Positions 1-64,000 of a stretch of 64,000 nucleotides of DNA are shown here, piece by piece (the first letter of the stretch is position 1; every line of letters starts with the position of its first letter). The notes under the pieces are model-generated. The model made no database searches. It worked only from the letters and a program-made list of their open reading frames with translations, and had not been told where the DNA came from. Location of the stretch: positions 558,001 through 622,000 of the forward strand of contig JAUPFP010000080.1 of assembly GCA_036925085.1 (NCBI GenBank). The letters run 5' to 3'. Source of the DNA: Brachycybe producta. Lineage: Eukaryota > Arthropoda > Diplopoda > Playtdesmida > Andrognathidae. Both the position numbers and the translations under genes were made by a program.

Positions 1-44
1 CCTTGTTCAAAGTCTGTTAGCTATTAATAATACGCTAAATATAT

Positions 45-768
45 ACTAGCGTTAGCCCATTAGAATTTTTCATTGTGCATTGCCGTCCATCGTTTTATAT
101 AGGAAAGTGATGGCAAGTGAGAACTACGGTGCCCCTTATAGGACGTGGAAAAAAATAAATTGAAAGAATGCTGCTCCAATATGGTGACATAGTATCTCAA
201 TATTTTGAATTACTATCTCAATTTATGGACTTAATATCTCAATTTATGGAATTAATATCTCAATTTATGGACTTAGTATCTCAATATATTGAGATACTAT
301 CTTATTTTATTGACTTAGTATCTCAATATACTGACTTAGGTTTAGTTAGTTTAGGTGATGTTAGGTTAGGTATACCTAACCAAACCAAACCTAACATAAC
401 CTCAACCAAACCTGAAGTCAATATATTGAGATACTAAGTCAATATATTTAGTATCTCGATATATTGACTTAGGTTAGGTTTGGTAACTATCAGAGTATTG
501 ATAGTATCTCAATATATTGACATAGTACATCAATATATTGAGACCTGAGTGCAAAAAAACGCCAAATTAATTTTATTTTATTAATTTTAATTTAATTTTG
601 TTAATTTTCTCCAACTTCCTAGGGCCCCTAAGTGAACGTCTCATCGACAGTTTCCATTGGTGATCAATAGATGGCGCTGCTAACGCAAATCTGCAATCAC
701 TTTCCTATATAAAACGATGGACGGCAATGCGCATGCACAATGAAAATTTCTAATGGGCTAACGCTAGT
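45..768. repeat. Foldback element L with internal tandem repeats
   Basis: The left end (from 45, ACTAGCGTTAGCCC) is matched in reverse complement by the right end (to 768). The arms extend for roughly 75 bp and include the shared block around CCGTCCATCGTTTTATAT. Inside, 185-345 holds tandem units of about 24 bp built on CTCAATTTATGGACTTA, with a partly mirrored set at 415-545. Flanks are similar A/T-rich words, so the target-site duplication is unclear. The open frame through the tandem units is low-complexity and not a gene. Confidence 0.8.
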
Positions 769-810
769 AAATATAGTAATAAATATTGTAATGACATATA
801 CAACTATATA

Positions 811-1013
811 CCTGCCTCATCCTAAAAAGAAGCTTGTGACGTCATAGGAATTGACCAAAAAAAATTAGGATTGTGTCATTTACGTTTTCAACAGTTTAAA
901 CAAAAAAATGGTTGAATTCTTGTGTTACCTCTTTTTTATATAAAACAAAATGACACAATCCTAAATTTTTGGTCAATCAAGTCAAAACAAGCTTCTTCTT
1001 AGGATGAGGTGAT
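811..1013. repeat. Inverted-repeat element, family B copy 1
   Basis: The termini (TGCCTCATCCTAA... and ...TTAGGATGAGG) are inverted repeats. They continue inward through AAGCTTGTGACGTCA on the left and a decayed match on the right. It is a short non-coding MITE-like element. Related copies lie at 3084-3317 and 14214-14843. Confidence 0.75.
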
Positions 1014-1022
1014 ATAGGTGTA

Positions 1023-1229
1023 CAGGCAGTTAGAAATAGGTGAAAACTTTAGTTGGCTCCGCCCTTGTTATGACGACTGGCAACTTCTAATTGGCTGGTT
1101 ATGTAGTCTGATGTTGAAAAGGGTGGAGCATGTGACGTCAGACTTCATAACCAGCTAATTAGAAGTTGCCAGTCGTCATAACAAAGGTGGAGCCAACTGA
1201 AGTTTTCACCTATTTCTAACTACCTGTCC
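1023..1229. repeat. MITE family A copy 1
   Basis: The element is about 205 bp with long terminal inverted repeats starting ACAGGCAGTTAGAAAT and ending in its complement. A second pair of inverted blocks (GGCTCCGCCCTTGTTATGACG) lies inside, with a central TGACGTCA. The flanks share ATAGGTGT, a likely decayed target-site duplication. There is no coding potential. Confidence 0.85.
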
Positions 1230-3083
1230 ATAGGTGTAACTCATCATGCTAGATAAACTTCAGTTGGTATCATTGGCATACTGTAGAGCTGAGCAAAGCT
1301 TTGTCAGCCTTGAGAACATTTGCTAGCTAGCTGCAGCGAACTGGGCACTGTTAGATGGCATCATCGTTATTACTACTATATTAGCAATCTTCGTGTTAAG
1401 TAGACATGGTTATTCAAAGCCAATTACAAAAATAAGTGCTAGAAGTTAGAACTGATGCATTTTCATAGTCTTTCTTGATGTCTAAACTTTAGCTAAATGA
1501 CAATCATGATTGGGATTTAATATAATTTTCTCTACCGAACTGATTGCAGGGTGTACTGAGTTGAATTGAATTACTGAGAAAGATCCTGTTCAGCTGAGTA
1601 CGAATATACAAAATTATTTTAGTAGAAACGCGTCAAAAACGCGTCAAAAAAACGCATGCAAAAGGTAAAATTTACATAGACGTTTTATGGCATTTTTAAA
1701 TTGTTAAATTAGGCTTTAAAAAATGCCATAAACCTCTAAGTAAATTTGAAATTTTTGTTATGTGGGTGTTGGGTATTTCAGACTGATGTACAATGTTCAA
1801 CAAGATTTTTCCAACGACTTATAGTTTATTTTAAATTTGTGAGGGGGGGGGGGGCACCTATACTAGGATTATTCCGAACTGTTGTAAGGGAAACCCTCGA
1901 GAAAAAAAAATTCTGAGCAAAAAACCTCAGATGAAAGAAACCGTCTCCTTTTTCTATTTAAAAAAAAAAAAACTGAATAAATGTGAGTGACCGCCAAGTT
2001 TCATTCTAAAATTGAGGGCAACCATATATATATACTGTATATCCCCATATGTCCTTATAAGTTATAACTGTATTATACTGTAACTTCCCTATCTCAAAAC
2101 ATTGTTCAGTCACTTCAGTACACTTGAAGGAAACTTGGAAGGTAAGATAGAAAATATGGGAAAGAAGAAGAAGAAGGAGGAGGAGTGTCTCTTGTCTTAA
2201 TAATAAGAAAGGCCATTGCCATTTTTAAGTCAATTGCAAGAATGGAAGAAAGTAGAACAAGAGATGTATAACCCCTAAATTGCAATAAAACGTCATGTAT
2301 TTCGCCTTCTCTTTTGAGGGACAAAGAAGAAGAAAAAAACATTTTGTCAATAACATATATGTAACAAAAATGGCTCCATCCCCTCCTCTTTTTTTTACCT
2401 ACACACACAAAAGAGTAAGATACCGTTCATTGCCCACTTTTTTTAACTTCTCAAGTCGGTTATTGGCCCAGAAATACGACATCTTGTACTAGAGACACAT
2501 TCTAGTGAACTTTGAGGGTGAACCAAATTTTTGATCAACAAACATACTAACATATTGGACATGTGTCGTTGACAACAAACAAAATTACCTACCAATTTTT
2601 AAGTCACACTATGCTACTGTACTCATTATAAGAATATAATAGCTTCAAGCTCCAACCCAGGGCTAAGAAAATTTGTTTCTCATGAATATTAAGTAACACA
2701 CCTGTTAACACCAAATTTTTTGTGTACTTTTTTTTTCTCTTGTCATCTTCAATGTCAAGTTTCTTGCTGTTCAAATAGGTAAAAATAAGAAAAAATCTAT
2801 GCACAATAAAATACATTACATTCCAATTTTCCATTGTTTTCTAATCGATTGAAATTTACAATGTTGCAGCCTACACACAATTACAATAATATTGAATTTT
2901 TTCTTCGTTTTTCCTATTCGCGTTTTTTTTTTGAGTGGACAATGCCAATAACGTAGAAGTAGCAATAGTTACAGAAATAGCTAGTAGTTAGATCAATCGA
3001 CTCATTGAATTTTATCACACACATAATATCAAATGAATTCTAATTTGAATATAATAGCAGATCATCAAACTCACTTGTATACA
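1230..3083. other. No gene recognised
   Basis: This is AT-rich DNA with homopolymer runs, a G-tract near 1842 and GA-rich stretches near 2165. Short open frames on both strands have no codon bias or recognisable domain. I see no convincing exon. Confidence 0.5.
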
Positions 3084-3317
3084 TGCCTCACAGTAAGATG
3101 AAGCTTGTGACGTCAGAAAAAAAAGGGGGGGGGGGGGGTTTGACGAAAAAAGGGATTAAAAAGAGATATAATAAAATAATAGCAGCAACCCTTTTGTTTA
3201 AACTTTTGAAAACGTTTAATATTATTCCTTTTCTAACAGACTAAATGACATAATCCTAACGTCAACTTTTTACGTCAACCTCTTTGACGTCACAAGCTTC
3301 ATCTTAATAGTGATGCA
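3084..3317. repeat. Inverted-repeat element, family B copy 2
   Basis: The left end (TGCCTCACAGTAAGATGAAG) and right end (CTTCATCTTAATAGTGATGCA) are inverted repeats, each followed inward by the CTTGTGACGTCA block. The internal sequence is non-coding and includes a G-tract near 3125. Confidence 0.75.
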
Positions 3318-3355
3318 ACTATACTGTTCCCTATTTTGATTTCTTTTATATTAAA

Positions 3356-3925
3356 CTAGTGGGGTAACCCGTCATAAATGACGGGAGCAAAATTCACAGG
3401 CAATTGTGCCCAGCATTAGAATTACTTTTCCTCCGCCCTTTTATGACGTCAGGCCAAGTAACAAACCAATTAGAAATCGATGACGTTCATAAAAGGGCTG
3501 AGCAAAAGAAATTCTAATGCTGGGCACAATTGCCTGTGATAAACTGTAGTTTAATTTTGCTACTATTATCCCCTCCCCTTTTTATATTTGAAAGAGAAAA
3601 TGAGCTTTTCATTTTCTCTGGTGTGCGCATGCGCGTCGTTTGTTCCTTTCTTACTCCTTTCATTTCAATTTCAGTCACCCCCTCCCACTTTTTCACACTC
3701 CACATTTCTCTCTCCCCCTCTACACTTTCCAACCTTTTCCCCCTCTCCAATTTAATATCATGGGGTTCTTGGATGGGGAGTGTGCAACATATAGTTGACC
3801 TTGACAAGAAAAAAAAGCGGTTCATTTATTTAAATTTATATAAATTCCAACGTGGTCTTTGTACAGCGTTAGATCACAGACAATAGGAAACACAGAAAGA
3901 CGGGGCTTAATATATATATAATTTT
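3356..3925 (-). mobile_element. Helitron/HINE-like element, family C copy 1
   Basis: Read on the minus strand, the element ends in a hairpin (8-bp arms CCCGTCAT/ATGACGGG at 3385-3368) followed by TTACCCCACTAG and a flanking T. A 3' hairpin just before CTRR is the hallmark of Helitron-type elements. The other end runs into an AT microsatellite near 3910. An inner palindromic element at 3396-3537, then a long pyrimidine tract, complete the body. Similar copies lie at 22130-22706 and 44673-45103. No replicase/helicase coding sequence is visible, so it is non-autonomous. Assignment to Helitrons is inference from the terminus. Confidence 0.6.
3396..3537. repeat. Palindromic element nested in family C
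   Basis: The arms ACAGGCAATTGTGCCCAGC and its complement enclose a CCGCCCTTTTATGACG block resembling the core of family A. The same insert is present in the 22.5-kb copy and missing from the 44.7-kb copy, where the sequence joins directly after ACAGGCAATTGTG. Confidence 0.7.
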
Positions 3926-4031
3926 TTTAACAACACTCAAAATTTGTTATGGAATGTCTTTTCACTAAAGCCTTGCACAGACTATGCAATAATCGCCGTA
4001 CACACGTATACACAGCGACATGACAATATCT

Positions 4032-4277
4032 TCATCGGACACAAGCGACTTTTATCTGGATACATGTGGCCAAGTAATGTTGCATGTCCAAACCGAATTC
4101 AGTAGTATTGCTGTTGACATGAAATAGGCTACTGAAAAATCCATCGCAATCCATTGCAGAACTGAACAACAGACTGTTCAGTTCTGAAATGGACTCGGTG
4201 ATTGCAGGTGGTGTTAAGGCTGCATTTGTATTCACTTCAAGGTACTGACTGAGTGATGTTTTTCATTTGAAGTGGGA
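4032..4277 (-). pseudogene. Possible decayed coding fragment
   Basis: The minus strand carries a frame of about 80 codons ending in TGA at 4034-4032. Its composition looks protein-like (for example ITESISELNSLLFSS, then GLDMQHYLATCIQIK). The same frame continues on both sides beyond single stop codons, which suggests a broken frame rather than a clean exon. An AG acceptor in the phase used by the exon at 6020-6142 exists near 4228, so it could instead be a terminal exon of that gene. I recognise no family. Confidence 0.25.
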
Positions 4278-4469
4278 AACCAAGAGAAACGAGCAACACT
4301 CTTTGATGTCAATCCGCCGGATATTCGGGGGGGGGGGGCTTTGTATGAAAATGTTTCCAGCGATTATCTCGCTCGATCTGTACAAGGTTAAAGCCGAGTA
4401 CACATTACAATAAAATCAACCCCAACTGCTGAGACTGATGTTAAAATGTTGCAAAAAACACATCCACAC

Positions 4470-4674
4470 ACAGGCAATTAAAAAACGAGGTAAACAGAAG
4501 TTGGCTCCGCCCTTTTTATGACGACCGGCCACTTCTAATTGGTTGGTTATGTAGTCTGACGTCACATGCTCCGCATTTTCAACATCGAACCACACAACAA
4601 ACCAATTAGAAGTTGCCGTTTGTCATAAAAAGGGCGGAGCCAACTTCTGTTCATCCCGTTTTCTAATTGTCTGT
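4470..4674. repeat. MITE family A copy 2, 9-bp target-site duplication
   Basis: The element begins ACAGGCAATT and ends in TTGTCTGT. It is flanked on both sides by CATCCACAC, a perfect 9-bp target-site duplication. The inner inverted blocks with CTCCGCCC and TGACGTCA match the family consensus. Confidence 0.9.
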
Positions 4675-4768
4675 CATCCACACCTCTTAGAACGATTCAA
4701 TTGGTGCTTGACAACTACGGAGCACTCGTGCAGTTGTGGCGCCTAAATTTCCCTAAAATTAGAACAAC

Positions 4769-6019
<1,251 letters not shown>

Positions 6020-6142
6020 CAGCTGAAGAAAATCCATGCCATTCTCCGGAAACATTGTTGTGTCCATCAAACTTTTGTAAAGATAGATGACCACCGTAAT
6101 TTCTTGCACCAGGAAACGGAACAGAATGAGAATATTTCAAAC
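6020..6142 (-). CDS. Internal exon of an unrecognised gene (gene X)
   Basis: The exon is 123 bp, phase 1 to phase 1, encoding 41 residues. It contains KYSHSVPFPGARNYGGHL then QKFDGHNNVSGEWHGFSSA. The frame is open, codon choice is balanced, and the donor is strong (GCTG|GTAAGAG). The acceptor AG follows a T-rich stretch. Phase 1 at both ends matches the phase-1 donors at 26651 and 19349 on the same strand, so it probably belongs to the gene starting there. I recognise no domain. Later exons should lie below 6020 and probably outside the window. Confidence 0.6.
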
Positions 6143-6280
6143 CTTTTTTTTTTGAAAAAACAAAAAAACAAAATAATAAGAAATATATTAGTATTTATTT
6201 ATTTTTAGAAAAATATGTGGAGAAAACAGAAAAAAGCTTCTAGAAGAATTTATTTAAGTGCTTAAACTTGTAAACAACAA

Positions 6281-6572
6281 CCTTCGAACTTTGGGTAATC
6301 TATTTTTCAGGTGCAAAAATAAGAGAAATTTTGAAAGTATTTTAGAAACTAGAAAGGTGATTTTCATGTTGATATCTTTTAAAATAATCTTTTATGTCAA
6401 ATTTGAAAATAACTCAACTTTAATTTTTGTTTTATATTTAATTAATTAATTTTTGTTTATAAAAAGTTTATTTTGAAAGATGTCAACATGAAAATACCAT
6501 TAATCAGAGCTCTCTACTGTTCTAGTTTCTAACACACTATCAATTTCTCCAAGAGTTCGAAACAGCTAATAA
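6281..6572. repeat. Family D element, copy 2
   Basis: The left half (TTTCAGGTGCAAAAATAAGAG, AGAAACTAGAAAGGT) and right half (GATGTCAACATGAAAATACC, TTCTAGTTTCTAACACACT) form the usual inverted arrangement. A (CA)n tract at 6582-6602 follows. Confidence 0.75.
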
Positions 6573-6815
6573 CAAGGTCCCACACACACACACACACACA
6601 CATGCAGAAAAAAAAATTTCCATTGAAAATAAAATTTATTTAATTAGAATAATTCTGTGAGATACATTTTTGGCTGAAAGTGTGTTGAAAAATAAACTGA
6701 AATTGTTTTAACTTTTTTTCTATTCCAATATCTACTTCAAGGAATTAGATTTTTTCAACTAATAGGAAGACATTTATAATCAGAAGTGCCATTTCGTGTG
6801 TTTTATGTGTGAAAA

Positions 6816-7230
6816 CTAGGGATGGGACATTCGAACCCGCGAATCTTGAAAAATATTCGAGTTTCGAAAACTCGAATCTTCGCGCTTTTTTCGTCTTTCG
6901 AATCCTAACCTTTAAAAAAAACTGTTAAAAACTTTTGTAAAATTAGTTTTAACTCCTTTGACGTCCAATAGAAGCGTTCACTAACAAAAAAAAACCGGCG
7001 ATTGTTGCAATTTCGGTGGTATCCGGATCACCAATGGATCACTTTGTGGCGACCCTGAGTGCCACACTTGTTTTTTGTTATTAATAATTTAAAATTTAAT
7101 ATTATTTTATTTATTTGTATCTTCTTAATGAATAATATAGGATTCTTATATGAAGGATTCGAAAGATTCGGGAGATTCGAGAACCTTTTAGGATTCGGAT
7201 TCGAGAAAATTTAGGATTCGTCTCACCTCC
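6816..7230. repeat. Repeat family I copy 1 (hAT-like ends)
   Basis: It begins CTAGGGATGGGACATTCGAA and ends GATTCGTCTCACCTCC, giving short inverted ends of the GGGATGGGAC type. The middle (TTTCGGTGGTATCCGGATCACC) is shared with 45328-45656. It is rich in TTCGAA/GATTCG words. Superfamily assignment is tentative. Confidence 0.65.
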
Positions 7231-7668
7231 AGTTTAAACCCTTGTACATGTATGTATGTATGTATGCAAAGAAACAGAGAAATTTAACTGAAACTTTATT
7301 ATTTTAACTTTATTTTACACTTTTTAAATTAGAAGAGATTTTTGCACAAACAGACTCGTATTTCTGGTCATTTTCACCATACGGTTATTCGACAATTCGA
7401 ATATGCTTCCAGAGGATACTGTGTGCATCATGAGGAATGTTATGATTTGTAGAATTCTTATGGGTACTATTGAACAAAACATACATAAAGATGCTACAAT
7501 TGAACTTATATTTAAATGGAGGGGGACTTGTATTGCAGGGAATAACTGTTTTTATTTTGAAAATTGCATTTCTATGCTAATTTTGGACTAAATGGTCGCT
7601 CTGCCACATACTCTCTGAGCTGCTTGCAGAGTATTCAAATTCAAATTATGCTGAATTTCTATTTCTAA

Positions 7669-8058
7669 AGCCTGAAACACACACGCGGAATTCCGCCAAG
7701 GAAAAAGAAAATAGGAATAGGAAAAGGAAAAAAAAAATCATTTTCTTTTTTCTGTATGTCTGTTGTTCACACATAGAAACAGAAAAAGTAATGAGGAAAG
7801 TTGTGGGCACCCTCTATTGAGCAAGAAAAGAAACATTATATTTAGATCTAGTGCCAAAATGGATTCCAATTTGCTTTTTTGTCATGTCACGACATGCTTC
7901 TTTCTGATTGGTGGGAATTTGAACGGAATATTTTGAGAACGGAAAAAGTTGAGCTTTTTGTTCAACTCATTTTTAATGAATTTTCCGTTCACTTTTTATG
8001 GAAAATTGTCTCATTCTGTTATTATTTTCTGAGCGGAATTCCGCGTGTGTTCCAGGCT
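7669..8058. repeat. Harbinger-like MITE (family J), TAA duplication
   Basis: The terminal inverted repeats are about 26 bp: AGCCTGAAACACACACGCGG on the left and the complement of AGCCTGGAACACACGCGG on the right, both running into AATTCCGC. TAA flanks both ends, the 3-bp duplication expected for PIF/Harbinger elements. The interior has no transposase. Confidence 0.8.
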
Positions 8059-8795
8059 TAATCCTGTTTTCTGTTTGTTTTTCTGAGTTTTTGAGATCTC
8101 GCGGTCTTAATCACACATCATAGAAACAAGTTTCAATTGAATGTACAAGTAGATGCAGGGCGTGCTGGGGGCGACCCCAGTACAGTCCTTAAATATCTTG
8201 CATATGTATGATTATAGTTTCATAAGTTACAAGTATGTTACGAATCACAATCAATTTTGCAATCGGAATTTTTTAAAAAATAACACATTTAATAGATTAT
8301 ATATAATGAGAAAATCAAAATGATGAAAGTCAAAAGCAACAGGAGAATTAATAATAATACTAATTACAATTGTACACACACAATCATGATGAGACGATGA
8401 CCAAACTCATCGTTTAGATATTTCAAAACTCATCATCAGAAATAAAGAACAAAAATGGTGACACGACTAGTTACTACCAGCGCAAAATAATATGCAATTC
8501 TGCCAATTCAGAATTTCCGATCACTTAAATTCAATTATAATATGTTGTAAATTCGTATTGAACAAATGTGTTTAATTATGTTTTACAAACGGTGGGTTCT
8601 CAAACTTTTGTTTTGCTCACGGCACAGTAATTTTTGCCTGAAGAAATCGCAGCACGCTCAGCATATAACTCACGGAAACACTAGTGTACTGATTCCATAC
8701 CCTTTGGAAACCACTGGTTTAGTGCGTACTTTTGTAATAGCAAAGTTTTGTTTCCAGTAAAGTGAAAATTTATTTAAAATATTAAATTATATTAA

Positions 8796-9549
8796 GAGGC
8801 AACATCACAAAATGACTTTCAAAAATGTCCACAAAGAGCGCTAGCATCGTTTTTATATTGAGCCCATAGACCCGATGTTAAAGAAAAAACATTAATTTTT
8901 AAAACACGCAACAATGGCGGCAAAATGTTTATTTTGCATATTTAAAGTTGTCCAATTTTAAGTTTTAAAAGTGCAATGTGCACCTTAAATATATGCTGAT
9001 CTCGCGAGTGATAGAATAACAAAAAAATGGTGTTTTTCTAACTCTTATGTTAAACTCCATTGAGTACACCCAAATCAGAAAAAACATCCATTAAAATGTT
9101 GGTAAAAAATATGTAAAAATAATTTTAAAAAATAACAATGAAGCCAACACATTGGCACACGTGCTGAGTTTTTTTTCTGGTTTTTAAAAATTATTTTTAG
9201 GTATTTTTACGTGCATTTTAAAGGATGTTTTTTGCTTACGAGCGCGTACTCAATTGAGTTTAACATAAGAGTTTGAAATTCGCGATTTTGAAATAGTTTT
9301 TTTAAAAATAGAACCGCACTTACCAATTTTTTGTCATTCTATCACTGGATCAGCATATATTTAAAGTGCACATAGCACTTTGAAAAATTAAAATTGGACA
9401 ACTTTAAATATGAAAAATAAATATATTGCTGCTGCGATTATTTTAAAATTTAACATTTTTCTTTAACATCGGGTCTATGGGCTCGATATAAAAAACGATG
9501 CTAGCGCTCTTTGCGGAGATTTTTCAAAGTAATTTTGCGATGTAGCCTC
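8796..9549. repeat. 754-bp foldback element flanked by TTAA (family H)
   Basis: The left arm starts GAGGCAACATCACAAAATGAC and the right arm ends in its near complement, TTTTGCGATGTAGCCTC. Shared blocks such as GCTAGCATCGTTTTTATAT and GTCCAATTTTAA show that the arms cover almost the whole element, leaving a short loop near 9150. TTAA lies directly outside both ends (8792-8795 and 9550-9553), as for piggyBac-type insertion. There is no coding content. Confidence 0.85.
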
Positions 9550-9668
9550 TTAACCCATATATTCAATATAAAATCCAAAATTTCGCGGCACACTTAGGTA
9601 AAACTCACGATCCACCCTTTAGAGAATTACTGGTTTACAGTGTAGTAGGCTACAATTTGGTACAATAT

Positions 9669-10660
9669 TTAAGATGGTTTTAAATCTCCCCTCGAAATCT
9701 AATTTTGTCTTTCAGAAGCAAAATTAAGAGAAACTTGAAAGTATTTAAAAAACTAGAAGGGTAGTTCAATCACTTATAGAGATTTTCACGTTCATAATAT
9801 TTTCTTTCAAAATAAGCTTTTTGTGTTAGTTTGAAAGCAGGGGTGTAGCTAGAGAACCGCAAGACCCGCAACTGGGGGGAGGGGGGCGCAGGAGGTTTGG
9901 GGGCGCAAAAAAACGAAATGAAAGCCAATGTATTTTCAAAAATAATTGAATAAATCGACTTTCATTTCGTTTATTGTGAATAGAAATTTTTTTAGGGGGT
10001 GCTATTTTGATGAACGGCGGAACGGTCCGAACAACGGTACGAACAGTCGGAAAAATAGTAGGAACAGTCCGAAGGTTTGGTTTAGTAAAATTAAGTTGTT
10101 GCAGGGGGTCTTGGGAGCGCAGATCCCGATTTTTTTTTAAGAAAAATTAGTCCATTGTTCCGACTGTTCTGTAATTTGTTCAATGGGAGGAACGGTCAGA
10201 AAAATGGACAAATTTGATTTAATAACTCTAGAAAATGGGGGCTGCGGCCCCAAAGACCCCCTGCAACAAGCTTCATTTTACTAAACCTAACCTTCCGACA
10301 GTTCCATCGTTCATCGAAATAGCACCCCCTCCCCAGTATGAGGGCTATGTGGAGGGGGAGGTAAAGGGAGCTTAAACAGTTTTAAGCGGCTCTGAGGGAG
10401 GGAGGGGGGCGCAACCAAGTCATAGCTACGCCACTGTTGGTGAAAGGGATCCCCCCCCCCGCTTTAATTAAGCAGATAATATTTTTTTTTTAATTTTTGT
10501 ATAAATTTATAAAAAGTTTATTTTGAAATAAACTAAATATGAAAATACTATTAAGTGTTTCACACCGTTCTAGTTCCTAACACACTTTCCGTTTTCTCCT
10601 TATTAAACTTAAAATAATCAGAGATCGGAAAAAAAAATCCGCTGTTCATAAAACAACTAA
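9669..10660. repeat. Family D element, copy 3, split by an insertion
   Basis: The left half (CTCGAAATCT...AGAAGGGTAGTTCAATCACTT) lies before 9838. The right half (AAACTAAATATGAAAATACT...TTCTAGTTCCTAACACACTTT) resumes after 10437. The sequence between is a different element. Confidence 0.75.
9838..10437. repeat. hAT-like element inserted in family D
   Basis: The ends CAGGGGTGTAGCTA and TAGCTACGCCACTG are inverted repeats of the CAGTGGCGTAGC type common in hAT elements. The interior contains a second inverted pair around CCCCCTGCAAC and GGAACGGTC. G-rich tracts adjoin both ends. The target-site duplication is imperfect. Confidence 0.65.
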
Positions 10661-11088
10661 AAAAATAACTAATATTCTAGAATTAACAAATTTTAATTTT
10701 GTCTAATCGAAAATCAGTAAAATTATTAATTATAAAAAATATATAAGTTATGGCGATGATGATGATGATGGCCTACTCTTGTCATGAGCAACTTTTTTCA
10801 TATTTTTTTAAAAAAAAAAACTTTTACGTTAACTAAAAACAATATTCTGGGGCGCCATTTACTAAAGAATGCAACAGGCCTTCAAGAATAAAAAATGTAT
10901 ATAATTATTATAATTTGTTTCGTAAAATGAAATATAAAGATTAACAACAACAACAACAACTAGCCTTTATCCTAATCAGCAAAATGAAGAGAGAAAAAAA
11001 AAACGAAATCTCGAGTAGTCATTTGAGTAACCTCAATTTTCAATTATTTCAAGAGAAAAATTAAGAAAATAAATCAAAAGATAAACAA

Positions 11089-11590
11089 TTTAAGATGGAT
11101 TTATATTATGAACAGCTGGTTTTATAACTCTGGTTATATTTTGCGTTTCATGAGCAACACTAAAAAGAAATTGAAAGTGTTAATAACTAGAACGGTTTTT
11201 GAGAATCACTTAATTACGGAGCCCCGTAAAGGACATGCGAGATTTTTGTTGAAATCTCGACATGTCGACTTTTAATTTCTTTTATTCGGCCATGTTAATT
11301 ATGCTATGTTGTGCGCACCATACTCTTAATAATTAAATTATTGCTGCTACAAGAGGGTGCGTGTCCTTTACAGGGCTCCGTACTCAATAGAAGCTTTATA
11401 TAGACAAAAAATTTTAAAAAATATTGTCTACTTAAAAAAGTTCAGTCATTTTCAAATTGACATAAAAAGCTTATTTTAAAATATATCAACATGAAAAATA
11501 CCCTGAGCTACCCCTTCTAGTTTCTTAAATACTATAAGGTAGAATAATCAGATTTCGAGGGGCGTTTACATTTTAAAACCCACCTTAAAC
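11089..11590. repeat. Family D element, copy 4, with nested element F
   Basis: Typical D halves surround an insertion at about 11214-11383. The insertion's ends TTACGGAGCCCCGTAAAGGACA and TGTCCTTTACAGGGCTCCGTA are inverted repeats. The ACAGGGCTC(C/T)GTA word recurs in family E and near 23230, suggesting related ends. Confidence 0.7.
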
Positions 11591-12437
11591 ATAGAAGGAA
11601 TGCGACAAACCTGAAGGGAAAAAATAATAATAATAATAAACAAACAAAATGGAATTTTCTTTCCCACAAATCAAAATAACAAAACTTTCCTTTTTCCTTT
11701 TTTACAAAATTGTTTTCTACCATTCAAAATATATCGTTTCCAATTCAAATGAGGTTGTCCTTCGTTTTCTTTCTAGAATAAATTATGGCAGCCATTTTGA
11801 AGAGAAAAAAAAAAAAAAAGCCAAACAAGTGTGTTTATCCTAAATTGTTTGTAATATGTGCTCCATTTCTGTTCTATTTCAAAACATGAGCAATTCATAC
11901 TCTTTACTGACTTGACCACTTACTTATTCGCCGATCGCCTCGTTTCAGAAATACTTCTTTCCCGTTCACTTTTTTCCCTTGTTTTTTTCTACTTTTGTAG
12001 GTGACATATTTTTTTGTTAAAATAAATGATTTTTTTTTTCCTATCGAATTTAGAACCCTAAAATTTTTTTTAATTCGATATATTCAATTTATTATATTAC
12101 AAGAAATAAATAATAATTGAAAAAAAAATTATGAATATAAAACGTGAATCTAAAAATAACTTAAATTTTTTTATTATAAGAGTTCCTATTTTAAAACGGT
12201 TTTATGACAAATAAGAACCGACCTGAGAGAAGAAAACTTGTTCAAGAAATTCATATCACGTACAAAAAAATTTAAAGGTGGTGTGTGTCCTATTTCGTAA
12301 TGTTACCATGGTTTAAAGACAAGAGTTAAATACAGGAGGATGGTTCACACATGCAGAAACAAATTCAATTGAAACAAGTAAATACAAAAAAAAAACTATG
12401 TTTTTCGGTGTAAGCTTTTTTTTTTAATACTAATACC
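11591..12437. other. No gene recognised
   Basis: This is very AT-rich sequence with homopolymer runs. The short frames on both strands are compositional. Confidence 0.5.
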
Positions 12438-12441
12438 TTAA

Positions 12442-12780
12442 GCCTCGTTTTCACGATGATAGTTTTCATAGAACTATCATCGTGCTAGACCACATGATAG
12501 TCACTATCATACTATCTCGTTCGACTAGATAGTTGATAGTACTGTCGCAATAGTAATAGTTGTTGAGTGACCACTTGTAGGGAAATTTGGCTTCTAAAGG
12601 GAGAAAGGCAACAGTGTTGTTGACTCAATAATATCCTGTGAAGTAGACGTGACACTGTCATGTGACAGAACTATCCCGTTACTTCAAGACATGTAGACAG
12701 TTGCTATCGTGAGAGTGAACTATCGCAACAACTTCATGACAGCTACTCTCGTGAAAGAACTATCACCGTGAAAACGAGGC
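12442..12780. repeat. 339-bp MITE flanked by TTAA (family G)
   Basis: The ends GCCTCGTTTTCACGATGATAG and CTATCACCGTGAAAACGAGGC are inverted repeats, and TTAA flanks both sides (12438-12441, 12781-12784). The interior has several more copies of the ACTATC/GATAGT word. It is non-coding. Confidence 0.85.
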
Positions 12781-13251
12781 TTAAGTCGTGTTGTTTTTTT
12801 TTTCAATATCCACAAACCAACTATGAATATCTTACAATTGAATTGTGAATAACCATAAATGAAATCATGCATAACTACCTTTTTTAATTATAACAGATTT
12901 ATCAATTATGGGATAAGCTTATCCGTAATTAGGTTATTTTGACATGAATGGCCTTCCATAATAGCTCAACCACAAGTGGGCTTCGTGTGTCTAGTAGGCT
13001 GCATGGGCCAGCTGGACTTTTAAAAAAAGCCCAGCTATCTCGTATTTTATTAACGAGTCTCTCTACCTCTTTAACAAGTTAATCGAAAATGAGATAATCA
13101 AATTATTTAATAATTATATTATGATGTAAGCCAATGAGTCTGCATAAAACGCACATCCTGGTCAAACTGTCAGTTATTTGTCATATTTAAAATGGAACTA
13201 AATTCGAACTAAATTAAAGTAGTACACAATTTAACTAAAAATTCTTTCCTA

Positions 13252-13557
13252 ATACCTTGTACACACGTGAGTTAAATGAATTCAAGTTAAATGTGTTTAG
13301 GTAAATTATACGGAATCCACTTAAGGACATGAACACCAAATAAAAATTGACTTTATTATTAATATTTTAAAATTGAAAAATACTAAATCAATATTTTGTC
13401 AACAGTTTATATATTATTTTTAAGTATTAACTCAATATTTTCAGATTATTAACTGAATAAATTGAATTCGATATATTGTTTGTTTGTCCTTCACAGGGCT
13501 CTGTAGAACACATTTATTATTTAAATGCATTTAAATTATCAGGTGTGTACTAGGTAT
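13252..13557. repeat. Family E element, copy 1
   Basis: The ends ATACCTTGTACACAC and GTGTGTACTAGGTAT are inverted repeats. The body carries GAGTTAAATGAATTCAA, TACGGAATCCACTTAAGGACA and TCCTTCACAGGGCTCTGTA. Further copies lie at 15587-16465 and 17783-17983. Confidence 0.8.
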
Positions 13558-14213
13558 TTATTACCTTAAAAAAATCAATTTATGGAAATTTGGAAAATTG
13601 TGGCTCAATTTTTTTCTGCACAACGACGTGCAATTGTTGAATATGTTTAAAAAAATTAAAACTACGCTAAAACGTTTTATTTTCAAAGATATATCAACAT
13701 TAAAATACATTTATCTCATTTATTCGTTATTCTAGTATTGAAATTTCTAACGTTTTTTATTATATGAGCATCATCAGATGTTCTATTCACTAAATGACGT
13801 CATTACTAGGAATATGCATAATTATCAAACGTTTGTTAATTTTTTTCTTCTTCTTCTTCTTACTACGCGCATAGGTTTTCATCATAAATTAGTGATGATG
13901 ATGATGACGTTTTCTGAACTTCCAAAGATTCTAAGAATACACTTCAAGGCTACCTTACATTATTTTGTTGTCATTTTTTTTCTCTCCAATTAACAACAAA
14001 TAACACGCGCGTCTAACAAAGTATTGCTTAATTTTTTTTTATTGTGTTTACATTCTTTAAAAAGATCTCATTTTTTGTCCTAAATTCTTATTGTGGTCAT
14101 TCATTCATTAAGTCATTCATTTATTTCATAATTTCTGTTGTTTGCTTTCATTTTATCCATTGAATTGTTAAACCTATACCACCACCACCACCACCACCAG
14201 TCTACAGTTGCTG

Positions 14214-14843
14214 CAACTGTTTAACTGGAAGCTTGTGACGTCAGAAAGCAGGATGAACAGAAGTTGGCTCTGCTGTTTTTATGACGAACGGCAACTTCTA
14301 ATTGGTTTGTTGTGTGGTTCGACGTTGAAAAGGGCGGAGCATGTGACGTCAGACTACATAACCAATTAGAAGTTGCGTTCGTCCCGTTTTCTAATTGCCT
14401 GTCTCGTAGACACGTTGATAGATGTCTCACTGCGCACACGGCACACCAACCAGCTGCCTGTCTCTACAGTGGGAATCCAGTGATAACACCGTGTCAGGAA
14501 AATTTGCTGTGCCAGTTTGTGTGGACACGGCGGACGGCGAAAATTCTTGTCGTGGGCAAAAAGGAGCCTTAGAAAGTGAAATTCCGTGGAATTTTAAAAA
14601 GTTGCAGAAGAAACAGAACAGAAAGCTGTTGTTTAATTTAATAATACAAAATCCAAGCAAAGGAAATGACATCAGTTGCTTTTAACGTCTTTGCAGCATG
14701 CTATATGCAGTTTAAAGCTTGGAGGCTACTATTTTTAGTAGTTTTTGTGAACCTTAATATGGAGAGAGTTGACTTTATGTTTGGTACTAGATCATTTTGA
14801 CGTCAAAATGACGTCACAAGCTTTCATCTTACAGTGAGGCAAC
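14214..14843. repeat. Family B copy 3 carrying a family A element
   Basis: The outer ends (GGAAGCTTGTGACGTCAG and TGACGTCACAAGCTTTCATC) match family B. A family A element at 14250-14403 lies just inside the left end and lacks much of its right arm. The remaining interior (14404-14780) is unique. The frames crossing it have no recognisable product. Confidence 0.65.
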
Positions 14844-15168
14844 TATATTTCGAATATAGCTATATACATTACATAACCACCACCACCACATCACTTCCTT
14901 CAAAAATCAATCAAACACATGACATATAATACAAATAGGAAACAAAAGTTACTCAAAAAAACAACAATAATAAAGGCCCCAGTGATACATTACAATTTCT
15001 ACTTGTGTTATTTTGTATTAAAACTTATTACGTAATAAATTATTTCTCTTTTAGGACAGTAGGACTATTACCTACTTGTAAACACCTGATTGGTAATTCA
15101 ATCATCAACACTTGACCCTCTCTCCCTGCCTCCCTCTTATTTTTCTCGTCTTTTTTTTTCCTACCTTC

Positions 15169-15212
15169 TCTCCCCCCCCCCCCCCCTCCCTCCCTCCCTC
15201 CCTCCCTCCCTG
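15169..15212. repeat. C-tract and (CCCT)n microsatellite
   Basis: A run of C is followed by about six CCCT units. Confidence 0.95.
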
Positions 15213-15445
15213 GACACACTTTAAAATTTTAGGCACATACAAGAAAAATACGATTACTGAATACCAATTATGTCCTAGCTGCTGGTTGTCATCATAAAGA
15301 ATAAACAGTTATAAGAGGTTGGCTGTTTTTACTACCAGACACAACAGCTGATTGAACCTCATAGTTATCCCAAGAGGCAAATAACATATATTATTTATTG
15401 TAGAAGTATTGTTTAAAATATACAATAATTACATAAGAAAATAAA

Positions 15446-16765
15446 AGCCCATCGAACTCGGGTTATTCTTATCTTTCAGGTGCATAATTAACAAAAACTT
15501 CAGTGTTTTAGAAACTAGCTCAATCACTTCATAGTATTTTCATGTTATCTTTCAAAATAATTTTTTTTTGTTAACAAAATATTATCTGCTTATACGTTGT
15601 ACACAGTCATGAGTTAAATGAATTCAAATTAAATGTGTTTAGGTGAATTATACGGAATCCAGTTAAGGACATGAACACCAAATACAAATTGACTTTATTA
15701 TTAATATTTTAAATTGAAATACTAAATCAATATTTTAATGGCAATAGTTTATATAAATTATATTTAAGTATTAACTCAAAATTTGCAGATTATTAACTGA
15801 ATAAATTGAATTCGACGACATATTGTTTGTTTGTCCTTCACAGGGCTCTGTAGAACACGTTTATTATTTAAATGCATTTAAATTATCAAGTGTGTACTAG
15901 GTATAATACTTCATCTACACTTGAGCTAAATGCATTTGAAACTTAAATTTATTTAGTTTAATTATACGGAGTCCAGTTAAGTACATGAACAAGATAAAAT
16001 TGATGTTATTACTTACCAAGTTGTTACACTAACCCATTATATTGAAATACAAATTTAATATATAACTCAACATAACATGAGATATTAATTTTGACATATT
16101 GGTTTGTCCTTAACAGGGCTCCGTAGAACATTATTATTTAAACGCATTTTAACCTTTTAGGTTTTATACCTAGTACACACCTGACAATTTAAATGCATTT
16201 AAATAATAAACGTGTTCTACAGAGCCCTGTGAAGGACAAACAAACAATATATGTCGAATTCAATTTATTCAGTTAATAATCTGAAAATATTGAGTTAATA
16301 CTAAAATATAAACTATTGACAAAATATTGATTTAGTATTTCAATTTAAAATATTAATAATGAAATCAATTTTTATTTGGATCATGTCCTTAACTGGATTC
16401 CGTATAATTCACCTTAAACACATTTAATTTGAATTCATTTAACTCAGGTGTGTGTGTACAAGGTATTATACTAAGTGTTGTTTTTTAACTAACAATAAAG
16501 CTTATTTGAAAAATATCAACATGAAAATACCCTTAAGTAATTGAGCTACCCTTCTAGTTTCTAAACCACTGTCAAGTTTCGCTTCATTTTGAAAATGACT
16601 CCAATTGAAGCTGTTGACATTATGTAATTTTTATATGTGTATAAAGTTTATTTTGAAAGATAATCAGCATGAAAATACTATTATGCGAATCGGCTACCGT
16701 TCTAGTTTCTAAAAGACGTTCAATTTCACCTAACAGAATAAGAGTTCCAAAAATTAGCTATTCAC
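15446..16765. repeat. Family D element interrupted by a family E cluster
   Basis: The left half of D (15446-15580) and its right half (from about 16488) flank three E-related segments: a forward copy at 15587-15904, a divergent copy at about 15905-16165 and an inverted copy at 16166-16465. The outer two E copies are near-complementary, so the block can fold into a long stem. Confidence 0.7.
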
Positions 16766-17649
16766 ACAACACAACAAAAATAAAATAAAAAAACTAGACC
16801 TACATCTTCTACAACAAGCGTAACTAAATTCATTGTTTGTTCATGAAATATGAACAAGTCTTAATAATTAAAAAAATAAAGTAATATATATTATACACCT
16901 TGGATATAATAGTGTTAACTGAATTGAGGATTGTGAAATTTGTGAACGCATTTCGAGGTCATTTATTGACCATTTAAAAAAAAATAACTACAAGGTCACA
17001 GGTCAATTCTTGAGATTACTGGGAAGGGCTGACAAAATAAAGAAAGAAATACACAAAAGAAAAGAAAATTCTAACGGCATTTCTCTCTTTCTCGTCATTC
17101 TATATTATCCACCTTATTATATAGACAACGAGGAGGAGGAGGAGGAGGAGGAGGTCATTGTGCGTGTCCAGGTCACCAAAAATCGACTGACCAACTGGGT
17201 CTCTTTTCTATCTTCCGGCGTTATGCAATTAAGAACAACGGTCGATAGAATGAAGAAACCACAGTAGATTTTTTATATAATAAATGAAAATATACTCCCA
17301 ATTTTTTTTTTTTTTTAAAATGTTGTTTTCATTTCAAGAGTTTGACGTCATTTCATAAAGTCATATAATAACATTCAAAGTGGACCTCAAACATTTCAAA
17401 ATTCGGCTTTTTTTTTTGAGCACACGGAATAAGAACAACTCAGTTTGAGGTGCAAGAAGAAGAAGAAGAAGTAAAAAAAAATGGACATTCAAAATATGTT
17501 GCTACTTGAAAGAAACAGGACAAATTGAAAATATAAAATTTTAACATATACACATTTAACTGTTGTAGTAAAAAAATTAAACACAACGATAAATTTCTAA
17601 AAAAATTGAAACTGGGCCATTAAAAAATAAAAAAGGGGTTCTTTTTTTT

Positions 17650-18206
17650 AAAGGTTTCATTATGAACAGCTGATAATCAAACTCCACCTTTGGTTATTCC
17701 ACGTTTTAGAAAAAACAAAGAAGAAGAAATTGAAACTGTGTGTTAGAAACTAGAATGGTATAGGTATAAATCTTAGTCTAATACCTTGTACACAAGTCAT
17801 GAGTTAAATGAATTCAAATTAAATGTGTTTAGATGAATTATACGGAATCCAGTTAAGGACATATGAACCCAAATAAAAATTGACTTTATTATTAATATTT
17901 TAAAATTGAAAAATACTAAATCAATATTTTGTCAATAGTTTATATATATTATATTTAAGTATTAACTCAATATTTTCAGATTAAGGGTAAATCACTTAAT
18001 AGTATTTTCATGTTGATATTTTTCAAAATAAACCTCTTTTTCATGGAGAAAAAAAATGAACAAAAAAAATACCATTTGATGATTGAATTACCTTTCTAGT
18101 TTCTAAAAAAAAAAACTTTCAAAGTTTTTTCTTCTTCTAAATTTTGTTCCTGTTAATAACCAAAGTTAGAGGGGCGTTTACATTATAGAACCAACTTAAA
18201 AGGCAT
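17650..18206. repeat. Family D element with a truncated E insertion
   Basis: The D halves (GAACAGCTGATAATCAAAC... and ...CTTTCTAGTTTCTAAA...GGGGCGTTTACATT) enclose 17783-17983. That insert matches the first two thirds of family E and stops abruptly, without its other end. Confidence 0.7.
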
Positions 18207-18624
18207 TCAAAATAGAAGGTCAAGTTTGGCTTTTTTTTTACAATTTTATTTTTAGAAATTTAGAAAAATTAAAGTGAAGCTTTGACTGTCTATTGTGATG
18301 GTCAGTTCCGTCTTCTTTGCCGCATTGTGAACCACCTGTATGTTCACACTGAATCGGTCACTTTCCCTCCTTTGTCATGAACTCATGGATAATTAACGAA
18401 TTACAATGACATTTTTAAGAGGCAGGGGATGGGGGGTGGAGGATTTGAGTTGCTACGGCACTTTAGGACCTAATGTAGGCCCCCCTATTTAATTTTTTAA
18501 TTTTAATAACCTTAAATTTGATTTTCATTGAAAATATTTACTTTTTTCTAAACATAAAACATGTAATATTCAAAAAAAAATAAAAAGTAAAAGTTATTAA
18601 TTATTATTTTATGATAGGCTGGCA

Positions 18625-18890
18625 GTAAAGGTTGATTGAGACTAGAAATGTAAAAAAATAAAACATTGACATAATATTTCAAAATAAACGTTTTGTTACA
18701 ATTTAAAGAACGCCCCCCCACTTAATTGACGTTTTTCAACACTTTAATTAAATTAAATTTAAAAAAACAACAACAAGAAATGGAACCATTTTTAAAATGT
18801 AATTAAAATATTTTATTTTGAAAGATATTGTCTTACAAATTCATTATACCTGATTTCTTTACTCTTCTAGTTTTTAAGAAACTTCTTAAA
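18625..18890. repeat. Degenerate family D element
   Basis: Recognisable pieces are TTTCAAAATAAACGTTTT on the left and TTATTTTGAAAGATAT...CTCTTCTAGTTTTTAA on the right. Confidence 0.45.
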
Positions 18891-19072
18891 ATTATTTAAA
18901 AAAATTACTTTTTTTCTGCCATTTATTTTTGCAAGCATGTGCCCAAAATATAGGCCTACATTTTGGATAAAATTGACATTCAAACTCACAAAACTATAGT
19001 GAGATAAAAGACAAAAGCCCACCAGGTCCATGAGTCTCACAAAGTACATAGGCTGTCGCTTTTCCCAGAAGC

Positions 19073-19155
19073 CCACTAGGCACATGAGGACCACAAAAAC
19101 TCACCAGGCACCTCATGTGTCTGGTGAGTTTTTGTGGTCCTCATGTGCCTAGTGG
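19073..19155. repeat. Perfect 35-bp inverted repeat (hairpin)
   Basis: Bases 19073-19107 and 19121-19155 are exact reverse complements (CCACTAGGCACATGAGG... / ...CCTCATGTGCCTAGTGG) around a 13-base loop. Similar CCACCAG...GAGG...CACAAAG phrases occur on both sides (19018-19045 and 19160-19190), so the hairpin sits in a larger, older repeated region. Confidence 0.95.
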
Positions 19156-19348
19156 CCCACGAAAGCCCACCAGACCTTTGAGGTTCACAAAGCCCATTTT
19201 TTTTTTGTAAAAACCAACTGGCCCCAATGTCTTTAAGGCATTTCTCTACTCATGAGTCATAACCTTCTGACATGTTAAGCAGACAGTACCAAATGTAAAA
19301 AAAAAATGTGAAAGGAAAGATTTCTAAAAAAAATTTGCTAATACATAC

Positions 19349-19394
19349 CATCATTAGCACTGGACGCCTTTTCATCACTCACAGAAATCGGCAT
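19349..19394 (-). CDS. Possible alternative first exon of gene X
   Basis: ATG at 19394 opens a 15-codon frame, MPISVSDEKASSAND, ending in a good donor (GATG|GTATGT) in phase 1. The phase equals that of the exon at 26651-26729 and the acceptor phase of the exon at 6142. Both short N-termini carry the word KASS in acidic, serine-rich context. This fits an alternative promoter and start, but no promoter motif is evident and the exon is short, so it could be chance. Confidence 0.35.
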
Positions 19395-20601
19395 GTTTTT
19401 TTTGTTTTTTTGTTGCGTCTCTGCACTTAAAACACCTTTTGTTGATTATTGTTGATATTGTTATTAAAAAAAAATTTTTTTTAAATATGTAACTTTTTGT
19501 TCATCAAAATAAAAAAAATGAAGAAAAAAAATTCCAAAAAAATCAATGAGAAAATAATTCAAACTTGTTATATTTACTTTCTTTTTATAATTTCTTTTGA
19601 AAACACTAATTGATGATAACCGATAATCACCACCAATGTTAGCAGCAGCCATTAACAGATTCCATAACAACTAGAAAAAAACTAACAAGATATTATGAAA
19701 ACCACCTACTCTACTACTTAACCAACTATTGAATGTATGTATAACAAGCTAAGAAGCTGGAATAAATAATAATTTAGCTAGTAGTAGTAGTAGTAGTAAT
19801 ATTAATCTCTCGGCCTCGTTTTAAACAAAACAAAAACCACTGACAGAACTTGAGTACAAGATATTTTTTTTATATATATTTAAAATAGAAACTAAAATAT
19901 CCAGTTACTTGACACAACCGACAAGACAAAACAACAACAACCAATAATAATAATAAGAAGAATCCAGAACTCGGTAAAAAGGTAATGCTTCTTCTTCTTC
20001 TTCTTAAATACACAAGACTTTAAAAAGTTGACTTTTAAAAATAGTTGTAAACGAGATTTCTTCTATTTCCTATCTCTCTCTCTCTCTTTTCTCTCTGTGT
20101 GTCTTATTAACTGTAATGTACCTCCTCTTCTTCTTTTGGTTTTTTTTACTTGTATTGTATTAGGAACCATAAAATAATCTCTACCATTTTATAGTAGGGT
20201 AATGATGGATTGCATGCAACCTTGATTTATTTGAAAGGAATTCTTCCATTGGTGGTGGTGGTAGTGGTTTCAATTGTGTGTCCTGTCAGCTGTTAGTTCA
20301 CATCCTCAAACTCAAAACTAAAAAAAACATAACAGAAATCACAAAAACCGGACTGAACTCTTCTTCTTCTTCTGTTTCTTCTATATTTAAAGTTTTGATC
20401 TATTGAACTAATTGCTTCAGGCTGCTCTGTTGCTTAGAACTGAGATTTAATTTTTACAGTTATTTCTTAAAAGTCTTATTATTCCGACATTTGAAAAATA
20501 ACTATAATAAGTTGCTCACCTACTTATTCTCTTTTCAGTGACTTCATTTGGAAATGCCTACCTTGGTACCCCTACAGTGGGGTACTGTGGTAGTCGGAAG
20601 G

Positions 20602-20797
20602 ACAGGGAATTAGAAATCGGGACGAACAGAAGTTGGATCCGCCCTTTTTATGACGAACGGCAACTTGGTTATGTAGTCTGACGTCACTTGCTCCGCCCTT
20701 TTCAACGTCGAACCACACAACAAACCAATTAGAAGTTGCCGGTCGTCATAAAAAGGGCGGAGCCAACTGAAGTTCGTCCTGATTTCTAATTACCTGT
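20602..20797. repeat. MITE family A copy 4, 9-bp target-site duplication
   Basis: The element runs ACAGGGAATTAGAAATCGG to TTCTAATTACCTGT and is flanked on both sides by GTCGGAAGG, a perfect 9-bp duplication. It has the internal CTCCGCCC and TGACGTCA blocks. Confidence 0.9.
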
Positions 20798-21430
20798 GTC
20801 GGAAGGTGGTTACCTTAAAGCAGGAAAACATTTGCAACCATTTATGATTGCATTTTTAGCAAAAACACCAATCACAATTATTGCTTTTTTTTAAAAAAAA
20901 ATCAAATAGTCTTGATCAGAGAGGCTAGATATAGTTATAACTTATAATCTAGTAAACTGTTAGCCTCTAACCAGTGATTTTGATTAGAAAAAAGCATAAT
21001 TGTGATTGATCTACCCATGATGCATCATATGTTTGCATAAAAAAATGCACAAATCACAGCTTCCAACCTAATTTTGACTGGGTTATTCTTATGACACCAT
21101 ATATGAGTGTCATATGTGTAGCCTACATAATAATCAGATTCACTTGAAAAGTGAACTATTTTTTTTCACATTTTTTAATTTCTGAGGTTTATTTTTTAGT
21201 TGCATAAAATGAACAATTACTAAACATTTTCAATTTTAATTCATAAAAAAATTACCTACCACTGTTTTCACTAAAGTAATTAATTTGCAAACATATTTGG
21301 AGCAAACTGCAGGAATTCTCAAACATATTCTATTATAGAATGTCGTACGACATCTATATATTTATATTTCTGATAGAATTTTTTTCCAAACGAAGCCACT
21401 GTGTCTCATTGGCTGTCAGCTCAGTTTTGC

Positions 21431-21637
21431 ACAAGCAGTTAGAAATCGGGGAGATCTTCAGTTGGCTCCGCCCTTGTTATGACGACCGGCAACTTCTAAT
21501 TGGTTTGTTGTATGGTTCGACGTTGAAAAAGGCGGAGCGTGTGACGGCAGACTACATAACCAACCAATTAGAAGTTGTGTTCGTCATAACAAGGGTGGAG
21601 CCAACTGAAGTTCTCCTCGATTTCTAACTATACCTGT
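21431..21637. repeat. MITE family A copy 5
   Basis: The ends ACAAGCAGTTAGAAATCGG and its complement, with the usual inner blocks, define the copy. AGTTTTGC lies on both sides as an 8-bp duplication. The central TGACGTCA is changed to TGACGGCA. Confidence 0.88.
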
Positions 21638-22129
21638 AGTTTTGCACAAAATGTCAAATCTGACAAATGAAAATTTCAAATTTTCCCACGCAATTTTACA
21701 AAGTCTTGTTTCTTCTCATTGGATAAAGTTTGAAAAATTCCTATTTTTTATTAAATTTCCAAACTTATCCAATAATATTAAAAAGCATCTGTTTGCCATT
21801 GTTTGGTTTCCGAAATTTTGATTCACATAACATTATTGAGTTCGTCTTTTCTAAAAAGAAATGATTTTTTGGTTTGATTTCATTGTCATTTTCAGCTAAT
21901 ATTTAAGGCTAAACTAATCACTAAGTAAAGCCAAAAAAAAAGCATCCTCAGCAATAAATAGTAAGGCTCAGAGGCTAATAACTTGTCATTCATGTTTCAA
22001 TAAAACCAACTACTTAATTTTGTTGCTTTTTCATTTATTTCCTAAATAACATGTTGTTGAAAACTGAACAACTTCCTCCTGAATTACAATTATTGAATTT
22101 ATTGAAGGCGTTTGTGAATTATGACTTAT

Positions 22130-22706
22130 TATATATATATATATTAAGCCAAGTCTGTGTATGTGTAAGGGATTAATGCTGTACAAACAAGGACAAAAAC
22201 CTTGAAGCACGTCGGAATTTATATAAATTTAAATGAATAAACGAACCGCTTTTTTTCTCAAGGTCAACTATATGTTGCACACTCCCCCCATCCAAGAACC
22301 GCATTGATATTAAATTGGAGAGTGGGGAAAAGGTTGGAAAGTGTAGAGGGGGAGGGGGAGAGAGAGAAACGTGGAGGGGGTGACTGAAATTGAAATGAAA
22401 GGAGTAAAAAAGGAACAAACGACGCGCATGCGCACACCAGGAAAAAAAATGAAAAACTCATTTTCTCTTTCAAATATAAAAAGGGGAGGGAATAATAGTA
22501 GCAAAATTAAACTACAGTTTATCACGGGCAATTGTGCCCAGCATTAGAATTTCTTTTCCTCCGCCCTTTTATGAACATCATCAATTTCTAATTGGGTTTG
22601 TTACTTGGTCTGACGTCATAAAAGGGCGGAGGAAAAGAAATTCTAATGCTGGGCACAATTGTCTGTGAATTTTGCTCCCGTCATTTATGACGGGTTACCC
22701 CACTAG
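22130..22706 (+). mobile_element. Helitron/HINE-like element, family C copy 2
   Basis: This is the opposite orientation to the 3.4-kb copy. It runs from an AT microsatellite (22130-22145) through GTTGCACACTCCCCC and a purine-rich tract to the inner palindrome (22525-22670). It ends in the hairpin CCCGTCAT/ATGACGGG and TTACCCCACTAG (22703-22706) followed by T. No coding sequence is seen. Confidence 0.6.
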
Positions 22707-23246
22707 TAATTTTATATAAGGTTATTTTTGTTAAGATTCAAATAGCTCGAGGTTGTAAAACATTATTTCAACAAAAACTTCATGAAAAATACACAATCAT
22801 TGTTATTTCAAGTTATTATTTGTGAGCTCACATAAAAAAAATCATCCGCGGGCCACAGGTGGCTCATCATTACTATTCCTACCTTAAAGGCAAATCACGT
22901 GACCTTCAACACATTGCTTAAGGGGGAAGTGTGGGGAAAACCCAATTATGAAATTATCAGAACTTATTATAGATTGACTTAACAATCTCTCGCAGTAATA
23001 TGTTATAAAAAATTAATACACGGGCTCCACACAGTTACGAGATTAGCTAAATAATAATTTAATTATATTGTAATTAATTAGTTAATTATTGGTTTACTAT
23101 AAAGTGACGTAAATGTCCATTACGCGAAATGGATAAATATTTCGTGTAATGGACAATTAATACGCCAATTGGATGCGACGTACATGTAAATTATTAGCAT
23201 TACCAGTCGAGATAAAAAAATTTTATCACGTCCTCAACAGGGCTCC
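22707..23246. other. No gene recognised; short palindromic stretch
   Basis: This is mostly AT-rich. Around 23105-23185 there is an inverted phrase (TGTCCATTACGCGAAAT / ATTTCGTGTAATGGACA). The edge contains ACAGGGCTCCGTA, as in families E and F. Confidence 0.4.
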
Positions 23247-23402
23247 GTACGTACTTAATAGTATTTTTTATGTCTGATATTTTTCAAAATAAAAAATACA
23301 TTTTTTGTGTCATTTTCAAATTGATATAAGTGATTGATCTACCCTTCTAGTTTCTAAAATACTTTCAATTTTTTTTTAATTTTGCTCCTGAAAGACAGAA
23401 GT
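23247..23402. repeat. Short family D copy
   Basis: The arms TAATAGTATTTTTTATG...TTTCAAAATAA and GATTGATCTACCCTTCTAGTT lie close together with little spacer. Confidence 0.6.
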
Positions 23403-23447
23403 TGATTTAGTGATGCTAAGTTTAAACTTTTAATTTTTAAGTTTAAA

Positions 23448-24015
23448 CTTTTTAAAGAGTTTATAAACAGCTGATTTCTAAACTCTTGATAATTCTGCGT
23501 TTCAGAAGAGAGCAACAGTAAAAAGAAATTGAAAGTGTGTTAAGAAACTAGAAGGGCAGCTGATTCATTAAATAGTATTTTTAACAGGCAGTTAGAAATC
23601 GGGGAGAACTTCAGTTGGCTCCGCCCTTGTTATGACGATCGGCAACTTCTAATTGGTTGATTATGTAGTCTGACGTCACGTGCTCCGCTCTTTTCAATGT
23701 CGAACCACAGAACAAACCAATTAGATGTTACCGGTCGTCATAAAAAGGGCGGAGATAACTGAAGTTCTCCCCGATTTCTAACTGCCTGTGTATTTTTATG
23801 TGGATATCTTTTAAAATGAACTTTTTATTAAAGGTTGAGTCATTTTCAAACTGACATAAAAAGTTTTATTTTAAAAGATATCAACAAGAAAATACATTTA
23901 ATTGATTGAGCTACCCTTCTAGTTTCTAAAACACATTTAAGTTTCTTTTAATATTGCTCCTGAAAAACAGAATAACCAGAGTTCGATGGATAATTTAGAC
24001 TTTAAAAAAACCCCT
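23448..24015. repeat. Family D copy containing MITE family A copy 6
   Basis: The D halves flank a complete family A element at 23584-23788 (ACAGGCAG...CTGCCTGT). The 9 bp GTATTTTTA occurs once on each side of A. In other D copies this stretch is present once and continuous, so the insertion site and duplication are directly visible. Confidence 0.92.
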
Positions 24016-24898
24016 TTAAAGATGCTAATTTCAGAAATATTTAGTGCATACAGGGTGTCTCAAAAACTAGTACTGACATATAATCATATCGATCAAATTA
24101 TTGATCAATACATTTTATAATTTATTGATCAATTACAGATCAATATTTCGAATTCAATTTTTGTTTTCTCACTTATATCGTTATCGATTATGTTATTTTT
24201 TTTAGCTATTAAAACAACCATTGAGTTTATTATTTTCTTAGAAAACAATTCTTTTGTGCTTCAATAAACGCCAACACTTTTTATATTTTTGTTTTAAAAA
24301 TGGAAAGTTGTGAATTTTCTTTCAACAAAAGTTTGCTTCTTCTTCTTCTTCTTATGAGATAAAAGGGTGCATCCGGATTTGGATCTCCGTTATGACGTCA
24401 CAACCCTATTAAAGTAGGAGGAGTTGAGATTCGACATAGTGACCTACATTGTGTGAAACATTGGCCGTTAGAGGGCGCATTTTTCTATTCTAACCTTAAT
24501 AATTATGAGACGACAAGCCCGCTAAAAATGAAACCATTGATTTCGATTCTGAAATTCTACGATGAATGACTAAAATGACCTTAGAAAAATAAAATGAAAA
24601 CATTGTGAAAAATAATATAAGACTTCATCATCAAAATTGCAAATCAACAAGAAAAAAAAAACCAAACCAATAGAAAAATCAAAACAACCTCAACTCGATA
24701 AACTTTTATTTTTGTTTTTGATTAAACAATTTTTTTTTTATTAATAAGTCCAAGGTCAAATTAAAAGTTGTAGGGGGCCCCATTTTGTGGGGAGTCTAGG
24801 GACCAAATGCATGAAATACGCTTTGAATTTTGTTTCGCAATGTTTCTCCTGAATAAACGTTCGCTTGAAAATAGCCACGCATTCCCCTGCTAAGTTAG
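24016..24898. other. No gene recognised
   Basis: This has AT-rich DNA with ATCAATA-type inverted words near 24090-24150, a (TTC)n tract near 24335, and a short GTTATGACGTCACAAC phrase near 24389. I found no exon. Confidence 0.45.
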
Positions 24899-25567
24899 GG
24901 GTCAGGATAAAAAGATGAACGAAAGAACGGGATGAACATTGGGGTAACTCTAAAACCCGACACAGAATGCATATAGAATAAGATGAACACTTTATCATGG
25001 ATGAACACACACTTTAAACTGATAACAGAGAAATAAAAGGATGAACATGGTTTTAGTTTAGGTTAGGTTAGGTAACTGAACCTAACCGAACCGAACCGAA
25101 CAAAACCTAAACTAATACCATGTTCATCCCCTCTAAAACCATGTTCATCCCCCCTTAAACCCATGTTCATCCCCCTTAAAACCATGTTCATCCCCCTTAA
25201 ACCCAGGTTCATCCCCCTTAAAACCATGTTCATCCCCCTTAAAATCATGTTCATCTCCCTTAAACCCAGGTTCATCCCCCTGAAACCATGTTCATCCCCC
25301 TTAAAATCATGTTCATCTCCCTTAAACCCATGTTCATCCCCCTTAAAACCATGTTCATCCCCCTTAAACCCATTTTCATCCCCCTTAAACCCATGTTCAT
25401 CCCTTTAAAGTATGTTCATCCTTTTATTTCTCTCTGTTCATCCCTTTAAAATGTGTGTTCATTAATTAAAATATAGTGTTCATCTAATTCTATATGCATT
25501 CTGTGTCGGGTTTTAGAGTTACGCCAATGTTCATCCCGTTCATTCGTTCATCTTTTTATCCTGACCC
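24899..25567. repeat. 669-bp foldback with internal minisatellite, 9-bp duplication (family K)
   Basis: The ends GGGTCAGGATAAAAAGATGA and TCATCTTTTTATCCTGACCC are inverted repeats, and arms of about 150 bp extend inward (AGAATGCATATAGAAT / ATTCTATATGCATTCT). CTAAGTTAG flanks both ends exactly (24890-24898, 25568-25576). The centre, 25120-25420, is a tandem array of about 21-bp units built on ATGTTCATCCCCCTTAAA. Long frames read from the array on both strands are repeats, not genes. Confidence 0.92.
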
Positions 25568-26356
25568 CTAAGTTAGTAGCTAGTAGAAATTAGTATCCCC
25601 CTGACATTTTCAGGTTTCCAAGCGTCATCCCTGTTTTTTTCCCCAGTTTTTTTAATTTTTTTTAAGCTTTTTAAGACTTATGGTCCCAGATGATCACTCT
25701 CCTGAGCCCTTTTTAGAGCACTTAATTTTTTTTTTGCGATTTTTAACCGTTTTTTGAATTGGAATTTGAAAAAATAAATATCCCTGACGTTTTCAGATAT
25801 TCCAGGTTTTCCAGGTTGAGTGGCAACCCCCGTGTATATTTATATATCTTGCCTCAACCATAGCCTTAACATTGTTCATCCCCTAACCCCCTTGACCTCC
25901 CCTCAAAACAAAACACCAAAAATAGAAATTGGTCCTAAATCCCCTTCAAGGTAAATGGAATTTTTTTTTTCTCCAAAAATAAAGTGATTTGAAAAGAAAG
26001 GGGGGGGGGGCGATGACTGAGGGTCAATTCAAAGGCAAATAAAGAGCCATTGTTAATTAGGGACCTTTTAATATTTTTGAAAAACAAACCAATTAAAAAA
26101 AGCCTCTGAAATTATTTAATATTAAATATTTATAGATTCATTTTTGGTTCAATAGGATATAATATATCTTTCAAGGCAAACAACTTCCAATAATCCATAA
26201 AATAAAACTAGTTTAATACACACAGAAACACATTAAGATCAATAGGAAGGACAAAAAAAAAAAAGGTAAACATAATAAGATCAAAAAGACCACAAATAAT
26301 TGTCATATCAAATGGAAAAATGAAGCCAAGTATAAATTAAAGATGGCCGCCATCTT

Positions 26357-26524
26357 ATAATTAGAAGCAGTTAAGCGCAGCCAGATAGGTTCGTTCTGAT
26401 TGGTTATTTAGGTTTTGTTACGTGTTTGATTCTGTTTATGGGTTTCTTATTGGTCTGATGCTCACAAAAGGGCGGAGCTAACAGAATTTTTCTGGCTGCG
26501 CCCAACTGAATGTCTATAATTCCA
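26357..26524. repeat. MITE with AAGCGCAGCCAGA ends (family M)
   Basis: The left end TTAGAAGCAGTTAAGCGCAG and the right end CTGGCTGCGCCCAACTGAAT are imperfect inverted repeats. The interior has TTGGTTATT and AGGGCGGAGCTAACAG phrases recalling family A. Confidence 0.65.
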
Positions 26525-26650
26525 CACTTTATAATCGATTTTTTTTTTAAAAAATGTTTAAAGTCGAAATCAAAATGAAATACATGACTGAAACAAAGGA
26601 ATTCTAACGTATTTTATAAGAAATATTCATTTAAAGTGTTTTTCACTTAC

Positions 26651-26729
26651 CTTTTAATTCGATATCGAGGGTTCTAATTGATGAAGCTTTTCCTTCGTTC
26701 GAAGAACCGCCGCTTTCTTCGTCGTCCAT
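26651..26729 (-). CDS. First coding exon of an unrecognised gene (gene X)
   Basis: ATG at 26729 opens a 26-codon frame rich in acidic residues, Ser and Gly (MDDEESGGSSNEGKASS, then IRTLDIELK). It ends in a strong donor, AAAG|GTAAGTG, phase 1. GC content and codon use stand out from the surrounding AT-rich DNA. The next recognisable exon in the same phase and strand is at 6142-6020, implying introns of many kilobases. The acidic start gives no functional clue and I recognise no family. Upstream DNA toward 28 kb is shared with the divergent SYCE2-like gene. Confidence 0.6.
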
Positions 26730-27091
26730 CTTGGATTTGTTAAACAGCGTCTGCTCAACGACATGATAAAAATTATATCGATGTTCAACAGAGGGCGCTA
26801 ACAGTCATAAAAAGAAAGTATTTTCTTTTAGCACGCCATCTATTGCTATATAAGAGAAACAAAATAAGCAGACGACATAAAAGTTTTAGAAAATCGGCTT
26901 TATATTTTTTTCTTCTAATTTCTTCTAATCTGGTTTTTAATCGTTTTTCGGTTTTTTTTCTCACCATAAAAACCGATCCACATCAAGCTGACAAAAATGC
27001 AACATGAGTTCGAGACAAAAACACAACAAAAACCGCCAGAAAAAAGCCGATTTTTTTTAAAAACAAAACAAAATTGAAACAACTGTCAGCA

Positions 27092-27298
27092 ACAGGCAGT
27101 TAGAAATCGGTCAGAACTTCAGTTGGCTCCGCCCTTTTTATGACGACCGGCAACTTCTAATTGGCTGGTTATGTAGTCTGACGTCACATGCTCCGAACCT
27201 TTTCAACGTCGAACCACACAACAAACCAATTAGAAGTTGCCGGTCGTCATAACAAGGGCGGAGCCAACTGAAGTTCTGACCGATTTCTAACTGCCTGT
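27092..27298. repeat. MITE family A copy 7
   Basis: This is close to the family consensus: ACAGGCAGTTAGAAATCGG to CCGATTTCTAACTGCCTGT, with inner GGCTCCGCCC blocks and a central TGACGTCA. TGTCAGCA lies on both sides as a likely duplication. Confidence 0.92.
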
Positions 27299-27405
27299 CT
27301 TGTCAGCATTAGGCCTATCCTCAAGACAAAACCAAAACAAATTTGCGCTTTTGTTTGTGTTTTTATAGCTTTCCTACAATATAAACTACACACAACTGTT
27401 CTGTT

Positions 27406-27687
27406 CAGGGCCGTCTTAGGGCATGTCGGGGCCCTTGGGCACACAAGAATTGGGGGCCCCGTTGGATAGTAAAAATTAGAAAAAATTTAAAAATCTGATC
27501 TGGTGTCCTATTAACATTTCAATTTAGAAATGTTGACGGTAATTCTTAGTAGGTATCTACCTAAACATAGAAAAAAATTTGAGCTCCTTTTTTTCGTGTA
27601 AGCGAATATATCGGACTTTCGGGGCCTCCGTGAGGTCGGGGGCCCTGGACACGGGCCCCGTGTGCCCTTATAGTAAAGACGGTACTG
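27406..27687. repeat. hAT-like MITE, 8-bp duplication
   Basis: It begins CAGGGCCGTCTTAGGG and ends in AAAGACGGTACTG, imperfect inverted repeats, with GGGGCCC-rich subterminal blocks on both sides. GTTCTGTT occurs directly at each flank (27398-27405 and 27688-27695), the 8-bp duplication typical of hAT elements. Confidence 0.85.
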
Positions 27688-28019
27688 GTTCTGTTGTTGT
27701 TTTAATACTAACTGTCCACACTGCACAGACAAAGAGTTGACAAAATGTTGCGTAATACCACGAGACAAAACACCAAACCTTTTGATGTTTACCGACTTGC
27801 AAGCCGAAAACATAAAATAGTTTGTGAAATTGCCGACAAAAACAAAACACAAAAAGTCACAGAAATGTTTTAGAATTGTCGCCAATTTATCTTGAAACAC
27901 CTAGTTTCTGTTTTGTTTTTATTTTGTCAACGTGATGTGGATCGGGCATTTTTTGTTATTTCACGTATTTCATTATATTTTTATTTGATTTTGTTTCTAG
28001 AAAGAAAAAGAGATTTTTG

Positions 28020-29188
28020 ATGATGAATATGGATAAAAACGTTTCAAAGAACGACTGTGGAAAAACAAAGATGAACCGAGAAGAGATCGGTTGTGCTGCC
28101 GAGAAAATCATTTCCGAAATAAATGAAAAACGAAAAGTCACAGACAGTTTGATGATGGCTAAAATACGAGAAAAACTAAACAACCAGGTTGTTTAAAAAT
28201 GTCTTTAATTCTAAGGCCGGTTTCAAAAGGACCCATTTTTTGTTTTGTTTGTTTCGCGCCACATAAAAGCAGACTATCGATTACGTCATAAGGCGGGGAC
28301 GGACAATTGGGCATTTTCCAGATGGGCCGCTTATAGTTTGACAAACAAAATGTTAATAAGAAATATGTGAAATAAAAACTTTTTTTTTTTTACTGTTTTG
28401 GCAAATGTCGATAACAAAATGTTTTTGACACAAAAAAAAGTTGGTAGCATAGCGATGGCAGGAAACTGATCCAAGAGTAGAATGTTATTAACAGTGTTGA
28501 CAACTTGACAACAGAAATAACTTGCTAGTAAAATCCTTTGACTTCAGAGCGAGCGGTTGCAAAATTTCTGCTATTAACAAAGTTAGCAACATTATTATCG
28601 ACAAGTTAATGGAAAACCATAAATGCTGAAAGCAGATGTTATAGCAAAATGTTATTAACATTTCTAGAGACTTAAAAATGTTACTAGGCTCGATGGCTCG
28701 TAGCAAACCTTTATCGAAAAATGTTAATAACAAAAGTTAATAATATTTTATTTAATATTTGTTAAAAACATTGCTAATAACACGTGTTTTCAGCAGTTTC
28801 TCCGTATAATTCCACCTTTCATATGGTATCATAAGGGGTTAGAAGAACCCGTCATTATGCGTTTTGTGCAAACTTCTAGGTCGTTACTTACGAGTTGCGA
28901 TACTCTTTGAATGGTTCTGTTATTATTGGTGTCACAACTGTGTCCAAATTCTTACCAAGAGAAATTGTGTTTTTCTTCTAAAAAAAAAAAAAGGTGGAGC
29001 ACATAATGAAAGACATCGAAGATAAGTTGTACAAAACTTACGAGACGAACAGTGCCGAGACTCAACTTAAGGTTGATTCGCTTTGGGGAGTTCTACACAA
29101 CATCGAACAACTCGAGTGCGAGATAAGCGACTTCAAAATGGCTCTCGAGGGTTTTTGCAGAGATGTCGTTCAGCCATCGAACATTTAA
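28020..29188 (+). CDS. SYCE2-like synaptonemal complex central element protein
   Basis: There are two coding exons, 28020-28187 and 28994-29188, joined in phase 0. The product is about 120 residues, almost all predicted helix/coiled coil. The pattern matches vertebrate SYCE2: an A..II..IN..R....LM...R..L block, then a K.LE..IY..Y-like block (seen as DIEDKLYKTYE), then a helix ending C.D(V/L). SYCE2 builds fibres with TEX12 in the central element that holds homologous chromosomes together in meiosis. Identification is from remembered family pattern, not a search. The donor (CAG|GTTGTT) is weak but the acceptor and the resumed frame are clear. An AG acceptor at 27999-28000 keeps the frame open upstream, so an earlier exon may add N-terminal residues. 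Confidence 0.65.
28188..28993 (+). other. Intron of the SYCE2-like gene
   Basis: The 806-bp intron contains imperfect inverted phrases: GTCGATAACAAAATG near 28407 against AATGTTAATAAC near 28720, with several ATGTTATTAAC words between. This suggests a degraded MITE. The acceptor follows a poly(A) stretch rather than a pyrimidine tract. Confidence 0.5.
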
Positions 29189-29223
29189 CGAAAATAGTTC
29201 ATTTGTTTTATTGTTTCAACCAA

Positions 29224-29229
29224 AATAAA
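29224..29229 (+). terminator. Polyadenylation signal of the SYCE2-like gene
   Basis: AATAAA lies 36 bases after the TAA stop. Another is present about 60 bases further on. Confidence 0.6.
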
Positions 29230-29968
29230 AAGAAGAAATACTTTGTTGTGTTAATTTAATGTTGTTTTTGTTTTTTGCCAAAGAATAAAATAAAAAACCC
29301 GTTTTTTTTGTTGTTTTATGCAATTCTTTTAAATTTCATGATAATTAAATATTTAGTCAAATAAAATCTATTATATTATATTATTTATAACTATATATCA
29401 AATATTTTTTCTATATTAAACAAGTCGTAAAATTATTATTCGTAAATTTTAAAGAGTTATTTGTTTACAATAAAGAAAATAGATATGTTTTTTTTCATAA
29501 ATACAATTATTTTCTTAATAAATTTCAAACTATAATTACTGATTAGTAATTAAACACATTTATACCTAACCAATAAATCCCCCCTAATAATAAAAAAGAT
29601 TACGCTTTGATGTTTGAAAAACTAATAAAAGTCTAGAGATTGTGATATTTTTTTTTAAAAAAAAATATATGACAAACCTCAGAAATTCAGAAAAAAAAAA
29701 AATGAAATTCTGAAAATTAAATGTTTTTGTTTTTTTAAAAAAATCCCTGTAAACCTAACGAGAAAAACGCCTCTAAAGAAAGAAAATAAGAATTATGTAT
29801 GGGTTTGACAGCGTTTTCAACTTGTTCCGAATGTCCGTTGCAGTTACTAATTGTTCGTAGCCAGATGGCAATTATCAAATCTGAAAATTATTTGACGTAA
29901 TGAAAAATAACGTTATTATTAGATCACTTTAAAATGTAAACGCTCCTCGAACTCTGGTCTTTCAGACA
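29230..29968. other. Convergent intergenic DNA, no gene recognised
   Basis: This very AT-rich sequence lies between the 3' ends of the SYCE2-like and HMG-CoA synthase genes. Confidence 0.5.
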
Positions 29969-30567
29969 TAATACAGTGAAAAGTATTTAAAACGAAAACG
30001 GTTAACACAAAATATACTTTTTTTTTTTGGTTCGGTCCTTTATGATTCATGGTTTTTCTATATATTTAAATTCGTTTAAGACGAAACGGATAACTCGAAA
30101 ATATCGCACAAATTCTTTTCGATCTTAAAATTAAAAATTTACTTAAAATCCTTTTCATAACATTAAGTAAAGTTATGGCCTCGGGTTTCCAAATTTGCTT
30201 TGTGATAGCGTCTTCGTAAAACTCTTTTTACATACGTGAAAAAAGAAACAATTAAATCAGTGACCGGGTTTCTCAAATCTAATTCTTTTCTGTACAATAA
30301 ACTTGAAGTGAACCAATATGCAATCAAGAAATTAATGATTTTCATAAAAAAATACGCGGAATCAAAATGCAAGATTTAAAGAATAAAAAAGTGTTTGCAT
30401 TATTTATGTTTTGTGGCTTTCTTGTCGTTTCCTCCCATTATCACAATTGTGTAGTACCACAAATACATTATAAAGTACAAGTTGGTACTTTTTTTTAACA
30501 CGAAATTTGATTAGCACAAACATATTCTGGTTTCTTTCACTTCGCGTTAAACGGTTTCCACTGTATT
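29969..30567. repeat. Family S element with Tc1/mariner-like ends
   Basis: TACAGTGAAAA at the left and GGTTTCCACTGTA at the right are inverted ends of the CAGTGGAAACCG type flanked by TA. Phrases AACGGTTAACAC and GGTTCGGTCC match the intronic repeats at 54425-55105 and 59994-60116. Confidence 0.5.
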
Positions 30568-30574
30568 AAAAAAA

Positions 30575-30874
30575 AAACTTAACAGTGTTTTCAGAAACTA
30601 GAACATTAGATAAATCACCTAAGATTATTTTCATGTTGACATCTTTTAAAATAAACTTTTTATGGCAGTTTGAAAATGACCCAATTAAAGTTTTTCGACG
30701 CCTGCAGACGATTTTTTTTAAATCTCGTCCGTAAAAAGTTTATTTTTAACGATACATGGACATGAAACCACAATAATTATGTATTTATTCTTTCAGTTTT
30801 TTAAAAAAGAAAAACACTTTTCAAAGTTTTCTTTATGTTGCTTTTAAAATGCAAAATAACCAGAGTTCGATTAC
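30575..30874. repeat. Family D copy at the 3' end of HMG-CoA synthase
   Basis: The left arm (AGAAACTAGAACATTAG...TTTTCATGTTGACATCTTTTA) and the right end (TTGCTTTTAAAATGCAAAAT then AACCAGAGTTCGA) match other D copies. The right end overlaps the last annotated codons of the HMG-CoA synthase frame. Confidence 0.75.
30784..30789 (-). terminator. Polyadenylation signal, HMG-CoA synthase
   Basis: AATAAA on the minus strand lies 11 bases after the TAA at 30803-30801. It sits inside a family D repeat. Confidence 0.5.
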
Positions 30875-33800
30875 CAGCTTTTTCATAAATCATAATCATC
30901 AAAAAACCAACCTGAGTGTTGTTTTTGAGACTGTAAGGAATCGTATCGCCGTTATTGTGCGATACGGGTTTGCGTTCGTACTTTCGACGATGTTTATCGT
31001 CCACTTCCGTTACGTAAAAAGTGCCAGGAAATAAATTATCTATGTCGCCTTGTGGAACATGAGGAGCTAAAGAAAAAAGAAGTAGAACTCCAATAATAAG
31101 TAGAATTTCTGTATGAAAAAAAATGTATATCATTCAGCTTCAAAGCGCTTTGGCTTGAATAATAGCTTTGCATGTATGAGGTACTTTTTAAAATTAAAAA
31201 AAAAAATAATAATCCAAATATTAAACTCATTTCTGAGTGTAAACGCAGGCAATTTTTATTATGATGTATTTAAAAATAAACTGTTCTATCGGATTTTTGA
31301 AAAGCTGTCACTATACATTATATCCATGATTTTTTGAGGTTTTGTTTGGATGCTACATACATAGAATAAGCTTCTCGAATTGTTTTAGAAACTGATGACA
31401 ACTATTTTATTCCAATATGTTACCTTTAGAGTGAGCCGATTCTCTTAGTTTCATAGCAGCCTCCAGTTCAGTTGGTGGTACTTTTTTCCTCGAATCTAAC
31501 CTTAGCTTGACAGCAATCAAGTTATTAGACAGTTTATCTAAAGCAGATCCTGGAGTATAGTCGTCCGAGATTTTTATAGAATACATAGATGATGCCAATC
31601 CAGATCCGTACGAAAAAAGGCCAACCCTTTTGCCAGCTAAATCTTTTGAGGATTTACTAGAAAATTTAAAAAAAAAATATAAAAATTCTGACATTGATGG
31701 AGAGCATTTAACGTAAAAGCTTACCTAACAAGAAATGATATGAGGCAGCCATAAACAGATGGTGTGTACATGTTTCCGACCATCGTGGAAAGAAGAAGTG
31801 ATGGCTTAGTCTTTTGTTCAAATGTTTTTTTACTGTAATCCAGAAATGTTTTCTCGACATCCCTGTCGAAATACGTATCTTCTAATTTCAAATCCCTTTT
31901 GGAGAAAATTTTACAATAAATTACATTTTGCACGAAAATATGACAAAAACCTATGAAAAATTAAAAATTAAGGTGGGTCAAAAAATAAAATCTCCAAGAA
32001 ATTAAAAAATTTATAAAATTCACATAAAAACGTTTTTCAATGCAAATTTCAAAGTTTATTAGAAACTCTTAATAGTCGGTAATGCTAAAAGTATTTTTCA
32101 TTGAGCTGTATGAATAAAAAAAGAGCAATTGCTGCTGAGCATGAGCAAATGCTAAACATTATCATTGCTCCTATGCAAACGGTTGCAGCATGAGTATTTC
32201 CTCATGCTTATACCTTTTGCTTATAATGAAGGAGTAAATGCTCTGATCGTTTCTCATCAAAGAAAGATACAAGATATTAATGTCACATGTACTTTGTACA
32301 GTCCTACTGAACATTCTCATAAAATACTGTATGCTCGTTTTCACTCAGTACTGTTACAAATAAAACACCCAAAAAAAAAAGATCTTTTCACCACCAATCC
32401 CTATTAGAGCCAAATCCTGGCCATACTCAACCTATGTGACCATTGGGCTCAGTCGAAAGTATTACCTTTTGTTCTGTGCTCATGCTCTGGAGCAAATGCT
32501 CATTCATTATTCATATGGCCCTTTATAATAAAAATACTATTAGAATCATTATGTATTGGTTTTGTTTTTAATGTTACTTCTAGAGAGAAAAAAATGATTT
32601 AGGGTCACATTCAAAAAGAAAGCTTGGCACCTGAACTTTTAAGTTGCACCCTTTGAGCAAGGTCCTAACAAAGATAAACCCTATTCAAGAACTAATATTT
32701 TTGAAAATATTTTCCATAGGGTAATTCAAGTGTCAAGTTTCCTTCTTGAATTTGTGATTTTCATAAACTTTCTATGCTCTAAAACCATGTTAAATGTACT
32801 TAACCATCATACCTAAAAGCTTCAAGGCCGGAATGTTTGCCAGAAAAATCCGGGTTTGGATCAAGAAGAAAATCATTAAAAGCTAAACGAGCAAACGACT
32901 TCTGTACAAGTTTACAAAATGGAGAATGGAAAACAAAAGCATCCAAAGTGTCCAACGTAAAACGGCTTTTGGATCCATCTGAAAATTTGAAGAAAAAATA
33001 ATAATTTCCATTTAATTCCATATATTAAAAAACTCCCTCCTCTCCCCCCCCTTTTTTCTAAAATAAATTTCTTTAAAAATTGATCACACGTTGCACTCTT
33101 TGTGCCCAACTTTTGAAATAATGAACAATAACAAATCATTGTTCATTCAAAACAGTTAAAGATTTAGATGATCAAATGGAGACACTTTAGGTTCCAAAGG
33201 ACATCAAATGCAATAATATGAATAGAATTATACTTTGTAAAAATTGTTTCATTTAAAATGAATAGTAGACTGTACACCAAACATTTCTCTAAAATATATA
33301 AATAAAGCATTCACGAAATGGAAATCGGATATCTAAGTTTAACTAAACCACCGAAAATTCAATGTGAGGTTTATAAGACACTTCTGACATTTTAAGTTTC
33401 TCGTTCCGGAGTCTACCAAAACATTATACATAACGATTCTTTTTAATGAAAAAAAAAATCATAATTGAATTGGCTAAATTAAATTATTTTAGGGGATTAA
33501 TTTATACAAAGCAGTCTATTATAATTGGGATAATCTACTTATTCAATCTGTAGAAATTGTCTAAATTACTGTATATACAGCATGACCCATAACCAACATC
33601 TAAATTAATTTCCAAAGTTTAAAAGTGGCGCAGCTAAATCGTTTAAAGAATATGACTTATAATTTATGAAAATAAATTATGCGCAAAGCCAGTGCTAAAC
33701 TCATGAACTTTTGATATTAAGTTTCATGCAAAAGTTGGTGAGTTTAGCACTTGCTTTGACCTTAAAACTACAGTTAATTTTTAGAACATATCAAAATGTC

Positions 33801-36800
33801 ATCATCATTTCCTGTACCTTATCCCGCAAGCAGCAGGGCAGCAGCATTACATATCAAAATGTAAATGAACAAAAGTAAATTCATAAAAGTTATTCATTTT
33901 TAAAAGCCAAGGTTTAAATTGCAAATTTTAAAGAATTAAATACTATATTAAAGGAATAGACTTCTTTTTAAAGAAACAATCAGCTTTTAAAAAATTATCT
34001 TCCATTTTATAAAAATACTTTTTAATATGTTGTTAATAACTACCTAAAGTTTCGAATGTGCAGTTTTTATTGCATTTAAATTAATCAATTTAAACCAATG
34101 TATATGCATATTTAACTGCTTTTTGAGTTAAAAGGTACCACTGCCACAGGCCCACTAAGTTGCCCTCTCGACACGGTGTCATAACCTATTCACCACAGTG
34201 GTTCTGAGACATACTGTATATACATGTATTTTTTGTAGAAAAATACGTATCCTACGTAAGCCCCCTCCGTTCCATCTATAAAGATTAGTTACAAATTAAT
34301 TACTAATTGAGGGTTGTATTACTTATCAAAAGTGATTTTCATAAGAAATTCAAAGTTTGTTTCGTAAAGGAATGCCATAAAAGTAGTTTCATAACTTTCA
34401 AAATAAATAGTTAATGGCAAATTCAAAAAGAACAAATTTCACAATTTTATCACTGAAGAGAGGAAAAAATTTAAAACTAATCAGTAAGCTAAGCAGGGCC
34501 ATGACTATAGTGGGTTTACTGGTCCTACAGATCACAAACTTCGTTCAAGTGGGCCCAAACGACAACATAAAATCATAACGTATAAAAATTTTCATAAAAA
34601 AATTATAAAAGTGCTTTTACAACTAATTTTAAAAAAAATTGTAATATATGAACATATTGTCATATTTAAAATTAATTTTCTAAACCATTTTTGTATGACA
34701 TCATTTTTAAATGTTACATATTTCAATCAGAAATTTGTTAATCGTTTGTGAGGTTATGTCAGTGATTCCTAAAGGGTGTGCCACGACACACTATAGTGTG
34801 CGATGAGTTATGCAAAAAGTACCTGCAAAATTTTGGATGTCACACACTCATTGTGTTTGTATAATTTAATATTTTAAATAAAATTTTCATTTTATTAGCA
34901 AAACCAATATAAAAAAAAACGTCATAAACCGGGGTAACTGAGGCATGTGCAGTGTGCAGTGAGATTTGCTAGGCATACCACCATTCCTTCAGGAATGAAA
35001 TACTGTGAAATGAGCAAAAAAAAAAGTTTGGGAACCACAGTGTTGCACATGTTTAATTATGAAGACAGTCAAAAAAGGAGACGAACTGGCTCTACAAAAT
35101 ATTTTGGACCAGAGCTTTGCATACTCTTATTACGCCCCTGAAGCCACGACTCATACCGTATTTAAACTTTTGATAAAACTTTTTTTTAAAAAAACTGCTA
35201 TTTGGTGCCCATATTCTTAAAAACGACTAAGCTTAACCTTTGTTTTGTCTTGCGGAGAATGTTTGTTAAAACTTTGAATTTTTTAAAAAAAAAATCACTT
35301 CTGATGCGTAAGAAAAATTCTAGCCTTAAATTTAAAGTAATAGTTTATTAATAGACCTACTAAATATACGGCTCGTAAATAACTGCTAATAAAAAAACTT
35401 GATTACACGTAAAATGGACAACTTGAAAATTAAATAAAAGTACGAGGTCATACAAATGAGGGGGGTTAGAAATAAACAATATTAAAAAATCAATTGAAAT
35501 TATTAATATTAATTAAATAGAATCCCAGTGGCAATACCTATAAAGCGTTGCATAATAACTTTTTAAAATATGTCATTAAATGGCAAATAAAATAAAATAT
35601 GTCGTAAAAACGAATCTAACAGAGAAATCAGATATTTGGCCTACAGCTAGTCTTGGTGGGGCTAATTGAGCGCAAATTGAAAATGTGCCAAATTAAACAA
35701 AGGCCAATTCGAACATATGCCAAACTGTACGAGCGTCAATTTCAACAAATGCTAAACTGACTAACCAATCAAAACGTCATATTAAAATTCGCTACATGCA
35801 ACTACCAAATGCGGAGTTGTTATATAAGTGTGCAATAAAGCAAAAGGCTGTACGTTGGAAGCTAAAATGAAACAATTGACGTTTTCAAACATACTCGACT
35901 CCTCAATCTAGAAATTTGAATAAGCGCGCCATTGATTAAATGCCAAATTAAGACACCTACGAAAAATAATCGAATAAAGGTTTGGCGTTTGTTTTGGCGC
36001 TCAATCAGTGCCCTAACAGCCTTGCTCGCTAAGAGAATAGTTCAGTTCGACGTGAAGCGCCAATATGCAAAATGCCTGCAACAAGGTGAAAGGGGTTTAC
36101 ACAGCTAGATTCTCTTTTCCACAGAAACCACATTGATATTCTTATTATTTGTTGTGGGTTGACTTTTATATGCCAGTTATTAAATAATAAATTACTTTTA
36201 AGTTGTAAATTATATATTGCTTTAAAAAAAATAATGGCATCCTTGAAACTGTTGTAATAAAAGTGACATAACTTCACCGAGGGACATCGAATATACATAA
36301 TAACAACTAGAAAAAAAAACCTTGCATTGTAATTGCCTTCACCATGATGTCACCACGTGCTTACCGCGTTCGAGGGCCTCCTGTGCCTTCCTCTGATACG
36401 TCTGATAACATTTGTCCAAAGCCCACAAGTAACACTTGATGGACAACTTCCCGTCAACCGCCGGATACTCCGAAGTGAGATCTGGTTTGTAAAAGTCGTA
36501 AACATGGCTCATGTGGGTCGCTCGAAGTCCTTTATTGAGAAATGAAGAAAAAAAGAGAAAATACGATTAAAATAAAACAATTTTAATGTTAGCATTCAAA
36601 CATGAAAATTTATACCTCTTTCAATGACTAAAGGTGCGTTTGGACCGACTAGCATTGCAACCGAACCAGCGCCGCCGGTACATCGTGCATTACCACTCGC
36701 ATACACGGCAATATCACCCGCTACAACCAAAGCATAACGACCTGCAAAAAAAAAACATTTATTATTGCAAATTTTATTAAAATATATTAGAAATTACATC

Positions 36801-38333
36801 AAAATTTTAAGTCCTTGAAAAAAAAAAAAAAAACTTCTTTCAAAATAATAACAAAAAACGTAAAATGGCAAAAGTCAACCTTGCATAACTATATGCAACG
36901 TCATTAACGAGAGCAAAGAAAAACCAACAACAAGATTGCAAATAAAGTATTAGCCTACGGCCCTTATTATTTTTATCATGTTGTCGTTTTGTTTACGACA
37001 ACTCAAAAATATAAACATATAAACTGTGTTTTCGCATTTCTAGCAGCATTTAAAAACGCAATTAATAACTAGTTTAGTGCAATGAATTGATTAAAAAATT
37101 AAGAAAAAAAAAGAAGAAAAATCGAACTAAATTACACTGATAGCTTCAAAAGACCTCAAAAGAGCAAAGTTTGATCTAATTTTAATTTCGAACTAAATAC
37201 TAGGCTTAGGTTTTTTTTAAAAAAAATAATTTCATTAAAGATCGAAAATATCTGTTCGTATCAAACTTTCGAAAATATCTGTTCGTATCAAACTTTCTCT
37301 ACAGGTCCCCACAGTTGCAAACCATGTTATAAAAACATCCTTGAACTAAATTATGAGATTACGAAAGTGTTTTCTTTTTCTAATTTTGCTAATTTTATTA
37401 AGTATTCGAAACAACAAAAGTTTCATAAAATTGAAAATATACAAAATGAAATTCTAAAAAATACACAAATAAAATGCTGATTCTTTAATATTCTAAGAAA
37501 TGCTAATAAAATTAAAAAAAAATTATTTTGAGGTTCTTCAGTTTCATTAATTATAAGTTTCAATTTATAAACTTAAATTGTTGCTCGATGATAATTCTGA
37601 ACATTTGCCAAAAGAACTTTGATTTTGTACAACTTAAATGACCATCAGTTAATGACATTATGTCTTATCGTATATGACAGAACCATTACTCATCATTGCT
37701 CACTACTAAATTGAGAATATCAATTATATGTTCATGCGATACGTAACCAAATAAAAGAACTAAAAAAGAAGGGGCTCTTTAACATCAAGTTTATGCAAAT
37801 ATGTCTTACCAAATACCTTAAAACACCTGAAATAAAAAACATTTTGAAATGATTAGTAGGATTGAAAATAAAGTAAAAAGACAATTACCATCCCAGGCAC
37901 TAGATTCGACCCAGGCCAAAGCGTTGAAAAGTGCTGCCGTGCCACCGTAACAGGCATTCTTTGAATCGACACCTTCAACCTCAGTGTTGCCACTTTCTTC
38001 AAACAACTGCATCAGAACAGTCTTGACACTCTTCGACTTATCCAGAATGGTTTCAGTGCCAACTTCCAAGTAACCAATATTGTTATAGTCGACGTCGTAA
38101 CGTTCCATTAGCCGTTGAACGACAGTAAGACATAGAGAATTGATGTCCTCTCGGTCAGTACAGAAACCCATTCTTGTCTGTCCCAGACCGATGGTGTACT
38201 TTCCAGCACCGACACCATCATGGCTTTCCAGTTCACTCTGTTCGATGAAGAGAGAAGGGAAGTAAATCTCCATGGCCACAATACCGACATCCTGAGGCCA
38301 ACAGCCACAGTGGCTTTTCTGACAACTTGGCAT
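30801..38333 (-). CDS. HMGCS1: Hydroxymethylglutaryl-CoA synthase, cytosolic type
   Basis: It condenses acetyl-CoA and acetoacetyl-CoA to HMG-CoA, the entry to the mevalonate pathway. Seven coding exons (high to low): 38333-37889, 36741-36616, 36529-36365, 32978-32813, 31895-31725, 31656-31424, 31066-30801. All have GT..AG borders and keep phase, giving 523 residues, about the usual length. Visible active-site elements: Glu in LEVGTETI, nucleophilic Cys in [12 protein letters not shown], His in [15 protein letters not shown]. Also family-typical are [30 protein letters not shown] and [12 protein letters not shown]. The start [20 protein letters not shown] lacks a mitochondrial leader, so the cytosolic form is favoured. 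An acceptor lies just before the ATG, so a 5' untranslated exon exists upstream. The last ~20 codons come from a family D repeat; splicing from the preceding CAG|GTTGGT could give another end. Confidence 0.97.
32100..32526. repeat. MITE in HMG-CoA synthase intron (family N)
   Basis: The ends TTGAGCTGTATGAATAA and TTATTCATATGGCCCTTT are inverted repeats. They are followed inward by GAGCA...GAGCATGAGCA and its mirrored form. It lies in the intron between the exons ending at 32813 and starting at 31895. The short open frame inside is not coding. Confidence 0.7.
34766..35047. repeat. hAT-like remnant in HMG-CoA synthase intron
   Basis: CAGTGATTCCTAAAGGGTGT at the left pairs imperfectly with AAAGTTTGGGAACCACAGTG at the right. 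These are ends of the CAGTGGTTCCCAAAC type. I do not see a clear duplication. Confidence 0.5.
35655..36013. repeat. MITE in HMG-CoA synthase intron (family O)
   Basis: GGGGCTAATTGAGCGC on the left and GGCGCTCAATCAGTGCCCT on the right are imperfect inverted repeats. The body has repeated TGCCAAA(C/T)T words. Confidence 0.65.
37243..37296. repeat. Exact 27-bp tandem duplication
   Basis: CGAAAATATCTGTTCG...ACTTT occurs twice head to tail in the intron between coding exons 1 and 2 of HMG-CoA synthase. Confidence 0.95.
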
Positions 38334-39962
38334 TATCTACAACAAAATAAAACAAAAAACAAAAACCACACAAAATGTTAAATAATTGCAAAAAATGCAA
38401 ACATAACGAAAATTAATTTGTTAAAGAAATTACTCTAAGTTGCACAATCAAATTTTCTTGAGAAGTAAATGATATTAATATAAAGAGAAACGTGTGTAGT
38501 AAGTACAAAATGCAACTTCGAAACTGACTTAACTTTGAAATGCTGTTTCTCACCTAAGTATTAGCAATAACAAACAAGAGACACCTCAGTTATTAGTTAC
38601 TGAAACTTGGTTAAGTGTCTAAAACTGTATTTTCTCGTAACTATTTTTGAAGTGGCAGTACAATATATATTTGTTATTGTCTATGATAAGAGCATCTAAA
38701 ACAGCGAGAACAAATGGTAGGTTTTTCTCGACAATTTTTCAGCTGGTGTGTGTGTTTTCAAGGTGCAGCTGTGGCAAAATAAGTGTTTGGGCACTTGTCT
38801 AAACACAACAGGCCACATTTTTATTGGATATTCAAGTGACGTCAAGAAATTGTTCAAACTGTTGGCTCATCCTATTGTCATTAAACCTCATTACATCACA
38901 CAGAATAAATAAATATAAAAGTCCACACACACAGAGAGAGAGAAAGAGAGAAAAATGAATTTGTAATAAAACAATAATCAAGATAAAATTATTTCAAACT
39001 TGTTAGAAAGTTACCAATAAAAGAAAGAACAATTTAGACAATTTTTAGAAATATTACTAAATTATGAAGTCCCTTATTTTTTTGGAGGGATCTTTTCAGT
39101 AAAATAATGTACTTCTTACATTGTGGGGACCCTTATTAATGTAATCAACAAAACTTGACAACTAATCAACTTGATTGACAATGCTTCCGTTAAAATTAAT
39201 GATAGTTAGTTAAGTAGGTGACCACTGTTGGTATCAAAGGTTACTTGAGGTCGCAATATTAAGAAGGAATGGTCAAGTGACGAATAATCAAAAACAAATT
39301 TTGCAGTTTACAAAAATAGCATGGCAACAAAAACAACTTAACTAAAAAGTTAAAAACACACAATAATCTAATACAATTTTTCAGAATTCATAATGAAACA
39401 GCACACATTCTAGACTACTACACACATATTTATACATTCATGTTGTATGCTCAAAATATAAGGGGGGTCATTCAACTAAACTTAATAAATTACCAATTAA
39501 TAATTAGAACTATTTTCAGTCAATGACCTTCAATCCTTGTTTTCTTAATGAAGAAAATAAAGACAAACAAATTCTTATTTCATTAAAATAAATTCAAATT
39601 CAAAAGAATATAATATAAAATTCATATTATACAAAAAAAAGTGGGGGGAAAAAATATGAAATAAAATTAAAACCTGAAGTGCTCCCAAAAAAAAGTAGCA
39701 AAAATTTTACATAACAAACACTTCACACTCGTTAGTAACCAAAATTCCAACAACTGAATAAACTTCAAAAGATATTTTAAAGGCAACAGAATAAATATAT
39801 AAATGGGCAATGACCTAAAAGGTTGTGACGTAATAAACAATTCAAGCAACTCATTTTATTATTTCTAAAAAAAAAGACTCCTCGTTTTTCACCTGAAGAT
39901 GCTACAATGCTTTTCTTATAATATAGAAGTGCGAGAGTAGCAAATATTTATTCCACGGTTTT
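38334..39962. other. Upstream of HMG-CoA synthase start, probably 5' intron
   Basis: The minus-strand TTTTGTTGTAG just before the ATG is a good splice acceptor, so this is likely intron. It contains a (GA)n-like tract near 38934-38952 and AT-rich DNA. No further exon is recognised. Confidence 0.5.
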
Positions 39963-40530
39963 GGTTAAAATCAACATGATTTAAATCTTAATTTAAATCA
40001 CGATTTTATAAAATAAAAATTGGCAACTCAATACAAATCAAGTGATTAAAATGAAATTCATTTAAATCGATTAAATAACCAATTGATTTAAATCACTCAA
40101 TTGATATTTTTCATTATGATAAATTTGATAAAACTATTGACATTTTTTTTCACTAAAATAAATGTGATTTAAACCATTGATTTATATCTGATTTAAATTA
40201 CGATTCAAAAATAAAATTATCAACATCAACATCAATTACAATTTAATAAAAAAAATTAATATTATCATAAAAATGAAGTGATTTAAATGAAATTTTGAAT
40301 TTTTTTTCAGTATTTTTCTTTTTTCATGAAATGAAGTTATAATAATGTTCTTAAAATGAGATTAAACAGATTGAACACTTAATGTCCTGTATGGATTTTC
40401 AGTTAATAAAAGAGGAATTTTATGAAATTTGAAATAAATTTAAAAAAAAATAGATTTAAATAAAAAAAAATTTTATCTTAGAAAAAATCATGATTTTTTT
40501 CACTATGATTTGTTCCTGAAACAGATCAGT
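39963..40530. repeat. Family R repeat copy 1 (GATTTAAATCA-rich)
   Basis: Many copies of ATTTAAATC/GATTTAAAT occur, with the block GATTGAACACTTAATGTCCTG near 40371 and AAAATCATGATTTTTTTCA near 40486. The same blocks occur inverted at 50457-50815. Confidence 0.55.
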
Positions 40531-42463
40531 TTTTTTTTCTGATTTCTTTTTAAAAAACCTGTTATTAATAGATTGACATAAAATTCTTGAGTTGGAGTAA
40601 AACGGGAGTGTTATTAATATTATTATCTGTGTCTGTTTTAATTTTAAAACATCTAAATCTTTAAACTGTCACAATAAAAACGAAATTGCGTGGTGACAAA
40701 TGTTATTCGTCGAAAATTAAATATTTAATAGTAGATCAAACATAAGAATGTATTTTTAATGTTATAATAATCCATGGTAATATTAATAAATCAATTTTTG
40801 TATATTGAGTCATTGGCGTAATCGACAGTGCGACAGCAGTATCACAAAAAAAGGGGTGGGTGAGCCTCATCCATATTTCACTGGACTTTTTTTAAAAAAA
40901 AAATACCAGTTGATACCAATTCAATAGAAAGTTCCAGATTAGAAAATAGCATGAGAAGTTAGGTACCATCTGATAAATAGCCTACTTGTAAACTAGTACT
41001 AAGAGGTCCTAAAATATTTTCCTTGGAAGTGGAACAAAAATTAACCCTATTTCACAATTTTCACTTAACATGTTTTATTATTTTTTTTTAACTCTGATTA
41101 TTCTGCGTTTATAAAATATTTCAAGTTTCGATCTTCTCTTGTTCATTGTATGAGAAGATTGATGTACTCGGTTCTTAATTTTCTATTTAAGAATTATAAA
41201 AAAAAACACAAGAGATTACTTTTCATTATGTTTGTAGTTAATTAGAGAGTAATTTAATTTTTATACGATATTTCGTGCTGGGCTGGATATAATTAGGGCC
41301 TCCGGGGAGGGCACAAAATTGCAGTAGCCAAGGACAAGCTCTAACAACTTTAAATTCGGCCCTGGATATGACTATCACATTTGGCCAAGCCATAGTGTAT
41401 TTGAGGCTATTTTCTGCCCAATTTAGTCATTTTGAAATGGAGCCGTTGTCACTCATTTCCATATGAAAAAATCCTGTGGTCAACAATGTATTTCTAACCT
41501 ATGCAATTCAACACAGTACACCTGCAATCAGCTCGAGAGCCATGTGGCAGAGGGAATAATTCCCGAATCCCAATAATAAATGACTGTTATTTAGACATCA
41601 TCGAATTCGTCCTAAGCATGTGCTGGAAGGAGAATTCCATACTCAAAATACATTTCGAAAGAAAGCCCACACATATGCATCAGTTCTAGATCTTATTTCT
41701 CTAATAAGCTATGGATGGCCATTTCTGTTTATATACGGAGGCATATAAAGAAGCAACTTTTGCCAAAGACAAAACGTATTCGTATAAAGCCACTCCTTAA
41801 ACTTTTATTAAATTTCACTTTGTTATGGATTGTTTCGCTGCAGTTTTTTTCTGAAAGTGGTCAGAAAATAGTTACTTCTCTGCAAGATTCACTCTTTCCA
41901 TGGCTCGAGTTACCTTTGACCAACATTATCTTGATTAAACGCGTCAAATATGAATATAAAAAATTATACTAATACAATTATTGATATAATACGATGATGG
42001 CGCCAACTCTAAATGAAAAATGATGCACAGTTGTCAGTTGCAATCAATTCAATAATTATAGCTTTAATTGTTATAAAATTACCATTTTCTATGCAGGCCA
42101 CGTTATATACAACGTCTTTCAATAGTTTTTTTTTTAATTTTAGTATAATTTCTATGATATCTTATTAAGATATAATATAATTTTTTCCAGACCTTTTAAT
42201 GTTAGTGTAGCTGAAACAACAATTAAAGAACAATATTTATAGATAAATGGTAATATATTTAAAAAGAAAGCTTTAAATGTGTCTGTCTGAGAAAACATAT
42301 TTGAACATCTAGAAAATAATAACAAAAAGCCCAGATCTATCTGTCCGTCTGGAACACTAATGGCACATCTTTGTTTTACTTGAGTGAAAACTTTTATAAA
42401 AGTGTGCAAACAAAGTTCAATACGACTTGTCTAAGTCAATGTTATAATGTGTGTAGATGCTAG
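40531..42463. other. No gene recognised
   Basis: AT-rich intergenic or intronic DNA. A GGGCTGGATATAATTAGGGC...GGCCCTGGATATG phrase at 41281-41368 suggests a decayed repeat end. Open frames of 60-85 codons near 41.5-42.0 kb lack splice signals and domain features. Confidence 0.45.
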
Positions 42464-42596
42464 GCCTGGTTCAGACTATAAAGTTAATTTAGGTTAAGGC
42501 AAGGTCGCTCTCGACTCTTATGCATGTGCAGATAGCAGTCATTGAAGTTTCATCACATTATCTTAACATACATTAACGTCATAGTCTGAACAGGGC
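42464..42596. repeat. Short MITE with GTTCAGACTAT ends
   Basis: GCCTGGTTCAGACTAT and ATAGTCTGAACAGGGC are inverted with one or two mismatches. The element is 133 bp and has no coding content. Confidence 0.75.
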
Positions 42597-44672
42597 AAAA
42601 GCAATGCAATGTGGTTCTTTAATATTGCACACGCCATTCTGCGAGCAAAAAATGTTTTTTCTTCTATTTCTTCAAGTTTACACTTAAGAATCTTAGTTGT
42701 TTTTCTAACAACCAGAAATACCGCCAATATAAGGCAAACCTTTTCAGTGACAGAAATTGTTACCATAGGCAACTGCTTAGGTTATTTATGTCAAAAACCG
42801 GTCATAATTTAATAAACCATTGGGAACATTTTGCATTCAAGGTATAGTCATTGAAAATTTCGGTTCACATGCAATCGATTTTTTTTTAAATTTTTGCACT
42901 GACAAAATAACTTTGGAAATAATTGGTCCACTTTTTTCGGGAATAGCCAGCTAGAAACGAAGACCCATTTGTCTTGCAGAAGTTGCAGGGATTCTAGGAA
43001 CATATTACAACCAAAGCATCTGTTGACCGACGCTCATCAGGCTAATGTGCAACCAATTTTTTAAAATTGCATTGTCAAAATTCAGGACTTCGGAAGTCAT
43101 ATCGTTATGTCCACTTCGTTTTTAACTTTTATCACACACCGGGAACGAAAATATGTCTTCATATTGTTGTTTACCACTCGATATAAAGCTTTGGGCACTG
43201 CACCCCCCCCCCAATACTACCTCGTGCAGAAACAACTCTCACAGCCAACCCCTAAATCCCCTGTTTAAACTATTCGTTACAACCTTCTTGAACTATAGAT
43301 TACTACCAATAAGAAACTGACAAGTTGAATAATTTCAACCTGTAGACATGCCGGACCCATCTCTCCTACCTTCCTATGCAAAATACTACAATGAGATCTT
43401 ACAATTACAGGGATTTGCTCAGGCTACTAGTCGGGAATGTATTGGAAATAATGAACTATAGGAATGTCAATATTTTCACTGCTAAATCTGACGGAAGTAC
43501 TGCAAATTATTTTAATAAAAAGGTTAAGCACAAGTAAAATCTTAAAAGTAAAAGCTTTCATTATGACTTTTAAGTACAAAAGTAATTGCTTTTCGTAAAT
43601 AGTGAATGAGTTTGTGGTATGAATAATACACAGTAAATACTACCAATGTACAGAGAAATTGAGAATGTTCAAGGTTGACTAATTTGACTAAAAAATGTAG
43701 TCGACTAAAAAATTACTGTACTAAAAATTATCTTACTAAAAACTACAACAAATAACTAAACAATACTTTTTTGGCATTGTCCACACAGTAATTTTGGAAA
43801 ATTTTCAGTACTTCAAAACTGCAGTGGTTATTTGCTACTGTACGTGAAAGTTTATAATATGCTTAGGATGTGCAACTGAAATTTTAATAAACTAAAAAAA
43901 AAAAATAACACCTCATTCACAAATCATAGACCATCCTTATTAATATTCAGACATACGAGAGCCTCGTAAGGCATAATTAAAACTAAAAGGTTGTTTTTTT
44001 TTTGGTTCAGTTGACTAATAATGTCAGTTGATTAACAGCCGACTAAAGACATTTCTTAGTTGCATGCCTCCATGTATTACTTACATTTACTACAATTTAC
44101 TTTACAATTTACTTCATGCTAGCTATCCATAGTGTCATGTAAACAGTGGTGTAGTGACAAGAAAAAAAGTGTGGTGCATCTCTTGAAATTTGTATATTGA
44201 TGTTATCAAAACCCAATAATTGAAAAAGTTGATAGGATTCGATATTAATTATGGAATTATAAAATTAGTCAGTAGCAATTACGTAAAAATTGATATCAAT
44301 TTTCGTTTTTTTTTTAAGTGTATAGGTTTTCCAGAGTTAAAAACTTAAAACAAACTTAAAAGTTAATGGTGTAACAAATAATTATCCAGGAGGCCATCAA
44401 ATTTTGAATAAAAAATTTATCAGTGAAAATAAAAAGATATAATCAGTTAATTTTACTTTCTCTGAGTTATAACTGAATTTCTAATCAAAATTTTAATTTC
44501 CAGAAAATTCAAAGTTTTCAAGGTTTCTAAGCAGCTGGAACCCTTGAATACAATGATAAAGCCAACACATCTATTTAATCTGATGCTCTGATTAATTATT
44601 GACAATCCAAAACATAAGTTAATTTCATGAAAATGAAAAATATTTATTTTCACTTGTTATATTATTAACTCA
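42597..44672. other. No gene recognised
   Basis: AT-rich DNA. 43675-44060 has repeated GACTAAAAA and GTCGACT/AGTTGACTAA words, probably an old repeat. There is a C-tract near 43203. Confidence 0.4.
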
Positions 44673-45103
44673 CTAGTGGGGTAACCCGTCATAAATGACG
44701 GGAGCAAAATTCACAGGCAATTGTGTGCATGCGCGTCGTTTTTTCCTTTTTTTACTCCTTTTTTTTTTTTTTTTCAATTTTCAATTTCAATTTCAGTCAC
44801 CCCTTCCCACTTTTCTCTCTCTCTCTCTCCCTTCTACACTTTCCAAACTTTTCCCCTCACCCCCTCCCACTTTTCTCTCTCCCCTTCTACACTTTCCAAC
44901 CTTTTCCCCTCACCCCCTCCCACTTTTCTCTCTCTCCCCCCTTCTACACTTTCCAAAGGAAGAGTTCAACATATAGTTGACCTTGAGAAAAAAAAACGGT
45001 TCATTTATTCAAATTTATATAAATACCGACGTGCTTCAATGGTTTTTGTTACTCCACACACACACACACACACAGACCTGGGATATTATATATATATAAT
45101 TTT
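44673..45103 (-). mobile_element. Helitron/HINE-like element, family C copy 3
   Basis: The minus-strand 3' end is intact (hairpin CCCGTCAT/ATGACGGG, TTACCCCACTAG, then T). The inner palindrome found in the other copies is missing beyond ACAGGCAATTGTG. 44803-44957 holds three tandem ~50-bp units of CACCCCCTCCCACTTTTCTC...CTACACTTTCCAA. The other end is again an AT microsatellite near 45090. Long frames across the pyrimidine tract are compositional. Confidence 0.6.
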
Positions 45104-45327
45104 GAAACTTAATTCGCTCAAGTCCCAAAAAAGAGTACTGGGACGCCGCTCCACAAGAGCTACGGCACGACTACACCACTGTTTATAAAGTTAATGCCAG
45201 GTGTTTGGTGGCATTCAGTTAACTCTATTAAGTCATGTAACTTAGGTATTTCTTTAATAAATTAAAGTTTACATACTCGAAAGTATTTTCCTGCATTGTG
45301 TTGTGCATATTTAGAAATGACTTAATA

Positions 45328-45656
45328 CTAGGGATTAGGACATTCGAATCCTCGAATCCCACCAGATTCGAGATTCGAGTCCTAACCTAAAAAAAACTGT
45401 TAAAAGCTTTGGTAAAATTAGTTTTTAACTCCATTGACATAAACTGCGATTGTTGCAATTTCGGTGGTATCCGGATCACCACCACCTTGTGGCGACTCTG
45501 AGTGAAGCCACACGTTTTTTTTATTATTAATAATTTAATATTTAATATTATTTCATTTATTTGTATCTTCTTAATGAATAATATTCCTAGGATTCTTATA
45601 TGAAGGATTCGAGAACCTTTTAGGAATCGAGAAAATTTAGGATTCGTCCCACCTCT
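45328..45656. repeat. Repeat family I copy 2
   Basis: CTAGGGATTAGGACATTCGAA to GGATTCGTCCCACCTCTA. It shares TTGCAATTTCGGTGGTATCC and the GGATTCTTATATGAAGGATT block with 6816-7230, with internal deletions. Confidence 0.7.
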
Positions 45657-46209
45657 ACGTTAATACACTTATATAGGAGAACGAATAATAGGAATGATTA
45701 CAATTGACCAATGACTGAGATAAGATGGTTTCATTCAAAATTTACTCTTATCATAATAAACGGCTTGCGTGTATTCTGTAAATTCTGTAATTTATAAAAA
45801 CTGACATTTGATCTTCGACAATGCTCCTAGCCTCCTATCACTTCAATAAAGATATCCATTTTCAAACGCAGCCTTGCTGCCTTAGTTATATGTTAAAAAA
45901 ACACGAAGTGTTCCAACTTTTCACTATTCCAATAGAAGTGATAGTATTTAATTCCAAATTAAATTGCAAAGTAGATTAGTTTTTTTTAAATAAAATCAGG
46001 TTAATATTAAACGCGTCAGTCATTTAGTAAAATATAAAAAAAAAAATTAATAACTCTTAATTTTCTTTGTAGCAAATTAATTTAGAAAAACATTTAGTTG
46101 GAAATAATTTACTTAAATATACATAACAAATTCTATTGTAATTTGTGTTGAATAGTACAATTTGTTTGAACTTTCATCGTGTTTGCCTTCATTGTTTAAA
46201 ATAACTTAC

Positions 46210-46440
46210 CAGACTTAAAATCAACAAAAACTGCCAAACCTGCAGTGCAGAATATCAGATCATGATATAAAAGATCGACACGGATTTCAAGGTTCATTCT
46301 GACGTCATTAATATAATAATAAATAGCAGCAGAAGCTTCTAAATTCAAATTTTGCACAGATGAAGATTTCACGTGCATTGCATAAATGCGGTTCTTAACA
46401 AGTGGCCCTGCGTGCCAATTATTTCCTATTAAGTAAATAC
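46210..46440 (-). CDS. Possible exon, unrecognised
   Basis: An open frame of 77 codons, phase 1 to phase 1, is bounded by a T-rich acceptor (TTTTTTTGGAG|) and a good donor (TCTG|GTAAGT). The translation includes NNWHAGPLVKNRIYAMHV, LEASAAIYYYINDVR and LIFCTAGLAVFVDFKSG. It lies on the HMG-CoA synthase strand, inside what may be that gene's long 5' intron. I recognise no family and find no partner exon, so it may be an exon of a nested or separate gene, or chance. Confidence 0.3.
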
Positions 46441-47046
46441 CTCCAAAAAAACAACAAAAAAACAATCACTCTGCTAGACATGCTGGCCACTTGTTGGAAA
46501 TCACAATCGCTTACAATATAAACCTGAAAAATAATATCTATATTGATTTGTTATTTACCTGATTGTAATTATCAGTCGATATTAGCTTGCGGGCCATGCA
46601 GTTTCCCTTCCTATTACACGTAACCAATGAATGGACATTCAAAAACACACACTCACCACCTTATCATGGGTGGAAACTAAAAAAAAGAAACTCTCGCAAT
46701 GGAGTTTTCACATGACAAGAACTTTTGAGCACCTTAACACCAGCAGTCACACCTGTACCTATATATTCCATTAGAAATGCATTGGTGCAAATTAAATACA
46801 CAGACACACACACACACACATTTAGGCTTTGTTTTTAATCCACGCCCATTGAAGGTTAACACAACATTTGAGTGTAGAATTGAAGGTTAGCTCAGTTGTT
46901 ATCATCAAACACAACAAACATAAATATGCACATGTTGAACGGGGCCAACTCAGCCCAATGAGCTCGCCTACAGAGCGAGGGGCGAGGAGGGCTCGGTATT
47001 TCCAGGTCAAATAAGTCATCAGTGTAAACATACCACTTTCACTTAC

Positions 47047-47150
47047 CATTTGAACAATTGAAGACAACGAATAAACACACTTGACACAACAAGCCTCCTC
47101 CTCCTCTTTTATATTGTTATAGTGTCCCTTTCTTTCTTGTTTTGTCTTCT
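47047..47150 (-). other. Candidate 5' untranslated exon of HMG-CoA synthase
   Basis: On the minus strand a moderately GC-rich stretch ends in a strong donor, AATG|GTAAGTG, at 47047. It lies 150-270 bp from a CCAAT box and a sterol-element-like site, and the HMG-CoA synthase start exon has an unpaired acceptor downstream. The 5' boundary is a guess. Linking it over 8.7 kb is inference. Confidence 0.3.
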
Positions 47151-47294
47151 TTATGCACAAGTATAACTCTGAAATAATATAAAAAAAATATAAAAATAAT
47201 CAAAAAAAAAAACTCAAATGTATGTTACATGAAATAACAACAATGTCTGTCTGGACCGGAAACGACCCGAGTAGAACATGCCCACTGTTATCGG

Positions 47295-47327
47295 CCAATG
47301 ACAAACTAAAGAAAAAGATCACACCAC
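47295..47327 (-). promoter_or_regulatory. CCAAT box plus SRE-like site
   Basis: GGCCAATG holds CCAAT at 47295-47299. ATCACACCAC at 47318-47327 differs at one base from the classical sterol regulatory element ATCACCCCAC. In vertebrates HMG-CoA synthase promoters combine such sites for SREBP and NF-Y. Whether this is a working promoter here is inference. Confidence 0.3.
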
Positions 47328-49005
47328 GTTTGTAGAGACACATAAAAAATAAAAAATGAACCAATGATCAGTTCAGTGCAGTAGACTTTCAATTAAAATC
47401 TAATAAATAAATATTAAAAAAAAAATCATCAGTGTAAAAATAACAGCTAAAAAATGTCGTCATATTTAAGAAAAAAATGACTGGCATGAATGATTGCAAT
47501 TAAAAATGTTTGAATAGTGTGTAAGTGTGTATTTGATTGTTTGTATTTGTAAATTGCTACTCATATCAATCATGTTATATGTGATCAGTGATTACACTTT
47601 TGGAGGGAAATTCAAATAGTTTAAAATAAACTGGAGCCTCATCATCACACAAAAAAATCATAAATTTGTGACAGTCGTACTTTATAATGTCACTCTGTGT
47701 GAACTATTTTATGACAATATTTGCCATAAAAATATTTTGTAATTTGCATGTGTGACTGTTATGAAGTTATGAGCTAGATATGACAATTAACTGTCATATT
47801 TATAGTTTTATTATCTTTCTGTAATGACCACCCCCTGGTTATGACAGTGTGCTGAAAACGTTACATAAAATTAAAGTTTGAATATAAATGAATTTCAGAT
47901 GATTTTCCCTTTATCTACGAGCGTAAGACAACAATGCACTTCTCTCACAACGTTAATAATTTTCTGTAATATTTTCAATACATTTCAACACATAGGCATA
48001 ACTAGAGCATTACTAAGCCCACCTAACAGATATTATATTCATATACGTAAAGTTAAGTTACTGCATTAATTATGTTCATTATTTTATTTTTAATTAATTT
48101 TTATTGGTTTTCTCTCACACAGGACTGGATTTAAGTTGAAGAGATCCCAAAGCACCTCAAGTGAATCTCACGCAGCATGAAATTATTTATAAAAATTAAA
48201 ACTAAGTAGAAATGGAAAATGTGAAAACAAACTAGAAAGACCGTAGAAACTTAATCTAGTAATGTTTTCTGATGTATACCACCACAGTTAACATTACACC
48301 ACAGTTTGCAAAAAATATAAACGATTATAATCTTAAAAAAAAGTTTCATGTGTCTTGCATTCATAATAAAATGCAATATTGCAACAACAACAAAAAAATA
48401 AGTTTTTTGCAATAGAAAAAATAAAAATAAAATGACAAATCAAAAATTGAGCACCTCAACTTTTGAAGTGAAAATGTCAACTTAATTTATTATATATAAT
48501 ATATATATTAGTTAGACTTACAAACCCTTACGGATTACTGCGAATGTGTATGAAACAAAAGTAATAAAAATAGACCGAAAATGTACATATATTGAACACC
48601 CTTAATCAAAACTACGCTAGTAATAAAACACAGCCTTACATTCAACCAAAAGCATTATGCAGAATTAGAAAAAGTAATAAAATGATATTTTTCTTTTAAA
48701 AAAAATTTTCGCCATTTTAAAAATAATGAAAATTTCATACAATCTATCATTTTGAAACGTCAAATTTTTAACATTTTTATTTTCAGAATGTGTACTTCAT
48801 TTCACATCTCTTTGTTATTTGGTATGGCAACAAAATTACAAAATGTTTTCTAAAAAAATTATAAATATTACTGAGTGAGTTTTTGATTTTTTTTTGACAG
48901 TAGCATCATAATGACCCAATATTTCAAAATAAAAAAGCTAAATCTCTTAATAGTATATTATTTGGTTCTTGACTATTTTTGTATTAATTACAAATTAGTT
49001 CTTCT
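47328..49005. other. No gene recognised
   Basis: AT-rich DNA with poly(A) tracts and a TA-rich stretch near 48490-48510. Short frames only. Confidence 0.45.
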
Positions 49006-49427
49006 CAGTGGCGCAACAACGAGGATGGGGGAAAGTTAATCTCCGGGCGCCAACAAACAGGGGCGCCAAACGTTTAGAAATTAAAATTAAAAAACGACTT
49101 ATAAATTTCGAAATTAAACTTTTTTTCCCCACTATTTTCTTTATTGCATAGTAATTTAGTAGTTTTCATGTATTGTAGAAATTATTCACACTAGTAAACC
49201 CGTCGTGCAATTTGCAAAATTTACAAAACTGTGTACACTGCTATAAGCAACGCCTACTAAATAGACTATAGAGTAGTTTTTGTTTTAAGCTAACTCTTGC
49301 AAGCCTAAAAATTCAAATTTATTCACACTATACAAACTACTCAAATTTATGTGAGTAGCCATTAGGGAGGTAAGGGGCGTTCACAGTAATGTAGTCTCCG
49401 GGCACACAATTCCTAGTTGCGGCACTG
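49006..49427. repeat. hAT-like element, perfect 8-bp duplication
   Basis: The ends CAGTGGCGCAACAACGAGG and CCTAGTTGCGGCACTG are inverted. GTTCTTCT lies directly on both sides (48998-49005 and 49428-49435). The interior carries CTCCGGGC(G/A)C near both ends and no transposase. Confidence 0.88.
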
Positions 49428-49905
49428 GTTCTTCTGAATAGACATGTTGAATTGTTAATTTTAAGGATAATGTAGTCCATTTTGTATTTAACCAATTGAT
49501 TATAAAAATAATTTTAAAATGATACACAAATGGTTGACGTTTTGACTGTAATTGTAGTCATCTTCAAAGCCAGAGAAGATTTAAGATTTTTTATACAAAG
49601 AATTATATTAACATTAAGTTATAGCAAAAGCTGTCAATCAGTCCACTTAAAAACTACATGATTTATCCTGATTTATCATGTAACTTGTAAGTGGACTGAT
49701 AGCTTTTACTATTGTTAATATAATTCTTCTTTGTATAAAAACTTAAATCTTCTCTGGTTTTGAAAACGACTACCATTGCAGTTGAAACGTCAGCCATTTG
49801 TGTATCATTTTAAAATTATTTTAATAATAAATTGGTTAAATGCAAAATGGTCCTCACTATTCTTAAATTTAAGAATTCAACTATGACTATTCAGAAGAAC
49901 CAATT
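49428..49905. repeat. Foldback element (family Q)
   Basis: The arms GTTCTTCTGAATAG...GTTGAATTGTTAATTTTAAG and the complementary right side ending CTATTCAGAAGAACC run nearly the full length. The inner arms contain AGTGGACTGATAGCTTTTAC and its mirror. The hAT-like element at 49006 landed in its left terminal sequence. Confidence 0.85.
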
Positions 49906-50456
49906 TTAATTAAATATCTTTTTAATCTCATTACGTTCTTTAGTTATTCAATCCAGAAGCTTTTGACATCCATCCATCCATCCTAAAACCTATTTTTTCG
50001 CTGTCACATATGACTCTCTAAAAGGCTAACAACAGCAACACATTTCCTCAAACTAAACAGATCTGTAGAAATGAATGAAATTTTAAACTAACCTATAGAA
50101 AACACATCTACAAATTATAACAATAAAAAGAAATACTCGTATACCTTCTAGTTTTTAATAATAAAAAATTAAAAAAGAGCAAATAAACTTTCCATAGCTT
50201 TAAACACAAAAAGATCGAAACAAGAGATAATTTATTAAAATTAAACCGTTCTGTAGCGTCCTTGTAAAGTTGTAATCTAAACAAATAGACTTTTATCTGT
50301 GGATATGCAATGTTAACTGTGTTTAGTAGAAACTGTTAAAATCATTCAAGATATTTTCAAATGCCTTTTTGGAGGAACAGCATTTTATGAGCCCTGTTGC
50401 ATTTAATGAATTAATCCTTTCCTTTCATTGTAAATAAATAGGCACTGGTGGATAAA

Positions 50457-50815
50457 AGTGTGAATTTTGTTTAAAAAAAATTAAAAATCAGATTAAATCG
50501 GATTTTTTTTATTTATTTAAAACTTCATAAAATTGTCCCTTTAAAAACTGAAAATCCATGCATGACAAAGTGTTCAATCTGTTTATTCACCTGCCAATCA
50601 CATTTTCATAAAAGAGAAACAAATTCAAGTAACGGTATTTAAAAAAATATAAGAAAAATTCTGGAAAAAAAAATCCCAAATTTTATTTAAATCACTTGAT
50701 TTTTTATCTTGTTGCCAATGTTTTGGTTTAAATCAGAATTAAATAATTATTTACATCACGTTGATTATAATGGAAAAAAAAATCACTTAAATCAGTGATT
50801 TAAATCAATCCATCC
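50457..50815. repeat. Family R repeat copy 2
   Basis: Inverted relative to 39963-40530. It shares CTGAAAATCCATGCATGACA-like and GTGTTCAATCTGTTTA blocks and ends in TCAGTGATTTAAATCAATCC. Confidence 0.55.
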
Positions 50816-52260
50816 ATCCTTCTTTAATTGTAAAATTAACAAGAAAATTTCTACGTTGTTGCATTGATTTTATTACAGTATTACATAACATGAGATAAAA
50901 AAATGACCGAGTTTCTGTGGTCACTCATTGTTACTTCGAATTTGTATCCTCTCTTTTTTTTCTTGTTACGCACATTTGGCGCAGCGGCACTTACGCGCCA
51001 CACTCATTAAACATCCGTCACAATGAAAATTGAACACTGTGCAAATAGGAACATTTGTTTTGAACTCTTTTATTTATCTGTTATTCATTTTATATAAGCC
51101 TTGTATATCAATTTAAATGTGATCGATATTATTAATGGGAAGAAAAGAAGACCTGACAAATATATGAGAAACACTCGCATGCATGATTTGCCTTCCAAAC
51201 ATTTCAAGAGAATGCCCAGAGAGTCAGCCTTGTGAGCAAAACGCCTCGGTCCCGTTTGTTCAATGCATTTTTTTTTTCTTCTTCCTAGAACTAAACAGAG
51301 ATTTTCAAAAACATGTTTTTCTTAGTTAAATTTCAAAACAATGGAAAATCTCACCGGCAAATAAAAAAAGATTTATTTTCAAACATTTCCAAATCAATTA
51401 ACATTGAATAAATAAATAAGATTCCAATGCTATCAATAAGAAAAAAATATTATTTATTACAAAACAATTTGTTATCTGCAGTTTTTCTAGATGTGTAAAT
51501 TGCATTAAATTAGGAGAAATACTCTGTAAATTAGAAGCTCTTGGTCTTAGGCACAAAAGGCGCGCGCCTAGGGCACCCACAAGTCAAAACTTTACACACA
51601 TAGAATGTAGATTCTATACATCAACACACATATATTTTAACAAAAATAAAGTAATTCATGTTAGTTTTGTACGTTGCTTTAATTATTTAACTTTGTTTCT
51701 TGCCGCTTGCAAAGATGCAAACACCAGGGAATTCGAATCCCGAGCCCCATCTAAGGGCCTCAACATTTAGATTGTACAGTGCAAAAAACGCGTCACTGAC
51801 AAGAGGCCTAGTGCCTAAATTTCACAAGAGGTTTAGTGATCCATTGCTAACAAAATCTGTCATTCAAAATGTACAATATATTAAAATAGCTAAATCAAAT
51901 GAGGCTTTTATCTTTATAAACCTTTATAAAAAATATCATTACTGATTCATTAATTAAAATTAAAATTCATCAAAATTGAACTTCTCAAAAATTGTAGATT
52001 AAATGTCCCACATATAAGAATTGTATTACACAGAATGTGAAATTTTTAGAACTGACTGAGTGAACAAAATTCGTCACTTGTTGACAGGCAACGAACTTCT
52101 TACTGGACTTCATTCGATACTGTTACAAGAAAGAAAGATTCGAAAAAGAGAGAGAGAAAGAAAAAAAAAACAATTATCTAATCTTTCTCATTTTGTTGAG
52201 GCTCAAAATGACAAAGTTCTGCTTGGGACATTGCTATAGGCACTCAAGAGCCATCTACAA
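50816..52260. other. Intergenic DNA upstream of the lipoprotein gene
   Basis: AT-rich. A weak inverted pair, CTTAGGCACAAAAGGCGCGCG near 51547 and GGCCTAGTGCCTAAATTT near 51804, suggests a decayed element. No exon is supported. Confidence 0.45.
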
Positions 52261-52266
52261 TGACAA

Positions 52267-52326
52267 CGACCTTTGACTTGTTTCTCGAAGTATAAAATCT
52301 GCATCTCTAGGCCGCAATAACTCAGT
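52267..52326 (+). promoter_or_regulatory. Core promoter of the lipoprotein gene: DR1-like site, TATA box, TCAGT initiator
   Basis: CGACCTTTGACTT at 52267-52279 matches 11 of 13 positions of a direct-repeat-1 nuclear-receptor site (TGACCTTTGACCT), the type bound by HNF4/RXR. TATAAAA is at 52291-52297. TCAGT at 52322-52326 sits at the correct spacing, putting the start near 52324. TCAGT is the arthropod initiator consensus. The ATG follows about 80 bases later. Function is inferred from spacing and motifs. Confidence 0.55.
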
Positions 52327-52404
52327 AAAACACGGAACTCATGGTCAATACAACCTCAAATTAACCATCTTATGGCCAATGAGCCAATTTCTATTTCTCT
52401 TAAA

Positions 52405-55400
52405 ATGCGCTTTGTAAGCGTTGCGTTAGTAACTACATTTATTGTGGGAACCATAGCAGGTAAGGAGCATAAAAAAACAAAAAAAAAGGCTTTGGCCCTA
52501 TGTTGCTTGTTACGAAGTCGCCAATGCTTGAAAAAACTTGGATAACTGGATTACAACTATTTGGGATGGATGTCACTAATTAATATTCAATGGATTGTGC
52601 ACATTTTACAAAAAAAAAAGTCCTTTTGTATTTAAAAGTAGCCCTAGTATATTTTATTTGGACTTAATTTGTATCAGGGTAATATTTAGGTTTTTAGCAG
52701 TTTTAGAAGCAACTTTCGAAGCTTCTTTTGAAACTAGAATAGTAAAAAAAAATCGCAAGAATTTTATGTTTATGATGAATATCCTTTAAAGTGAACTTTT
52801 TAAAGAAAAAGTTTGAAAAAGACAAATATTTATTTGATCAACTTCAAAAAAGTGAAAAAAATTGTCTTTTTTAAAGATATCAATCATTAAAACATCATTA
52901 TTGCATTAATTTTAAGGTTTGAATTTCTTTCAAAAGTTGTTTTCAATAGATGTAGATTTTCATCAAAAATGTGCTTAAATCATTTTTACTTGCCTCTCAA
53001 TTATAATTATTATTCTATAGTTAAAAATCATTTGTAACGAATTGGAAATTTATTTTTCTAAGTGTTTAATGTCTCGAGACAGAATGGCGACTTCCTCAAA
53101 ATACAAAAATATCAGTTTCCTAATATTCATATTTTATGAGTAGCTGATTTTCAATATCTGGTTATCCCGCATTTCAGGAGTAACAAATAATGAGAAATTG
53201 AAACAGTCTGTTAGGAACTATAGAACGGTAGCTGAATCACTTAATAGTATTTCCACGTTGATATATTTCAAAATAAACTTTTTAAAGAAAAGAAATGTAC
53301 AAAAATATCATTTGCTTATTTTAAAAGATATCAACATGAAAATACCCTTAAGTGATTGAGCTACCTTTCTAGTTTCTAAAACACTTTCGAAGCACCTCAA
53401 ATTTGCTCGTAAAAGACAGAATAATGAAGAGTTCAAGAAGCGTTTACACTTTAAAACAACCTTCATTGTACCATTTGTTTTATTAGGACCATGGCAACCA
53501 CGATCAGACACACAATGTGCAACTGTATGCACAGGTAAGAAAATCAATTCTTTAATTCATAGAAATTAGAAATTGCTTTGAACTTGTTTCATTAAACTCA
53601 TTTCGTTGAACTTTTAATTAGACAACACGAAGTTCAACTACGATATAGGAAAAACATATGTTTATGATTACGATGCCGACACGGCAAACAGTCTTCAAGA
53701 CGGCAAAGAAGCCTCTCGACTTAGGATACAAGCCAAAGTCGAAATTCAACCCGTTTCCAAATGTGATTTTGCAATGAGAGTAAGTTAATTGGAGCTTTTG
53801 TGGTCATTTTAGCGAAACAAACCAATTGTAATCAAATAATCATATTTGAAATTCACAGCTTTTGGATGTTTCCTTGCGAAACTCCGAGTCGTCGAGGATC
53901 ATTGGAAGCGATGAGTTCACAGTGGCTCTGGAACGTTATCCATTACGTTTTGGCTATCAGGATGGTCGAATCGAAGACTTGTGCCCGGATCTTAACGAGC
54001 CGACCTGGGTCCTCAACATCAAAAGAGGAATCCTTTCCACATTCCAAAACACAATGGAAAACTTGGAAAAAGACCACAGTCACGAAGAGGTAAAATAAAT
54101 GGTTAATTAATTAAATAACTGAAAAGAATGTTAATTAAATAATAACTTGTTTTAATGACAGACGGACATTACTGGAAAATGTAAAACCAACTACAAAGTC
54201 TTAGAAGGTGGCCTTTTCTCGCAAGCGACTATTCAAAAGACAAAAGACCTAACGGACTGTTCAGACCGAAGTGACGTCTACACTGCCATTCAAAGTAGCC
54301 CATTGCAGGAACAATCGGTAAGAAACCAAATTCCAGAAATACAGTTTAATGACCTTTATCACAAAAAAACCACAATAATTATAATTATTTTATGAAATTA
54401 TTAAAATAACACTGATTTCGCTCAACACAAAGTGGAAATGACCAGAATATTAATTTCATGTTAAAAGAATATTTTGTTACAAAAAAAATTTCGTGTTATC
54501 CATTTTTGAGTTTAAACGGTTTATATTAAATTTGTATTCTTATACAAAACTATTAATTTAGTACAATTTTTAGCAAAAAAAAAACACAATTATATGAAAT
54601 TATTAAAATTACAATAAAAACTATTTAACACGAAATGGAGGGACCACATTATTTTTTAGTGTTTAACGAATTTCATGCTAAAATATTTTTTTTGCTATTC
54701 TAAGGAACCGGACCTAAAATTATACTTCTTACTACGCAATTTTGCATTTGATCCGTTTTTGTGTTAAACGGTTTTTTACTATATATTTAAAAATACAAGA
54801 GAAACCATTTAATATATGAAATTGAAGAAAATGGAATATTTTTTCGTGTCAAACGAATTTCTTGTTAAATATAAATTTTTTTTCTTTTTGATATTCTCAG
54901 AGACCGGACCAAAAATCGTTATCGTAATCCGTTTTCGAGTTAAATGGGTTTTATTGTATTACAATTACTAGACAAAATTATCACTTTAATAAATTTATTT
55001 TTTATCACAAAAACTAAAAATATTAAAATCACATTCGAAACCGTTTAACACGAAATGGAAGAGACCAAAATATTTATTTCGTGAAAAACGAATTTCTTTT
55101 TACGCAATTTTTAAAAATTAGTAACAACAATTATTTCTCCATATGTTTATACAAAGGCTTTTGGACCATCGACGCCAGTAATCAAGAGCAGCCACGAATG
55201 TCAGCACCAAGTACAAAACGGAAAACTCCACAAATCTCAGTGTACGGAAGAACACGCATTCCAACCGTTCTCGAGACAGAGCAGTGGAGCCATAACGAAG
55301 AATACTCAGACTCTGACATACGTATTGGAGAAACCGACAACCTTTGCCAATAACGGTTCGTAATATCTCGAGAAAGTGTACAAACAAACAATAACTAATA

Positions 55401-58400
55401 ATTTGTTTAGATTACATTCCAACGCACAAGTCCCTCTTGTACGACCACACCGATCGAAGACAAAAAATCGATCAGAGCGAAGTTGAGGAATCTCTCAAAG
55501 AACTGTGCACTGTTGCCGAAAATGACATCAGGCCTCAAGTTCCACGTCTCTTCTCGAAATTTGTTCAAAAACTACAACAACTGGACTACAATCAATTGTA
55601 TAACATCTACAAGAACATTGATCCAATCTGTGGCAGTTCTTCGAAAGCGAGGTATATAAACAAAACAAAAATAAAAATGTGCACAATAGTTTGCACAAAT
55701 GTTTTATTGTTTTTCTATTTCTGTAGGAAATTCCTTTTGGATGCAATTCCTCTGACAGGAAGTGAAGCAGGGATCACTCTGATGAAAGACATGATCTTAC
55801 AGAGGAATGTTTTAGACACGGAAGCTGATGCTTGGTTCCTTATGTTGGGCTTCACGCCAAAACCAACCAAAACCATGATTGAAAATCTAATGGTAATTTT
55901 TTTTAAATTCCAAATCAATCAAGTTCTATATTTTGAATTCCAATGTCCAAAAGTACATGACCTTCTTAATTATTATCATCATCATTTGTTCATGTGATGA
56001 ACCCATTGCTTAAGATCGATTTGAGAGATATTGTCCATTGCAATAACAACATTTTTTTTTTACTGAATCCTTAGAGGCTGACAAAAAATAAGATTGAAAC
56101 AACACCATTTGAAACTGAAATATCTTATTACTTATACATTGAAATATACGTTATGTGTACATAAAAGAGGGCACAATGTGTCATTCAATAAGTTCAGAGG
56201 TTGATGGAGATTGAATTTCCAAAAAGAAAACCTCTTTTTTTTTCGGAAATAGATCAAAAGATCATATATATTTTAGAACATCACAAAAACTTTCCCCGCA
56301 ATCAATTTGAGTGTTGAAAAAAAAGTAGTTTAAGGTGGTTTTAAAGTGTAAACGCCCCACGATGAACTCTGGTTAATATTCTATCAGAAACAATATGAAT
56401 TGAAACCTTAATGGTATTTTTATGTTAAAAGCTTTGGTTTAAAAAAAAAATAAGCTTTAATATGAGCTTGAAAATGACCCAACTTCAAGCTGACGATATT
56501 TTACAAATTTTGACTAGAAAAAAAAGTTTATTTTGAAAGATACCAAACATTAAATATTATTAAGTAATGCAGCTACTCTTCTAGTATCTAGCACATTTTA
56601 AATTTCTTTTTAAGGTGGGTTTACGGAACTCCGATTATTTTGCCTTTAAAGTGCAAAAGAGAGAAACTAGAAGATTAACTGAATCACTTAAACTGGATTT
56701 CAAATAAAAATACCCCTCAAACTTGAGTTATTCTGTCTTTCAGACACTTTTGAAAGTGTTTTACAAACTAGAAAGATAGCTCAATCACTTGAGGATGTCA
56801 ATTTTGATATATTTTAAAATAAATTTAAGTTTCAGAAATAACCCAACTTTAAGCAGAAGACGATTTTTAAATTTTGTCTATAAAAAGTTTATTTTGAAAG
56901 AATATCAACATGAAAATAGTATTAAGCAATTCAGCTACCATTCTAGTTTCTAACACAATTTCAATTTCTCATTAGCGTTGCCAATAAAACGCAAAAATAA
57001 CCAGAGTTCAGTGGATCACTATTATGCCAATATTTGAAATGATAATCATTTTCTTAAAAATCAAATTACTGTATTTGTCTAGCCTCTGTTGGAGGTATCT
57101 TCGAAACATCCGAAAGCCCTTCTCGGTATTTCGGCTTTGATCCACACCTACTGCAAAGACAACAGTGAATGTGGTCAAGAGCAAGAAGTAAAGAATTTTC
57201 TCAAAGTCCTCGGTTCTAAACTTGGTACCAGTTGCTACACAAACAACAACGAAGAAAAAGAAGTGGTACAACTAAACAATTTTGACATTTCCCAACAATT
57301 AGTACGATAAACATTGACAAGCTCATCGTAAAATATTTTCCGTTAGGTGATTCTCTCACTGAAAGCTCTTGGAAATGTTGGCTCCATTGGAGATATTGTT
57401 TCAGTTGTCAAACAATGCTATAGTTCGGTGGACAATTCCATGGATGTCCGATTGGCAGCCATTGATGCCTTCCGTCGTCTTCCTTGCAGTTACAACGTAC
57501 GAATTTCGACTTATCGAACCGCTGTTTCCAAATCAGTAGTAACGAATAATTCAAGAAATAAATTTTGATTTCATTTGTAGAGAGACGAACTTCTTCAAAA
57601 GTTTTTTGATGTCGAAGAAGACTCCGAAATACGAATTGGATCTTATTTAGCTGCCATGAAGTGCCCCACTACAGACATGCTTGACAAAGTTCGTGAAAGT
57701 TTAGATCAAGAACAAATTAATCAAGGTGAGGAGAAAAGTCAATTAAGTCAGTAAATTAATTTAGAAAACAAAAAACACAAAAACAATTGATTTTCTAAAT
57801 AATCACATAGTTGGATCATTCGTATGGACACATCTGACAAATCATCAGGAAAGTTCTCATCCATACAAACACAACATTCTAAAGATCTTATCTAGTAAGA
57901 AACTTCAGAAAAAATTCTCGACCGATGTTCGCAAGTTCTCCAGATATTACGAAGGCAGCCTCTATGTGGATGCTCTTCGTACCGGAATGCATTTGGACGG
58001 ATCGGTCGTTTTCTCGTCCAAATCTTACCTGCCACGTTCTTCCTCTTTGGGACTCACTTTGGAGTTGTTCGGAGAAACCGTCGATCTCTTCGAAGTATGT
58101 CATCCATTCAAGTTTATAATTTTTGATTTATATATTGTATAATAAGCTGTTTTTTTTCTCTCTCTTTCCGAATAGGTCGGAGGACGAGTGGAAGGATTCG
58201 AATTTCTAGTGGAGTCCTTTTTCGGACCGAGAGGTTACTTTCCCGACGACACCATTCAGAAGATCCTCGAATCATCGCGAGAACAAGAATCTTACAGTCA
58301 AAGCAAATTAAATGAAATTGCCAAAATAGTGAGTCTTTATTTTTAATACAGGTTAAGAGCCTAGAGACACTCCAGCGTGCATGTGCTGCATGACGTTTCC

Positions 58401-61400
58401 AATATTCCATTGGGTTTTTACTTTACACCCTTTTGGATTATGCTTAATTACTCTACGCATGTTAACAACTTTTCTGTTCTTCAGGAACATATTTTCGTTT
58501 TAAGAAAAGTTGTGCGTATTCTTTAATACGTTTTTCCAGTTCTAACACATTTTCGTAACGTTTCGAATTGCCGTTTGGTTGCTAGAACCACAACTTTGGA
58601 ACCACAAAATTGGCCACGTCTTATGGCATTTGTAACTCTGGAGTGTCATGGTTCTTAAGAAGAAGAAGAAGAAAAAAATCCCATTTCCCCACAAAATACA
58701 TATTCTCTCTTTTATAGTTTAATCTTAAGAATACGTATGGTGAAGATCCACGAGGTTCGTTCTACATGCGAGTTTTTGGAAATGATCTACACTACACACA
58801 ATTCCAAGGAATCGAGCAGCTGATTGAGTCATCTCAACGTTTCAGCCTTGTCGACGCTCTATTGAAATTGACTCGTAGCGAAGAATCGGAATACACAAAG
58901 AGCTTCATGTTCATGGACAGCAGCATCATCATTCCGACGTCAGTCGGTCTTCCTCTGAATCTAACCGTAAACGGAACTGTCGTCGCAAACCTTCGTATCG
59001 GAGGAAAAGTCGATTTGAGTCGATTGGCATCAAAAAGCCTGGATGTCAAAACCCACATTGAACCAAGGTAATGATCAGCTGATTTTCAAACTCTGGTTAT
59101 TCTGCGTTTCGGAAGAGCATTACTAAAGAGAAATTGAAAATGTGTTAGAAACTAGAACGGGTAGCTGTAACATCATGTTGATATCTTTCAAAATAAACTT
59201 TTGTTGTAGGCAAAAATTAAAAAATATCGACAGCTTAAGGTTGGGTCATTTTAAAAGATATCAACATGAAATTACGGTTAAGTGATTGAGCTACCCTTCT
59301 AGTTTTTAAAACACATTCAAGTTTTTTTGCTCCTGAAAAACAGAACAAAAAAGTTCGAGGGGCGTTTACACTTAAAAACACCTTAACTGACAAGGAATTT
59401 TATATGATTGTAGTGCGGCTGTCGAGATTTCTGGAAGTATGATTACCGATGCATTTGTGACACGTTCTGGACTAAAGATATCTGCTACTCTACACACTTC
59501 AACTTATTCCGATGTCGCAATCTCAGTCGAGAATGGACAGGTTGTTAAGGCTCAGATCAACATGCCGAAAGAGCAGATGGAAATTTTTGATATCCAGTAA
59601 GGAAGTCGAAACAAAGAGTTACAAAATAGAAAAAATATCTAATCATTTGTTGTTTTTTTTGTTGATAAAATAGATCTAAAGTTATTTCCATAAATGGATG
59701 CGAAGAGACGGATCATAAGCCTCTTACCGATAATCAAGTACAAATGGAAACATGTACTGGTAACGGTATTTCAAAATATCTGGGACTTCAACTGTGCAGC
59801 CACCTACAATATCCAGTGATGTCCGAAACATCGGAAGAAAACCCATCGTGGTTGTTGGCAGGTCCATTTTCGGCTAACATTTATCTCCACAAAACAGACA
59901 AAGGTCTTCAGTCTTATAACTTCGAATACAGATGGGACAAACAGACAGTAAGCAATCGACATTTTACAAAATTATCCTGAATTAAATTTCAAATACTGTG
60001 GAAACCGTTTAAACACGAAATGGAAGGGACCGAAATATTTTTTCCTGTTATAAAAAACCGGACCAAGAATATATTTCGTCTTATCCAATTTCTCGTGTTA
60101 AAATGGTTTCACTGTAATGTAATGTAAAAAATTAAAGAGTATTTCACCTCTTTCCTCGTGTAGGTCACTGCAGAGTCTGGTAAGACTCTTGCCACAAGAA
60201 CCGGTCGTCTATCTTTAGACACACCAGGTTCAACAGTGGATCGCGAGTTGACTGCGGAAATTGTCTACGATGAATCACAAAAATCCTTAGCCATTCGTCT
60301 CGCTTCTCCAATCAAGAAGATGACAATGAATGGTTAGAAATTTCTTTTCGTTTACATCTTGAATAAACCGTATTAATTTGTATGTTTGCTTTTTTTTTAA
60401 AAAAAAATAGGAAAAATTGTGAACGAGAATGGTCTGAAGCAATTGGACGTAAAATGGATTGTTGACGAAATGGAACGTTTTGCACTTGAAACGGAATTAG
60501 CAGTGGACACAACTAAAGAAAACTATCGGCTTTCTCCGAGCTTAAATGTCAGATACTATGGAAAACCCATAATGACACTGAAGGGATATTTGTCCAAGAT
60601 TGCCGGAAAGCAGTACGGTACCGAAATCACTTTGGAACATCTCACTCCACAACCCATCACAATTTCTGGTAAGTGCCATATTATTAATATTCTTCAAAAT
60701 TATTATTTTGCAGTTGAAATCGACCACCAAAAGTGGTCTGTGTGTTTCTAGCCATAAGTATGACTAAAAGTGATGACAGCTAATGTTATTTCTTTCAGGG
60801 GTTCTAAGCAGCAACCTTGGCAACGATGGAAGTATTCGATACGACACCGACTTCACGGTAGATGCAGGAGTTTTAAAGACCTATGCAAAAGGCTATATCC
60901 AGGCAGGCAATTCCAACATAGCAATTAAAGGAACTGCAGACTATCGTCTCAACAGTGGACCAAAACATTCCATGGCGTTTGCTGCCAAGCTCCGACAAGG
61001 AATTGTTGGAAACAACAAGATCCTAAGCGGAAACGTCGACTTCCAGTGTTTGCTTCATCCGGAATACAACTTTGCAGTAAACGTTGATTCGCAGCGTTCG
61101 AGTGGACATTTGGAAACAACGTTGGCCGTGGTTTATGGAGATAACAGAAATACAGATTTCAACAAACTGAGCTTCCAACACAAATACAACAAACAAGGAT
61201 CGTTCCCGGAACATCGCATCGTCTCGATCACCAAAGTGTCGTTTCCACCTGCAGACATCGATGCCTCAGCCGAACTGAGAAGCGAATTGAACGAGAAACA
61301 TCTAGAAACTGTTCTTGCGTTACATTACGATAAGAACAAACAGATGACATTAACTGTTGTTGGCAACAAAGGAGAAGAAGGACAACAAGAGCTCGTCCAA

Positions 61401-64000
61401 GGTTTCGTTAAAATATCTTTACCAGAACGAAACATGAAGTTGAGTGGAGACGTTCGACGGAACGAAGAAAACGAATATTCGGCCACCGTTGCTGGAAACT
61501 GGATGGATGGAGAAGATGCCAAAATTGTTTTCTCGTTGAAAAACAAAACTCCAGGTCAATTTAATCAAGAAGTGAGTACCACAATCTCTCTTCCCGGCCA
61601 AGAACCTCTTACATTGACGGCCGATGTCCTCCTGAATGACGTTCATAACAGAATACGAGGAGAAGCAACAATGAACGGACAAAATTACAAAACCTACGTC
61701 GAATGTCTGAAACCAACTCTGGAAAACTTCCGCATTTCTGCCGGTGCCGTACTACCAACTGAAACCTATTCCGCAGCTGCCGAACTCAGCACGATTGAAA
61801 ACGAGAAATCTCTTAAGACAGACTTGTTGCTCGGTGATTTACAACACCTGACTTCTGAATTCAGAGTTAAGCGTGATGGCGACCACCTTCAAGCATCTGC
61901 AGAGTTGAACACCGAAGTAGACAGTTCCAAGAAGAAGCAATACAGATTACATTTCGCTCACAGACAACCTATGCTGGGATCCGAAGGACAGATTCAACTC
62001 GAGTGTCCTGATCAGAAGATGGGAGTCAGTTGGAAAGTCAATCGAGATGCTCCACGTCGTAACAAACCTATTGCATTTAAAGGTACTTACGAATTGTGGT
62101 GGAACGACTCTGAGAAGCTTACGTTAGATGTGGATACATCAGTGATAATCTCAGGAACATCGCGAGATATCAGTGCCAAATTTCTTCTCCACACTCCATT
62201 CTATGGTCTCGAACAAATTGGTTTCCAATGCAATCATAACGATGATAGACACATATGGAAGAACAGTGCCATCGTGTCACTTTACGGCGAATCCCTTTCG
62301 GCCATCTACACTGAAGGCAAAGTTGCAATCAGCGATGAATCCAAGAGATTGCGAGCCACCGTCAAAGTTGAGACTCCTCTTCCTCTGTTACCCACTTTGA
62401 ACTTCAATGTGGACCTGAAACAAACTGGTGAACAATTCGACAGTGATGTTCAATTCAAATGGTCGCAGAATGAACAGATGGAGTTCAGCGTACACGGAAA
62501 CTTCGACGGTACGAATCTAAACGGTGGTGTTAACATCAGCACACCTTTTCCGTACATGAAGGACTTAAGTCTTTCGGGAGACATTCTCCGTCAAGACAAA
62601 ACAACCGGTCAAATGAGATTCTCCTGGAACGATCAAGTCATCACCATTGACGTCGAAGGAAACGGACACGTTACTGATCAAAAGATAGACGCTTACACCA
62701 AGATTCATCTTACGACTCCGATTCATCAGTGGAATGACGTTTTGTCGTCATTGCGATTTAGCTACGATCAATCGAGTCTTTTGGCTTCCGTCGAATTATC
62801 TTTCAACAAAGCCGAAAGAATCGCCGTGGAAATCAATGTTGCTCATCAACGACCAACATCGACAGTCCGAAGCGATGTTCTATCTCTACACTTCGTAAGC
62901 CCTTTCAAATCGTTTGAAGACATGTTGTTAACTTTGTCAAGAGAAACCGGTCTAAATCGTGTTCGTAACCACGTGGAATTGAAATACGATCCTCAGAACG
63001 AGTATTCGGCTGGATTCGAATTGAATATTCCAAGTTCCAACAACGTCCACGTCAAAGTCGAAGCTAAAGAATCGTACGGAGTCTTTGACAACCTTCTCGT
63101 AGAAGGACACTACTTGTTAGATCGAGATGAACTGAAATATAAGGCAAATGCATTACTGAAAGACAAATCCTTCGATCTCGAAGCCAACATGAAAAAAATC
63201 GGTTCCGATAAATATGAAACCTACACGGGATTATTAAGAATCGACATCCCCGTGTTGTCCGTTCACAATGCTGAAGTCAAGTTCGAGCATAAGATCGAAG
63301 ATGCAGTACGTAACACTCAAGTGCAAGCAACCTTGGATAGAAAGCCATTGACTCTTGAACACAACATTAATTACAAGGATGCCCTTAACTTCGAAAATAG
63401 CCTTCAACTGAGAACACCCTATTTGGACATCACGGTTACAAATAAACAACAATCTACACGTGGTAACTTCAATCACAACTCTGAGTTGAACATCAACAAG
63501 GGCGATATTTACTCCGTGTTAGCAAAATATCAAGTTGGACATGGTAACGAAAACCAAGCAGTTTTCAATTATGCTTCACCCAGATGGCAATTGAACATTG
63601 CGGCCATCCACGATTTCTCATCGGAAACATCGAAACTCACTCTGGAATATTCTCCAAATAACAAATACGAATTGACATCGAGATTCGCACACAATTCTAA
63701 CAACGGTGATATGCAACTAACTCTCACCACTCCAATCGATGGACTTCAGGAAATAACGGTTGTCGGTAATTACGAGCAGAGCGCACAAGAGAAATCTGCC
63801 AAGTTCGCAATGAAGTTAACCGAAAGCATCTACGCTAAAGTTCAATTCACACAAAAACTGAATGGAAGAAACTCAAATACGGAACTTATCGTAAATACAC
63901 CCATTGCAAGATACGAAACAAGTTCTGCGAACGTTGAATTTAATCTAAACGATGAACCGAAATCGGCTGCCGTTAATGTCAACTTTGGTGAAAAGGCTTA
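52405..64000 (+). CDS. Large lipid transfer protein, apolipophorin/apoB type (partial, 3' end beyond window)
   Basis: A secreted scaffold that packages lipid into lipoprotein particles. Exons: 52405-52459, 53487-53534, 53622-53779, 53859-54089, 54162-54317, 55157-55355, 55411-55651, 55727-55892, 57083-57265, 57347-57496, 57581-57725, 57811-58094, 58176-58328, 58718-59067, 59414-59596, 59674-59947, 60164-60332, 60411-60668, 60799 onward. Every junction keeps phase. About 2,200 codons are present. MRFVSVALVTTFIVGTIAG is a clear signal peptide. Residues ~30-620 form the vitellogenin-type lipid-transfer module: YDIGKTYVYDYDADT, a CQ....NG.L..SQC.EEH.FQPFS block and VGSFVWTHLTNHQ. Then follow FEFLVESFFGPRGYFPDD and a CTGNGISKYLGLQLCS block, as in apolipophorin and apoB. 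No polyserine region or canonical R-X-K/R-R furin site was noticed. Vitellogenin is less likely but needs the C-terminus to exclude. Confidence 0.95.
52460..53486 (+). other. Intron 1 of the lipoprotein gene, with family D copies
   Basis: A clear D copy lies at about 53130-53470 (GTAGCTGAATCACTTAATAG... / ...GATTGAGCTACCTTTCTAGTT). A degenerate one lies at 52725-52905. The D copy ends only about 15 bases before the exon 2 acceptor. Confidence 0.7.
54425..55105. repeat. Tandem family S repeats in intron 5
   Basis: At least three degenerate units contain an AACACGAAATGGA(G)GGACC phrase, a TTTCGTG(T/A) phrase and TCCGTTTT(C/G)GAGTTAAA. They fill most of the intron between the exons ending at 54317 and starting at 55157. 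Related single copies lie at 59994-60116 and around 29969-30567. Confidence 0.6.
56325..57020. repeat. Two or three joined family D units in intron 8
   Basis: D outer ends (GTGTAAACGCCCCACGATG, ACTCTGGTTA) and inner arms recur: CTACTCTTCTAGTATCTAG near 56573, TTACAAACTAGAAAGATAGC near 56761, CTACCATTCTAGTTTCTAAC near 56934. It ends about 60 bases before the next exon. Confidence 0.7.
58357..58654. repeat. TTAA-flanked MITE in a lipoprotein intron
   Basis: GAGCCTAGAGACACTCCAG and CTGGAGTGTCATGGTTC are inverted ends with a small gap. TTAA lies immediately outside both (58353-58356 and 58655-58658). It occupies most of the intron 58329-58717. Confidence 0.75.
59076..59390. repeat. Family D copy filling an intron
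   Basis: D runs from CAGCTGATTTTCAAACTCTGG to GTTCGAGGGGCGTTTACACTT inside the 346-bp intron 59068-59413, leaving under 35 bases of other sequence at each side. Both arms are well preserved. Confidence 0.85.
59994..60116. repeat. Family S element in a lipoprotein intron
   Basis: TGTGGAAACCGTTTAAACAC on the left and AAATGGTTTCACTGTA on the right are inverted ends of CAGTGGAAACCG type. It lies in the 216-bp intron 59948-60163. Confidence 0.6.

Follow-up and report, generated by a model that had tools for sequence, protein, structure and literature searches.

The window, by which we mean the whole 64,000-nucleotide stretch of DNA analyzed here, carries on its forward strand a locus (28020..29188) that we judge, with a probability of roughly 80%, to be a real gene of two or more exons encoding an arthropod orthologue of the meiotic synaptonemal complex protein SYCE2 that comprises essentially just the conserved helical core. 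These odds rest mainly on a search of PDB sequences with the joined translation, on shuffling controls, on a scan of the whole window and on a reverse PDB search with the human protein. Exon 1 (28020..28187, + strand; 56 codons) has an open frame, encodes the first part of the helical core and ends at a CAG|GT donor. It is followed by a phase 0 GT-AG intron of 806 bases (28188..28993, + strand) and by exon 2 (28994..29188, + strand; 64 codons plus stop), which encodes the rest of the core and ends with it. The junction reads CAG|GTTGTT ... AAAAAG|GTGGAG and the joined exons give a 120-residue frame without internal stop or frameshift. Both open stretches, their GT-AG boundaries and the joined frame of 120 codons with its stop were found at the coordinates given in the original prediction.

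Beyond its initial GT, the GTTGTT donor is weak, and the acceptor AG terminates a stretch of 13 A residues. Conserved exons of the phenoloxidase gene of this genome have GTCAGT, GTGAGT and GTAACA among their donors (three were read by eye); deviations from the usual donor thus do occur in this genome, none of the three being as weak as GTTGTT. Among four splice choices compared against SYCE2, the predicted junction gave the best score (92), and the three alternative junctions were rejected for their lower scores (76, 81 and 82); we infer from the sequence that 28187 is joined to 28994. On the 5′ side, the reading frame of exon 1 is open through an acceptor-like string, TTTGTTTCTAG (27990..28000, + strand), which was read from the sequence and ends at 28000, leaving 19 bases between it and the first ATG; the gene may therefore have an additional upstream exon.

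When the joined translation was searched against 177,635 distinct PDB sequences, the top match was human SYCE2 (E 4.9e-4, 23.8 bits), covering query residues 26–114 and residues 20–107 of the SYCE2 chain. The other seven PDB entries listed scored 15.6 bits or less, the runner-up being S100A13 (15.6 bits); S100A13, IglC and DUF948 were rejected as relatives of the joined protein, their matches being weaker than that to SYCE2. In the reverse search of the PDB with the human SYCE2 core, the best unrelated match reached only 15.0 bits, and the pattern alone, as it occurs in solved coiled coils, therefore falls short. Homology to the conserved helical core of SYCE2 (human residues ~57–165) was found with the joined protein only, SYCE2 being matched in the PDB neither by exon 1 alone nor by exon 2 alone. 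A Pfam search with the joined protein gave nothing over cut-off (five weak, unrelated families), and the SYCE2 claim thus rests on one known relative. In a genome-wide search with the SYCE2-like protein itself, only its own two exons were recovered at E 0.001, with no second close copy.

The alignment with human SYCE2 spans 88 columns with 21 identities (24%), 44 positives and a single gap, and runs through the proposed junction without a break. Hydrophobic residues are retained at 26 of the 31 positions that are hydrophobic in the human protein, against 12.5 expected, with a hypergeometric p of 5e-10 that is inflated because the alignment was optimized. Compared with the human chain (PDB 6r17, 6yqf), the helical core is equal in length to one residue, the hydrophobic spacing is similar, and the alignment is gap-free from the LMM region through the end of the core. 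The differences from human SYCE2 are a one-residue insertion before LM, the two exons seen being without the long N- and C-terminal extensions, and a TEX12 partner that was not found in the genome (see below). The original prediction that the joined protein is SYCE2-like stands, SYCE2 being the top match in the PDB sequence search and the controls favoring homology over generic helix resemblance. The more precise claim that its residue spacing follows vertebrate SYCE2 survives in part: hydrophobic positions are similarly spaced, but the extra residue that separates the IN..R motif from LM puts LM out of strict register with the human LM, and a human Tyr stands opposite the Cys in the C.D motif.

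The shuffling controls bear on the reading that this is a real small gene for an unrelated helical or coiled-coil protein, in which the likeness to SYCE2 would come from a shared heptad pattern and composition. Three schemes were run with 5000 shuffles each, and none of the 15,000 shuffled sequences reached the score of 92, with best shuffle scores of 65, 77 and 82 and Gumbel p values of 1e-6, 4e-4 and 0.0017, respectively. The harshest scheme (best 82, p 0.0017) preserves the pattern of hydrophobic, acidic, basic and polar residues, and the fairly close approach of its best score to 92 counts in favor of an unrelated coiled coil, as does an identity to SYCE2 of only 24%. The same holds for an exon-wise search of the whole genome with the human SYCE2 core, in which the locus was not reciprocally recovered and two chance-like matches (E 3.7 and 5.4) were obtained; this search ignores introns, and the SYCE2-like exons are each short and diverged. 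However, no other PDB sequence comes near the joined protein (15.6 and 15.0 bits against 23.8) and the alignment continues over the junction through 88 columns with one gap, so that an unrelated coiled-coil protein appears quite unlikely.

To meet the objection that the exons had been chosen by eye, all 1534 stop-free fragments of at least 25 codons on both strands of the window were scanned against the SYCE2 core with splice signals not required, and same-strand fragments within 3 kb of each other were also scored as pairs. The exon-2 fragment (28982–29185) ranked 1/1534 with a score of 62 that includes four intron codons; exon 2 proper, scoring 53, would still lead the single fragments (next 50). 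The exon-1 fragment (27936–28193) ranked 6/1534 with a score of 43 (exon 1 proper, 39). Together they formed the top pair, scoring 98 against null tops of 69–76 (reversed window and six block shuffles); a complement-not-reversed null mirrors the reversed one and the two are not independent. Exon 2 paired with unrelated upstream fragments already scored 80–86, exon 1 adding 12 over the best such pair, and the pair excess comes mostly from exon 2. The scan result is not a formal p-value, because the original prediction could have picked among many protein families.

Codon usage was assessed with a model trained on 1348 codons of the neighboring lipid-transfer and HMG-CoA synthase exons, the best equal-length stretches being compared across fragments outside these training genes. 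The best 64-codon stretch of the exon-2 fragment ranked 2/100 and the best 56-codon stretch of the exon-1 fragment 7/164 (the six better fragments including that of exon 2), and exon 2 therefore has strong coding support and exon 1 moderate support. The AATAAA sites near exon 2 (18 against 13.2 expected, with as many in 20/200 shuffles) are not significantly above chance and were left out of the evidence. The alternative that there is no gene at all, only two stretches open by chance or a degenerate copy linked by a GT-AG pair that looks plausible but is not used, would accommodate the weak donor, the A-run acceptor and the AT-rich window with its 1534 stop-free fragments, but is highly improbable given the coding-like codon usage of both exons, the high ranks of both fragments against one and the same protein, with order and strand correct, and the intact joined frame.

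If the locus is an SYCE2 gene, its product would, by homology, assemble into SYCE2-type helical structures at the midline of the synaptonemal complex and assist in extending the synapsis of homologous chromosomes. In the human protein, the core (57–165) binds TEX12, SYCE2 tetramerizes and filaments of the complex resemble the central element (PMC3411106). The SYCE2-like protein would then be an orthologue that is expressed in the germline, located in the central element and partnered by a TEX12-like protein.

Other synaptonemal complex proteins were searched for exon-wise in the genome. No TEX12 (PF15219) candidate was obtained at E 10 with a short and insensitive model, and in weak tests no genome match was obtained for SYCP1 at E 0.01 or for SYCE1 and SYCE3 at E 1. 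The blanks for SYCP1, SYCE1 and SYCE3 are no proof of absence, because these models matched nothing in any control genome. The sole match of the SYCP3 model (contig C66, E 0.579) was rejected as an artefact of a tandem repeat of HSENLATVQNV-type units. The meiotic recombination gene MND1 gave an exon match at C54:206096-206254 (E 1.5e-25, with one TAG within the matched frame), and the search is therefore able to find a conserved meiotic gene in this genome; MND1 is not known from fly or worm. It is conceivable, if rather doubtful, that the lineage kept SYCE2 while replacing its partners SYCP1, TEX12 and SYCP3, and that SYCE2 now works with unrelated transverse filaments. If true, such an arrangement would be an intermediate between vertebrate-type and fly-type synaptonemal complexes.

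The genome can be assigned with high confidence to an arthropod and with moderate confidence to a myriapod, probably millipede-like. The assembly (295.3 Mb, 442 contigs) includes a mitochondrial contig of 15,359 bases (81% AT), on which 22 tRNAs were annotated by ARAGORN and COX1 by Pfam, the remaining proteins being named by eye; 3 of 25 ARAGORN rows (second Asn 1781, second Thr 6576, Lys|Asn 12728) were dropped for overlap with other genes. The rRNAs presumably lie where short sequence motifs place them. The gene order reads cox1 cox2 K D atp8 (inferred) atp6 cox3 G nad3 A R N S1 E nad6 cob S2 -L1 nad2, continues with rrnS V rrnL L2 -T nad4L nad4 H nad5 F and ends with -Q, then -Y -P -nad1 I M -C W. 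The cox1-to-E block is of the arthropod type. In most Pancrustacea, trnL2 lies between cox1 and cox2, a place from which it is absent in Protura (PMC3176236); unlike in most Pancrustacea, the contig is without trnL2 there. The placement of nad6 and cob, directly after trnE in a polydesmid table, has been described as a mark of helminthomorph millipedes (PMC5240118), and the two genes are placed likewise on this contig.

The phenoloxidase/hemocyanin family is represented by one locus with three exon matches on contig C245. The exons are phenoloxidase-like, and in the PDB the joined central piece matched Limulus hemocyanin with 131 bits against 122 for phenoloxidases. The odorant-receptor family 7tm_6 gave eight matches (best 32 bits), all over the Pfam cut-off, one tested frame matching 7tm_6 only; these matches leave room for a hexapod. 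No strongly scoring match to the odorant co-receptor was present among the 7tm_6 matches in the genome. The arthropod origin, a guess in the original prediction, is supported by the mitochondrial gene block and the phenoloxidase/hemocyanin-family gene of the same assembly.

Two further observations concern mitochondrial sequences. The non-coding regions at ~4700-5130 and 10740-11150 read as inverted copies of each other, and the inverted block between them holds both rRNAs, nad4L, nad4 and nad5, so that this block could flip. Extra COX1 matches off the mitochondrial contig (C1:12697416-12698753, C17:4027703-4029047, C17:3332011 and C17:4001073) are apparently nuclear copies, one of them nearly full length with one TAA.

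In the literature, conservation across Metazoa has been described for SYCE2 and TEX12 (Fraune et al., as quoted in PMC4132317). Ecdysozoan synaptonemal complexes are called substantially different, and whether those of fly and worm were replaced or diverged beyond recognition is debated (PMC4857336). Drosophila C(3)G, Corona and Corolla and C. elegans SYP-1 to SYP-5 show little or no recognizable homology to the vertebrate set (PMC4857336, PMC8598163); the window protein would likewise be an ecdysozoan synaptonemal complex protein if the SYCE2 reading holds. SYCP1 has been regarded as lost from Ecdysozoa, searches that took in Strigamia and spiders having failed to find it (PMC5803294), whereas a small number of arthropods still have homologues of TERB1, TERB2 and MAJIN (PMC7227075). 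For Daphnia pulex, a potential SYCE2 homologue that is transcribed and forms a very long branch has been reported (PMC5023733, citing Fraune et al.). Likened by description only, the Daphnia and window genes are both SYCE2-like genes in arthropods; Daphnia is a crustacean with a very long branch, whereas the lineage studied here has a millipede-like mitochondrial order. Among the literature matches listed, drawn from non-subscription papers, there was no report of SYCE2 in myriapods.

The original prediction of an unexpected retention is thus correct only in part: it agrees with the judged loss of SYCP1 in Ecdysozoa, but a Daphnia pulex candidate had already been published, and with that candidate in print the window gene would be a further arthropod member, not the first. 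Judged from its sequence, it is probably a functional SYCE2-family gene of a non-model arthropod, with a useful phylogenetic reach that was partly anticipated by Daphnia. If true, a recognizable SYCE2 in an arthropod resembling neither an ordinary insect nor a crustacean would, with the Daphnia report, suggest that the arthropod ancestor had SYCE2 and allow its loss within arthropods to be dated. Through pull-down or staining, the gene would also open a way into the synaptonemal complex of animals of this kind.

Two other genes were recognized in the window. HMG-CoA synthase is a separate gene on the reverse strand (31410..38336, − strand), of which an N-terminal exon (PF01154, E 2.6e-75 at 37821-38336) and a C-terminal exon (PF08540, E 2.6e-21 at 31410-31724) were found. 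A large lipid-transfer (vitellogenin/apolipophorin-like) gene (55395..63998, + strand) apparently continues past the window end, with matches to PF01347 (E 3.3e-8 at 55395-55994) and PF09172 (E 3e-24 at 58718-59068); the long frame 60777-63998, with no Pfam match over cut-off, is assigned to it by inference. Upstream of this gene, three fragments with coding-like codon usage lie at 53618-54392, that at 53850-54095 being the highest outside the named genes. They are possibly its first exons; Pfam gave no match for 53767-54090. At 177-339 and 25113-25421, 21-base tandem repeats resemble coding sequence because at least one of their reading frames stays open. A palindromic MITE-like element, ~155 bases long and with TTCAGTTGGCTCCGCCCT arms, is present as five paired copies (1048-1201, 4496-4648, 21457-21609, 23610-23763 and 27118-27272) and as single arms at 20754 and 26469, the window containing 12 arm matches with at most three mismatches against 0.03 expected.
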